Below, piece after piece: positions 1 through 64,000 of a stretch of 64,000 nucleotides of DNA. Source of the stretch: Eutreptiella sp. 'Long Island Sound 2002' (taxonomy: Eukaryota; Euglenozoa; Euglenophyceae; Eutreptiales; Eutreptiaceae); the NCBI GenBank assembly GCA_964036045.1, contig OZ038378.1, positions 176,722,341-176,786,340 of the forward strand, in the 5' to 3' direction. The translations under genes and the position numbers were made by a program. The stretch's first letter is position 1, and each line of letters starts with the position of its first letter. The notes beneath the pieces are model-generated. The model was not told the DNA's origin. It searched no databases and worked only from the letters and a program-made list of their open reading frames with translations.

Positions 1-723
1 AGTTCTAGACATTCCGCTTCATTTCACCTTCATCTTAGGGAATTTGCTCATTTTAGGACAGTTTAGGTTGATTTCCTTGTCATCTCCTCTCATTCCTCGA
101 AGATCTGTTTACGGCTTTGCCTAACTTCGTTGACGCTGATGTTTTTCTGTTCACTTAGGGGTTGCAGACTACATTTGTATTTGTTTTCCCTCTCTGTGAT
201 TGTTTCATCTCCTTCATCTCTGCTCAAATTGATTCTCAATCTTGCTGAATCTTGTGATCATCCACCAGATGCGCCAAATCTGAGGCACATGCTGCACTTT
301 TCAGAACGAGAAAAGCGGGAGTAACACGATGTAGAGTACGTGGAGGACACCGTAGCGTGCCCGCGACAGCTAAACTGTGCCAGAGCGCCGAGATGTCACT
401 CCATTTCTTGATTCTCCCACTCAATCAACCAATAAAATACCTCATTCTCAACCAGGGCATGGTTTGGTATCGATTGTCGATACGTTTACATGCTTTTTAG
501 CCCTTAACCTAATGTTTTACTGCCCGGAGGACTGTTCGTCACTCCTCATTCTGTCTCATTTCAGGTTCATCCATCCTGATTCAGTGCCAATTCAGCCCAA
601 ATCAGGTCAGATCAAGCAGATTTCGCCCCATCCAGGCTACATTTCTATTTTTTTCTGGGACTTACCCGCACTACGTTCTTCGTTGACGTAGAGACACACC
701 CCAGTGTGTTTTTGGAGGGGGAG
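1..723 (+). mobile_element. E': 3' internal end of an E-family LTR retrotransposon (truncated by window edge)
   Basis: This stretch aligns with 53353-54075, the non-coding 3' region of element E, at a constant offset of 53,352 with only scattered substitutions and one more variable patch around 95-135. It is therefore the 3' internal end of a second member of the E family, read on the plus strand. No long ORF is conserved between the two copies, so it is taken as 3' untranslated sequence. The rest of E' lies left of the window. Confidence 0.9.
714..723 (+). other. E' polypurine tract
   Basis: GGAGGGGGAG lies directly before the LTR start. This is the expected place for the plus-strand primer of reverse transcription. 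The same tract precedes the 3' LTR of E at 54066-54075. Confidence 0.8.
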
Positions 724-1257
724 TGTAAGTGCAGCTAACCCCCATCTGCTCAGATTTTCGTAGATCTGCCCCAGATTGGCTACATTTTGGTCATTTTCTC
801 TGCTTCGACGGAATCGCCGCCCCGCAGCTCAGTCTCAGGATCAGACCTATATATTTCTGATGTGCCGGATCTGATTCCGCGGTCCATTCATCGTAAATCC
901 GCCGCGTTCCGATCATTTACCCGGAATCGCCAATTGCCGCTGACGCGCGCGCGCGAGCCAGATCGGCCAAATATTTTTTCACAATCGGATTTTTATAAAT
1001 CTTTTCAGATAGATATGGACACTCAGATGTACTTAGGAATATCCGCATCAATTTTCTTCTTAGACTGGGATTTTTTGCCGGATAACAATCAGCATGGATC
1101 TTGCCTCCGTTGTCGCCGCTCTTGCCTCCGTTGGTGCCCGTGTATCCGGTTCTGCCCCCAACAGCAGCGTTCGGGTCGACTCCTCGCGTGCCTGCCCCCC
1201 TGGTCTTGCCGGCCCTGAGCCCTCCGGCACCATCCACGACCTAGGGCAGCACTTTCA
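724..1257 (+). mobile_element. E' 3' LTR (534 bp)
   Basis: It starts TGTAAGTG and ends CTTTCA, and has the same 534-bp length as both LTRs of element E (43632-44165 and 54076-54609). A TATA-like TTTTATAAA lies near 990-1000. An ATG at 1094 opens a frame that stays open to the LTR end, matching the LTR-borne start of E gag. Immediately right of the LTR the sequence becomes the pol gene of element A, so E' is inserted in A. The bases taacc at 1258-1262 would be one copy of the target duplication; the other copy is outside the window. Confidence 0.92.
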
Positions 1258-4200
1258 TAACCATTGACTGCCATCTCATCGGCAGTCATCTCTTCGAGTT
1301 CGTCTGCCTCCTCTGGACTGGCAGCGTTCTTTAGGTCTATACGTTCAATGTCACTGTCGCTGAGGCGCCACTCATCCCAAGACAAGTCGTCAGGGGAGTG
1401 ATAGTGCCTCAACTGCTTAGGTGCACACAGCAGTTCACCACCTAGACGTGGACTGCACCTGACATGGATCCTGGATCCATTTATCCTGATGATACGATAG
1501 GGTCCAAAGTAAGGGTCCTGTAGGCAGTTACGTGGCCAGGAGGGTAGGCGTGAATGGTGTACCAAAACAAGGTCACCAACCTTGAAGCTGGCAGGTCGCC
1601 GTAGGCGGTTCCGTCGGCTCTGTTCACGGTCACGAATGTGCCTCAGGTTAGTACCAGCCTGGTTAGCCAGAGACTGCTTGTGTTCCAGCCAATCTCCCAC
1701 AGGGCTCTTGAAGTCCTCAGGAAAGGGGGTTTTGAAGAACCAAGCAGGTCGTCCTCCATGGAACAGTTCGTGGGGGGTGAAACCCGTAGAAGAGCTCCGC
1801 TGTGAGTTCATGGACAGTACTGCCCAGGGCACTAGGCGTACCCAGTCCTTGGTGCGCTCCTGTTTCATCAGGATTCTTAAGTTTTGCTCCACCACACAGT
1901 TCTGTCTCTCACAGAGAGGGTTAGACGTGTGAGTATAGGGCACACCTGTGGTTACCTCCACGTTGAGGGCATTTAGCACTCGTTTGTACCACCCAGTGTC
2001 ACTGCGGATGCGTACATCTTCATCAGAGTGCACCTTCTTAGGTGCTCCATAGGGTTCGAACCATTGTTCGACCAACATTTTTACAGTCTGCTCACCTGTG
2101 ATTTTCTTATTGCAAGGGAACACACGGGTGAAGCGAGATAGACCACAGGTGACCACGAGGCAACTATCATAGCCGCCAAAGCGTGGTAGGCCGTGGATGT
2201 AATCCACGTAGAGAAGAGACTTAGCACAATAGGGTATGCGTAAGCTGGAGATCAGGCCCCTATCCCTACTGTCGCTCTGCTTGCTGGCATGGCAGCCACA
2301 AGCATCCACAATGGTCTGCATACGCGACCTCAGTTCAGTCAGGGTTAGACTAGAGTAGAAACACTCACGGAAGAAGTCCACTGAGCGATTAGCGCCAGTG
2401 TGACCAGAACTGAGATGGGACCACTGTAGGCACCCATCCAGTCGTGCCTCAGGCACAACAATTCGGTCCTCGTAGAAGAGGTACTGATTGTTTTTATACC
2501 ACTGGTGCCCGTCAATGACACGGGGTTCGAGACCAGTGCTGAGGGTTTGGAGAATTTCTTCATACTCTGACTGATAGTCGGTTAGACTCCAACCCTCCAG
2601 GATTCCAGCAGTGCGCATGGACAGGTCAAGCTGGACATCCATACGCTGGAAAGCCTCTTTGGCGAGCGCCTCAGAGCTCTCACCAATGAGCGCATCAAAG
2701 TTGTTGCGCGATATATAGTCAGACAGTTCATTCTTAATCCCGGGGATGTGATGCACTGTCAGCCTGAACTGGCTCAGGTAAGTCCACCACCGTTTTAGCT
2801 TTGCTTTTTCTGGTTGTGGGCCCTTCTGAAAAGACTTCACAGGCTCCTGGTCACACAGCCAGACAATAGGGTTAGATCCCAGAAGTCGGGATTGTGACGA
2901 TAGCACCAACATACCGGCCAGGAGTTCCTGGTCATAGGTGCTGTAGTTGGAACGCGCTTGGTTCCATTTCCAATTCCAGTGTCCCAGTGGCACCAGTCGC
3001 CACTCACTGGTAGGATAGTCATGTTTCAACGAACCATCACGGTTCAGTCCAGTAGTACGATAATGGCAGTGGGTTAGTTCAGCGGGGTTAAGCTCCTGCC
3101 ATTGGTAGATCGTACCACCCCCCCCTACATCACTGGCATCAGTGATCAGGACTATCTCGCCCTCAGGGCAAGGCACTCCCAGACAGTTGGAGGAGGCAAT
3201 CTTCTTCTTCAACTCCTGGAAACACTCTTCCTCTCTCGAGGTCCACCTCCAGGGAGTAGTTTTCTTGATCAGGTCAGTGAGGGGTGCAGAGGAGTACGTA
3301 AAATTGTGGATGTGACGCCGATAGAAATTACAGGCGCCCACAAAACTCCTCACATCGTGTAGACCCTTCTTAGGGTCATCGCAATTCTGCATGTCCTGTA
3401 GGGGCTGCATCTTAGACGCGGCTGGTTTCCACCAGCCATACCCCACGTCGAAACCCAAATACTCCATCTCCTCTTTCATAAACTCGCATTTTTCGAGTTT
3501 GATTCGGAGATGGTTTTCTTGACAGACAATGAAAAATTCACGGAGGAGAAGGACGTGGTCCTCTTTGGTATTAGTACCCAAACTCACGTCGTCGATGTGA
3601 GCCTCCATTTCTGCACCCCGAGAAATCAACCGTTGTACTAGAGGCCTGCGCCTCAGTATGTACAAAATTTTGTTCATAAGCTCCTGGAAGAGCGCTGGGG
3701 CATTAGCCACCCCGAAAGGCATAACCTTCTACTTGAAGACACGACCCTTAGGGGTTATAAAGGCAAGCAGCTCCTGAGCTGCGGCGGTTAGGTCACCCTG
3801 CCAGAAACCAGAGCGTTTGTCCATTTTGGTCTTATACCTGCATGTGGCAATACGCTCCAGGGTGTTTTCCATGTTAGGAATACTCTGTGAGTGGTTCTGG
3901 GTTTTCTTGTTGACCTCACCATAGTCTACAACAAGACGTAGGGCAGTCGACCCTGGTTTAGCAACAAGGAAACAGGGACTGCAGTGATGGGGATAGTCCC
4001 CGTGTTTATACTCTTCAACGAGGCCAGCATCAATGCATTCTTGGATCTGGCGCTCGATTTCTTCAACCTGTTCCTGTGGAGCAGGATAGTAACGACGCCT
4101 CACTCGCGTCTTCTCGAATTCTGGTTTCAATTTCAGGTCCATCTGGACCAGTTTTTTACAAGAAAGGGGAGGCGGCAAGGCGCCGAACACCTCCTCATAG

Positions 4201-5834
4201 GTTACCAGCAGTTTCTTCAGGCGGGGGTCAAGGTTAAGACTCTCGAGTTTCTGAAGGAAATCCTCCTCAGCATGGAGGTTGCTTTTTCCATGTTCTTTCT
4301 TTTTATGCCGATCAGCAGTTTCGGCAGGCACAGTACCATCGTCCCACTCAGGGGGACGTTGCTGCCCATAGTGTAGAGAATACACTAGAGGTATCTCAGG
4401 ATCAGGCAGCGTATAGGACTCATCGTCCTCCTCAGACCAGATGGAGTATTTCCAGGTCTGTCTGAGGTATTGCAGCCGTTCTTGGCGTTCAATACCTTCG
4501 GCCTTCAGGTACAACAGCCGCCGGAGTTCTTGAGTGTCATGCTCAGACAATGGCATGTTATTAGCAGCAGGCCGCGCCAGAGCATCAGCACTCCGGGCCA
4601 CGGGTTCACCTGTGTGCATAGGCTGCATGTGTAGCACTGGCTTCCCAACAGGGGAAGCGGGTTCAGAGGTTGACTCTAGATCTACCTCCTCTAGCAACAG
4701 TTGGGCTAGGAAAGCACTATGTTTTAGATCAACACAGCTGGGATCAACAGAGGGTATAGTGCTGGCGATCTCAGACAGTTGGTCGTCAGCATCCTCTTTC
4801 ACAGCTGCAGGTTCCAGATAGTCATCAGGAGACTCACACCCTGTAAGTGTGGCAGATAGGTGCTCAGGAGATCGATTTTTGAGATCATAAAGGGTCAGGC
4901 CACGATTTTCGGCCATGACCTCTTTTAGTAGCACCTGGTCTAGGTCACACAGGGGTACAGGATTGAGAGATCCATCGATGATGGACAGGAAACTGGCCCA
5001 CTCAGGGGCCTGCATAGCTGTGTCTGAGTCCTCATGCACATAGATGGGGCCGTCGAGGAGTTGCACTCTTCCCACGGTCATTCGGTCTAGCATACGGCGC
5101 CAGTAAGCATGTTCACCAGAGCAACCCCAGTCAGGGGTGCACATAACAACCCTTCCTCCCTCATAAGCGATCTTGGTTAGAACCTTCGCGAGCAGGGAGA
5201 AGGGAGGGTTAGCATACGCTAGGCCCATTGCTTTCCAGAAGAAACAGAAAGCATTGTTCAGTTGTTTCGAGCAGTACAACTGCATGATGTGCTGTTGTTG
5301 GCTCGCAAACAATTCCACCCCGATCTCATCCAGGTTTACCTGAAGGGCCGCCAGTCCATTTTCAAGAACGTGACGGGCCAGTTGATAGTTTTCAGTACGA
5401 TAGTTCGTCTTGGCTGCGTAGCGTAGCCCAGACTCTTTTCGTCCTGACAGCTCCAAAGGAACGGAGAACAGCCCACTGCCAAAGTCGCAGTGCAAAGAAT
5501 AGGGACGCTGTAGGGACAGCATTTTTACCTGGGGGTTTCTTCGTAGAAAATCGGTGCCAATGACGATGTCAAAGGCGTCAGTGTCCAACACTCTGCAGTG
5601 TTGGGTCACGGTTTCGTCGCCCAGACATATAGTCACATCGACCCCCCCCAAAGAATGGATGGTACGCCCATCCCCTACTCTTATGCCCACTGTCTTAGTT
5701 TTCCTGAAAGTCTTAAGCAGGCGCCGGGCCACTATGGAAAGTGTTGCACCGGTATCAAGCACCGCTCGAAAAACCTGATCCCCGATTTTCACGAGGATCC
5801 AGAAAACCAAGTCCTCCTCTTCGGAGCCGCCCCC
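1258..5834 (-). pseudogene. pol: Element A pol: protease, Dam-like domain, RT, RNase H, integrase
   Basis: One frame runs from the gag stop to the E' insertion, broken by a single TAG at 3729-3731. Element B has Trp at that place (VFK-W-KVMPFG), so this looks like a TGG to TAG change. In order: aspartic protease with DTGA (about residue 19 after the stop); a domain with VELFAS and, about 37 residues on, ANPPF, closing with IIDGSL (4965-5325); RT with HIDD in place of YxDD (near 3590-3605); RNase H with TDAS; a His/Cys integrase finger; and the DDE triad (YVDY near 2205, HSDED near 2025, CERQ near 1910). The reading frame ends at the E' LTR just before the expected chromodomain. There is no ATG at the start of this frame, so it was probably made as a gag-pol readthrough product. 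Confidence 0.9.
4965..5325 (-). other. Dam-like methyltransferase-type domain in element A pol
   Basis: It lies between protease and RT. Visible landmarks are VELFAS, then ANPPFSLLAKVLTKI, a hydrophobic strand VVMCTPDW, an aromatic YW, and a closing FLSIIDGSL. The order FAS / NPPF / hydrophobic strand-P-x-W resembles phage-type DNA N6-adenine methyltransferases and the methyltransferase-like domain of DIRS elements. NPPF corresponds to motif IV of amino-methyltransferases. The identification is by motif only. Confidence 0.6.
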
Positions 5835-5837
5835 CTA
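5835..5837 (-). promoter_or_regulatory. Element A gag TAG, candidate readthrough stop
   Basis: The sense strand reads GAG GAA TAG GGG GGC GGC. Pol continues in the same frame with no ATG, so pol expression would need suppression of this stop. UAG followed by G is a known permissive context (murine leukaemia virus uses UAG GG). Function is inferred. Confidence 0.65.
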
Positions 5838-8024
5838 TTCCTCATCAGGGAATTTCACATCCACCCCTGCAGCCATGAGGGACTTGGCGATCCAGGCCAA
5901 GCGCCTCTTCTTGGAATTATTCCCCTCAGGGGTAGCGTTATCCCCTTTGGGGCGTTTCTTGGGGTCACCTGCGGGAGCGGGTGTAGCAGCAGGAGTGGGT
6001 GTTGCAACGGGCGCTGATGAGCGCCTCTGGGGGTTAGGGGGTTCAGTTTTGCCACCCCCCTTGCCACCTCCTTTACCTTTATCCCCATTCGGGGGATTTC
6101 TGGCGGGCGTCTGGGTCTTCTGGCGCTCCGCCTCCTGACGCTTGAGTTTGTCACTCTCGCGTTTCTTGATGTGGCATTCGTCCTCGTAGTGACGACGTTT
6201 GCCACAGTAACCACAGGTGATGGTACACCTGAAATGGTCCTGATGGGTCACCTGTTTCCCATCTTTGGTGTGCTGCTGACGTTTCATTTGCAGCATACAG
6301 CCACTGCGGAGATCGCAGTCAGAGGCATGACAAGGTCCCCCCTTGTCATTGACAGGTCGGCAGTAGAACAGGGGGGGTGTGCCTGCATCAGGTTGAACCT
6401 CGTTCATGGCACGTAGGTTGCCCCTCCCTTTACCACCTCCCTGGTTGGTGTTAGTGGGATTTTTATGCCCCTTCCCTTCGCCACGTTCGGGGGTAGGGTT
6501 ACCACCTCGTCCCGAATGCTTCTTGAGGAATTTCTCCATGTGGGAGTCATTCTCTCTCTCAAGAGCTAGCTCAATCAAGAGATCCACCAGTTCATCGTAC
6601 GAGTGGGTCCTGCTCTTCCTCTCAGAGGTGGAGCGGCAATCATCCCACGTACGCTGGGGAATCTTACTCATGAGCCACAGGTGGGGCTCAGTGGCTCCGT
6701 AGGAGCCCACGTTCATCCTCGAAAACAAGTACTCCAAGTCGCACACATACTCAGAAATTCGCGCAGCGGATGGAAACTCCGGGAGCATAGGTAGCTCCTC
6801 GATCTGTGTGCGTACGCTGAGGTCAGTCTCATAGACTGGGAATGTTTTCTCTAACCTCAGGAGTACCTCTGCCCAGGTAGAACAGGTTTTCACAATCTGT
6901 TTGACCTGTTTTTGCAAAAATTTCTTTTTGCATGAGCGTTTTAGCAGTGAACATTTGGTGGCCACATCCACATGGGATTGGCCAGTCAACAAAAGGAACT
7001 CTGCAAATTCTTCTGCCCATTCAGGCAGATTTTTGGGGTCAAACTCCGGCAGTTCCAGCTGGATGTTCGCCTGGGCAATTGGTCTGCCCGTCTTCCCACC
7101 CCCCGGAGTTAGGCCTGAAGGCGACACGCCGGCAAGAGGGGCCAGGGCTGACAGCCCTCTTCTCTCACTCTCTGTGACAGGCACGTCCTGTAGATCAGCC
7201 ATAGGCACTGTCCTGGCACGGGGGTGAAAGGGGCTGGGGCAGGTGACCTTAGGCAACAGCCTTGAGACCCTTGATCTCTTGAGATCTTCGGCCAGGGTAC
7301 TCAGCCCTGGAGAGAGAGAGGGCAACTCTGGCTTGGGTAAGGGTTCTGCAATACCCAGCTTTGCCTTAATGGCCTCCGATAGGGCCGTCACATCTGGATC
7401 TTCTGATCCAGACAGGAGTTTGGCCAACAGCTCGGCCGTGTGATCCAGGGCTCCGTAGGATGGCCTTGGATGATGTTGTTCTTCGACTCGTGTTGGGCCC
7501 ACTTCGGGAGCCCTTGGGGTTGGATAACATGGTCTTGGATACTCAGGTCTTGTTCGTCTTGGCAGGGATGCAGTGGACGGAGGACCAGAGTGCGCGTAGG
7601 ACCCTAGGTCTGTACGTGGTCTGGATCCATGTACGGCCAATGGCTCCTCTCCATCTTCCCCACGGATGGATTTGTAGTACTCCGCATGTAGGATGTACTC
7701 ATCCATCTTTTTCTTCAGCTCCTCATACTCCTCAGGTCCTTCAATGGCAGTTGAGGATGAAGCTGGACAATTGGATCTTGATACTGAAGCAGCCACACGT
7801 CTGTGGAGGTGACTGAAGCTGTCTCCACCGTGTGCTGCTAAGGCCTCGGTGGTAAGGCCTTTATTCTCTTCCGCCCTTCTGCGTTCTGGATCTCCTTGGG
7901 ACCCAGATGCGCCACTGAGATGATGTGGAGCTCGGTACGGTGGTTCACTCATTGGGTGGGCCATGCTGCCCATTTGCACTTGGACAGTTCGGATGGGCCA
8001 GGTCCTGACGCTTGGCGTGGACAT
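5835..8024 (-). CDS. gag: Element A gag (capsid-nucleocapsid polyprotein)
   Basis: An intact frame of 729 codons encodes the structural polyprotein that packages element RNA. The first part is Pro/Arg/Ser-rich and low in predicted structure. The middle (about residues 320-500) is the capsid-like region, from LPEFDPKNLPEWAEEF onward, and aligns with the same region of element B. The C-terminal part has an upstream Cys/His cluster, then a CCHC zinc knuckle CGYCGKRRHYEDEC (near 6170-6217), then Lys/Gly-rich RNA-binding sequence. The start at 8024 is the first long-frame start after the primer binding site. The frame ends in TAG at 5835-5837, followed in the same frame by pol. Confidence 0.88.
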   Translation of the reverse strand: MSTPSVRTWPIRTVQVQMGSMAHPMSEPPYRAPHHLSGASGSQGDPERRRAEENKGLTTEALAAHGGDSFSHLHRRVAASVSRSNCPASSSTAIEGPEEYEELKKKMDEYILHAEYYKSIRGEDGEEPLAVHGSRPRTDLGSYAHSGPPSTASLPRRTRPEYPRPCYPTPRAPEVGPTRVEEQHHPRPSYGALDHTAELLAKLLSGSEDPDVTALSEAIKAKLGIAEPLPKPELPSLSPGLSTLAEDLKRSRVSRLLPKVTCPSPFHPRARTVPMADLQDVPVTESERRGLSALAPLAGVSPSGLTPGGGKTGRPIAQANIQLELPEFDPKNLPEWAEEFAEFLLLTGQSHVDVATKCSLLKRSCKKKFLQKQVKQIVKTCSTWAEVLLRLEKTFPVYETDLSVRTQIEELPMLPEFPSAARISEYVCDLEYLFSRMNVGSYGATEPHLWLMSKIPQRTWDDCRSTSERKSRTHSYDELVDLLIELALERENDSHMEKFLKKHSGRGGNPTPERGEGKGHKNPTNTNQGGGKGRGNLRAMNEVQPDAGTPPLFYCRPVNDKGGPCHASDCDLRSGCMLQMKRQQHTKDGKQVTHQDHFRCTITCGYCGKRRHYEDECHIKKRESDKLKRQEAERQKTQTPARNPPNGDKGKGGGKGGGKTEPPNPQRRSSAPVATPTPAATPAPAGDPKKRPKGDNATPEGNNSKKRRLAWIAKSLMAAGVDVKFPDEE

Positions 8025-8093
8025 GATGAACTTGTTGTTGAGCTTTTGTGCTGCACTTCTTCTCAGGGTCGGTTCAAAAAGTCACAAGGGACT

Positions 8094-8105
8094 GTCTCTG
8101 CTACC
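8094..8105 (-). other. Element A primer binding site
   Basis: The sense strand reads GGTAGCAGAGAC directly after the LTR, one base short of the usual leading T (C here). It matches the PBS of element B (TGGTAGCAGAGG) and is complementary to a tRNA ending CTCTGCTACCA, of the initiator-Met type. Confidence 0.7.
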
Positions 8106-8814
8106 GGAAAGATGTCCTTGAATTATGCCCTAGATATTTTGATGTATTCCTGCAGGTTTTGTAGTTGAAAACCCCAACCAAAGCAGCAAGTAGAGCAAGG
8201 ACAGGATGTGGATCGAATCAATGATTGGTTTTGGAATCCAGTGTAACACAGAAGGGCTGCAGATAGACAAAGCAGGTTTATGCACAAAGATTCAATCACA
8301 AATGGATAAAACAAAAGATTTTATATGAAAATTGGTCTGACTCCTGCCTCAGAGATAGCATTAGGCACTTCATGTGCACTCTTTTGGGTGTAATGGTGCT
8401 GGTTAGGAATGTGGGGCATAGATGTCAGGACCACACAGAAAATGACTTGGCCAAGCAACTGAATTCAGAAACAGTTACAAAGTAGGACCACAATAAGTGG
8501 TAGAAACAATTGAGTATAGGGGTCTTGGGGTGGGAGACAACTAGGCTTAACCTCCAAGGTCAACAAGCATGAAATGCCTGTTTTTTTTTGGTATGTCCTC
8601 CATGAAGGAAGGTACCTCCGCTCAGTTGAGTGGTAGGGGTGAACTTCATGGGGGGCTAGGGTCACAACCCTAGTTACCTTGAGAAGGTGTACTTTAGGCA
8701 ACAAAAGAGTGATAAAAACACTTAAGTTTGTCTTGGCATCAACAAAGGGCTTTAAGGGGGGCTTAGCCTGGATCAAGCCCTCCAAGAAAGACATGGCAGT
8801 GACTTTTTCTTACT
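8106..8814 (-). mobile_element. Element A 5' LTR (about 709 bp)
   Basis: On the sense strand it begins AGTAAGAAAAAG, identical to the start of the B LTR, and ends near CTTTCC against the primer binding site. The partner LTR is outside the window, so the inner boundary rests on the PBS. The termini are AG...C/T rather than TG...CA. The flank cgtat at 8815-8819 is the likely right target duplication. Confidence 0.75.
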
Positions 8815-9195
8815 CGTATTTAGATCGATCGACGACGTTTCTCTATCTTTGATCCCCTTGGTCCATGTTGTAGATCAAGAGGAGACCGGATATGGCGTAG
8901 GGCACCGATTATCAGTGTCCTCACCCCTTCTTTGGGGCGTGGGGGACGCCTACGACTTGTGTGGGGCCTCCATGTGTCCTTGGGACATGGGGGGGGGGGT
9001 TGGAGCCCATTGCGGTCCTCCCGTCCTCTCTTCAATGACTTCCGAGCGGATACAACGCTCTGAGAAGGGGGGTGAAGCCGGTTCGGACCCCCGTGGCCAT
9101 CTTTGGGTCACTTGGGGTGTGTATCTATGTGCCGGCAAGCCGCCATTGGCTGATATCATACTCTCCCATCCACCTGACCTAACCCGATGTGATAG
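8815..9195 (+). mobile_element. D' (left piece): 3' internal tail, polypurine tract and start of 3' LTR
   Basis: The sequence is homologous to the reverse complement of 29270-29640, the 3' end of element D, but is visibly more diverged. The internal tail runs 8815-9061, the polypurine tract GAGAAGGGGGG is 9062-9072, and the LTR begins TGAAGCCGG at 9073. The LTR is interrupted after gatag (9191-9195) by element B and resumes at 58364 after the second gatag. Left of 8815 D' is interrupted by element A. Confidence 0.85.
9191..9195 (+). repeat. Target-site duplication of element B (left copy, gatag)
   Basis: The 5-bp gatag is repeated at 58359-58363. The uninterrupted order of flanking sequence is confirmed by the D LTR copies near 29,260-29,280 and 40,110-40,130, which have gatag only once. 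Confidence 0.92.
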
Positions 9196-9982
9196 AGTAA
9201 GAAAAAGTGCTTTTCCATTGCTTTGAGGCATACTCTAGTTGTATTAGAGATGCACTGAGCATCCATGCATTTTTATCTTAGTATTGGTCCCACCAAAAGT
9301 GGTGATAACACATTTTGACCTATGGAACCAAACACCCAATCAGGATATGGAGTGGACCCCTCAATCCCCTTTCAATCTGAAGCAAGTCATCTTGTCCTGA
9401 GTTGACTGAGAACTGACATATCCAAAGTAGAGCCTATGAATTTATCTATGTTTTTCCATGAATTCTTAGCTATCCTAGTGGTATGCACCCTAGGGGGCTG
9501 GGGACCTCTTTTTGAGAGGTCCTGGGTTCAATTCCTGGTCAGCCTAGCTAAGTAGGAAGATCCCATGTGACATGGCAGTGACCTCATCGCCACATGCCCT
9601 GCCACCTCAGCACATATGGGACCCAAAACAAAGAGTGCACATCTCCTGAGATGGCACTATGGAGAGAGAGTGACCATGGGGCAGTTTTCTAACTCTTTTC
9701 CCAAAACATTTCAGCTATCTTTGTGAATATGCATTCATTTCTGACCTGAGTTGCAGTTTCTGTGAATGTCCAATCATCTTTCACTGTCTACACTGCAGCC
9801 CTTCATGCTTTGATCCTGATTCTCTTCTCCTTGCACACTACTGGCTTGGGTTATCCTGGATTGACTCTATTTCTGCAAACAAAAGGTTTTCATCTTCCAA
9901 AACAAACAGCAGGAAACCCTACAGCAACAGTAAGCAGCAGGAGAAGCAAAAACACAGTGCTGAAACCACTATAAACTTTTCT
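9196..9982 (+). mobile_element. Element B 5' LTR (787 bp)
   Basis: It matches 57572-58358 at equal length, with about 9 differences seen by eye (1.1%). It begins AGTAAG and ends CTTTTCT, so it lacks the usual TG...CA ends. It contains a tRNA-like block with a B-box (9467-9549). Confidence 0.92.
9467..9549 (+). other. tRNA-like block with A-box/B-box-like sequences inside B LTR
   Basis: TAGCTATCCTAGTGG resembles a tRNA D-arm/A-box, and GGTTCAATTCC (9525-9535) fits the pol III B-box. Between them is a perfect six-pair hairpin (GACCTC...GAGGTC, 9503-9521). The T-arm and following TCAG resemble tRNA-Glu/Asp, but the acceptor stem does not close, so this is not a working tRNA gene. The right LTR has the same block at 57843-57925. 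Confidence 0.45.
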
Positions 9983-9993
9983 GGTAGCAGAGG
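9982..9993 (+). other. Element B primer binding site
   Basis: TGGTAGCAGAGG sits at the LTR edge (its first T is shared with the LTR end). It is complementary to the 3' end of an initiator-Met-type tRNA. Confidence 0.82.
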
Positions 9994-10081
9994 CAGCCTG
10001 TCTCTGCGCACCGGCAGCAACCCCGTGCCGTACATCCAGTGCGCCGAGTACGGGCAAATGTAAGCAGAAGGGTGAAAGAAG

Positions 10082-10362
10082 ATGGACCCAAGAAAGGAGG
10101 ACGCCGACGCGAAGACAGCGCCAGCGCCTGAGGCGCCGGCAAGGGCAGCGCCTGGCGCTGTACCTTCGGCGGAGCCCTTACATGGGCCAGTGGATGCGGC
10201 TGAGGACTCCCTGGATGGACTCCAGACGGCCTTCGGGGCCCTGTCTGTCGAGGAGGTGGTCACCACTCAGCCTGTGAAGAGGAAGAGAGAGAGCGAGAAG
10301 AATGCTCGAGAAGGAGCAGACGAAGGAGAGGAGCAAGGGCAAGACCTGACGAGTGTCCCTAC
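10082..10362 (+). pseudogene. gag: Element B gag, N-terminal piece (interrupted by C)
   Basis: Starts at the ATG about 90 bases after the PBS. It encodes an Ala/Pro-rich, acidic N-terminus that I do not recognise as a domain. The frame is cut at 10362 by element C and resumes after the right cctac at 23983: taking out C plus one TSD gives an uninterrupted codon series into the next piece. Codons visible between 10363 and 10372 belong to the C LTR, not to gag. Confidence 0.85.
10358..10362 (+). repeat. Target-site duplication of element C (left copy, cctac)
   Basis: Perfect 5-bp repeat with 23978-23982, flanking the TG...CA ends of element C. Confidence 0.95.
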
Positions 10363-10937
10363 TGTACTGTAATGGGCTTTGTTGTATATTGTAAAATAAT
10401 TGCTTAAAACTTGATTGGAAATTTCACTTGGAAAAACACTTTAAAATGCAAGAAAAAGAAAACTTTATCCCATAGGCACGCAAGATGCAAGACACACAAG
10501 CCCACGCACAAACACAATGAAACAATATTACAAACTTACGAAGATACTAAGCGTCCGGCACATGAGGTCCATTCTAAAAGAGAGACAAGTGCATAAATGG
10601 CACATGAGTTCAAGCTCTTGTTACAATGCATGCAAAATATTCTGAAATCTTGTATGATGCATGCATATGACTCACTGAGCAATTCGCATTTGAAAACATG
10701 ATGCAAAACAAATATATCTCGTCACTTGTCACTCAGGTCGATCTAGCCGTACAAATCATCTCAACACGTGTAATATCATTTATGCCTAAATACTGACAGA
10801 AAATCCGATTCGAAAACTCCTTCTCTGGGTCTGTACCTCAGCAAAGTCTGTCTGTGCGCGTGTATGTTAGTGTTCTGCACGCGCGCGGAAATCCTTTCTG
10901 TGGACTGAGGCCTGAGGTGGGCTCTGTCCACGGTACA
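10363..10937 (-). mobile_element. Element C 3' LTR (575 bp)
   Basis: Nearly identical to 23403-23977. The plus strand starts TGTACTG and ends GGTACA, so it has TG...CA ends with a short TGTAC/GTACA inverted repeat. Confidence 0.95.
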
Positions 10938-10953
10938 CTCCCCTCCTTGGGGT
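10938..10953 (-). other. Element C polypurine tract
   Basis: On the sense strand CCCCAAGGAGGGGAG lies directly upstream of the 3' LTR start (TGTACCGTGG). Confidence 0.72.
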
Positions 10954-11596
10954 TCAAAAAAAAATGTTGTGAAGAAGCGAAGAGACGTAACAACGTTTTT
11001 TTTTTTTTTTTTTTTTTTTTTTTGTGTTTTCGGTTGCAGACAGGAACACTGAGGTAAGCAGGATCTGAGATAGGGGGGGCGCCTGTAACAGCCGGCGCCA
11101 ACTCGAATCGGTAACGGGTTGCAGAAAAAAAAAAGTGATCTCCGCTGGGCGGGGAAACAAAACAAAAACTGCAGAGAAACCCAGGGGGAGGCAGGGCAAT
11201 GGAGACGTACAGTAATCAACAATTAATGATCTGGGAGCAAAGACGGAGATGGAGGGTGCAGGGTAAGACAGAACACAGGACCACAGTGTCACAAGGACAC
11301 GATAATAACACAGCACTGTGGGGGTACACCAGGGTGGCATCCCACAACATGGGGGAAAAAATAGACACCAAACGAACCATGCTGTGGCCAACCTGCCAGT
11401 GGTTGGAGAAAAAATAGACGTGCAGCCACCCATACAGTGCAGTGCTGGAACTCAGGGTACGACAGGGCAGCGGCAAGAATGTGTCCCTGCGCCATCGTGT
11501 CCCCTTACGTTATTGTAGGTAGGCATCAGTGGGGGGGGGGGGGGGCAGCATACCCCGGCTATCCAGAAAACGCATCACACTCACCACACTCATACA
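10954..11596 (-). other. Element C 3' untranslated region with A28 and C15 runs
   Basis: No coding sequence is supported. On the sense strand it holds a run of 15 C (11531-11545) and a run of 28 A (10996-11023), the latter about 60 bases before the 3' LTR. Confidence 0.75.
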
Positions 11597-14500
11597 TCAG
11601 TGGCCGCTACAGGGCAGGCATTGCTTCAAGTCCATAGCAATGCCCTGGTCCACACAATACCGGACCCATGGCAGATTATACCCGGGCAGAAAATTTTCTG
11701 CCGGCTCCCAAGTGTCGTCCTTGGGACCAAAACCCTGCCATCGGACCCGGAAATAAAGCTTTTCCACCCCCGTGGACTTGCAGACTCGGGTCTCATGGCC
11801 CAAAATTTTTGACACCAAGTACTCCATGGATGGAGACTTTTTGGGTCGCACTATGTATTGCCTACTCCAATACAGAGGCACAGAATCACCCTGTAAGGCC
11901 GGATAGTATGGCTTTAAGTCCGAGACGCTATGTTCCTCGGACTTGGTATCACTAACGGATACCAAAAAGGTTTTACGTCCAAGTCGTTCGCGAACGACCG
12001 CTGGTCCCAGCCAGTACGGCACCAACTTATTATCGCCCACCTTGCGCTCATAGCGAACCCAAACACGGTCACCCACTTCAAAGTGATGTGGCTTATCACG
12101 GGAGGCATCATATCGCGCCCGTATGGCCACCTGCTGTGAATGGACATGTTGCTTGGCCAACAGGTCCATATCACGCATGTGGGCAAGCCACTCTGAAGCA
12201 CCAACGCATTCACGGACCGGTGGGAGACATGGTGCGGGTCCCAAACGTGCTCGCCCCGTCAGGATTTCCTGTGGACTCAGCCCCAACTCAGGATCCACGC
12301 GCTGATTGTGGTTACGAATCGTAGCACGAAGTGCGGCAAACCAAGACTCACCCTGCACTGTGTCACCGACCGACGCCCGCATCTTGCGGAGAGTGTTCAA
12401 CACATTTTTGTTGGCCACCTCCGCCCTGCCGTTCTCCTGGTGCCTGTAGGCCTGGGAATATGCCACATTGATTCCCAGCCCCGCACAAATTGTGGAAAAC
12501 CAGGCGGACAAAAATTTTGGGTCCCGGTCCGTGGTCAGCTCAGTGGGAACGTCAAAAAAACTTTCCCAGGCGTCCAGCAGAATTTTTGCCGCCTTCTCCC
12601 CTGTCAGTCCCTTGAAACAGATCGGCTTCCCAATCATGTATCCACTGAGCCGGTCAGTGCAGAGCAGTACACCATCCCACGTGGTACCCTCATCATCAAC
12701 TACAGGTGACAACTCAAACAGATCAAGGCACACGCTACTCATCACTCGGTCAGGCACAGGGTGGGGTTCCAGATGTCCACGTCTGCGCTGATTCAGGGGC
12801 TGTGTTGCCTGGCACACGGGACAGTGCTTAGCCACCTTCGCACATTTATGGGTCAGACCAGGGATGATAAAGCGACGCTGCAAATCCTGAATCACACTGG
12901 CAGCGCCGTTGTGCATTACCTCTTGATGCCAGGCCAAAATCACGCTATACGCAATACCCTCAGGAACAACACAACGCGCGTGCTTAAACAGTCTGCCGTT
13001 TTTGATGCGATAAGCCTCGTATGCGGGGTCAGGACTGAACGCCCGTACTGCCTGAAAAACGTCCTTGAGTGCGGAATCCCGCAGATAATAACTCTCCCAA
13101 TCATCCCACAAGATATTGGGGGAAAAAATAGCCGCAGGGCGTGCTTCAACAAGAGGCGGGGTTTCAGCATCTGACGGTTTCGCTGGTGGGGGTTTGGCTG
13201 CACGAGGCTTCGCAGCACCGGGCTTGGGCAGGCACAGTGCAGCGGCAGGCAAGTGCTGGATACGCGGGTGGGCGTGCGGAAGAGGTGCAGGCTGCGCAGG
13301 AGTAACCTGGAGGCGGGTCGGGGGCGCAGACACAGGCACCCGGGCAGAAGCTTTGGAACCCCGGGCCTGTGCCCTGGTTACAACCTGAACCAGGTAACAC
13401 TCATTACAATGGTGACTGTCTGGGAAACTCAGAGTCCCGCCACAGTCTTTGCATCCCAGTTTGTCACTAGGGGGCAAGTGGTGCAAAAACTGTCGCAACT
13501 GCTCAGGCTGTCTGAGGTCCAAGCAACCCACCGCATGAATACACTGCTGCTCCTCAGCATGCTCCAGACGCTCAAGTTCCTCTACGGCTAACTTGTCCGC
13601 CAGACTACCGTGCTTGCACACGTCATTACCCAGCTGGCAAGCCGGGTACGCCCAGCGGGACATGGCATCGGCCACCGCGTTATCGCGGCCGGGCAGGTAG
13701 ACGACTTCCAGCCGGAAACGGCTGAAAGTTTCGTGCCACCTGCCTCGGCGCCCACTGGGGCCGCTCGGCGTGTCCACGTGTTCCCGATGCCAGCCTTCCA
13801 GTGCCTGATGGTCAGTCAAAATAGTGACGCGATTGTTACCGATCCACGTAGCGTACTTACGTAGAGCGCTGACAATCGCGTAGGTCTCCTTCTCCCTTGG
13901 AGACCACTTACGCTGACCAGGCGTAAGCTTTCGGCTGAAGAACGCAATGGGGAAGGATTTTCCTTCCTCATCGCGCTGTTCCAGCACACAGCCAACACCA
14001 TACAGGCTGGCATCACAACGCATGAAGAAATCGGCATCAGGGCGGTAGAGCATCAGCTCTTTAATGCCGATGACGGCGCGTTTGAGAGCCTCAAAATGGC
14101 TAGTGTGGACATCCGTCCACCGAAGCTTCACAGTACTCCCTTTACGCATTGCTGCCCGATCTCCTTTCAAGAGTTCTTGCAGCGGGGCCGCCAAAGTCGC
14201 ATATTGGGGTATGTAAATATGATAATAATTACATACCCCAAGAAACGACCGCAGTTGGGAGACAGTAACAGGCTTCGGCCATTTTTCCAGGGCAAGCATG
14301 GACCCTGGGGCTGGTTTCCGTGTGCCTGCAGACAAAATTTGTCCGCAAAATTCGACGGAGCGAACAAACATTTTGTTTTTGTTCAGTCCACACACCAGAA
14401 ACCAATCTTGGAGGCGCTCCAGTACACGGCAAACGTCTTGATGGTGGCGCTCATACAGGCCATCCTCGGGCCCACCAGTGCCAATGATGAGATCATCAAT

Positions 14501-17500
14501 GTAAATGCTGGCGCACCGGATGGGATCAGGAATTCCCTGCCACACACCATTTCGGTCCTGCTTACCGCGCCTATGGTTGAGCACCCAGTCCATCATGCGC
14601 TGGAACTGCCCCGGTCCATTTTTCACTCCCATAGGGAGCACCCGCCACTGCAGGGTGCCCAGGGGAGTTGGGATCGCTGTCAGATACCGTTGCTCAGGGA
14701 GCAATGGCATCTGATGGAAGCCATGCTTTAAATCAAGCACAGTGAATAGTTTATGCGGTTGATGACGCTCTAAAATATCCTCAATGAGAGGAAGCGGAGC
14801 CTGGTCATCCCGCGTATTTTCATTTAAGTAGCGATAGTCAATGACCAGGCGCCACTTATCCAGCAGGGGCGTCCCAGGCGGGACCGGCTTGGGGACACAG
14901 AACGGCGGCGACGACCAGTCAGAACCAGAGGATGCATGCTCCAACCATCCACGTTTGTGAAGGTTGCGTTCAATAATGGCAGAAAGCGCTTCCCCCCGTT
15001 CCCCCAGGTGGGGAAAAGGACGCTGCCGTCGCGGAGCTGCATTGCTCTTCAGATTAACTCTCGCGTACCCGAAGGGTCCGCGCACTATGTCATGTTCAAT
15101 CGGCGGAACCTCACCCGCCAGCACGTCAGCACCGAATTGCTGTTGTACAGCATCACGCCATTTCTGTGCAGCAGAGTCAGTTACCTCATCAGATGTGTGG
15201 ATCACAGACCGAACACACTTACAGTCATCAATACACAAACAGGGTTCAACTTCAGAACTTCTACCCAAACTATTTGCACCCGTGACTGGGTCATGACGCA
15301 ACGAACGCACGCGTTGGTGGCGCTGGTCCAAGCGACCGCGGTGTCCACGCCATAACTGGGACGTAGGCTCAAGCCAGGGCAGAATCAGGTGTTGCTGTAC
15401 CCGATCAGGCTGATGTACTGCTGCAAATGCCCACTCACGTTGACCCACGCTGCATGCGCACACACGCCGAATGCAATGGCAAATCTGTGGCGGAGGCTCA
15501 GGGGTAGGGGGGGGCTCATGACCGGAATGAACCTTGACGTCACGCAGAATGGCTTCAATGGATGCAGGCTGTTGTAGGGAGGAGGGCGGCTGTGAATTTT
15601 CTGGTTCTGTCTGAAAACTGATTTGATGAACGGGAATGGTCGGGTTACGGTCCTGAATGAATTCCTGGACGGAGGAATACTTGTGGGGAAAGTCAAGGAA
15701 ACGGTTGGAGGCATCATAGACCCGTGTACCCAAGTCGCACGGCTCGATCCGGGTCGCCCATCCTCCGTCAAGACACGTATAGTCGAGGAGGGGGGGGGGG
15801 GGTATCAGCCACAGAGCACACGGACGCATCAACAGTCGCTTCAGGGAACGGCGAAGGGATGCACTCTGCACCCAGGAGTGATCCGTCCACCAGACAGGCT
15901 ACCAACTTAAACCGGTGATCAGCTGGCAGTGATACCGAATTACCCGCATCATCAAAGGCGTACAAGCTGTCCCAAGGCAGCGTATAGGTGGCAGTACACA
16001 TAGTCATCAACGGCTGCCACCATTTACGGTGTACCCAATTTGGCACAACTACAATTGCGCGTGCCTTATCCTCAGCCAGCTTGTACAGGACCCTGTCCAT
16101 ATGTTCCCAGGGCGCCAAGATCCAGAGGAACTGGCGCGTCCAGGACATGTTATATGGGTCTTTGACCAGGCGGGCCGGTTTGCCATCCTCGCGTTCCACC
16201 ACTCGAGCACCGCGACTACCAAAGACGTCCAGCTGGGGCCAGCCCTTTTTGCCTTTTGCAGGGCAAAGTTTGGCCACAACACGAGTGTACCAGTCACGGT
16301 ACATTGTGAACTTGTAGCTGGAACAGCCTGTAGGCATCACGTTTTTCTCGGCTGCAACGCTCGAAAGAAACTGCTGCTTGGTGGGGGGACGCGCCATGTC
16401 CAATTCAGGGACATATGGTTCAAGGTCCAGCTCACCCAGGGCCTGTACGGCGGAGAGAGATTTTCCCGCCAGCCGTTTGTCAACCAGTGAATTCCGCAGA
16501 CTTTCCTGCAATTCAGGGGGGCAGTACTCTGACACATAATCCATCAAAGCCTGTGGTGACTCTCTCCACGGCCAAAGCCAACAGCCCTCGCCCTGATCGT
16601 GAAAAAAATTTCCGCGATGTGCGAAGGGCGCAATCTTGTGGTCAAACAGAAACGGATTTCCGATATAAATATCGAAATTTATATCCGCTTCGTAGGCAAA
16701 AGTTGAAAAATATTTCGTGCCAGAAAAACGTCCATCAAGGCGCTGGCGAAGAAATTTCAGGTCAAGCGAACACCCGCGAGAGCCTCCGCCCAACGGTGTT
16801 TGATTTGCCACCACCAGGTTGACCTTTTGTTCAGGTTTTTGCCAGAGTTGGTCGCTAATGTCGTTAATGAAACCGGAACGAACCAAAACTAGCTCCGCGC
16901 CATCGTCCACGAGTACATGGGCGATGACCTCCACACCGTTGGAAAGACGGATAGGCACTTTCATTGAAAAGCGATTTCGGCTTTTTCCAACAAAGGAAAT
17001 GTAGCAACCAACTGGCTGCATGGTTCCAGCCAACGGCACATTTCGAATGCAGGCTTCTGCGGAATTGTTGACACATGGGTTGTAGTCTGGAACACAGTCT
17101 GGAACACCCCCCTTTTTGGGGTCCAGACCCGGTCTGGTCGCCACAGAAATACTTTCAGCATCACTGCCCAGGTTCAAACTACATGACTCCAAGGCCACCA
17201 CGTCCGACTCAGAATCATACTCAGATTCAGGCACTATCCCGATTCCAGCACTATCAATTTGAGGTTCACAGGCTGTCGGATTACAATCAGATGGAGGCGT
17301 AAACGGGGCGCAAGCTTCATCAGGTTCGGGTGTGGCTGCAGTTGAGGCATATTTATATTCAGACACCAACATGGAAGGCGGGTCCCACACAGTCTCAGCA
17401 CCAGGAAAAGGTGTAGACGCAGACCCTGCAAAGCAGACCTGACAAATATCGCGATCGCAGGTGCAGGGATCTGCCCCAACAGTCAGACGGGCACTGCTAG

Positions 17501-17917
17501 CCTCAGGATGCATCACAGATTCTGGGACTGAAGAATGCAGTGTGTCCGTCACAAATGAAACCGGGGCTTCGGTTGCCAAAGAAACTGGGATCTCGGAGGC
17601 CGGATGAAGGTCAGAAGGCTGAGACTGTTGCAGATGGACTGTGGTAGACCGCACGGGGACCTCAAGGGGGGGGGGGGGGTGGCTGAGGTGTCCTGCGCTT
17701 TCTTGCTGGGGGTCATAGCCTTGCCATACGCATGGCAAACCATGCGGTGTGCCAGGAGGCGTGCTCGGGTGGCAGAAACTTGGGGAAAAAGAGATTGTGC
17801 CCAGGCTGTCCGGGTCAGTCCATTCCGTTCAAACGCATACAGGGGTATGGGGGCCGTGGGTACTCTTTGCAGGGATTTGTGTGCCGGACAGCCGGGTGCC
17901 CCATCACCACGGCCCCT
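11597..17917 (-). pseudogene. pol: Element C pol: protease, Dam-like domain, RT, RNase H, integrase, chromodomain
   Basis: After the gag TGA the same frame stays open to a C14 run (17666-17679). It then moves to a second frame (17665 to about 15803) and returns at a C13 run (15790-15802) to the original frame, ending at 11597. The two shifts compensate. Protease is marked by LVDDGAELVLV. The extra domain has DVFGSRG (near 16230), APWE where A and E have NPPF (near 16108), VVVPNW, and LVDGSL (near 15890). RT has YIDD (near 14490), RNase H has CDAS, and integrase has an HHCC finger and the triad CLDLF, TTDRD and QENGRAE. The chromodomain (11640-11800) includes LYFRVRWQGFGPKDDTWEP. Either the poly-C lengths are sequence errors or the copy is frameshifted. 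Confidence 0.88.
15880..16240 (-). other. Dam-like domain in element C pol (motif IV altered)
   Basis: Same order as in A and E: DVFGS, a Trp-rich stretch, APWEHMDRVLYKLAEDKARAIVVVPNW, KWWQPL, and a closing CLVDGSL. The catalytic NPPF is replaced by APWE, so methyl transfer is doubtful here. Confidence 0.55.
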
Positions 17918-17920
17918 TCA
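17918..17920 (-). promoter_or_regulatory. Element C gag TGA, candidate readthrough stop
   Basis: The sense strand reads TCA AAC TGA AGG GGC CGT. The same frame is open for about 80 codons beyond the stop, up to the C14 run. The context matches the stop-NGG-RG(C/A) pattern of the other elements. Confidence 0.55.
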
Positions 17921-19774
17921 GTTTGACAGTGGCGGGTCTGTGGCAACGGGGTCTTTGGGGCTGTTCAGTGCAGTGCTGGGTCCTGTCTGTTCCTGCACTT
18001 CAGCTTGCACCTCAGCCACCTCCCAGGCCTCATTAGTCTTATACCAGTCGTCATCATACTCCCAGTCGTCCCCGGCTGGTTCGTATTCATACACATCATA
18101 CCAATCATCATGCCACTCCCCGTAAACCACATCAGCAGCCTCAACCGCGCACACTTTTATCTCATCAGTTTCATCCCAATCCGCAGCACCATCCCGGTCG
18201 TACTGTCCTTCGTCCCCATAGTACTCGTCCCATTCACTGGCATTTGCAGGATAGGCCTCAACTTCCCGCACGCCACGCCCAAAAGCGCCCTTAGCGCCCT
18301 TTGTACCCTTGCCTGGGGCGTACCCGGGGCGACCTCCTTTGGGCTGGCCCTTGCCACTTCCTTTTCCTTGGAATTTTCCATATGTGGGACGGTACCCCTT
18401 GCCGCGTCCTTTGTCGGCACCCCCTTTTTCTCCTTTCGGGGCGCCCTGTTTGCCGTGTACGTTGGCCCCCAGGGCAGGCTTTCCGCCTTTGCCGCCCTTC
18501 TTACCGCCCTTGGCTGTTTCCCCTTTTGGGGAATAACCCCAGGAACGGTAGGAAGGGCGCTGCGACCCGAAACGGGAATAGTATGGGCCATTTGCCTGGT
18601 GCTGTGGCGATTGGTGGATGGCGTTCACCGCTAAATTCTGGGCCTCCAAGGCTGTTCGCCGGTCCAAATCCTTCTTCAGGATTTTTTCCATTTCATGGAA
18701 AATTGCGGCGGCGTCAAAGGTGTATATCCATTCCACAGCCGTAATCGTAGTCCCCTTGTTGGTTGCCTTCCCATTTAGGAGGGAGATCAACAAATCTCGC
18801 TGCCAACGTGTGGGAACTTTGATCATGACATAGTGGATATTGAATTCCAACCGTTTGATCACCTTGTGGACCGGAATTTCAGACTCTCGATGTAGTGAAC
18901 GTACCAATCGCGCCACTGCGGGGGTGTCAACGCCAACTGGCAGTCCTGAAACCTTGCACCAGTATTCACTGAACTGGCGCTCAATTTCCTGGGAAACGAG
19001 TTTCTCCTCATAAGCACCCAATTTGGAGAGGAGAACCTCTCTGTCGCGTTCTGGGGCCAAGCCTCCCATGACCTTAGCATACCGGTCACGACGCGTCTCG
19101 TACCCTAACTTAAACAATACCAGATTGGCACTGTTCAAGTGTTTGGGCGGCGGATACTCAAGCCACGCTTTCTTTAGGATACCCGGGGGTACTCTCCCAT
19201 ACGTGTCCTCTAGCCAGCTCCACACCTCCTGAAAGGTCAAAGAATTGGCATTCTCGTTTTGGAGCTGCAAGTATGCATCACGGAGGTCCCCGTCTAGGCT
19301 GGCCCCAAGCCAATGGACTTTTTGGCTCAATGGCAGCCCAGAACGTGTGAACCAGGGTTCCCACGATAGGTTAAAAATGAACCAATTCGCAGGTTGTCCT
19401 TCAAAGCGTGGTTGTGGGTCGCGTGCCCATTGTGACGCGTAAGCGGGGTGCATCAGGGCTTGCCAAGCTGGGGGACTCTGTGCTCCCAGTGCGTGGACTG
19501 CCGTGTTGGCTTGTTGTACCATATGAATGGCGGCCTCAGTGGCCACCGGCGGCAATATAGGGGTATCATAACGCAACTCTATTGCTGGGTATGGTGTCTG
19601 CGGTTGGGGGGAGTCCACCAGTCTCCCGGAAAGCCTAGAACGCATCTTCCCGGGTGGGGGTGGGCGTTGCTCTACCTCATCTATGACAATGCACTCAGTT
19701 TCAGGAATAGTTGCGGACACCCGTGGACCTGGGTGGTGCTGTGTCCCTGTGGGGCTGGTGGGGCGTCTGACTTG
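17918..19774 (-). CDS. gag: Element C gag (capsid and basic RNA-binding tail)
   Basis: The frame is open from just after a TGA at 19775-19777 and overlaps the upstream ORF by 94 bases in the -1 relation. The first obvious initiator is a GTG near 19720, so translation may come from frameshifting or re-initiation. The capsid-like part begins around RFEGQPANWFIFNLSWEPWF (19350-19412). There is no CCHC knuckle. Instead a long Gly/Lys-rich stretch (about 18260-18560) probably binds RNA, followed by an acidic Tyr/Asp/Glu-rich tail. It ends in TGA at 17918-17920, followed in frame by pol. Confidence 0.82.
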   Translation of the reverse strand, partial: QVRRPTSPTGTQHHPGPRVSATIPETECIVIDEVEQRPPPPGKMRSRLSGRLVDSPQPQTPYPAIELRYDTPILPPVATEAAIHMVQQANTAVHALGAQSPPAWQALMHPAYASQWARDPQPRFEGQPANWFIFNLSWEPWFTRSGLPLSQKVHWLGASLDGDLRDAYLQLQNENANSLTFQEVWSWLEDTYGRVPPGILKKAWLEYPPPKHLNSANLVLFKLGYETRRDRYAKVMGGLAPERDREVLLSKLGAYEEKLVSQEIERQFSEYWCKVSGLPVGVDTPAVARLVRSLHRESEIPVHKVIKRLEFNIHYVMIKVPTRWQRDLLISLLNGKATNKGTTITAVEWIYTFDAAAIFHEMEKILKKDLDRRTALEAQNLAVNAIHQSPQHQANGPYYSRFGSQRPSYRSWGYSPKGETAKGGKKGGKGGKPALGANVHGKQGAPKGEKGGADKGRGKGYRPTYGKFQGKGSGKGQPKGGRPGYAPGKGTKGAKGAFGRGVREVEAYPANASEWDEYYGDEGQYDRDGAADWDETDEIKVCAVEAADVVYGEWHDDWYDVYEYEPAGDDWEYDDDWYKTNEAWEVAEVQAEVQEQTGPSTALNSPKDPVATDPPLSN

Positions 19775-22638
19775 TCAATAGCGCCAACAGTCAGTAACTC
19801 CACCTGCCGCCTCAAATGGGCCACTGTACGTTCCAGCTCCACGTTTTTCTGTCGGGTTGTACTGGTAGTACGGCACCAGCACGAGGAAGCGCAATGGCCT
19901 CCGTGGAGGGAGGTCACACTGTCCCCTTTCTCGGACCCTACTCCTGACCCGTAATCTCGGGGGGATACCGGCCTCGGCGGATCGTTAATGGGCTGTTCTG
20001 GGCGGTAGACCCGGTAGGACGAAGGGTAGATCATGGGTTCAATTACCCTCATCCACCCGACGTATATGAGCTCAAACGATCTGCGTAACCGCGGCTCCCT
20101 GCGCCGGAAAGGGGTGAAGCTATCACCTCGGTTCACGGCCTCCCGAATGTCGTCAACACACGCCTGATGCTCTGCCATGGCCTCCACCAGGGCAGCATTA
20201 TGTTCTTGCACCAGGTCACGGTAAGGGGGCTTTGCCTCCCCTAGAACGCTCCGTATCTTGTCCACACTGATTTGCACATTGCCACAGTACTGGACAAGTT
20301 GCGGCAGCACCCCGGGGTCGTCAGGCAAAGTCATTACCTTTCCGTGATCGGTTGACTCAATGTAATCGACAACGTCCGCGTACATCCCTGAGAGGACTAC
20401 ATGCACCCCAGGGGGCCATCGCACCGTATGTTCTACCCGGGCCCCAGATGGCACAGTGACCTGTGGCTCTGGCGTCCGGAAGGGTGACGGCGGTGGCTCC
20501 AAAGGGACACGCGGGTCTCTCTGTGCATTGTCTCCGGGGTTTATGGCGGAACCGGCAGACGGATTTGACCGTGTCACCATCTGCAACGGGCACTGTGTTT
20601 GCACACAGGGGCTTGGGCCCGTACACGTGTTGCAAACACTGTGATGGATACAGGTCGCTGCCCTCGGGCCTTCAGGGTTGGAGGCCATTGCTTGCACGGC
20701 TTCGGCCGGCTGGGTGGCAGTTTTCCACACCACTGCTGGCAGCCGTGCTGGCATGGGCCCTGGCTGTGCCGTCTGCTGTTCCGCCTGTGCAGCTTGCATC
20801 GCTGCTTGTCGTTGCGCCTCAATGGCGTCTCGGTGTCGCACTTGCATGGCCGCTTGCTGTGCCGCGGCCTGATGTTGTGCCCGCATGGCTGCTTGTTGTT
20901 GTGCCTGCATGGCTGCAGCTGCCTGCTGTTGTGCGCGCACGGTTTGTTGCTGTGCCTGCAGGGCTGCTTGCTGTTGTTGCGTCTGCATGGCCGCCTGCTG
21001 TTGTGCTTGCATGGCTTCTTGCCGTTGCGTTTGCATGGCCTGTTGTTGCGCTTGCTGTGCCTGCAGGGCTGCTTGCTGTTGTTGTGCTTGCATGGCCGCT
21101 TGCTGTTGTGCTTGCATGGCTGCCTGCTGTTGTGTTTGCATGGCCTGCTGTTGCGCTTGCTGTGCCTGCAGGGCTGCTTGCTGTTGTTGTGCTTGCATGG
21201 CCGCTTGCTGTTGTGCTTGCATGGCTGCCTGCTGTTGTGTTTGCATGGCCTGCTGTTGCGCTTGTATGGCTGCTTGCTGTTGTGCTTGCATGGCCGCCTG
21301 CTGTTGTCTCCACAGGGCCCCGGTGCCCGTGTTTTCCCCTGCTTCCCCCTCGTCCATGGGCATAGCCTCATGAATTGCGGCCACAAAATGAGGGTTTATT
21401 TGTCCAATCGGGGAATGGGAGGTGTGTGGAGGTTGTTGTAAAAAGGTGTGAAAAAGAGCAATTTTGTTGGGGTCCATTTGCCCAATTTGGGAAAAACGGT
21501 CCTCTTCCACCAAAATGTCGTTTACCTCCTGTTCATACGGTCGGGGCTCATATTGTGGAGTATGGCACGGTCCCTGGGACGCGTCCTCGGTCATGCGCAC
21601 AATGGGAGTCCCGGTATCTCCCGTACCCGCGCGCATGGCCACAGGTGCCGCCCAGTTGCGTTTGGCCCCGCGGAACTGTGGGGTGGCTTCCATGGAGGTG
21701 GGTGTCATGTCCACGCCCCAGTCGCGGCGCCTGGGCATGGGCCCAACCGGTGTGTCGGGTACCTCACACACGGATTGGGACTCCATGGCCAATGGAGCGG
21801 ACCAGTCCTTTTTCATTCCTCGGAGTCGAGGGGTAGACTCGGTAGCCACAGGGGCCACGTCCACGTTCCAATTGCGGCGCGTGGGTATGGGCTCATTACC
21901 TGGTACACTCAACACTTCAACCTCATCAACCGCATCCGTGTCATTATTACCACCATAGCTCTGTGCAGGATCATAGGTAGCGCCAACATCATGTGGCGCC
22001 TCCGGTGCAACACATACCGGGTTAGTTGTTTCAACAATCAAAGAGCCGTGAGCCGTATGTACAACTTGTAATGTCCCCGAATGCCCATGGCTCGCATGAT
22101 TCGCATTGTGCAAGTGCGGGTTGTGAGCGAGACCAACCTCTTCCTCTCTTCCCAAGCTCTGAAGGAGGAGGTCTCTGCGAAGGGGGCTTTGGGGTGGTGG
22201 GGTGGGGGCAAGCGCAAGAGAGTTTGTTTCGTAAAAACGCACCAACTCTTGTACCCCCCGCCCACACACACATACACTCTTACAACATACATTACAATAT
22301 TGACGTGGATGGAGTTGTTGTAGGAGTATATTCGCGGGTGGCGGAAGCGGATGCGATGTGGGATTCCACGGTGAGTGTTGATGCACTTGTTGTTGATGTA
22401 AGGGTAGCGGCGATTGGTGTGGTTGTTGGGGCATGCGTGCTTGGTGTTCTTGTAGGAGTAATGGTGATTGTGGTTGTTGCTCGGGAATTTGTGATGTGTG
22501 TTGTTGTAGGAGTACATTTGCAGGCGGCGGGAGTGGATTGGACGTTGGATCCCATGGCAATACCTGTGATTGGGACGTCGAAGTCGTTGAATTGTCCACG
22601 CACGTGGTAATGAGGTCGCCGACGCGCGGTTGTTGCAT
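19681..22638 (-). CDS. Element C first ORF: Gln-rich gag-like protein of unknown function
   Basis: An intact ORF of 985 codons from the ATG at 22636-22638 (the frame is open slightly upstream). The N-terminal third is Pro/Gln-rich. A Gln/Ala/Met repeat (about 20740-21315) fills the centre. Then comes a compact Cys-rich patch and a C-terminal part with a predicted alpha-helical segment (RQKNVELERTVAHLRRQVELL) suited to coiled-coil pairing. I recognise no catalytic domain. It lies where an extended gag N-terminus or an accessory ORF would be. It overlaps the gag ORF in the -1 frame, so it may be made separately or fused by frameshift; no canonical slippery heptamer is visible in the overlap. 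Confidence 0.7.
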   Translation of the reverse strand: MQQPRVGDLITTCVDNSTTSTSQSQVLPWDPTSNPLPPPANVLLQQHTSQIPEQQPQSPLLLQEHQARMPQQPHQSPLPLHQQQVHQHSPWNPTSHPLPPPANILLQQLHPRQYCNVCCKSVCVCGRGVQELVRFYETNSLALAPTPPPQSPLRRDLLLQSLGREEEVGLAHNPHLHNANHASHGHSGTLQVVHTAHGSLIVETTNPVCVAPEAPHDVGATYDPAQSYGGNNDTDAVDEVEVLSVPGNEPIPTRRNWNVDVAPVATESTPRLRGMKKDWSAPLAMESQSVCEVPDTPVGPMPRRRDWGVDMTPTSMEATPQFRGAKRNWAAPVAMRAGTGDTGTPIVRMTEDASQGPCHTPQYEPRPYEQEVNDILVEEDRFSQIGQMDPNKIALFHTFLQQPPHTSHSPIGQINPHFVAAIHEAMPMDEGEAGENTGTGALWRQQQAAMQAQQQAAIQAQQQAMQTQQQAAMQAQQQAAMQAQQQQAALQAQQAQQQAMQTQQQAAMQAQQQAAMQAQQQQAALQAQQAQQQAMQTQRQEAMQAQQQAAMQTQQQQAALQAQQQTVRAQQQAAAAMQAQQQAAMRAQHQAAAQQAAMQVRHRDAIEAQRQAAMQAAQAEQQTAQPGPMPARLPAVVWKTATQPAEAVQAMASNPEGPRAATCIHHSVCNTCTGPSPCVQTQCPLQMVTRSNPSAGSAINPGDNAQRDPRVPLEPPPSPFRTPEPQVTVPSGARVEHTVRWPPGVHVVLSGMYADVVDYIESTDHGKVMTLPDDPGVLPQLVQYCGNVQISVDKIRSVLGEAKPPYRDLVQEHNAALVEAMAEHQACVDDIREAVNRGDSFTPFRRREPRLRRSFELIYVGWMRVIEPMIYPSSYRVYRPEQPINDPPRPVSPRDYGSGVGSEKGDSVTSLHGGHCASSCWCRTTSTTRQKNVELERTVAHLRRQVELLTVGAIDKSDAPPAPQGHSTTQVHGCPQLFLKLSALS
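20740..21315 (-). repeat. Gln-rich coding tandem repeat in element C
   Basis: Degenerate 24-base units encode QQQAAMQA-like blocks. A larger 105-base (35-codon) unit is duplicated head to tail at 21061-21165 and 21166-21270. The opposite strand is open by composition only. Confidence 0.88.
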
Positions 22639-23390
22639 TCTCAATGAATTCAATAATTAACCAAGAGCAACTTTTAATCAATGGCAATCTTCAAATAAAA
22701 TTCCAATTGCGATGCTCAAAGAAATGTCCCAATGGTCTCAACGAAAATGATCTCAACGCAAATGAATTAGCCAATTGCAATATCTAACGAATTCGATAGT
22801 CGTTGGAGATAATCTTCAATTGTTATTGTCCAAAGGTAGAATCACCAATCCAAGAATTGAACAAAACCCGTAGAATTCAAAGATGACGATGGTAGAGCAA
22901 GCAAAGTGGCACGAGATTGACAACGGAATTGCAATGAGCGGAGCGAAGAAAACGGGACGCACAACGGAAAGCTCAAAGATTTCCAAGAGGAGAGATAACC
23001 AATGCAATGCCAATGAATATGCCCCAATGACCAATCGTAGCACCAACGACCAATTGTAGCACCAATGACCAACAAATGTCCAAAGATGCAAAAGAGTCAA
23101 CAAGGACCTTCAATTCTCAATGAAGTCTTGAATTCACGGCGTTCGAACCCGCCGGTGTGTGCTCGTGGACGTCGGCTTTGAGTTGTTAATTTCGTCGGCG
23201 TCTTGCCACCGAATGCGTCGGCCTTGTGAAGCCGACCTTTCGAACTTGTCGAATTTGTCAAAGGATTCGTGACCTTGTTCACAAAGTCCTTGGAGACTTC
23301 GGATCACGGCTTGTCGAAGGACCGGGCTCACGGACGCACGTTACAAATACAATACTACAACACCACAACAAGCAAGCAAGTGTGCCAACC
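22639..23390 (-). other. Element C 5' leader
   Basis: A 750-base A/T-richer stretch between PBS and the first ORF with no supported gene. A short direct repeat, two near copies of about 22 bases around GTAGCACCAA, lies at 23030-23080. Confidence 0.65.
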
Positions 23391-23402
23391 AAAACGCTAC
23401 CA
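23391..23402 (-). other. Element C primer binding site
   Basis: The sense strand reads TGGTAGCGTTTT immediately after the 5' LTR. Only the first eight bases match the other elements, so a different tRNA or a degenerate match is possible. Confidence 0.65.
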
Positions 23403-23977
23403 TGTACTGTAATGGGCTTTGTTGTATATTGTAAAATAATTGCTTAAAACTTGATTGGAAATTTCACTTGGAAAAACACTTTAAAATGCAAGAAAAAGAA
23501 AACTTTATCCCATAGGCACGCAAGATGCAAGACACACAAGCCCACGCACAAACACAATGAAACAATATTACAAACTTACGAAGATACTAAGCGTCCGGCA
23601 CATGAGGTCCATTCTAAAAGAGAGACAGGTGCATAAATGGCACATGAGTTCAAGCTCTTGTTACAATGCATGCAAAATATTCTGAAATCTTGTATGATGC
23701 ATGCATATGACTCACTGAGCAATTCGCATTTGAAAACATGATGCAAAACAAATATATCTCGTCACTTGTCACTCAGGTCGATCTAGCCGTACAAATCATC
23801 TCAACACGTGTAATATCATTTATGCCTAAATACTGACAGAAAATCCGATTCGAAAACTCCTTCTCTGGGTCTGTACCTCAGCAAAGTCTGTCTGTGCGCG
23901 TGTATGTTAGTGTTCTGCACGCGCGCGGGAATCCTTTCTGTGGACTGAGGCCTGAGGTGGGCTCTGTCCACGGTACA
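23403..23977 (-). mobile_element. Element C 5' LTR (575 bp)
   Basis: Same length as 10363-10937, with two differences noted (near 23628 and 23930). Followed on the plus strand by cctac (23978-23982), the second target duplication. Confidence 0.95.
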
Positions 23978-26185
23978 CCTACCTTCGAAGGCGCACCAAG
24001 CGCTTCTGGCCTCCACGCATCACCCTCTCCTTTAACCACCACACTCCCAGCCGCTGCAACATCCACTTCCGAGACCAACCCGCCTATGGCAGAGGGCACA
24101 GGCTTTACTGGCATGCCTCCCTACCCCGCCTATGGTATGGGCCCACCTACCACTGCGCTCCTTGAGGCAACTACTGCCAGTGAGCCGGTGGCTTCCAGCT
24201 CTGCGCCGCGATGGTATGCGGCTGAATATCCCCATCCACTACCCGCTACTGGAACCTATATGGATGTTCCTGGGTATGCACCTGGGTATGCACCCTTGGG
24301 TGGGTTGAGGAGAGGACCTGAGTCCCTTGGAGGCAGGAGTAGAGGATCGGGGAGATCCTCCAACAGGTCCCTGACGCGGTCGGAGATCAACGAGGTGCTC
24401 CGAGGAGCCACTTCAAAGATCGTGGGCGACCTCACACAAGAGATCCGTGAGAAGCTGGAGCCCCTGATGATCCCGCCCCAAGCGTCACCAATCTCGGTGG
24501 GAATGTCACCCCACCGAGTACAGGCTAACCACCTGGCGGCAGGGTTGACAAATACCCTGGGGAGCCTGAGGAGCAGACCGATGCCGACGCCTGCAGCAAT
24601 ACCGAGAAGTCCCTTGGTGCCGAGAACGGCCCAGCCGCCCTACAGCCTCGTGACGAACTCGACGAGGGCCGAGCTGGACCGGCTGGGGCTGACAGCCTTA
24701 AGGGCTATGGTGGATGTAGAGCCTTATGGCTCTAGTGATCTTGGCGGGGACCCCTCCGATGACGAGCCGCCGTCGATGGATTCTTCTTCGCCCTCAGATG
24801 ACGATGACCCTGAGGACCCCGAGGACCCCAAGGGTAAGAAGAAGAAGAAGAAGAAGAAGAAGACCCGACGCCCTGAAGGACGCAGGACTCAGGAGGCGAA
24901 GGCTATTGCCACCTCCAAGATCGTGGTTAACCTGCCTGAGTTCACAGGCAAGGACCTCAGCGAGTTCGCTGAGAACTTTGGCCGGTTCCTACGACTGACC
25001 GGCCGAACCCACGCTAGTGGGCGAGTGAAGTGCGATCTGCTCCTGCAGTGCTGCAAGACCAAGTACCTGGAGAAGCAGGTCAGGCAGATCGTGACTAACT
25101 CCGCCACCTTTGCCGATGTGTTAGTTGCCCTGGAGAGGCAGTACCCGACCTACGAAACCGACCTCTCCATCAGGGCCGAGATCCAGAACCTGCCCGTGCT
25201 GCCCAACAACCCCAAACCTGGCAGAGTCTCCGAGCTGTTGGCTGACCTGGATCACTGGGCTGGACGACTGACGCCCGGTTCCTACAGCAGCGACGACCTG
25301 CTGTTCTGGTTGGTGGCCAAGCTCCCCCGAGAGCTATGGGACGAGTGCCGTTTGACGGCTGAGCGCAAGGTTAGATCCCTCCGCTACGAGGATCTATGCG
25401 TGCTGCTCCTGGGGATGGCGCTGGAGAAGGAGAGCGACCAGCACTTGAACAACTACCGTCCTGGTGCTGGAGGTTCTGGAGGCCATGGCAAAGGGTACCA
25501 AGGGTCCCGACCTGGGCAGGGGACTACCCCCAAACACGCCCACGCCCGTCTCATGGAGAACGTGACGGAGCTATTCTGGTGTGACGCCAGAGACGAGCAG
25601 GGCCACCTGCAGCACGCCTCTGACTGCGAGCAGTGAGACTGCTTCGTCGTCCAGGGGAAGCAGCAGGAGAAGAACACCGGCGCTAAAGCGAAGCTGCCGG
25701 ATCATTACCGGTGCACCATCACGTGTGCATTCTGCGGTAAGCGGAAGCACTACGAGGATGAGTGCTACCATAAGCAGCGCCTATTGGCGAAGCTTAAAGG
25801 GGAAGATCCTGGCAAAGGCTCAAGCAAAGGTGGAGGCAAAGGCAAAGGCAACGACTCCGGCAAGGGCAAGTCGAAAGGACGTGGTCAAGGGCAAGACAAG
25901 GGTCAAGGTGGACGAGGAGGAGGCGCTAACCGCCAGCCCGACAACAAGAACAAGGACAAGAACGGAGGCAACCCCAACCCTAATCCAGGGGGGAACTCCG
26001 AGCCCTCTGGAGGGCAGTCTGGTCCTACCACACGCTCACAAACGCAGGCCCAGCAAGAACAAGGAGCCAAGCGTGAGCATGAAGGTGGTGATGACGGCAA
26101 CGCTAAGAAGAGGAGCCGTTTCATGAGGATGGCCCGCAAATTGCGGAACAAGGGGTTCGAGGTGACCTGTCCCGCGGAGTTCTGA
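23978..26185 (+). pseudogene. gag: Element B gag, main piece (capsid, zinc knuckle), one internal TGA
   Basis: It continues the frame of 10082-10362. A Pro/Ser-rich region comes first, then an acidic Asp/Pro/Glu stretch followed by nine or more Lys (AAG repeat, about 24835-24865). The capsid-like part starts at VVNLPEFTGKDLSEFAENFG (about 24924). After it a Cys/His cluster is broken by TGA at 25634-25636, where element A is open; this looks like a nonsense mutation. Downstream in the same frame is a CCHC zinc knuckle CAFCGKRKHYEDEC (about 25724-25765), then a Gly/Lys-rich tail. The gag frame closes with TGA at 26183-26185. Confidence 0.86.
26183..26185 (+). promoter_or_regulatory. Element B gag TGA, candidate readthrough stop
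   Basis: GAG TTC TGA CGG GGA CGC. UGA-CGG is a well-known leaky stop context in plant RNA viruses. Pol follows in the same frame without an ATG (its first possible near-cognate start is GTG at 26216). Confidence 0.68.
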
Positions 26186-27025
26186 CGGGGACGCTCTGGT
26201 GGCACCCAAGACCTGGTGTTTTGGGTACGTATCCGACCAGGGGGACGTGAATACCTGGGGGTATTGGACACTGGCGCCACAATATCTATAGTGGCCAAGA
26301 AAATTTTACCTTGTGGGAGCCTGAAGAACACCATGACCACCGCCGCTATACGCATGGGGGATGGACATGTGGTGCACAGCTGCGGGGACTGTGAAGTGGA
26401 GGTACCTATGGGCTCCCGGACTATCGCCCATCGGTTCTATGTGATGGACACTGAGGCCTTCGACTTTGTACTGGGTACTGACTTCTTCGTACAGCACTCC
26501 CAGATACAATCCCTGACGCTGCAAGCGCCCTACCTCCTCTATGTGGACCACGGCAGTGGCAGAGAGTCTGTGCCACTGGAGCAGTCGGAACATACCTCGA
26601 GTTACCTGAGACTATCGAAGGAGGAGCCCTCGAACATGATGGCAGCCTCCAAAACTGAGGACTATCAACTATTGGGGGAAGTCCTAGACCAAGGTCTGAA
26701 GGAGTTGGGTTACTCTCGAGAAGACCTGAGTGTGGAGCTGTTCGCCAGCGACAAGCAGCATGTACTGGACCATTACTGCAGCAAGGGGAAGAACTGCAGC
26801 TACAAATTTTACTGGCCCTCTTTCGGGATGGCCTACGAGAACCCCAGGTTCAGTGAACTGGGGAAGGTGCTGACCAAGGTGGCCTTGGAACGTTCCCGTA
26901 TGGTCCTGTGTTCCCCCGATTGGGGAGCCCATGGGGGCAACGAGTACTGGCGAAACCTCCTGGACAGGCTGACTATCAGCTCTGTTCGTTTGCCTGATGA
27001 GGCCATCTACGTGCCTCTGGGGCGC
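26186..27025 (+). pseudogene. pol: Element B pol, piece 1: protease and start of Dam-like domain
   Basis: The frame is open from the gag TGA to the D insertion. The aspartic protease site is DTGATISIV. The Dam-like domain follows: VELFASDKQH (near 26731), YENPRFSELGKVLTKV (near 26837; NPRF where A has NPPF), MVLCSPDW and EYW. The frame is cut after codon 27023-27025 by element D; the TGA at 27026-27028 is the first bases of the D LTR, not a native stop. It resumes at 40246. Confidence 0.9.
27022..27025 (+). repeat. Target-site duplication of element D (left copy, gcgc)
   Basis: Matches 40242-40245. A 4-bp duplication with these LTR limits restores B's frame exactly. Confidence 0.85.
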
Positions 27026-29390
27026 TGAAGAAGGTCCCTACCAGGACCGGCCCCCGCTGTGCCCCTTCCGCCTGTCACCCCTGCTGACTTGCTCCGGGTC
27101 AACGATTGCATTTCTCAAAATCCTCAAAATCCAGGGTCCAAATCCAAAAATATAGAAAATGTAATCCTCCTTCAACCCTGAACAGCAACCAGATCCCACA
27201 AGTATAGCAATAACCCAATTCACAATCCAAATCAGGCTGCGGGCTTTCGTTCAGCACACCGGTATTCCCACGGTGGCGGGCATGTACAAGAATTGCACCA
27301 AGGAAGAAAGCCCTGAAATTGGCATATGAACACAAATAAAGCAAAGTTGGGGAAAGAGGTAAACATACACATTCACAGCCATAAACCCCTCATTCCCTGG
27401 ACTCAAGACCTTCCCTTGCCTCATCAACATGATGCCCTGAACCCAGTCCAATAAGATGGTTAAATGCCACATGTCAAAAGTCATTACATAAACCCCAAAA
27501 ATGTGTTCACTCCCAAGCCTCTAAATCCTAGCCCAATGGGGGAGGTGGCGTGTCATGGCCCAGAGTGGCACTCAGGACCATGCCCTACCCTGACATAACC
27601 TTGGTTGGACTTGGAGTCCAATGGGCTTGGAGAAATGACCTATGAGTTTGAACTCATAACATGCCAAAAAACTGCCAATTCACACCATATTGGCCATATA
27701 TCACATATATGCTCAAAATTGAAGTTACTACTTATCCGAAGACTCAAAGCATGCATGGAATCGAAGTCTAGTATTCATGGAGGATAGAGACCAAAGGCCA
27801 ATGCCCATGTACATCCCCACTTTACCCTCGAAACCCCTTCGGATATGGGCGCCACGCACTGCCCAAGTCAGCCCATGATCTTGAGACCAAATCTTGTGAT
27901 CCTTCGTGCGCCAAGCCAAATGGAGTACGCGATCCGGCATATGGTGGTGTTCAACTCCAAAGCATATGCCAACATATGAACAACATACCATGGTTCGATT
28001 CTCCATAGGCTTCTTGCTGATTGCCGACCAGGTGAGTACGCAAAATGCAAAAATGAGCAAAAATTGAGGTCAAAAACATGAAAATATGACCAAATACAAA
28101 GTTGTCATGATAGTATATCTCTATGCTCACCCATGATGTCCGCTCATGATTCATTACACAAATGATTGGAACCATTTGCGAACAATTCCCCCACTTGGAT
28201 CCCCAATCGGGCGCATGGAGATACCTTCGCCACTAATATCTACATGCCCCATGAAAATGGGAGTGCACCCATGGATCTCTTTGTCAAACATACCATGAGC
28301 AATACATACGCGGTAGACTTGGTCTAGCGCTTTGAATTCCACAATTGGGACATGGGCAAAGCCCTTGTCACGTATGGCTCCCCATCTCTTCGGCCACACG
28401 AAGATATATAACATGGGCGTGAGCATATCAAACATATACCATGCATACAACACATACCCTCAAAATATGGCTCCCACCATGATATGCCATGTCCCTCCAT
28501 TGACATAACTTCACGTTAAAAATACGTAGGAACCCAAGGAAAGTTGCTATGCAACCCCAACACTCATGCGGTACACTCGAAAGTCACAATAAAATGTTCG
28601 GTTGCACGGTCCAAGAGTTATATATCACTTTATACCCTCTTGACCATTATCCCTTGCTATATCGGGCATGTGTACACACCAAAGGCGTTTGATGCTTCCT
28701 AAATTAAGTTGAGACTAAGGCAGTTCCAACCCAACCTTCCTTATTCTCTTTCCTCACACTCGCTCGTAGATATGGCTCTTCAAAGTGGTCCCACGATTCG
28801 CTTTTGTTTCCCTTATATCTCCAAGTCAAATGGGTGGCAAGTATAAGGGAAACCTGATTCGGGCATAGGGAAAAGAGTACGACCACTCGAAGAAGTCCAA
28901 ATCAAGTGCGGCGATGTCGAAGTCGAAAATCCGATTTCGACATCGCGAAAAATTCTGATTAAAATTTCGAGTGCTTATTTAGAGAATTGCGGATGCAACG
29001 AACCCTTTGCTGATGAAATCTGACCCTTCGACGGAATATCCGCCAAAATATCTGGAAATAACAGTTAACCAATCGGTTAACGCAAAATCGCGAGCCAACT
29101 GACAGTCGCCGATACATTGACCATCAGAACAAAAGGCTGAAAAATTACGGAAACATTATGATAATAAAACCCTGTTGATTCCTGATATTCCGATATATAA
29201 ATCTCCGCTGGCGACGCCTCGGTTCTGAATATGGCCGCTCATCGCCGGAATGGCCAAACCTATCACACTATCACATCGGGTTAGATCAGGTGGATGGGAG
29301 AGTATGATATCAGCCAATGGCGGCTTGCCGGCACATAGATACACACCCCAAGTGACCCCAAGATGGCCACGGGGGTCCGAACCGGCTTCA
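27026..29390 (-). mobile_element. Element D 3' LTR (2365 bp)
   Basis: It aligns end to end with 37877-40241. On the sense strand it starts TGAAGCCGG and ends CTTCTTCA. The interior shows no supported long ORF; short frames here are repeated in the other LTR and lack recognisable domains. Near its sense end it carries the ATG used by gag in the 5' copy. Confidence 0.93.
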
Positions 29391-29401
29391 CCCCCCTTCT
29401 C
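29391..29401 (-). other. Element D polypurine tract
   Basis: The sense strand reads GAGAAGGGGGG directly before the 3' LTR. The same tract precedes the D' LTR at 9062-9072. Confidence 0.82.
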
Positions 29402-29784
29402 AGAGCGTTGTATCCGCTCGGAAACCAATGAAGAGAGGACGGGAGGACCCCAATGGGCTCCAACCCCCCCCTCCATGTCCCAAGGACACATGGAGGCCCC
29501 ACACACGTCGTAGGCGTCCCCCATGCCCCAAGGGAGGGGTGAGGACACTGATAATCAGCGCCCTACGCCATATCCGGTCTCCTCTTGATCTACAACATGG
29601 ACCAAGGGGATCAAAGATAGAAAAACGTCGTCGGTCGACCTAAATAAGTATACCACAATGCAATATATATGTGGAGATCGAGTGAAGGGGGTATATGGCC
29701 GATCAAGGCCGAAAAATCCCCGGATGAACGCCCTCACTTGTCTCCCCATTCACAGAAACAAACAAAATGCCAAGGGGGGATCCA
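29402..29784 (-). other. Element D 3' untranslated tail
   Basis: No gene is seen. Positions 29402 to about 29640 are homologous to the D' tail at 8815-9061 (inverted). Confidence 0.75.
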
Positions 29785-32700
29785 TTACGGTGCTACAGCA
29801 GCAACCAAATGGACCAATACGTCCTTGACATCCAAAGAAATACTCTTTTTCTTTAGGTAGTCCATCCAGACCGTGGTATACCTCGGCACGAAGCTGCTCG
29901 GAGGCTCCCACGAGTCCCTGGATGCGGCGAATCCCTTCCAACGGACTTTATACAGCCTACCCCCAGGCGTCCCCGGGTCCGGCTTGTCCGCCAGGATCTT
30001 CTCGGCGGTGAAGTCGTCGTCCTCACCCTCGTCGTCCGAGTCCACATCGCCGGCCGTGAACTCGAAGGTGACGGGACGTCCGCTGGGGTCTGGTGCTCGG
30101 GGACGAAGCTGGGTATGGTCGCGGTCCAGGATCTTGTTATCCCCCACACGAACCGCATACACATCCTGTCCGACCTTCCGCACGATTACCCCCGGCACAT
30201 ACCAAGATGCCTGCCGATGCCTGGACAGGACATCCTTGTGGTGCCGCTCCACCCACACGGTGTCTTGGAGAGCATACTTCTGGACTTTTCCCTGCTTGAA
30301 GTACTTGGCCCTCTTGTCATGCTCGTCCTGTAGTGCCTTGCACACCTTGGCCGCCGTGTCGTCCGCCTCAGCCATCATAGCGTTCGCATCCCGGGCCACT
30401 TTGCCATGGTTCATCCACGGGAGAGTGCGTGACACTCGATCCCGTAGGAACAGGATGCGATGGGGCGACAGTCCAGTGGGTCCCGGAAGGTCGTGATACG
30501 CTTGAAACACTCTCCACAGCGAGTTATACCAGTTCCGGCCCGGCTCGTCGATGTGCAGCTGGCGGAACTTCTCGAACATCTGCCGCCCGGCCACCTCAGC
30601 TCGGCCATTCGACCGACTGTGGTACGCCACGGTCTTGGCGTGCCGAATACCCATGTGCTTGCACATCGTCTTGAACCACGTCCCCACGAATTGACTGCCC
30701 CGATCGCTGCAGATGACAGCTGGGATATCGAAAATCGTCAGCCAATGCCTGATCATGGCATTAGCGACGGTCTTGGCCTGCAGCCCCACTCCATGCTTGT
30801 CCTTCTTGTCCTTCTTCTTGGACTTCTTGCCCGGGACCGCCACGATATACCCACTGTGCCTATCCACCGCCAGGATGACACAATCGTAGGTCTCTCCTTC
30901 CACGGTGACCTCAGGCATGGCGAATACATCCATGGCCACGGACCGCATAGGGGCCTCCGGTATAGCCGTATACACCGGGTTGCCCGCTGTGGAGTGGTTG
31001 GGGCTCTTCGTGGCCCGACACACGGCACAGTCGCTGCAGTACCTATCCAGGACGGCGTAGTACCCCGGAGGGAACTTGAAACGCCACTCCAGGTCCTGCT
31101 GCATCTTGTCTCGGCCAGGGTGCATGAGCTGGGCGTTGTGCCAATGGTCAATGAGCTCCTCCACTCGGTTTTCGGGCACCAGCAGCTTGTCCTTGAGGAA
31201 CAACTTGTCGCCATCCTCGGTCAAGCCCTCGGGCCATTCGTCGTCCGACGGGGCGCTCACGGCATTCCAGTACTTGCTCCAGTGCTCGGATGCCGCGTAG
31301 TCATCCGACCAGTCCTCTGTGAGCACCGACCTGACTAGCTCTACAGGGGCCACCATCCATTGCTCGAGGGTTTCCTCTCGAATAGCTTGGACGCGGGCGC
31401 CCCGGAACTTGGCCAGGTCTGTACGGTTTGCCATCACCACAAAACACTTGACTCCCTCTTGCTCCATGACCTTCTCCATCTCGATGATGCGCTTGGCCTC
31501 CTCGGTCTCCTCGGCGTCGCCATGGCTGGATATGTCCATCCACGCCTTGCCCGCGGGGTAGGCCCAGCGACTGAGGCAATCCGCCACAGTGTTGTCCTTC
31601 CCCGGGACGTACACGACGCTGAGGTCGAACTTGGCGAACGTCTCATGCCATCGGGCCCTCCTTGCCGCCGGTCCCGAGGGGGTGTCGACGTGCTCCTTGT
31701 GCCAGCTCTGCAAGGACTGATGGTCCGTACAAACCACCACCGGTTGCAATCCGATGTGGCCAGACCACTTCCTGAGCGCACATACAATGGCGTATGTCTC
31801 CTTCTCCCTCGCGGTCCAGGTGCGGCGTTGGCCCTCCGCCAGGATCCGACTCCAGAACGCCACGGGAACATGAGTCCCGTCGTCCCGGACTTGCTCGAGG
31901 ACTGCCCCCACGGCATAGTCCGAGGCGTCTGTCCGTAGCACGAATCCCTTGTCCGGGTCCACCAGGAACAGCCCCAGCTGCCCCAGGAGTCGCTCCTTCA
32001 GGCTGTTGAACGCATCCTCAGCTTCAGGGGTCCAGGCAAGCTTCTTCTTGCTCCCCTTCCGGCCATCGAACTTGCCCACTTGCAGCATCTTGTGCAGCGG
32101 CCCCGACAGTTCTGCATACATTCGGACATAGCCCGAATAGTAGTTGCAGAACCCCATGAAGGATTGGAGTTCGCTGATGGTCTGGGGCTTCTCCCAGTGG
32201 TGCAGGGACGCCAGCTTCCCAGGCATGGGACGGCGTTGCCCGTGACCAACCACGTGACCCGCGAACTCCACTTCCTTCACGAAGAGTGAGGCTTTGGTGG
32301 GCTTGCACACCATGTTGTGCTTGTCCAACTCGCTGAGCACTCGGCGCAGATCCTTCTCATGCGCGTCGATGAGCTCGTCCTCAGTCATGTTCTCCGTGCC
32401 GGACCCGATGATGATGTCATCGACGAAGGGGTCGGCACAGTCCCGGACAGGACCGAGTAGGTCCTCCATCATGCGCTGGAAAGCGGCGTTGCCATTCTTG
32501 GCGCCCATGGGCACCACTTTCCACTGCATGGGTCCCAGCGGCGTCGACATCGCTGTGCAGGGCCTGGAGTCCGGGTGTAGCGGCATCTGGTGATAACCGT
32601 GTTTCAGGTCCAACACCGTGAAAATCCGCTTTTTCTGTTGTTTTTGGAGGATGGAGTCGATCAGGGGGAGCGAGTACGAGTCGTGCTCGGTCTGCTCGTT

Positions 32701-34851
32701 CAAACCTCTGTAATCAACCACCAACCTCCACTCGCCCTTCTCCTTCTTGGGCACGATGAAGGCTGGGCTGGCCCACTCACTGTCGGAGGGTTCGATCCAT
32801 CCCCGCTCAATGAACTCGGCCAACAGCTTCTTCATGGCCTCGGCCCTATCGCCCTGAAGTTGGTACTCCCGATGACGATAGATCTTCGGGTTCGGCTTCA
32901 GCTTGATCTTCGCTGTACCAAACCTCCCACGATCTGGAGGGTTCTTGTTGGCGACGCCACTGAATAGCCGCGGATAGGCTTTGATCAGCCTCTCCTTCAG
33001 CTCGGCGACCTTCGGGTTCTCCTGGGCCTCTTCAGCCGCTTGCTTCGGTATGGATACAACCGACAGCACTGCGGTATAGGCCTCTTCTGGGTCCAATTCC
33101 GACTTCTCCTCGTCCGATATGCCGTCTTCATCGTCGTGGGGTGCACTTCCCACCGATAGTCTTCGAAAATTTGCGGCCTCGGGCTGGTGACTGTCGCTAT
33201 CGACACCCATTCTTGGGAAATCCCAGGTTGGTGGGTCCGACCCAACCGGACCATCGTATTGGTCCGCGATGTGATCCATGACCCTCGCCACGAACTCATC
33301 CTTCTCGTACTTGCCGGTGACCAACATCTTGTCATCCCACCAATGCGGAGATGTGACCATGGCCCGCCTCTTCTTGGCTGCCACACGGTCGTGCATCCCC
33401 ATCCGCATGTAGTTGACGACGTCGTCGATCTCGGCGTGGGACAGGACGTCAATGCCATCAATAGGCTGATCCGTCCCCTCCTTGGGCTCAAACATGACCT
33501 TCATGGGCACCGCCTCCACCCTACGGATGAATGTTTCATCACCCGTGGGCTGGGCTTGCGCCCCATCCACCAGGAAAGCCTTGGTACCCCACGCTTGACC
33601 CGGGGAGGGCATTGATACACCCTTGGCGTCGATGAACAACTCCTCCTCTGGCCCGAATGACATCTCGTTCAGGGTGATGGAGTCCAGCGTCGACTTGAGA
33701 CCCTCCAGCGGACATGGGGTGGATCCTATGCCGGTTATGACCAGGACCCCCTTCGCCCTATCCGCGATGATCTTCTCCATCGTACCTCTGGTATTGTCCA
33801 GGGAGCCATGCCAATACATGGGTCCCCACTCCTTCAAACCCCAATGCCTGTGCCAGGCTGAGTCTCCTCGATGCCAATGCCTCCTACACTTCCGCAGAAG
33901 TGGGGCATCCCGGGAAGCGAAGACGTCCATCTCGGGCGCTTCAGCTCCCAGCGTCTGAATCATCCTGGCGTACACTTGCGGCGCCATTCCATACTCCGTG
34001 AGCTGAACTCCACGGTCTCCTCTGGACTTGGCACCCACAGCTTGCACTGCTTGGACGATCCGATCCTCTTCCTCAGCATTCCATTGGGATGATCCGCATG
34101 CATAGTCCGTGGATAGCCATGTTAGGCACTCATCATCCTCCCGGACCAGCGTTGCACGATGGGGAAGGGCTCCAATGGCGTTGGCCACCATGAAATCGTA
34201 CCCCATGATCATATCCCAATCGGTAATGTCGGCCACATAGAAGTTCCCGGATAGAGTGCTTCTCTTCGCCTGATCAGGGCGGTTCAAGCGCTCATGCTCC
34301 CAGAATTCCATACTGATAGTGGCCTCATGGGTGCCACCACCCATAATCTCTCCGTTGGCGACCTTCAGGCGGACCGGTCTCCGGCTGGGCTGCAGGAGTT
34401 CCTCCTTGAACAACCCTCTCCGGACCAGGCTCACCTGGGCACCCGTATCCACTAACACATCCACCACCTTCTCCTCTCGTCCGCACCGTACTCGCACTTT
34501 CAAGTGCAACTGCCGCTCGTCGCCATGAGGTGTATGGACGACTCTCACGGCATGCAACTCTAGCACGTCCGGGTGCATCAGGACTTCAAGGGTATGGTCA
34601 CGGATGGTGTAGATCTTGGGTTGGTCCTGCCCGTCCACGGGGCTCTCCGTGGTCGCTCCTTCCTTCTTGCCATGTCCCGTACCCACATGTACTTCCCTTG
34701 GTAGGGCGCTCCAGGGGTTGGGAGTGGCGAAACTCAGTGGTTTTGGCTCTTCCGGAGCCTTCTTCGGCACCCGATGTGCCTTCGCTTCCTCTGAGATTCC
34801 ACTGATTTCCGGAGGAGAAACCTCCGAGGTCCCACTCCCGTGGGGGCTCCT
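29785..34851 (-). CDS. pol: Element D pol: protease, degenerate Dam-like domain, RT, RNase H, integrase, chromodomain
   Basis: An intact frame of about 1,690 codons continues the gag frame after TAG. The first near-cognate start (GTG, 34770) is preceded by open codons, and no ATG opens the frame. Counting from 34770: protease LVDTGAQVSLV (about 107-117); extra domain with DVFASRDAP (about 282) but no NPPF, closing with FLVDGAQ (about 396); RT with FVDDIIIG (about 783); RNase H with RTDAS and the DNTVADCLSRW end; integrase with an HHCC finger, MDVFAMPE (about 1277), CSDRGSQF (about 1355) and GRAEVAGRQ (about 1390); chromodomain with LYKVRWKGFAASRDSWEPP (about 1600). All catalytic motifs of RT, RNase H and integrase are present. 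Confidence 0.92.
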   Translation of the reverse strand, partial: RSPHGSGTSEVSPPEISGISEEAKAHRVPKKAPEEPKPLSFATPNPWSALPREVHVGTGHGKKEGATTESPVDGQDQPKIYTIRDHTLEVLMHPDVLELHAVRVVHTPHGDERQLHLKVRVRCGREEKVVDVLVDTGAQVSLVRRGLFKEELLQPSRRPVRLKVANGEIMGGGTHEATISMEFWEHERLNRPDQAKRSTLSGNFYVADITDWDMIMGYDFMVANAIGALPHRATLVREDDECLTWLSTDYACGSSQWNAEEEDRIVQAVQAVGAKSRGDRGVQLTEYGMAPQVYARMIQTLGAEAPEMDVFASRDAPLLRKCRRHWHRGDSAWHRHWGLKEWGPMYWHGSLDNTRGTMEKIIADRAKGVLVITGIGSTPCPLEGLKSTLDSITLNEMSFGPEEELFIDAKGVSMPSPGQAWGTKAFLVDGAQAQPTGDETFIRRVEAVPMKVMFEPKEGTDQPIDGIDVLSHAEIDDVVNYMRMGMHDRVAAKKRRAMVTSPHWWDDKMLVTGKYEKDEFVARVMDHIADQYDGPVGSDPPTWDFPRMGVDSDSHQPEAANFRRLSVGSAPHDDEDGISDEEKSELDPEEAYTAVLSVVSIPKQAAEEAQENPKVAELKERLIKAYPRLFSGVANKNPPDRGRFGTAKIKLKPNPKIYRHREYQLQGDRAEAMKKLLAEFIERGWIEPSDSEWASPAFIVPKKEKGEWRLVVDYRGLNEQTEHDSYSLPLIDSILQKQQKKRIFTVLDLKHGYHQMPLHPDSRPCTAMSTPLGPMQWKVVPMGAKNGNAAFQRMMEDLLGPVRDCADPFVDDIIIGSGTENMTEDELIDAHEKDLRRVLSELDKHNMVCKPTKASLFVKEVEFAGHVVGHGQRRPMPGKLASLHHWEKPQTISELQSFMGFCNYYSGYVRMYAELSGPLHKMLQVGKFDGRKGSKKKLAWTPEAEDAFNSLKERLLGQLGLFLVDPDKGFVLRTDASDYAVGAVLEQVRDDGTHVPVAFWSRILAEGQRRTWTAREKETYAIVCALRKWSGHIGLQPVVVCTDHQSLQSWHKEHVDTPSGPAARRARWHETFAKFDLSVVYVPGKDNTVADCLSRWAYPAGKAWMDISSHGDAEETEEAKRIIEMEKVMEQEGVKCFVVMANRTDLAKFRGARVQAIREETLEQWMVAPVELVRSVLTEDWSDDYAASEHWSKYWNAVSAPSDDEWPEGLTEDGDKLFLKDKLLVPENRVEELIDHWHNAQLMHPGRDKMQQDLEWRFKFPPGYYAVLDRYCSDCAVCRATKSPNHSTAGNPVYTAIPEAPMRSVAMDVFAMPEVTVEGETYDCVILAVDRHSGYIVAVPGKKSKKKDKKDKHGVGLQAKTVANAMIRHWLTIFDIPAVICSDRGSQFVGTWFKTMCKHMGIRHAKTVAYHSRSNGRAEVAGRQMFEKFRQLHIDEPGRNWYNSLWRVFQAYHDLPGPTGLSPHRILFLRDRVSRTLPWMNHGKVARDANAMMAEADDTAAKVCKALQDEHDKRAKYFKQGKVQKYALQDTVWVERHHKDVLSRHRQASWYVPGVIVRKVGQDVYAVRVGDNKILDRDHTQLRPRAPDPSGRPVTFEFTAGDVDSDDEGEDDDFTAEKILADKPDPGTPGGRLYKVRWKGFAASRDSWEPPSSFVPRYTTVWMDYLKKKSISLDVKDVLVHLVAAVAP
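33560..33935 (-). other. Dam-like domain position in element D pol (catalytic motif lost)
   Basis: DVFASRDAP and a Trp/His-rich stretch stand in the same place and order as in A, C and E. KGVLVITGIG replaces the hydrophobic strand and KAFLVDGAQ closes the unit. No NPPF-like motif is present. Assignment rests on position, the flanking FAS and LVDG motifs, and spacing. Confidence 0.45.
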
Positions 34852-34854
34852 CTA
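34852..34854 (-). promoter_or_regulatory. Element D gag TAG, candidate readthrough stop
   Basis: CAA GTC TAG AGG AGC CCC on the sense strand, then open into pol. It closely matches element E (TAG GGG AGC CAC), although the two elements are otherwise very different. Confidence 0.68.
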
Positions 34855-37800
34855 GACTTGGCTTCCCGCAGCCCCTTCCGGCTGCGATCCGCCAGGACTT
34901 TGTCCACCACGTTGCTGGGCTTTGAGTTCCTCCAACGTCCTCAACATGTCCTCAGCAACCGGCTCGATCGACCTAACTCGTCGGTCTTGGCCAGGTCCTC
35001 CACCATAGCCTCTTCCTCCGCCTTTTCCTTGGCCTGTGCCTTGGCCTTTGCCCCCGTCTCCGCCCTTCGCCTTCCAGTCGGAAATCCGCTGTTCCTTGGG
35101 CTTCTTCTCGGGGTGGGCGGCGAAGTAGGCCTTCTTGTCCGCCTCATACACCTTGCACTGACGGTGGTCGTGTGCATGGTTGTTTCCCTTGCCATAACAG
35201 ACCCAGCACCCGTCGTGCTGAGACCTGTACTCTCGGAACGAGAGCGGTGGGTTCCCGATCCTCCTTGGCTCTTTGCCCTTCTTGGGTCCCACCTGGCTCC
35301 ATCTGGACCGATCCTGCCCATTGTTCTTCACGTTGTGCGCCACAAACGCGAAGAAATGGGCCTCCTCGTGATCCTCACGGGACCAGTGATCTTGACCACT
35401 TCCACTACCATCCTCCGCAGAGTTGGCCGTGTCCTCCTGGATCTCCCGATGATGGCGGTCGTCTCTGTGGCCTCGTTGTCCATGACCATGTCGATCCTGC
35501 ACGTGGGCCTCGTTCTTCGCATTGAGCTTCAGCTCCACCGTGATGTACTTCACGATCTCGTCCAGGCTCATGCGCGCGAAGATGACCTGCATCCTCAGCG
35601 GCTCCCCGCGCCTCCACTCCACGTTGTTGAGGCGCAGCAACCTTTGCCCCATGGAGTCTCCAAACACCTCCACATACACGGCGTTCTTCAGGCCCAACAT
35701 CCGGTTGGGTTCGCCCAGGTTCCTCCTGAAGAACTCCATGATACCCGCATGGGTATCCTCCGCCGCCATAATCCTCACCGCCACGCGCTTCTTCGCCCTC
35801 TTCTTCTCCTCGTCCTCCACTCTCCTCTTCCAGTTGCCGGGGAGGACGTCCTTCAGCAAGTGGCGGATCTCACTGGCCTCGTTCCAGTCTTCCACCAACT
35901 TGAGGCATCTGCGGTACTTCCGCAGATACCGGTTCCACTCCCGGACCCGCAACTCACCGCGGTCCAGCGGCAGTGGAATGGACCACAGGTCCTCCAGCTT
36001 CTGGTTAGGAGCGTCCACCCGCTCCTCATCCTCCAGCCACTGGAGGCAGGCCTGCTCCGTGCGGATCAATCCTTCCCGGATCTGATCCCGCAGCTCCTCC
36101 TTGAGGTCCTGCGCCAGCCGGTGTGGGAATGTCCGGCATACCCACTTGTCCCGCGGCGCTCCCCGCATCTCGCCGACGACCTCCTCGGCGAAGTCCTCCC
36201 AGTCCAGGATGAAGTCATCCAGGTTGGACGGGTTCCCGTCGTAATAGGGGATTTTGTTTCCCCTGAGGTCGTCAATCCTGATGGCGTCTCCGACGTCTCC
36301 AGCCACCACTCCACCGAGACGGATACCACCTGTGGCCGGGGGGTTTGAGTACACTCCCCGTACATCCCTCTCCTCCATGGAGTGCGGTCCAGTTGGGCCT
36401 GAACCCATGGGGTTTGGAATGCGGGAAGGACTTGCTCCATCGACCGTCCATATCCCCGTATTGGGATCCTTCGCCCACAGGTTTCCGCTTGGATGGCCTC
36501 GACCATGTCCGTCGGCGCTTCCCATGGTTCGCCCCTGCATGGTCTGGTTCTGGATCTCGATCTTCTCTTCCGCATAGACTGCCATATTCGTCGTGGGCGG
36601 TACATCCTGGGCGGCATGGGACATCTGTACCGTCAGGCTCCTCGGGTCCGTGGTCACGTGCCCTTCCCGCCTGGACCCAGCCGGTGCCGTGTGTTCCCCG
36701 AGCATTGTGGACTCGCTGAACAGGGGAACATACGGCAGCGCACCCGGGTCAACACGCGGAGGCGCGTATGGTGCCTCTGCAGGGCCGCCCATGGGTTTCT
36801 CCATGGCGCTCCTGAGGGTCTTAACCCGCTCCACCAGCTCTACCGCGGCCGGCTTTGCCGGGAGCTCCGGACCCGAGGCGAGGGGCTGTCGCTCCTCTAG
36901 CCTTCTCAGGCGTCCCGACATGTCCTCCACTAAGTGGAGGAGGCTGTCCACTACTTGCTGCTGCTTCTGCAGGGCCAGCTCCAGATTCTCCCGGTACCGG
37001 GCCTGATCCGCTCGCAGCTCCTCCATGTGGTTCTCCGCGGCCGACTGGTCGTCCAGGATCCCCGCGACGTCCTCCTCTAGAGCGTCCTTGGCGTTGTCCA
37101 GGCGGTCAAGGTGACGCACGATGGCGTCCATCCCCATCTTCGGGTACTTGCCCATGAGGAAGGACACGTGCTCGCAGTGGCACGCAGCGTGCTTTCCGCC
37201 GGATTCAGCGCAACCCGCGGTTCCCGGCACCTCAGACTCATCGCCCATGGGCGTATCGCCTATGGCGTCCGTCTCTGGTCCCGTGTGCCGGGGCACAGGT
37301 GCCGTCCGGGCCCTGGCTGGCCTCTCCAAGCCCTCGGCGTCGTGCTGCAGGGCGGGCTCTGGGGCCGTATGCGCCCTGGCGATCGGCGCGGACATCTCCG
37401 GCTCCGAAGGTGGCTCGTGGGCTGTCCGATAGCCCTCGGAGTGCCCCTCGGATTCCCACAGCCTGACCGGGCTGGGGTCCGTGTCCATAGCCCCGGCGTC
37501 CCTTGCCGCGGACTTGGGTGACCCGCGCTTCCGGTAGCGCCGGGCCCGTCCTCCACTGCTGCCTGAGTGGCAAGCCTCATCCGAGTCCTCCGCGGCGGAG
37601 CGGAGGTTGCATGTCTTTCGGCAGCGACGCTCACACATGGAGACCAGGTCCTCCATGTCACGTCCTCCTCTTCCCAACTGTCGTACTTCTCTTCGGGCTT
37701 CAACTTCCGGAGTTCGCCATGCTCTTGAACGTCTCGGTCCTTCTATGGCTCCAATCTCCGGCGTGGTCTCCACCGAGTCCACAATACGCACCCGGGGCGT

Positions 37801-37962
37801 ACTTGGGCAGGGCTCATAAGGGCCCAAGTCCCCGGGTCGGCGGTTGGTAGGGGCAGCAGGTAAGCCTCCGCTACCATAAAGAAGGTCCCTACCAGGACCG
37901 GCCCCCGCTGTGCCCCTTCCGCCTGTCACCCCTGCTGACTTGCTCCGGATCAACGATTGCAT
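34852..37962 (-). CDS. gag: Element D gag, starting inside the 5' LTR
   Basis: An intact ORF of 1,036 codons. The ATG at 37960-37962 lies 86 bases inside the LTR, two codons after an in-frame TGA, and the frame passes through the PBS (read as LLYGSGGL). The N-terminal 270 residues are Arg/Pro/Ser-rich. A strongly helical, probably coiled-coil segment follows (about 277-360, with LEEDVAGILDDQSAAENHM). The capsid-like region starts near IPYYDGNPSNLDDFILDWED (about 568). A variant zinc knuckle, CWVC...HAHDHRQC (about 917-935), is followed by a Gly/Lys-rich tail. It ends with TAG at 34852-34854 in frame with pol. Confidence 0.88.
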   Translation of the reverse strand: MQSLIRSKSAGVTGGRGTAGAGPGRDLLYGSGGLPAAPTNRRPGDLGPYEPCPSTPRVRIVDSVETTPEIGAIEGPRRSRAWRTPEVEARREVRQLGRGGRDMEDLVSMCERRCRKTCNLRSAAEDSDEACHSGSSGGRARRYRKRGSPKSAARDAGAMDTDPSPVRLWESEGHSEGYRTAHEPPSEPEMSAPIARAHTAPEPALQHDAEGLERPARARTAPVPRHTGPETDAIGDTPMGDESEVPGTAGCAESGGKHAACHCEHVSFLMGKYPKMGMDAIVRHLDRLDNAKDALEEDVAGILDDQSAAENHMEELRADQARYRENLELALQKQQQVVDSLLHLVEDMSGRLRRLEERQPLASGPELPAKPAAVELVERVKTLRSAMEKPMGGPAEAPYAPPRVDPGALPYVPLFSESTMLGEHTAPAGSRREGHVTTDPRSLTVQMSHAAQDVPPTTNMAVYAEEKIEIQNQTMQGRTMGSADGHGRGHPSGNLWAKDPNTGIWTVDGASPSRIPNPMGSGPTGPHSMEERDVRGVYSNPPATGGIRLGGVVAGDVGDAIRIDDLRGNKIPYYDGNPSNLDDFILDWEDFAEEVVGEMRGAPRDKWVCRTFPHRLAQDLKEELRDQIREGLIRTEQACLQWLEDEERVDAPNQKLEDLWSIPLPLDRGELRVREWNRYLRKYRRCLKLVEDWNEASEIRHLLKDVLPGNWKRRVEDEEKKRAKKRVAVRIMAAEDTHAGIMEFFRRNLGEPNRMLGLKNAVYVEVFGDSMGQRLLRLNNVEWRRGEPLRMQVIFARMSLDEIVKYITVELKLNAKNEAHVQDRHGHGQRGHRDDRHHREIQEDTANSAEDGSGSGQDHWSREDHEEAHFFAFVAHNVKNNGQDRSRWSQVGPKKGKEPRRIGNPPLSFREYRSQHDGCWVCYGKGNNHAHDHRQCKVYEADKKAYFAAHPEKKPKEQRISDWKAKGGDGGKGQGTGQGKGGGRGYGGGPGQDRRVRSIEPVAEDMLRTLEELKAQQRGGQSPGGSQPEGAAGSQV
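37865..37876 (-). other. Element D primer binding site (inside gag ORF)
   Basis: The sense strand reads TGGTAGCGGAGG right after the 5' LTR. It lies in the gag frame as (TA)T GGT AGC GGA GG, which avoids reading the TAG within it. Confidence 0.78.
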
Positions 37963-40241
37963 TTCTCAAAATCCTCAAAATCCAGGGTCCAAATCCAAAA
38001 ATATAGAAAATGTAATCCTCCTTCAACCCTGAACAGCAACCAGATCCCACAAGTATAGCAATAACCCAATTCAGAATCCAAATCAGGCTGCGGGCTTTCG
38101 TTCAGCACACCGGTATTCCCACGGTGGCGGGCATGTACAAGAATTGCACCAAGGAAGAAAGCCCTGAAATTGGCATATGAACACAAATAAAGCAAAGTTG
38201 GGGAAAGAGGTAAACATACACATTCACAGCCATAAACCCCTCATTCCCTGGACTCAAGACCTTCCCTTGCCTCATCAACATGATGCCCTGAACCCAGTCC
38301 AATAAGATGGTTAAATGCCACATGTCAAAAGTCATTACATAAACCCCAAAAATGTGTTCACTCCCAAGCCTCTAAATCCTAGCCCAATGGGGGAGGTGGC
38401 GTGTCATGGCCCAGAGTGGCACTCAGGACCATGCCCTACCCTGACATAACCTTGGTTGGACTTGGAGTCGAATGGGCTTGGAGAAATGACCTATGAGTTT
38501 GAACTCATAACATGCCAAAAAACTGCCAATTCACACCATATTGGCCATATATCACATATATGCTCAAAATTGAAGTTACTACTTATCCAAAGACTCAAAG
38601 CATGCATGGAATCGAAGTCTAGTATTCATGGAGGATAGAGACCAAAGGCCAATGCCCATGTACATCCCCACTTTACCCTCGAAACCCCTTCGGATATGGG
38701 CGCCACGCACTGCCCAAGTCAGCCCATGATCTTGAGACCAAATCTTGTGATCCTTCGTGCGCCAAGCCAAATGGAGTACGCGATCCGGCATATGGTGGTG
38801 TTCAACTCCAAAGCATATGCCAACATATGAACAACATACCATGGTTCGATTCTCCATAGGCTTCTTGCTGATTGCCGACCAGGTGAGTACGCAAAATGCA
38901 AAAATGAGCAAAAATTGAGGTCAAAAACATGAAAATATGACCAAATACAAAGTTGTCATGATAGTATATCTCTATGCTCACCCATGATGTCCGCTCATGA
39001 TTCAATACACAAATGATTGGAACCATTTGCGAACAATTCCCCCACTTGGATCCCCAATCGGGCGCATGGAGATACCTTCGCCACTAATATCTACATGCCC
39101 CATGAAAATGGGAGTGCAGCCATGGATCTCTTTGTCAAACATACCATGAGCAATACATACGCGGTAGACTTGGTCTAGCGCTTTGAATTCCACAATTGGG
39201 ACATGGGCAAAGCCCTTGTCACGTATGGCTCCCCATCTCTTCGGCCACACGAAGATATATAACATGGGCGTGAGCATATCAAACATATACCATGCATACA
39301 ACACATACCCTCAAAATATGGCTCCCACCATGATATGCCTTGTCCCTCCATTGACATAACTTCACGTTAAAAATACGTAGGAACCCAAGGAAAGTTGCTA
39401 TGCAACCCCAACACTCATGCGGTACACTCGAAAGTCACAATAAAATGTTCGGTTGCACGGTCCAAGAGTTATATATCACTTTATACCCTCTTGACCATTA
39501 TCCCTTGCTATATCGGGCATGTGTACACACCAAAGGCGTTTGATGCTTCCTAAATTAAGTTGAGACTAAGGCAGTTCCAACCCAACCTTCCTTATTCTCT
39601 TTCCTCACACTCGCTCGTAGATATGGCTCTTCAAAGTGGTCCCACGATTCGCTTTTGTTTCCCTTATATCTCCAAGTCAAATGGGTGGCAAGTATAAGGG
39701 AAACCTGATTCGGGCATAGGGAAAAGAGTACGACCACTCGAAGAAGTCCAAATCAAGTGCGGCGATGTCGAAGTCGAAAATCCGATTTCGACATCGCGAA
39801 AAATTCTGATTAAAATTTCGAGTGCTTATTTAGAGAATTGCGGATGCAACGAACCCTTTGCTGATGAAATCTGACCCTTCAACGGAATATCCGCCAAAAT
39901 ATCTGGAAATAACAGTTAACCAATCGGTTAACGCAAAATCGCGAGCCAACTGACAGTCGCCGATACATTGACCATCAGAACAAAAGGCTGAAAAATTACG
40001 GAAGCATTATGATAATAAAACCCTGTTGATTCCTGATATTCCGATATATAAATCTCCGCTGGCGACGCCTCGGTTCTGAATATGGCCGCTCATCGCCGGA
40101 ATGGCCCAACCTATCACACTATCACATCGGGTTAGATCAGGTGGATGGGAGAGTATGATATCAGCCAATGGCGGCTTGCCGGCACATAGATACACAGCCC
40201 AAGTGACCCCAAGATGGCCACGGGGGTCCAAACCGGCTTCA
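37877..40241 (-). mobile_element. Element D 5' LTR (2365 bp)
   Basis: Partner of 27026-29390. Its sense end is CTTCTTTA rather than CTTCTTCA. Followed on the plus strand by gcgc (40242-40245), the second target duplication. Confidence 0.93.
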
Positions 40242-43200
40242 GCGCAAGACGCCTATTGGGAAGCCCGGATGGGGGAGTATGCTTAGCGTGGTGGACGGAG
40301 GTCTTACCTCCATTCCCTGGGAGGATCTGGACCCGACTCTGGTCCAGGCTATACAACGAGAAAGCGATGGACTCGCCTTGGGTGACTTGAAGGATCGACT
40401 AAGACCTCAAGATGCTGTTGAGACTACACCCGGAGGAGATGAGTACGTCGTGACTGACACCAACGCCCACAACTCTCCCTGTCATGTACCTGTTCCTGAT
40501 GGAGTCCCTGAGTGTGGACTATCTGAGCTACCTAGCTCTATCCCCTCAGAAGACGAGACTGAGCACGACGCCTTCTTCGTGCAGACCTGTGTGGAGGAAG
40601 TGGAGAACGCCGAGTACGTCGCCCCACTGAAACCCCTACTCTCCATGAGGGTGGAAGACCCCGTGGACGAGGAGCTGGACCCTCGATCCAGGCTCAGGGA
40701 GTATGTGGATTCCAAGAGGAAGTTGGTGGCGAAAAAGCTATGCTACGCGAAGCCTACCCGCAGCTCATGGCCACTGAAGCAAGGACGTATGGGAGACCTA
40801 TCCCAATTGAAGGAGGACCTCGAACAGAAGTTCACCACCTGGCAAAGGGAGGTGGATCTTAAGCTCATGAAGTGCGTGTGGGGCGCCCATGTGAGGACCC
40901 CAGAGGAGGACGACCTCTCAGAGGAATGTGTATGTGAACCCCCTCGAGCGTGCCTATTTTGCCATCGTCCACCGGAGATGGTTGAACAAGACCTTCTATA
41001 CGCCTACCAAGGGCTGAAGGATACTACCACGGGCGAAGAGTCGGTGGAGGATCACCTCCCGACGTCTATTCAGGGGGCAAGCAACTTGCACTCTGACGAG
41101 GACATGGAGGACAAGATCAAGGTATTGGACCCGCGGGTACAGAAGCTTATAAGGACCTATCTGGAGGTGTTCGGAGAACTACCCCCTCCAGCCTCATGCG
41201 ACAAGCTGGTACAAATGGACCTCAAGCTGAAACCCGAGTTCGTGGGCCACAAGATCCGAAGGAGACCCTATCCAGCTCCTAAAGAGCAGGCCGACGAGAT
41301 TGAGCGACAGATACAAGAATGTATCGACGCTGGCCTAGTCCAGGAGTACAAGGACGGGGACTACCCCCTACACTGCAGCCCCTGTTTCCTGATGGCTAAA
41401 CCTGGGTCTACAGCCAAACGGCTGGTAGTGGACTACGGAGAGCTGAACAAGAAGACGCTGAACCACTCAGGGTCCATTCCCAATATGGAGTCTACCCTGG
41501 AGAAGATAGCCTCCTGCCGCTACAAGACCAAGATGGACAAGCGAAGCGGATTCTGGCAAGTGGACCTGACACCCAACGCACAGGAACTACTGGCCTTCAT
41601 CACCCCTCGGGGGAGGGTGTTCAAGTGGAAGGTCATGCCGTTTGGCGTGGCTAACGCACCCGCTCTGTTCCAAGAGCTGATGAACAAGATCTTGTCCATC
41701 CTACGAAGGAGACCTAAGGTGCAGGAGCTCATATCCCGTGGTGCCCAGATGGAGGCTCACATCGACGATGTATGCCTCGGGACCAATACCCAGGAGGATC
41801 ACCTAATCCTCTTGGGTGAGTTCTTTGCGGTCTGCCAGGAGAACCACACACGACTCAAGCTGGAGAAGTGTGAGTTCATGCAGGAGACCATGCAGTACCT
41901 GGGGTTTGACGTTGGCTATGGGTGGTGGACCCCAGCGGCCTCTAAGGCCAAACCCCTGATGGATGCCAAGGTACGACACGAAGACCCCAAGAAAGGACTT
42001 CATGATGTACGCAGTTTCATTGGGGCGTGCAAATTCTATCGCCGCCACATCAAAAACTTCACCTACACCAGCGCCGTTCTGACGGACTTGATCAAGAAGA
42101 GTACTACTTGGCGCTGGGGCCCACAAGAGCAACAAGCGTTTGACGAGCTCAAAGACAAGATAGCCAACGCTAAGTGCTTGGGCGTGCCTAGGGCACAAGG
42201 GGAGATTATCCTGGTGACCGACACCAGCAATGTGGGCGGTGGTGGAACGTTGTTCCAATGGCAAGCACTAGAGAAGGAGGAGTTCGACTCGGCCATTTCC
42301 CAATGGGGGACGGAAGGTCTCAACCGAGATGGAACCCTCAAGCACAGCTACCCTGACGACAAGTGGGTTCTAGTACCTCTGGGCCACTGGAACTGGAAGT
42401 GGAACCAGGCCAGGGGGAACTACTCCACCTATGAGCAGGAATTGCTCGCGGGTATGCTGGTGCTATCCTCACAAGCACGACTGTTGGGGAGTAACCCTGT
42501 GGTCTGGCTGTGCGACCAAGAACCGGTCCGCAGTTTCCAGAAGGGTCCCCCACCTGAGAAGGCCAAGCTACGGCGCTGGTGGACCTACCTCAGTCAACTA
42601 CGGCTGACGGTACACCATATCCAGGGAGTGAAGAACGAGTGTGCCGACTACATCAGCCGCAACAACTTCGACGCCCTGATTAGTGCCCGGTCTGAAGCGC
42701 TGGCTAAGGAGGCGTTCAGCCGCATGGACGTCCACTTGGACCTCAACATGACGATGATACGCCCCCTGGATGGACTCCAACAATCGGAGTACCTGAAGGA
42801 GTTCGGGGATATCTACAAGCGCCTGGAGAAACGCCTTGAACCCCTCCTGGTCAACCAAGACCAGTGGAAGAGGGACAAGAGCTACCTATGGCACGAGGAC
42901 CGTATTGTGGTGCCTAGTGACCGAGTCCCAGCGCTGCTGAAGTGGACCCATGAGTCCAGTGGTCATGTGGGTGCTGACCGCACCCTGAGGTTGTTCAAGC
43001 AGTGGTTCCACACTACGTGGACCGACGACCAACTGCGGAAAACCCTCCTGCCAATCGTGGACAAGTGCCCGTGCAGGTCCTGTAAACCAGGGGATATCAG
43101 GGACAGAGGTCTCTACTCGACCCTGCCCATCCCTCACTGTGCTAACAGTGTTCTATACGTGGACTACACGGAGATGCCGAAGTTCGGGGGCTATGACTTC

Positions 43201-43631
43201 GCCCTCGTGGTAACCTGTGGGTTGACCAGGTTTACCAGGGTGTTCCCATGTACCAAGCACATTACCGGGGAGGAGACTATCAAGATACTCCTGGAGGAAT
43301 GGTTTTGTGTCTATGGGGCGCCAAAGGAGATCAACTCCGATGAGGACGTGCGAGTACGCTCAGATACTGGCTGGTACAAGAGGGTCCTGAGATCCCTCAA
43401 TGTCCAGGTGTCTACGGGGATTCCCTACTCTCACACAAGCAACCCCCTATGTGAGCGACAGATCCGCGTCCTGAAGGAGAACGTACGGATATGGTGCAAA
43501 ACTGAACGCACCAGAGACTGGGTGAGACTACTCCCCGTCATATCCTTGATGATGAGCTCCCAAGAGAGTTCAGCTACTGGCTACTCGCCCCATGAGCTAT
43601 TCCTCGGGCGCCCGGCATGGTTCCTACATGC
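40242..43631 (+). pseudogene. pol: Element B pol, piece 2: end of Dam-like domain, RT, RNase H, integrase core
   Basis: The frame resumes at 40246 after the second gcgc and is open to the E insertion. It begins with the end of the Dam-like unit (MLSVVDGGL at 40279, matching FLSIIDGSL of A). A 250-residue linker rich in acidic residues follows. RT starts near 41150 and has HIDDVCLG (near 41758) instead of YxDD. RNase H has TDTS at the usual TDAS site. Integrase shows a His/Cys finger and the triad YVDY (43156), NSDED (43334) and CERQ (43450). The ORF visible past 43631 is LTR sequence of E. Integrase resumes at 54615. Confidence 0.92.
43627..43631 (+). repeat. Target-site duplication of element E (left copy, catgc)
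   Basis: Corresponds to cctgc at 54610-54614, with one mismatch. Removing E and one copy keeps B's frame across HAPYPED, which aligns with the A integrase. Confidence 0.78.
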
Positions 43632-44165
43632 TGTAAGTGCGGCTAACCCCCATCTGCTCAGATTTTCACTGATCTGCCCCAGATTGGCTACATTTTGGTC
43701 ATTTTCTCTGCTTCGGCGGAATCGCCGTCCCGCAGCTCAGTCTCAGGATCAGACCTATATATTTCTGATGTGCCGGATCTGATTCCGCGGTCCATTCATC
43801 GTAAATCCGCCGCGTTCCGATCATTTACCCGGAATCGCCATTTGCCGCTGACGCGCGTGCGCGAGCCAGATCGGCCAAATATTTTTTCACAATCGGATTT
43901 ATATAAATCTTTTCAGATAGATATGGACACTCAGATGTACTTAGGATAATCCGCATCAATTTTCTTCATAGACTGGGATTTTTTGCCGGATAACAATCAG
44001 CATGGATCTTGCCTCCGTTGTTGCTGCTCTCGCCTCCGTTGGTGTCCGTGTATCCGGTTCTGCCCCCAACAGCAGCGTTCAGGTCGACTCCTCGCGTGCC
44101 TGCCCCACTGGTCTTGCCGGCCCTGAGCCCTCCGGCACCATCAACGACCCAGGGCAGCACTTTCA
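43632..44165 (+). mobile_element. Element E 5' LTR (534 bp)
   Basis: Matches 54076-54609, with one difference noted (T at about 43727 versus C). It begins TGTAAGTG and ends CACTTTCA. It contains a TATA box and the gag ATG. Confidence 0.95.
43898..43906 (+). promoter_or_regulatory. TATA box in element E 5' LTR
   Basis: TTTATATAAATC about 100 bases before the gag ATG. A start site some 30 bases downstream would leave a short leader and place the ATG on the transcript. Confidence 0.55.
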
Positions 44166-47034
44166 TGGTAGCAGAGGCTACCTGAATGTTGCTTCAGTGG
44201 TCTCTGCTCCACAGCTCGCTCCCCAGTACGGCCCCGTAGACCCCGCCGCTTCTGGAGAAGTAACGATTACACTGCCTTGGTGCTGTGCGAACGAGGCCTT
44301 GAGAGGAATGCCTTGCGCAAGTCCAAGCTGCCCAAGAAGGGCGCACATCAGCAGCTGTGGAGACCCAGATTACCATAATCCCAGTCGAAACTGGCCATCG
44401 AGCAGCTGGAATCCGCCGGCCTACGACGATGGCAATGCTCCGGTAGACCTTACGGAGCTGGCAGGTACCAACATTCCTTACGGAGGTCCAACATTTGAGA
44501 CCACGGACGCCGATCTGAACGACATTGAGATGGGCGGTCCAGGTGAGGTACCTAGCTATAATCGACCAGCCTCTTGGGCACATTGGGACGACCATTTGTC
44601 CCTAGAAGTGACCCGTAACCTTGAGAGCCTTGAGGCCCTTTGTTGGTTAGCGTCGTCTAAGCTGATCGAACAAGAAAGAATCGCCTCTGATTTTTTAACG
44701 GAATATTTTTTCCTCCTTCAGAACGAAATTAATACCAGGATGTGGTGGTGTTCTCAAGAAGATGACTCTTTTGCCATTTTTTTGCAGATCTGGGAGGCAA
44801 GCCCCTTCCCGAAGGAGAAGGGCTGCGCACCTGTTCCCGGGCCCTCCGCCCCTCATCCCCCTGTTTCCATCCGCGACGATCTAGCCGCCGCGGTTGAGGA
44901 AGGAATTTTAGAGGCGGCCAGGCAGGCAAGCCTGGAAATCAGGGCTGAAGGAGCTCCCCAAGTGGACTCCTGGCTGCGGACCACCGAGATCAGCGGTCCG
45001 ACAGCCTGCTCAGGCCCTTCAGGACACGGTATGTACTGTCCTGCCGACTGCTCCTGCAGATTCCAGCGAGATGCTGAGCTCCAATTGCTCAAAGATCAAA
45101 TGCACCTCATCATTCAAACGCTGGGAATAAAAGATCTTTTCAAGACGCACATGCGGTCTGAGGGCGCCTCATCGGTGGAACAAGCAACAGAGCCATCGGA
45201 GGAGGCGACAGAAATTTTTTCAATTGCTCCTTCGGTGGACTCCAGGACCACTGATGCAAGGATCAGCAGGACCAAGTTAAAGGAAAGGGTTAAGATCTCT
45301 CGTTCTGAGAGTAGGACGGCGAAGGCTAGGACTGAGGCTCAGAATGCCAAGCGAACTGCCTCCCGTACTGCCCCTCCTGCTGCTGATTCCAATACCTTAG
45401 CCCAGCTGTTGCTCGCCCAGACCCTCGCCGGAGCTGGTGTGGCGAATGATGCCGCCAAGGTGTCTGCCATTACGGCCGGTGTTGGGCTGGATTCGCTTCT
45501 TAATCCTACTTCCTTGCGACTTCGTCAGGTTGCCAAGCAACCGAAGTATAATGGGAACCCCCGACGTTGGCCTCAGTTCCAACGGGAATTTAAACTGTGG
45601 GTTAAGACTCAAAAACTCCAAGATGATCAGTTCCTGATGGCCCTCTTGGATTGCCTTGAGGGAGCGCCGGCCAACACTTGGCTCAGGACTTGGAGTGATC
45701 GCGAGGATACAAGTTCCCCCCTTACCTTTGATGAGGTGTGGGAACAGTTGGAGGTACGTGGATCCCGGCTGCCAGAGGACCACTACCACCAAATGTTGAA
45801 GAATTTTCCTTCATTCTCACGATTAATTTTGCACGAAGTGCAAGATAAAAAACAGCGCTTCTGGAATTTAGTGGAAGAAGCTGAACATTCAGGCGAAAAA
45901 TTTTCTAGTGCCGAGCTGAAAAGTCTGATTTTTGACAAGATCCCCTCAGAAACTGCCGCCACCCTTCGGAACAAACAGTCCGAAGAAAAGGTCAAGACCT
46001 GGTGGGCGGAGGTGGAAAGCTTCGATGCCTCTGCCAACAAGTTCTCCGTCAGGGAGGCACTTCAAAAGTGCTCCCCCACGTCCTTCTCCAAGGTGAAATT
46101 CACTGAGGAGACGTGGAAAATCAAGTTTCATGAACACGAGGATCGGGACTTGTTTGTCCAAGTCCTCAACAGGGGAGTCAGCTTCCATGGCCATCGCCTG
46201 AGGGCCAAAAACTGGGTGTTTTCGTACACCCCGAAAGAACTCTGGGAGGAGGTTGAGCGGCTCGCCGACGCCGCCAACCAGAATTTCCATGAGGGTCTTG
46301 GGGGAAACAAGAATACCCAGCAAAACACCCAAAATGGGGCCCAAAAGGTCAACAAAAAGGTGAATGACACCCCGAATGTTCAGCAGCACTGTAGCATCTG
46401 CCTTCTTTTAGGTTCTACGAACCGAGCTAAGACGCATTCTACTGATAATCACCGATGGTCTCCTTACGATCACAAGGTGATTGGTGAAAATATCAGTAAT
46501 TCGCAGAATTCAGACAGGAATGACAGACAGGTGCACGGTGGGAAGGCTGGAAAAGGGAATCCGACCCCCTCCGGTGGAAACAAAAATCCTGGAGGCCCTG
46601 GCGGGTCCCAAGGCACAGGAAATCGGACTCCATCCGGCTCCGGTGGGCAGCCGAACGGCCAGAAAAATCCCAATAGCAACGCCGGAGGCGGAAATCGAAA
46701 TACAGGCCAAACCCCTCAATCCGGTGCAAACAAGGGAAATGCTCCAGGATTCCAGGGTAAAGGTAAGGGAAATCCTTCGGGAACCCCTTTCTCTGGTAAG
46801 GGCAGAGGGCGTGGCGACGGTGGAGGTCCATCATCCGGCGGCCGTGGCCGTGGACGTGGAAAGGGCAACCATCGTGTGGATCAGGTCTCAGGTGCAGATC
46901 AGGTGTCCGATGCGGACCGAGATTACGTTGAAAATGCCTTGAATCCAGCAGATGATCCGCTCCAAGATGAGTGGGTCGACGAATCAGGGTGTGTCCACAA
47001 TGTTAACGCAGCCACTGGAGGTCAGAACGCCTAG
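44002..47034 (+). CDS. gag: Element E gag, starting inside the 5' LTR
   Basis: An intact ORF of 1,010 codons. The ATG at 44002 lies in the LTR, 11 codons after an in-frame TAG, and the frame runs through the LTR end and PBS (read as HGSRGYL). The first 450 residues are low in recognisable domains. The capsid-like region begins near YNGNPRRWPQFQREFKLWVK (about 45546). A CSIC...H...H cluster (about 46390-46450) may be a divergent zinc finger; no classic CCHC is present. The C-terminus is Gly/Asn/Lys-rich and probably binds RNA. It ends with TAG at 47032-47034 in frame with pol. Confidence 0.88.
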   Translation: MDLASVVAALASVGVRVSGSAPNSSVQVDSSRACPTGLAGPEPSGTINDPGQHFHGSRGYLNVASVVSAPQLAPQYGPVDPAASGEVTITLPWCCANEALRGMPCASPSCPRRAHISSCGDPDYHNPSRNWPSSSWNPPAYDDGNAPVDLTELAGTNIPYGGPTFETTDADLNDIEMGGPGEVPSYNRPASWAHWDDHLSLEVTRNLESLEALCWLASSKLIEQERIASDFLTEYFFLLQNEINTRMWWCSQEDDSFAIFLQIWEASPFPKEKGCAPVPGPSAPHPPVSIRDDLAAAVEEGILEAARQASLEIRAEGAPQVDSWLRTTEISGPTACSGPSGHGMYCPADCSCRFQRDAELQLLKDQMHLIIQTLGIKDLFKTHMRSEGASSVEQATEPSEEATEIFSIAPSVDSRTTDARISRTKLKERVKISRSESRTAKARTEAQNAKRTASRTAPPAADSNTLAQLLLAQTLAGAGVANDAAKVSAITAGVGLDSLLNPTSLRLRQVAKQPKYNGNPRRWPQFQREFKLWVKTQKLQDDQFLMALLDCLEGAPANTWLRTWSDREDTSSPLTFDEVWEQLEVRGSRLPEDHYHQMLKNFPSFSRLILHEVQDKKQRFWNLVEEAEHSGEKFSSAELKSLIFDKIPSETAATLRNKQSEEKVKTWWAEVESFDASANKFSVREALQKCSPTSFSKVKFTEETWKIKFHEHEDRDLFVQVLNRGVSFHGHRLRAKNWVFSYTPKELWEEVERLADAANQNFHEGLGGNKNTQQNTQNGAQKVNKKVNDTPNVQQHCSICLLLGSTNRAKTHSTDNHRWSPYDHKVIGENISNSQNSDRNDRQVHGGKAGKGNPTPSGGNKNPGGPGGSQGTGNRTPSGSGGQPNGQKNPNSNAGGGNRNTGQTPQSGANKGNAPGFQGKGKGNPSGTPFSGKGRGRGDGGGPSSGGRGRGRGKGNHRVDQVSGADQVSDADRDYVENALNPADDPLQDEWVDESGCVHNVNAATGGQNA
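44166..44177 (+). other. Element E primer binding site (inside gag ORF)
   Basis: TGGTAGCAGAGG directly after the 5' LTR, complementary to an initiator-Met-type tRNA 3' end. It is read in the gag frame as GGT AGC AGA GG. Confidence 0.85.
47032..47034 (+). promoter_or_regulatory. Element E gag TAG, candidate readthrough stop
   Basis: AAC GCC TAG GGG AGC CAC; pol continues in the same frame with 43 open codons before the first near-cognate GTG (47164). No ATG opens pol. Confidence 0.7.
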
Positions 47035-50000
47035 GGGAGCCACGAAAATCGCCCCTCCCCAGGCGATTTCAGGCATGATCTTCAGATTCCTTCTCGACCA
47101 CTACTTGATGTAGGGTCGCTTGTCTCCTCTCCCCTGGATCCGGCAGCGGATCCTTCTGTTGTAGTGGACAGGGTTGGTGTACAGTCCAAGCACAGGGCCC
47201 GTCAGTTTGTCACAAAGCTGTGGGTCTCTGATTGCAAGGGCAATTTCCACCTCGCCACTTGTTTGTGTGACAATGGATCGGAGGTAAATCTCCAATCCAA
47301 TTCTTTCTTGCCTGACGACTGCGTGTTTGATTCGCCTCATCCTGTTACCCTCGAGGGAGTTTCTGGACACTCTCTCGCAGGTGGCAAACGCGGTTGTTAT
47401 ATATCAACTCATTTGGTCGCTCAAGACCTTTGGGAAGAAGGTAATGTGGAGGAAGTTATCCTTAAAGATGACTACTTCTATCGTGCCGACATAAAGTATG
47501 ACCTTTACTTGGGCCATCCTTGGCTTCGCAAGAACAGGGTGGCGCCCGTAGGTCATCGGCGTTGTTTTTTGCTGGAGTCAGGTCCCTTGGAGCGTCCTGA
47601 ATTTCGTTTTTTGCACGCAGGGTTTAAAAGTGCAGAAGAATTTTTGAAGCAAAAGGTTACACCAAAGTTTGGCGAAGATGTCACCATTGCAGAGGTGAAT
47701 GGGAGTGCCGATTACTCCCGAGAGTTAGAATGTCTTCGTAGGGACTCCCAGCCACGACGCCCTTCGCGCTGGCACTCTTCATCCTACAGAGTTGTCGACA
47801 AATGGCGCGATACAATTTGTGAATATTTTTATGAACACCATTCCTTTTGGCCACAGTATGATGCCTTTGCTAACCGCGAGAACAAGCGCTTTGACAAGCA
47901 CTTTCGTGACGCTTGGACCCATAAATGGGACAAGAAGTTATGGATTAATCCTCCGTTTCACTTAATCCAGCAGGTCATCCACAAAATCAAGCAAGATAAA
48001 ACCCAGGCGATTTTAGTTGTGCCCTTGTGGGACGACAAGCCTTGGTTTCAGGAATTGCAAGACATTTGTGTAGATTACATCGAACTTCCCAGGAAGATTA
48101 AGCTGTATGCCAGGGACGACACAGGTCCCCTGCCACAGCGGCCCTGGAGTTCGCTTGCATTCCTGGTGGATGGAAAGCTTTCTGACTCTGATTCTGCTGA
48201 TTCTAGTACTGATTCCTGTGTTGGGTCTGAATCTGAGGTTGAGCGTGGTACTGATGATGAATCTATTTTTTCTGATTTTTGTCCGTCAGATGCCCAAGGT
48301 GATCCAACGTCAAATGGATCCGCCTCGTCTCCCTCTTCCCCAATACGATCTACATCCAAAAGAATCTACGGCGCACGGACGACAAAAAAATTTTCTTCGC
48401 GCCGCAAATTCAGAGTTTTTTATGAAAAACCCCGTCTGGAAGCTTTCATAGATCCTTTCGAGGAGCTGGATCACGAAGAGAATCTCTGGAATGTCGACAC
48501 TCGACCCACCTATCTTCAAGAGGCAGTTGATACGGACCTTTTTAGGGACATCCGTAAGAAGATTCTTCCTGCCAAGGCCGAAGAAATCGCCAAAGTTTTT
48601 TCGACAGTAATTCCTGGCGATCAGGTGGACACTGAGTTGTGTTCCAAGAAAAGAGACAAGATTTTTGAGGAACGGAAGGACACAACCCTTTCGGGGAAGT
48701 TGATCAAAGACCCCCCTGTCCGTGGGCAGTTCGGTGAAGCCTTCATCGAGCTTCGTGAAGGGTACAAGGCGAAGAAACAGCGTCCTTATGAGAACCATGG
48801 ACAGAAACATGAGATACTCAGAAAAATAATCGAGAGAAATCTCAGGGAATTTGGTTGGCTTGAGGGTTGTATGACCAGCGAGTGGTGCTGTGCACCCTTC
48901 ACAGTCCCGAAGCCGCCGCCTGCAGACCAGAACACTATTGATGGTTGGCGAATGGTTGTTGATTTTCGCAACCTCAACGCCGAAACCAAGGCGGATTCAC
49001 ACCCCCTGCCCCTCATTGAGGAGGAAATCGCCAAGAGGGCAAGAGGTCGTTTGTTTTCTGTGCTGGATCTCCGTCACGGCTTTCACCAAATGCCGTTGAG
49101 GAAGGACAGCCGACCTCTCACCTGTATGTGCACGCCATGTGGCCCAGTCCAGTGGACGGTCATGCCCATGGGCCTGAAGAACGCCCCTTCGTTTTTTCAA
49201 AGAATGATGGAGGATGTGCTTTTTACAGCTCATCCTGAGCTTCGTGCCTTCGTGAGTGTGTACATAGATGACATAATCATCGCGACAGAGGGGGAGGGAC
49301 TGACCGAAGCCGAGCTGGTGGCCCTACATGAAAAGCAGCTGAACCAGGTTTTGGACATTCTTGATGCCAATCAGCTGATTTGTGGGCCAAAGAAGGGAAA
49401 ACTATTTTTAAAATCAGTCGAATTTTGTGGTTCTCTCCTTGAGAATGGCACCCGACGACCCAGTCCAGGGAAGCTCGTCGCTATTCAGAAGTGGAAGCGC
49501 CCTGAGACGATCACGGAATGGAGAGGATTCCTGGGTTGTTGCAATTTTTACCACACTTTTGTGCCGAATTATGCCAAATTTGCTGCCCCCCTCACTGAAC
49601 TATTGAAGGTAGGGAGAGATGCGGGCAAGGCAGGTTCAAAGGTTCGTGTCAAGTGGACTGACGAGTGCGAGGAGGCCTTCCATCACTTGAAGGCGGCCCT
49701 CTGCGAAGTCGCCACGTTGCATGTGCCGAAATTTGACCGACCCTTCTACATAAGAACCGACGCTTCTAGGTACGCGATCGGAGCTGTTCTTGAACAGGTT
49801 GATGAAGCCACCGGCGATCATTACCCTCTTGCATTTTGGTCTCGGAAGCTAGCCCCACGCCAAATGCAATGGTCGCCGCGTGAGCAAGAAACATATGCCA
49901 TAATCTGTGCGCTGAAAAAGTACCAATCGTGGGTTGGCACCAATCGAGTCGAGGTCCTGACGGATCATCGATCTCTGGAGTATTGGGCCACCGAACACAT

Positions 50001-52217
50001 TGATACTGTCGCGAGCCCAGCTGGTCGACGGGCCAGATGGCACGAATTTCTCAGTCTGTTTGACCTCCATGTGTCGTATTTGCCTGGAAAACACAACACG
50101 GTAGCGGATGCTCTGAGCCGATGGGCTTACCCCGCTTCAGAGGGGCTGCAAAGTACCAACATCCATGGTACGGAGCAGGACCGCCACGTCGTGATCGAGT
50201 GGGATCAAGAAGAAAAAAAGCTCATCCGACGTGAATGCATGCAATGCGCTGTTAAACAGCATGCATTACCGTGTCATGACATCACGGCCTTCTCAGATCC
50301 GGCGCATGCTCATGAAATTATAACCAAATCACTGAAAGTCGTGGAGAAAGTCACCGATCCCTCCTCAGGGAGTGTGAAACGGTTTGAGTATACCCGGCCA
50401 GTAAGTGGATTTCGGTTGATTCAGGGCATTAAGCGTCGAGATCCGGCCAAAACTCCACCCCTGCCGAAAGATTCCCTTATCATCCGTGACTGGACGTCCG
50501 ATTATCTGCATGATTCCATGTTTAAAGAGGTCTTTGAGAATCTCAAATCCAAAGATGCTCACAAGGATGGAATTTTTTCTGAATATTCGTTGGATGGGGG
50601 GAAGCTGTGGATGGAGGGTAAATTGTGCGTACCAGACGCCCTGGCCCCCCGAGTGTTAAACTGGTGGCACAAATGGGAGTCCCCCCACGCACATGGCCGT
50701 AGATTATGGTCGATGATTAAACATAGGTTGTTCGGCACACGGCTATATACTCATTGTATGAAAGTAGCCGCCGGATTTGCCCAATGTGCTGTCTCGACGC
50801 CCCCCAGCGCGAAGAAGCACGGCCATCTGAGGCCACACCCTATTCCGGAGCGCCTCTTTAACAGAGTCACCAGTGATTTTTTCCATCTTGGTGAACTCGA
50901 CGACGAAGAGTGCCATTGGACGAATAAAAAAGTCAATGGTGTGCTCCTTATTCAGTGCCGTCATTCCGGCTACATTCAGGTGTTGCCTTGTAACATCGAG
51001 TCGATGACTGGCAAGGCTGCCGCCAAATGGTGCGCGCAGACCTGGATGGGAGGTTGGGACGTCCCATCCGAGGTGGTTACGGAGTCAGGCAAAGAGTACA
51101 CCTCCGAATGGTGGAGGGAATTATGTGCTCGCCTTGGAATCCACCACCTCAGATGTGAAATCCACTCACATCGAGCGCTGCCTGGCGAAAGAGCCGGCCG
51201 CTCCATTCTAAATATGCTTCGTAAGGAGCTCGCCAGTGAGAAAGACTTCCATTGGCTTGAAGTTCTCTTCGCATTGCTTCGCCGTTACCACAACACGCCT
51301 TTGTACCATGGCCTTTCTCCAAATGAAATTGTCTTTGGACGAAAGAAGTGTTGGTGAAACATGCCGTTGAATAATCCTCGCCCTTGTAAAGATGCTTCGT
51401 TGTTTTTGGACGAAATCCAACGAGCAGAAAAAACTGTCTCGAAATTAATCGATAAGCATCAAGCTGACTGGCTTTGGGTCCAGAATCAAGGCCGAAAAAA
51501 CCCCCACAATTTTGAAGTCGATGATCGAGTTTGGCTTCGAAAATCCGAAACCACCCTGGGCGGAGATGATAAGCTTCTTCCCTTGTGGAAGGGGCCATTC
51601 GCTGTTACAGCGCGTCTAGGTGAGAACAGGTGGAGGATTCGTGTGGATGTCAGCAGGGAAATTGAAGTTTCGGCGATTGCCTCAAGAGAGAGATCCCCTC
51701 CCCCAAGGATCGGGTTAAACCCCTTTTTTGGACTTCGAAATTTTTGTCCGATCGGGTCATCGAAGGGGGGAAGTACGAACTCAAGAGGATTTTAGAAGCA
51801 AGACGTGACGAAAAGGGCGAATGGGAATTTCTATGTGAGTGGAGGGGCTTTGATTCCAGTCACAACAACTGGGAACCAGCCCATTCTTTTGTCCATGGGT
51901 ACACCAAGGGGTTCATCGACTTCCTCAAGAAGCACCCCGAAATGGGCGTACTCCTGACAGACTGTCTGTCGAAACCAGACAGACAGGTGGAGAGCGACGG
52001 AAAAAGACCTGTGGTGAATCGAGATCCAGCCTTTTACGGCCCTCAGCAGCCACATTCCAGGGCTGATCCGTCGATCCCCCCTCCTGCGGTCAGGCCAGCC
52101 CAGGAGCCAAATGAGGACCAAGCTTCGAGTTCGGCCGCTGATCTACAGCGCCCAAGCCGTACGAGGGCCCCACCAGACAGGTTGGTGGTCACATGTATTC
52201 GTGCTTGGCCGAATTGA
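47035..52217 (+). pseudogene. pol: Element E pol: protease, Dam-like domain, RT, RNase H, integrase, chromodomain (TGA and frameshift near end)
   Basis: Counting from 47164: protease with CDNGSEVNL (about 35-43); Dam-like domain with YDAFANRENKRF, LWINPPFHLIQQ (about 260-270), ILVVPLWDDKPWF and LAFLVDGKL; an acidic Ser/Asp linker; RT with YIDDIIIA (about 700); RNase H with RTDAS (about 864); integrase with an HHCC-like finger, TSDFF (about 1236), TESGKEY where other elements have TD (about 1304), and a Glu in LPGERAGR (about 1340). A TGA at 51355-51357 interrupts the frame, which continues in the same frame to about 51670. There a one-base loss shifts it into the frame holding the chromodomain (EFLCEWRGFDSSHNNWEPA, about 51825-51885), ending at 52217. 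Confidence 0.88.
47860..48180 (+). other. Dam-like methyltransferase-type domain in element E pol
   Basis: The clearest copy in the window: PQYDAFANRENKRF, then KLWINPPFHLIQQVIHKI, QAILVVPLWDDKPWFQEL and LAFLVDGKL. The pattern D-x-x-A/F-A-x-x-x-N-K, W-x-NPPF, hydrophobic strand-P, and WF resembles the phage/DIRS type of DNA N6-adenine methyltransferase, including the NPPF motif IV. Confidence 0.68.
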
Positions 52218-54065
52218 GGGAGGCATCCCAAGACTTGAGTCGCCGACGCCCTAGATTGGCTAACAGTCGTCTAGTCCAGGGCGTCATGGCACTCGTCGCT
52301 AGGGCTCAAGGGTGTAGGTTCGAAACCCTTGCATGTCCAACTCCTACAAAAGCTCCAGCCTCGCCCCGTCGACCACTTATTCCAATGTGAGTGTTCTGAC
52401 GACTTGAAAAAACCACATTCTGCTCAATCCACTGTTCATTCTTCCTGATTACGACATGATGTGGAGAACTGCGAATGTTTGATAATTTGACGTCAATCAA
52501 CTTGTCTTTGGTCTCCGTTCGGCAGACAAGGCGTAGATACGCTGCCGAAAGCCACGGAGTGTGCTGCCGTGTCCAGAAAAAACCAAACTCAGGCTTAATT
52601 CAGGCAGATCCGGGGTAATCTTGTCTCTGTTGGTCTGTGCATCTTTGGAATTTGGCTACTCGTGCAGATGGAAGCAAATGTACATAGTAAAAACGCTGCG
52701 CAGCGACATTCACCCCTACAGGCACCCCCTGTAGTACTGGCTGCACTAGATGCGACGCCAGGAACTCAGATCTTACCTTCATTTGCCGTGATGCTGAAGC
52801 CAAAGTCCAGATTCAGATCCAGATTCCTTGAATTTACCTTGAATTCCTCAGGTTTGTCCATCATTCTTGCACTGTTGCAGCAAAACCCCGACGTCAATTG
52901 TTCAGACAACCTTCATACAGGAGCTCCAGGGACTTCTAACAGTAACCTCTCGGACCTCAGAGCTTCCGTAAGCTTCGTTGTATTTTTGGCACGCGCCAAT
53001 GTGAGCTCAATCCGACCTGAAACTGTCGAAAAGGGTGAATCCAAGTGTCTTGTGGGACTCAATCGAAAGATGGGCCTTGTCCAAGTCGATTGACACCGCC
53101 GCCACTGTAAATAAAGGACTATGCGGTGTCTCTCAGTTATATACTGTCAGTAAAGCGCCTTCAGCGAACCTTCGGCGCGTTACATGCCAAGGATCCAGGG
53201 CTATCATGTCCCATCATGATGCATCATCACATGATCCACATTTTCAATGAATCTGTTGGATGCTCGCGAACCAACGTGCCGGAAAGCATAACTCAGCTGA
53301 ATAAACGACAATATATATTAACTCTAGTCTAAACGAAGTTGTTAGTAGTTTCAGTTCTAGACATTCCGCTTCATTTCACTTTCATCTTAGGGAATTTGCT
53401 GATTTTAGGACAATTTAGGTTGATTTCCTTGTCATCTCCTCTCATTCAACGAAGTTAGGCAAGTTAGGCGAAGTTAGTTCGTTGACGCTGATGTTTTTCT
53501 GTTCACTTAGGGCCTGCAGACTACATTTGTATTTGTTTTCCCTCTCTGTGATTGTTTCATCTCCTTCATCTCTGCTCAAATTGACTCTCAATCTTGCTGA
53601 ATCTTGTGATCATCCACCAGATGCGCCAAGTCTGACGCACATGCTGCACTTTTCAGAACGAGAAAAGCGGGAATAACACGATGTAGAGTACGTGGAGGAC
53701 ACCGTAGCGTGCCCGCGACAGCTAAACTGTGCCAGAGCGCCGAGATGTCACTCCATCTCTTGATTCCCCCACTCAATCCACCAATAATCTACCTCATTCG
53801 CAACCAGGGCATGGTTTGGTATCGATTCTCGATACGTTTACATGCTTTTTAGCCCTTAACCTAATGTTTTACTGCCCGGAGGACTGTTCGTCACTCCTCA
53901 TTCTGTCTCATTTCAGGTTCATCCATCCTGATTCAGTGCCAATTCAGCCCAAATCAGGTCAGATCAAGCAGATTTCGCCCCATCGAGGCTACATTTCTAT
54001 TTTTTTCTGGGACTTACCCGCACTACGTTCTTCGTTGACGTAGCGACACACCCCAGTGTGTTTTT
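52218..54065 (+). other. Element E 3' untranslated region
   Basis: A stretch of 1.8 kb between pol and the polypurine tract with no supported gene. The last 720 bases are shared with E' (1-713). A tRNA-like block sits near its start. Confidence 0.7.
52258..52352 (+). other. Degenerate tRNA-like block in E 3' region
   Basis: GGTTCGAAACC (near 52317-52327) fits the pol III B-box, with GTCTAG and GGCACTCGTCG upstream resembling D-arm sequence. The flanking CAAGGGT...ACCCTTG can pair. The stems do not form a complete cloverleaf, so it is at best a tRNA relic. Confidence 0.3.
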
Positions 54066-54075
54066 GGAGGGGGAG
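54066..54075 (+). other. Element E polypurine tract
   Basis: GGAGGGGGAG directly before the 3' LTR, the same as in E'. Confidence 0.82.
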
Positions 54076-54609
54076 TGTAAGTGCGGCTAACCCCCATCTG
54101 CTCAGATTTTCACTGATCTGCCCCAGATTGGCTACATTTTGGTCATTTTCTCTGCTTCGGCGGAATCGCCGCCCCGCAGCTCAGTCTCAGGATCAGACCT
54201 ATATATTTCTGATGTGCCGGATCTGATTCCGCGGTCCATTCATCGTAAATCCGCCGCGTTCCGATCATTTACCCGGAATCGCCATTTGCCGCTGACGCGC
54301 GTGCGCGAGCCAGATCGGCCAAATATTTTTTCACAATCGGATTTATATAAATCTTTTCAGATAGATATGGACACTCAGATGTACTTAGGATAATCCGCAT
54401 CAATTTTCTTCATAGACTGGGATTTTTTGCCGGATAACAATCAGCATGGATCTTGCCTCCGTTGTTGCTGCTCTCGCCTCCGTTGGTGTCCGTGTATCCG
54501 GTTCTGCCCCCAACAGCAGCGTTCAGGTCGACTCCTCGCGTGCCTGCCCCACTGGTCTTGCCGGCCCTGAGCCCTCCGGCACCATCAACGACCCAGGGCA
54601 GCACTTTCA
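54076..54609 (+). mobile_element. Element E 3' LTR (534 bp)
   Basis: TGTAAGTG...CTTTCA, equal in length to the 5' copy. Directly followed by cctgc (54610-54614) and then B integrase sequence. Confidence 0.95.
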
Positions 54610-55317
54610 CCTGCCCCCTATCCAGAGGACACCCATTCTTCTGTGGGTGAATGGGTCCAAGAGCAACAAGCGAAGGTGGACAAGGCCAAGGCTATGCTCC
54701 AGAGAGTGAGGGAGCGTCAGTGGAACAAGAAGAACAAGCACCGAGTACCGGCCACCTACCAAGAGGGGGACTGGGTGCTGGTGCACCACAGTCGACTACC
54801 CGCCTGGCCACGCTCTACCAGCGATGACCCATACTTCGGGCCGTACAAGATTCTATCTGTGGATGGTCACCGTATCACTGTGCGGTGTTCTCCCCGACTA
54901 GGGGGGACCCTGGTGTGCGCTGCTCAACACCTGAAGCACTACCATGATCCTGAAGACCTCTGTGGGGAGGAGTGGGAGCTGAACGACGAGGAAATCGCCG
55001 CTCTGGACCTACAAGGGGCTGCCAGCCCTATGGAAGTTGAAGGTGAACTCCCCGACATGAACGCCGAGGAGATGGCTAAGGAGGGCTTCTACCTGGTGAA
55101 GTCTGTCCTACGCCACCGCTATTGCCAGGGTTGGCGCTTTCTCACCCTCTGGGAAGGGTTTGGAGTCGAAGAGGCCACCTGGGAGCCCTTCTCTGCATTT
55201 GTTCTACCGAAGGGACGCCTAAACTCAGTTCTGGTTGACTACTTGTCCCAGAACAACCTTGGTGAGTTGCTGAGGCTCGCTGAGACGCTTGCCTCCAAGA
55301 CTAAAGCCAGGGACTGA
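54610..55317 (+). pseudogene. pol: Element B pol, piece 3: integrase C-terminus and chromodomain
   Basis: It continues the frame from 43631 after one TSD. The integrase C-terminal region includes GDWVLVHHSRLPAWPR, DPYFGPYKIL and RVRCSPRLGG-like sequence (here TVRCSPRLGG), closely matching element A. The chromodomain (about 55090-55215) reads YLVKSVLRHRY, then RFLTLWEGFGVEEATWEPF. It ends with TGA at 55315-55317. A chromodomain at this place is typical of chromoviruses and can direct integration to modified chromatin. Confidence 0.92.
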
Positions 55318-57562
55318 ACCTTACCCTTACCTGCCAAAGCGTATGTGTGAGTGTGCTAGTCCTAAGGTCCTGAGAGCAAGCCGCAGAAGTGGTGTCCTAA
55401 TTATACCCAAGTCTGCGCCCTTGCTAAACCTGGAGGGTTGGCTTATTGATGCCACGGGGTACGCCCCGGGTCTCCCCTCCCCTAAGCGCCCAATTTCTGT
55501 GCTGGCGCAAAACCTTTGGGGAATACCCAGCGTACTAATCCAGGTATTGTTTTCCCTACCTATCTGTCTACTACAGGGAGGGGTGGCCAAAAGCTATGAA
55601 GGCTTGAAAACGCCGTTTTGCTATGTGGCCAAAACACTGACCTAACCACTGCCACAGCCCACCAACCCTGCTAAAATTGCAGGAAACGGGTGGGACAGTG
55701 ACACACGCACTACAGGTCCTACACACCCTACAGTGGCACCATCCTGGTGGGCGAGCACTGTGCAACTGGCTCAAGCCCCCACTCAGGACTACCACTCCTA
55801 CACGCACACTCTACTGGGCGTTGTGAAGGCAAAGGTCTCGTGGGTCCTAGCGACCCTCCTGTGAAATGACAAGAGAACACAGCGCTGCTGAGCAACTGTG
55901 GCCTAACAGGGGACGCCACAACGCGTTTCCCCTGCTAGGGCTTGGAGGGAAGAGGTGCTCTTGCGTGCACGGCGCAGATGTCGATGAAGTCGGACTCCCT
56001 GCTCTGCCACAGGCAAAGGTGGAGTTACTTGTTTGTGCGATCTGCGCCCTTGTTTAGCAGGGCATAAAAAAATGCTGCTGCACCAATCACCCTACCTGCC
56101 CACCTGTAAAACAAAGGCAAATGAAAGGGCGTTTGCGGCTGAGGAACCAAGCCACACTCCAGGTATTATACCCTTCTCAGTGTGACCTATAATACACTGT
56201 CCGCAAACACGCTGGAGGACCAGCTACCCTTGTCAAGCAAGCAAGCTTTAAGGGACTCCTCAGGTTCTCTTAAAGAACGTACCGAGGAGCCCCTGGGTAG
56301 CCTAAACAAGGTTTACCGTGCGCACTTCGCGTGGCCTACCCTTTAATGCGTGTGTGCATGCGCGAGTATGCACGTTGATCGTGGGCAAACCTGCCCATCT
56401 GAGCGTCAATCACGACTCCACCAGGGGGTGGCCCCGCCTGGGCTTACTCACCTTACCTACCGCTAGAGAGAGAGAGAGCAAGTGAGGGGCGCACGCGAAG
56501 AACGTTGCTATGCGCTTGTGTGTATGTCTAATCACCCTGATCTGACCGCTAATCATCTGCAATCTTTCTAATCAATCCCTCTATCGCGTCCTATCGTTAT
56601 TAGCGCTGCTACAAGACTCGTTCACGGAGACACGAGACGAGCAATGTGTATGCGGCATACGAAACGAGCATACCTGTAGTTTATATCTGATTCATTGAAG
56701 TCTTTTTCGTTGATTTTCGAATTCTTGAATTTTTGAAGCTTCTATTAGTGTGGGTGGAATCTGTATGTTTATTTATTAATGTGTGTCTCGTCATTTTCAA
56801 GACTACGTGAGACATACGTTTATAATTCCATTATTTCTCCATTTTCCGGCGCTTCGCTAGGAGCCGCTCCTGCGCGCCGCCATTTTATGTGTATGAATTT
56901 CTGGATTTAAAAAGTCCAGAGATGACTATGATTTCTATAAAAATGTGCTTCTGATGCACAATTGGATTCTGCTCAGGTGTGTCGTTTCAGAAAAATTCTA
57001 CGCCGTCATTTGACGGATTTTGATGTCGTCGCTTCGTTTTTGCGTGGATTCGTCCATAATTCTCCCATTCCTGCCTCTGCAGATACCCACGCGCAGCCTC
57101 GCTGAGTAGGCCGTGTTCGGGCCGAAACGCAGGTGCCTGGAGAGACTGAGCAGAACCCAAGACCCCACCAAGGGGCAAATTAATTTTCTTCACGACTCCC
57201 TTCGCCCTAAGACAGGTCACAGGTCGCCAGCAGGTTTACGAGAACCCATGCGAGTGTGTATATTGTGTCTTGCGTTGGGTTTGTGTTGCGCTGCGTCTTG
57301 GAGGGAGGGATGCACATGCACATGTTTTGGCATGCTCCCAAACTAACCCAACCAAGCCACAGGAGCCCCGGCAGCGCCATGAGCGCTGAGTCTTCTGTAG
57401 GAAATGTTATAAACAGAGCAGCAGAAGAGCGCCAGCCATGGTGAGCGCCCATTTCTCTGTGTTAGGGAAACTATAGGTATTTTAAAGTAGATGTGGAAAC
57501 CAAGGAAAGGCCAAGAAAAAATCCCTTTTTCCTAAAATGCGACAGTGGTGGCCACCACAGCA
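55318..57562 (+). other. Element B 3' untranslated region (2.2 kb)
   Basis: No supported gene. It contains a short GA microsatellite (56466-56479). Short frames lack recognisable domains. Its length is unusual for an LTR retrotransposon tail. Confidence 0.7.
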
Positions 57563-57571
57563 CAAGGGGGG
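57563..57571 (+). other. Element B polypurine tract
   Basis: CAAGGGGGG directly upstream of the 3' LTR start AGTAAG. Confidence 0.75.
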
Positions 57572-58358
57572 AGTAAGAAAAAGTGCTTTTCCATTGCTTT
57601 GAGGCATACTCTAGTTGTATTAGAGATGCACTGAGCATCCATGCATTTTTATCTTAGTATTGGTCCCACCAAAAGTGTTGATAACACATTTTGACCTATG
57701 GAACCAAACACCCAATCAGGATATGGAGTGGACCCCTTAATCCCCTTTCAATCTGAAGCAAGTCATCTTGTCCTGAGTTGACTGAGAACTGACATATCCA
57801 AAGTAGAGCCTATGACTTTATCTATGTTTTTCCATGAATTCTTAGCTATCCTAGTGGTATGCACCCTAGGGGGCTGGGCACCTCTTTTTGAGAGGTCCTG
57901 GGTTCAATTCCTGGTCAGCCTAGCTAAGTAGGAAGATCCCATGTGACATGGCAGTGACCTCATCGCCACATGCCCTGCCACCTCAGCACATATGGGACCC
58001 AAAACAAAGAGTGCACATCTCCTGAGATGGCACTATGGAGAGAGAGTGACCATGGGGCAGTTTTCTAACTCTTTTCCCAAAACATTTCAGCTATCTTTGT
58101 GAATATGCATTCATTTGTGACCTGAGTTGCAGTTTCTGTGAATATCCAATCATCTTTCACTGTCTACACTGCAGCCCTTCATGCTTTGATCCTGATTCTC
58201 TTCTCCTTGCACACTACTGGCTTGGGTTATCCTGGATTGACTCTATTTCTGCAAACAAAAGGTTTTCATCTTCCAAAACAAGCAGCAGGAAACCCTACAG
58301 CAACAGCAAGCAGCAGGAGAAGCAAAAACACAGTGCTGAAACCATTATAAACTTTTCT
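57572..58358 (+). mobile_element. Element B 3' LTR (787 bp)
   Basis: Partner of 9196-9982, followed by gatag (58359-58363). It holds the second tRNA-like block at 57843-57925. Confidence 0.93.
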
Positions 58359-60606
58359 GATAGTGTGATAGGTTTGGCCATTCCGGCTATGAGCGGCCAT
58401 ATTCAGTACTGAGGCGCCGTCAGCGGAGATCTATATATCAGAATATCAAGAATCAACAGGGTTTTTTTATCATAATGTTTCCGTAATTTTTCAGCCTTCC
58501 GTTCTGATGGTCAATGTATCGGCGACTGTCAGTTGGCTCGCGATTTTGCGGTAACCGAATGGTTAACTGTTATTTACAGATATTTTGGCGGAAACCCCGA
58601 TGAGGGATCAGATTTCATCAGTAAAGGGTTCGTTGCTTCCGCAATTTTCATATTATACACTCGCAAAATTAATCCGATTTTTTCAGACTTTCAGAATCGG
58701 ATTTTTGACTTCGACATCGCCGCACTCGATATGACAAATCTCGAGTGGTCCGACATTTTTCCCCGATCACGAATCAACCTTCCCTTTGTTATGCACTTCG
58801 TTTTGCTTAGAGATCTAGGCGAAACAAAGTTGATTTGTGAGGCCACTTTGAAAGGTCATATCTCCGGCTCACCGCGAGTAGTCTCAATTTCGAGAATTGG
58901 GTTGGAACCGCATTGGTCTCAACTTAATTTAGGAAGCATCAAACGCCTTTGGTGTGTACACATGCCCGGTATAGCAAGGGATAATGGTCAAGAGGGTAGA
59001 AAGTGATATATAACTCTTGGACCGTGCAACCGAATATTTGAATGCGACTTTCGAGTGTACCGCATGAGTGTTGGGGTTGCATAGCAACTTTCCTTGGGTT
59101 CCTACGTATTTTTAACGTGAAGTTATGTCCATGGAGGGACATGGCATATCATGGTGGGAGCCACTCTTGAGGGTATGTGTTATATGCATGGTATGTGCTT
59201 CGACATGCTCACGCCCATGTTATATATCTCCGTTTGTGGGAAGATATATGGAGTCATACGTGGCAAGGGCTTCGCCCATGTCCCAATGGTGAACTCCATA
59301 GCGCTAGACTAAGTCTACCGCGCATATAGTGCATGTGGGAGGGCTTACGGAGCGACCCACAAGCGCCAATATCAATTTTCCCATTTTCATGGTGCGTGTT
59401 GGGAGGAGGTTCGAAGGTGTCCTTATGCGTCCATATGGGGATCCAGGTGGGGGGATTGTTTGCAAATGGTCCCAAGCAATTGTGTTTTGAGTCATAGGTT
59501 GACACCATGGGTGAGCGAAGTTATATACTATTGTAATTATCTTGAATTTGGCATTATTTGCATGTTTTTGACCTCATTTTATGCTCATTTTTGTGTTTTA
59601 TGTGCTCAACTGGTCGGCCAACAGTAAAGTGCCTAGAGATCGATGAACTATGGTATGTTGCTTATATGTTGGCATATGCTTCGGTGTTGTACCTCACCAT
59701 ATGCCGGATCACATGGTCACTTTGGCTTGGCACACGAGGCCTCACAAAATTAGGTCTCAAACTCATGAGCTGACTTGTGAAGCATGTCATGTACATCACC
59801 GGAGGGGTTTCAGAGCCAATGATGGGATATTCTTGGGCATGGACCTTTGGTCTATATCACCCTGGTATACTACTTTCCGGTTTGACACATGCATGGAGCA
59901 TTTGAATATTTGCCGTATGCATTTTTGAGTATATAATTGAATTTTGGGCATTATGGTGTGATTTGCCTGATTTTGCCATGTTGTGAGGTCATCTTCATGG
60001 GGCAGTTCTCCAAGCCCATTCGACTCCAAGTCCAACCATGGTTATGTCAGGGTAGGGCATGGTCCTGAGTGCTAATCTAGGCCATGACACGCCACCTCCC
60101 CTATTGGGCTAGGATTTATAGGCTTGGGAGTGAACACATTTTTGGGGTTTATGTAGTGACTTGTGACACATGGCATTCGGCCATCTCATTTGACCTGGTT
60201 CAGGGCAATATGTTGGTGAGTCAAGGGAAGGTCTTGAGTCCAGGGAATGAGGGGTTTATGGCTGTGAATGTGTATGTTTACCTCTTTCCCCAACTTTGCT
60301 TTATTTGTGTTCATATGCCAATTTCAGGGCTTTCTTCCTTGGTGCAATTCTTGTACATGCCCGCCACCGTGGGAATACCGGTGTGCTGAACGGAAGCCCG
60401 CAGTGTGGATTGGATTGTGGATTGGGTTATTGCTGTATTTGTGGGATCTGGTTGCTATTCAGGGTTGAAGGAGGATTTTATTTTCTATATTTTTGGATTT
60501 TGGACCCTGGATTTTGAGGAATGCAAGCACTGATCCGGAGCAAGTCAGCAGGGATTACAGGCGGAAGGGGCACAGCGGGGGCCGGTCCTGGTAGGGACCT
60601 TCTTTA
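58359..60606 (+). mobile_element. D' 3' LTR, right piece
   Basis: It continues the LTR begun at 9073 and aligns with the reverse complement of the D LTRs (27026-29260), with roughly one difference in five over much of its length. It ends GGGACCTTCTTTA at 60606. The last 88 bases, including an ATG at 60519 and an open frame to the LTR end, are far better conserved. The 157-codon frame at 58533-59006 is within this LTR and has no counterpart domain. Confidence 0.86.
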
Positions 60607-62969
60607 GAGACCACTCCACAACCCACAACGTATGTCAACAAATAATGTGTATTATCTCTGCTTCTAGTGGTTTTGCAACAAAAGTTGGAGCAAAAGTTGG
60701 TCACTACAACATTGTACCACACCAATTTGCCACCCTTGATGATAGGCAACCAACAAATGCTTAGACTATAATTACAACACATCCCCAAGCCAGCCTTGTG
60801 TTGTAAACGTCAAAAGCACTTAGAAACGTGTTGAATGACCATGACTTACCTTGTGCAGGCAGATGCAAGCCACATTTTGGTGGCAAAAGCAAACAATCTT
60901 CACAATTGCACATCTCCCTCCCACCCAACATGTGCAGAATTGGTCCAAACACCCCAACGGCCGAACAACGAACTTGTGACCTATGGAAAGGGACCCTAAC
61001 CGCGAGTTAAACCCATAAAACGTACGTCACCCTGTGGCCAAACACCCAAAAACGAACTTCTAAACTCGAAACATGCGACATGTCGAGATCCAACCCATCA
61101 TGTCTCAAGGACATGGCATGCTCAGAGTACATGACCAATGACCAAAGTTACACTTTAAGGGAACAAACCCCCAACAAGTACAACACAGGACCAACCAAAA
61201 GACAACTAAAACCACGTTTTCGACATGACTAGACAGCTGCAAGCTGTCCAATGCAAAAAACACCACTTCGAACGCAAACAGTGGCACAAAGTTATTCAAA
61301 TGCATCTACATACAACTCAGTCCAAGTTAGTGGGGTTGGGGTAAAAAGTGGTCCTCTAAGTGTCTGAAAGTTTGACCAAATTACACTGCGAAATCGACGA
61401 CTCGACGACATTACAGATAGCTCACCTGGTAAACAGACACCTGAAAAAGACATTCCCAGCGTCTCAACCTTTCATCTGCCAAAAATTTCGAGAAAATCTC
61501 AAAACTCTGCGCGTCGCGGTTCAGTCCAAGTTAGCGGGGTTTTCCCTTACTGTATTGCTCTGCGGGCGCATCAATCCTGCTGTGCAGTGCACGCGCTCCT
61601 GTCAGCGCCTGTTACACGGAAAACACGACTTGTAAAGGACCCAAAATTCGACGAAAAATCGAAATAGGGCACCGGGTAAACCAACAGTCAAAAAACACGA
61701 TCCCAGCTCCTCGGCCTCCAATCTGGCAAAATTTTCGAGAAATTTCCAAAACTCTCTTTTGCCGAGGTTTTCCCTTCGGCACAAGCACTATTTCTACTCA
61801 GCCAATCCGGACGATGACGCGATGACTCCCCCAAATGAACGTGCCAGGGGAAGAAGCGAAGTCGAAGGCAAGGTACAACACGGGTCTGGCAGCAGAGGAT
61901 CAGGTCCAGAGCCGTGTTGTGCCGCCGCTGGGCGTTCAGTAGCATCCGCCGCCTTCGCTTAGGGCTTGCAGTAAGTTAAATTACCGCAAGTTGGGGGTAA
62001 CTGGCACATCCTAGGATTCACCCCACATTGGAGGGATTCCAACCTCTTGGTGCTCCGCCCCCTCCTCTCCCTTCCTCCCTCGGCTCCCTAACTGGCTGTT
62101 GCATGCAAAAGACATCCATCAGTTTTTTTGGGGGGGGGGTGGGAGGCTTGCTCAGGCCACCCTGGCCATGGGGGCATTGAAGTGCACATAGCTAAGTGAG
62201 TAATGGTATGATCGCATGACACGTTCACTGGAGCAACCACTGCATGTTTCGTCATTTCCCGTGGAAGGGCAGGCTCCTGTGGACGTCTATGGATGAATTT
62301 ATTGATCTGATCTGCGACATCGTTGCCTCAGGGGTTTTGTCTGAGCACTCCAGGGCGTTCTTAGCGGACGCCCCAGAGAGACAAGGGTGCGTCATGTTGA
62401 TCTCATCAGTAAGCACACAAATGCCGTCAGCTCACCACCAAACCCTCGCTGGTAGCCGCAGTTTGTCATCTGAATTACAATACAGCCCAAAGCGACCGCG
62501 GGTGAGCGAGAGGGGATGGGGTGGGGCTTCCAGAGGGGCAAATATAAGTGAATAATGGAAAGGGAAAGCCGGTGCATACGCAAGGTACAGTTAGGCTCGC
62601 CAGTGGTAAACATGGAGCACGAAGTGGTCCTCACCATTGCCTTGGGTGTTTTCGCTCTCCCTCCACCTCTGGCCATCTGATGGTCAGGCTGCCGAGGAGT
62701 ACTGGCGTTTACCATGCCCTTTTCTCAAACCCACCAAACAGTCCGCAGCACTGGGCCGCAGCTGAACTCGACCTTCCAGCCATGTATTGATTCCACTGCT
62801 TGTGTGCTCAACCATAGCACTTCTGTTTTGCACCTTGCTCGCTTGGATCCCGATGCCCGATGTGCACTCTGTGTGTTTAGTGTTGCAAGTGGGCTTGCTG
62901 GCACAGCAGCAGCCTGCAGTTCGGCGGAATGGGGTCGTGGTGAGTCATTCCGGGTTCATGGAGGCACTG
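60607..62969. other. Unrecognised flanking sequence
   Basis: No long ORF, RNA gene or retroelement feature that I can support. A G9 run lies near 62131-62139. One short open stretch (62244-62410) is followed by a GTAAGC that could be a splice donor, but the peptide is not recognisable. Confidence 0.5.
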
Positions 62970-64000
62970 TATATCAACCACGCCACTTTCAGAGACTCTA
63001 ACGGGAGAAAATCGACAGGTGTGAGCACCATTCCACACACCTAACGTTGATCCCTTGTAAGCCTGTAGTCTGTGTGAGTAACCCAAAAGCGTATGTCAGA
63101 TCTGCGTGTCAGAAAACAGCAAAAGAATTGTTGAACGAAGCATTAAAATTGAACATCGGACGACATAGAATGGATTGTCTCTGTTTTCGCTGGTGAAGAT
63201 AGCTGAAATGTGGTGACTGAGCTGAAAACCCTCAACTGGGGTTTTGCAAATGCCCCAACTGCGACTGGCGTAAAAGATTGCATCATCGTCTTGTGTTGTA
63301 GTCTTCACGACGTTATGCTCGGACTCAAAGATGCTTTTTGGCTTTTGCTTTGCGTTGCCCGTTCGTGCCTGATTCAAGGGATTAATAATTTTGTTTTTCA
63401 GCATCGTCTGGCGCCTTGAACAATTCCACCTTGCTCGTGTCTGTGCCCCCTCGAATGAAAAGGACCAAGTCTGGAGAATCTTCCAGCTCCACCTTGGCCT
63501 CCTTGTTTTGTGGAGCGTACAAAACAATATATCAACCACGCCACTTTCAGAGACTCTAACGGGAGAAAATCGACAGGTGTGAGCACCATTCCACACACCT
63601 AACGTTGATCCCTTGTAAGCCTGTAGTCTGTGTGAGTAACCCAAAAGCGTATGTCAGATCTGCGTGTCAGAAAACAGCAAAAGAATTGTTGAACGAAGCA
63701 TTAAAATTGAACATCGGACGACATAGAATGGATTGTCTCTGTTTTCGCTGGTGAAGATAGCTGAAATGTGGTGACTGAGCTGAAAACCCTCAACTGGGGT
63801 TTTGCAAATGCCCCAACTGCGACTGGCGTAAAAGATTGCATCATCGTCTTGTGTTGTAGTCTTCACGACGTTATGCTCGGACTCAAAGATGCTTTTTGGC
63901 TTTTGCTTTGCGTTGCCCGTTCGTGCCTGATTCAAGGGATTAATAATTTTGTTTTTCAGCATCGTCTGGCGCCTTGAACAATTCCACCTTGCTCGTGTCT
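62970..64000. repeat. 558-bp tandem repeat (one full and one partial copy)
   Basis: The unit starting TATATCAACCACGCC at 62970 recurs at 63528, and the second copy runs to the window end with no differences noted over about 470 bases. No coding domain is recognisable in the unit. Confidence 0.9.

Follow-up and report, generated by a model that had tools for sequence, protein, structure and literature searches.

A Dam-like methyltransferase-type domain ahead of reverse transcriptase in Ty3/gypsy elements of Eutreptiella sp.

Nested LTR elements and their pol genes

The window analysed in this work, a stretch of 64,000 nucleotides from the genome of Eutreptiella sp. 'Long Island Sound 2002', contains five readable elements, here designated A to E, whose features are collected in Table 1. 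They present the features of Ty3/gypsy elements, namely LTRs and the order protease-reverse transcriptase-RNase H-integrase, on which the assignment of type is based. Self-BLASTN shows B, D and E inserted in element C, each flanked by LTRs of its own that are almost identical; the outermost pair is attributed to C on the grounds of this nesting. Being nested insertions with near-identical LTR pairs, B, D and E look young. The same comparison found no LTR pair of element A within the 64-kb window.

Table 1. Positions of elements, domains and neighbouring genes in the window
Feature	Position	Strand	Basis and remarks
Element C, span	9195..58363	+	LTRs 9195-9987 / 57571-58363, 98.7% identical; self-BLASTN
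Element B	10363..23978	-	LTRs 10363-10938 / 23403-23978, 99.65% identical; self-BLASTN
Element D, inside C	27028..40241	-	LTRs 27028-29390 / 37879-40241, 99.5% identical; self-BLASTN
Element E	43632..54609	+	LTRs 43632-44165 / 54076-54609, 99.8% identical; self-BLASTN
A, reverse transcriptase start (PF00078)	3747..3962	-	Pfam E 0.019; remainder in ORF 1089-3728
A, Dam-like domain (ELFAS, YANPPF, TPDW, IIDG)	4926..5363	-	Located by frame and alignment
A, aspartic protease (PF13975), upstream of domain	5538..5792	-	Pfam, over cut-off
B, reverse transcriptase, next ORF downstream of domain	14336..14890	-	Pfam
B, homologous domain, motif IV lost (LAPW)	15861..16298	-	Frame, profile, alignment
C, aspartic protease (PF13975), upstream of domain	26243..26488	+	23.1 bits, below cut-off
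C, Dam-like domain, first part (ELFAS, NPRF)	26687..27025	+	Frame, alignment
C, domain end (WGSMLSVVDGGL) past D insertion	40270..40305	+	Translation; inferred from nesting
C, reverse transcriptase (PF00078)	41398..41910	+	Pfam
D, reverse transcriptase (PF00078)	32251..32754	-	Pfam
D, homologous domain, motif IV lost (HGSL)	33538..33996	-	Frame, profile, alignment
D, aspartic protease (PF13975/PF13650), upstream of domain	34192..34470	-	Pfam, below cut-offs
E, Dam-like methyltransferase domain (DAFAN, NPPF, VVPLW, LVDG)	47767..48195	+	Translation, profiles, predicted fold
E, NPPF, putative catalytic motif IV	47947..47958	+	Read from translation
E, reverse transcriptase (PF00078), downstream of domain	48907..49431	+	Pfam
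E, RNase H (PF17919/PF17917)	49654..50058	+	Pfam
E, DDE integrase core (PF00665)	50956..51168	+	Pfam E 5.4e-5, below cut-off
E, chromodomain (PF00385)	51774..51884	+	30.6 bits; separate downstream ORF in window copy

The pol frame of E has 1440 residues, along which Pfam orders the Dam-like segment, reverse transcriptase, RNase H and integrase core; the stretch 47860-48180 is a single open frame in which, as the preliminary description had it, the motifs are found (DAFAN, WINPPF, VVPLW, PWF and FLVDG). The integrase core (rve) is matched in the pol ORFs of all five elements with E-values from 3.1e-7 to 5.4e-5, under the Pfam cut-off. For the chromodomain (cut-off 25.1), B (31.4) and E (30.6) score over and D (24.3) and C (17.2) under the cut-off, values which bear on chromodomain presence only; in A no chromodomain is seen by Pfam. 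In the window copy of E, integrase and chromodomain belong to different ORFs (51357-51666); P0004, a related protein, carries both on one chain.

Some further features of the window were recorded. At 58358-60607 there is a D-type LTR copy on the opposite strand, about 83% identical and with no full-length partner in the window, which is possibly a solo LTR. A sequence of 473 bases at 62970-63442 is repeated directly, with 100% identity, at 63528-64000, up to the window end, and inside B (20792-21307) imperfect tandem repeats with a unit of about 105 bases encode a glutamine-rich stretch of the large minus-strand ORF.

When the species' own genome (2.28 Gb, 2205 contigs) was searched, all 150 scored places of the E domain were 100% identical and all 150 of the A domain at least 95% identical, with 25,316 and 28,692 first-look candidates, respectively, which are unconfirmed copies; given this near-identity and these candidate numbers, families E and A seem to have expanded recently. 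For B there are 15 scored genome copies with an identical domain, window copy included, in frames of up to 2106 residues, and for D all 150 scored places are at least 95% identical, many of them in 1688-residue frames. With multiple copies in long open frames, B and D are not relics. In the protein collection, E retrieved only near-identical proteins (3), and likewise the related family G (1).

A shared domain upstream of reverse transcriptase

The preliminary description placed an extra unit of 100-130 residues at the same site of pol in all five elements. We find a homologous domain upstream of reverse transcriptase in all five, which as delimited here is somewhat longer, at about 145 residues, and whose motifs are less uniform than was described: NPPF is intact in A and E and reads NPRF in C, LAPW in B and HGSL in D, and the strand ending in P-x-W is missing from D. 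In C the domain is interrupted at 27028 by the D insertion and resumes at about 40270 (WGSMLSVVDG). A place after the protease is borne out by a Pfam match that exceeds the cut-off in A and by weaker ones, below it, in C and D; no protease is found by Pfam in B and E, where it is inferred from the BLASTP collinearity of B, D and E, which extends over protease region and domain for B against E (26% identity, E 6.6e-26) and for D against E (20% identity, E 8.9e-8).

In an alignment of the five window domains four columns, with F, W, K and L, are invariant. Within a set of 10 sequences, a profile derived from E, H, F, G, A and C detects B with 64.6 bits and D with 38.1 bits; only these two count as tests, the others being the six profile contributors and two near-copies. 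Among the matches of B in the own genome are relatives from families I, J and E, with 33-41% identity and E-values from 9.7e-18 upward. Judged from these sequence comparisons, the sharing of the domain by all five elements is more than chance. By Pfam the domain lies ahead of reverse transcriptase in A to E and equally in families F, G and H; capture by a single element is rejected, as about eleven families (A to K, in our own delimitation) carry it.

Similarity to phage-type adenine methyltransferases

The likeness to phage-type N6-adenine methyltransferases that had been noticed in the motif order is supported by Pfam, PHROGs and NCBIfam for families F, G and H, and by the predicted fold of E. 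The Pfam Dam profile (PF05869, cut-off 28.1 bits) is passed by F (40.6), G (36.4), H (29.4) and locus L048 (32.1). The window copies by themselves give weak matches under this cut-off, at 1.5e-4 and 21.9 bits for the E segment (P0001), 0.085 for A and 0.29 for C, the best score among the five being 22.7 bits for E, and the single B and D window sequences have no Pfam Dam match. The methyltransferase case is one that rests on relatives, profiles and predicted fold, and not on single window sequences. Searching the own genome with PF05869, 93 of the 150 scored places have E<=1e-3, all 93 being over the cut-off, and each of the 51 inspected among these matches the retroelement domain profile. Where long frames were scanned (L045, L048 (family F), L050 (G) and L049 (H)), the Dam match precedes RVT_1.

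PHROGs (phrog_111) and NCBIfam agree on a phage-type N6-adenine/DNA methyltransferase for F, G and H, the equivalog TIGR01712 (phage_N6A_met) staying under its cut-off of 97.05 bits with a best score of 40.3 bits (G). PHROG matches are absent for A, B and D, and NCBIfam matches for E, B and D, A reaching only 0.071. With the domain alignment as query, 713 of 1174 candidates scored at E<=1, of which 120 were listed, all of them ENA records; alignment A4, composed of 74 of these 120 listed matches plus seven window and locus domains with D left out, has 81 members, 49 of which match Dam at E<=0.1. With tblastn, H retrieves phage dam methylases, the best of the 10 listed at 1e-5 over 83% of the domain (residues 17-137 of 146); G gives E 2 or worse among the 15 matches listed. 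Finally, hhalign of a five-family profile against six phage proteins results in 98.1% with E 9.1e-14 (columns 13-140 of 149), a value which refers to a single pair and not to a database, and against phage Dam proteins in 97.3% with 81 sequences and 62.9% with E alone; B, D and a linker control gave nothing notable against the phage proteins. Sequence searches of the PDB with P0001, A3, A5 and A6 returned no credible relative, and neither did viral contig scans with P0008, E pol, P0007 and D pol.

A lack of any methyltransferase kinship, the segment being of protease, RNase H or connection type or a chance collection of short motifs, would accord with the single window sequences being under the Pfam cut-off, with A and C weak and B and D silent. 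We consider it extremely improbable in view of the profile results from Pfam, PHROGs, NCBIfam, tblastn of H and hhalign, as well as of the E fold. A placement in a protease, RNase H or connection-domain family, which the preliminary description had named as counting against its proposal, is rejected, since no such Pfam match overlaps the segment. A cytosine DNMT was also considered, with no such Pfam match. The following matches were taken as chance: phrog_22740 (unknown function) on F, G and H at 1e-5 to 3e-5, which may be a fragmentary relative; phrog_33262 on G at 0.011; DUF3574 in 3 of the 81 A4 members, plus six singletons besides PCIF1_WW; and Coatomer_b_Cpla on P0001 at 0.12.

A distinct arrangement was observed in P0092 (215 aa, from an ENA contig of 2602 bases), where an apparent integrase C-terminal part, recognised by eye, is followed by a Dam-like domain with NPPY, scoring 39.2 bits for Dam and weakly matching PCIF1_WW; this is either another element architecture or a gene-model fusion.

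Predicted fold and nature of the substrate

Prediction of the E domain by AlphaFold (pLDDT 89.6, pTM 0.86) resulted in a Rossmann-like fold of methyltransferase type for this element; a fold unlike a methyltransferase, which the preliminary description had named as counting against its proposal, was thus not obtained. Most of the 50 listed structure matches of the E model are named methyltransferases, others being ribosome or ribosome-assembly entries, and two (1ne2 and 7m6b) have titles naming no enzyme class. The best match among solved structures, in an indirect second-stage comparison, is an mRNA-cap adenosine enzyme, T4 and E. coli Dam being lower; in a viral library of predictions, phage Dam predictions rank first.

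Since the best solved-structure match acts on RNA, a DNA substrate is not a given. PCIF1/CAPAM is a cellular mRNA-cap adenosine N6-methyltransferase with further domains, and by analogy the retroelement domain might methylate RNA adenosines, for example the cap-adjacent one, aiding stability, translation or packaging of the element RNA or its hiding from RNA sensing. The cap-methyltransferase match makes this a serious rival, which we nevertheless regard as unlikely: the profiles name phage N6-adenine/DNA methyltransferases far more strongly, the viral library puts phage Dam predictions first, and, as no solved phage Dam relative was found by sequence, the closest family may be missing from the PDB ranking. 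In sequence, the PCIF1/CAPAM match is marginal and concerns one relative only.

Motif conservation and loss across families

In our own delimitation, the families read NPPF, NPRF and NPPW in A, C and K, respectively, NPPF in E and H, NPPF in G and NAPF in F (NAPW in one relative), the motif being intact in A, E, G and H and altered in F and C, and it is lacking in B (LAPW, four loci), D (HGSL, three loci), I (NTRY; DTRY in one copy) and J (NTKY). Over 130 aligned rows, corresponding to the 120 listed matches and 10 pol frames and including near-copies, so that rows are not independent, NPPF is exact in 95 and each of N, P, P and F is found in at least 91%. Also near-fixed are the F and A of DxFA, W51, V69, K72, P-x-W, W92 and a D near the end. 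The W-T-P and NNK motifs of the six aligned phage proteins are absent here, only the W of W-T-P being matched, in E and H.

The tree unites B, I and J in a single clade (96/93), with D placed elsewhere, which indicates that motif IV was lost at least twice; with this loss in B, D, I and J, activity is claimable only for part of the families, and these four are filed only as descendants of the methyltransferase fold. Where other families have DAFAS/N, the sequences of J, I and B read VDVFGGSGD, MDVFGASGD and LDVFGSRGA. The classical AdoMet motif I is F-x-G-x-G, and given the resemblance of this stretch to it, cofactor binding may survive without motif IV.

One may go further and suppose that the fold is dead in all families and serves Pol structurally or by binding nucleic acid (reverse transcriptase processivity, particle assembly), with NPPF retained by descent only. 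The loss of motif IV at least twice (in B/I/J and in D), the long open frames of B and D copies and the low pN/pS of the D domain (see below) speak in its favour. The retention of N, P, P and F, each in at least 91% of the non-independent rows, weighs against it, the families compared being near synonymous saturation, and we find the supposition quite unlikely.

Selective constraint and inheritance

Over the domain, Nei-Gojobori pN/pS, pooled across non-independent pairs and skipping pairs with fewer than 20 synonymous sites, is 0.12 in A (6 copies), 0.20 in F (34), 0.30 in E (9), 0.19 in H (2) and 0.07 in D (3). Low values are not seen for I (0.81, 10 copies) and J (0.79, 2 copies); within I some pairs give 0.17-0.22, and the pairs shown with L070 give 0.74-1.11. 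The B copies are identical in the domain. Windowed values, for which 16 of the 30 F loci were used and pair windows under 70% identity skipped, are in D 0.12-0.15 over the domain, 0.68-0.99 over the linker and 0.03-0.09 over reverse transcriptase (three copies, small counts), in A 0.07 in the core window and 0.65 in the next, and in F 0.20-0.43 over the domain and 0.57-0.93 over reverse transcriptase, the latter suggesting that the compared F copies are partly decayed. Between families pS is 0.76-0.90 in six pairs, which is near synonymous saturation, and the identity of H and E by window amounts to 46-50% in the domain, 23-33% in the linker and 56-78% in reverse transcriptase. Constraint on the domain is well supported in A and E, supported in F and H, and likely in D.

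Trees of reverse transcriptase and of the domain, for eight families, agree on the A+C split and on the pairing of F with G. The partner of E is H in the reverse transcriptase tree (92/98), B in the small domain tree (90/90), where D and B carry a long-branch warning, and again H in the larger domain tree (93/87), which includes five phage enzymes only and is thus a weak test of single origin. The sharing of the best-supported splits fits inheritance of the domain with reverse transcriptase from a common ancestor, though an early exchange may also have taken place. The earlier suggestion of an old acquisition kept under selection agrees with the trees and with pN/pS in A, E, F, H and, on three copies, D, and does not extend to I and J.

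Proposed role of the domain

We consider it probable, from sequence comparison and structural modelling, that the domain is a compact class I (Rossmann-like) AdoMet-dependent adenine-N6 methyltransferase of the phage Dam type, carried in Ty3/gypsy Pol after the protease and ahead of reverse transcriptase, which would methylate the element's own cDNA, act as a non-catalytic module where the motif is lost, and be of phage or bacterial origin. This is the best explanation given the homology over nearly the whole domain, the predicted E fold, the position, the keeping of DxFA and NPPF in A, E, G and H, and the low pN/pS of families A, E, F and H. Packaged into the particle together with reverse transcriptase, the domain would there methylate adenines of the newly made cDNA, which may help to avoid sensing or degradation, or may mark the cDNA before integration. 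Packaging and action on own nucleic acid are drawn by analogy from a proposal for DIRS elements carrying cytosine methyltransferases, whose cDNA methylation is put forward in PMC5890265; the position next to reverse transcriptase is compatible with action on element nucleic acid, and no proof of it. In B, D, I and J the same fold may persist without catalysis, as a module that perhaps still binds nucleic acid or AdoMet and assists reverse transcriptase, which seems the simplest reading unless other residues do the chemistry. As to origin, a gene of phage or bacterial type would have entered the common ancestor of the families and then been inherited with reverse transcriptase.

A broader statement is that a phage-type adenine methyltransferase is a standing domain of a deep Ty3/gypsy group, ahead of reverse transcriptase, that NPPF families mark their own cDNA or RNA with N6-methyladenine, and that a conserved pseudo-enzyme is found in at least two branches; this we hold to be evenly balanced between true and false. 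Motif-bearing and motif-less lineages offer a natural comparison for the function of the domain, and transposon-written adenine methylation in a eukaryote would become directly testable. If the reading is true, the element copies of a single eukaryotic genome that encode their own adenine-marking enzyme may number in the thousands.

Comparison with known systems

Phage Dam (PF05869; TIGR01712; phrog_111) is similar in near-full-domain homology, in the D-x-[AF]-A and NPP[FY] motifs and in the matching predicted fold; the retroelement version differs in being fused into a polyprotein, in having neither W-T-P nor NNK, and in the lack of motif IV in several lineages. KnitGypsy-Dnmt3 of Klebsormidium nitens likewise has a DNA methyltransferase captured in Ty3/gypsy Pol, with a reported Ka/Ks below 0.2, but it is a C5-cytosine Dnmt3, and Dam-like adenine enzymes are termed structurally unrelated to cytosine DNMTs (PMC5890265). 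The Ectocarpus element Sola1-1_Ec32, as described in PMC12477816, shares a predicted N4-cytosine/N6-adenine methyltransferase on a eukaryotic transposon; it is set apart, by description, in being a DNA transposon whose methyltransferase is encoded by its own gene and accompanied by a ParB-like domain.

Among retrotransposons, the portions consulted of PMC3266345, PMC3783388, PMC5890265 and PMC6338049 describe Dam-type enzymes in DIRS and cytosine enzymes in DIRS, LINE and the Klebsormidium gypsy element. Among the top-ranked open-access PMC papers, judged by title or abstract opening, none yielded a Dam-like domain in LTR/gypsy elements, and a term search of PMC12440569 found nothing; one literature passage is worded so that Dam in gypsy could be read from it. 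Within this coverage, a Dam-like domain ahead of reverse transcriptase in Ty3/gypsy elements looks new as an arrangement.

The closest parallel in retrotransposon pol is the methyltransferase domain of DIRS elements, also Dam-type (PF05869), for which PMC3266345 and PMC3783388 give the order reverse transcriptase-RNase H-methyltransferase, a tyrosine recombinase, and neither protease nor DDE integrase. Here, in contrast, the domain precedes reverse transcriptase, in elements with LTRs and rve, a distinction drawn from published descriptions of DIRS. The LTR pairs of B, C, D and E are direct and not inverted or split as in DIRS, and a tyrosine recombinase (PF00589) is absent by Pfam (E<=1 or E<=0.1) from the pol ORFs of A to E. 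That DIRS elements were mistaken for gypsy is rejected on LTRs, rve and domain order. The occurrence of the same kind of enzyme in unrelated integration systems would suggest that the elements need it for their cDNA or RNA and not for integration, and about eleven Ty3/gypsy families of one genome with a Dam-like domain ahead of reverse transcriptase provide a link between the observations made on methyltransferases in retrotransposons.
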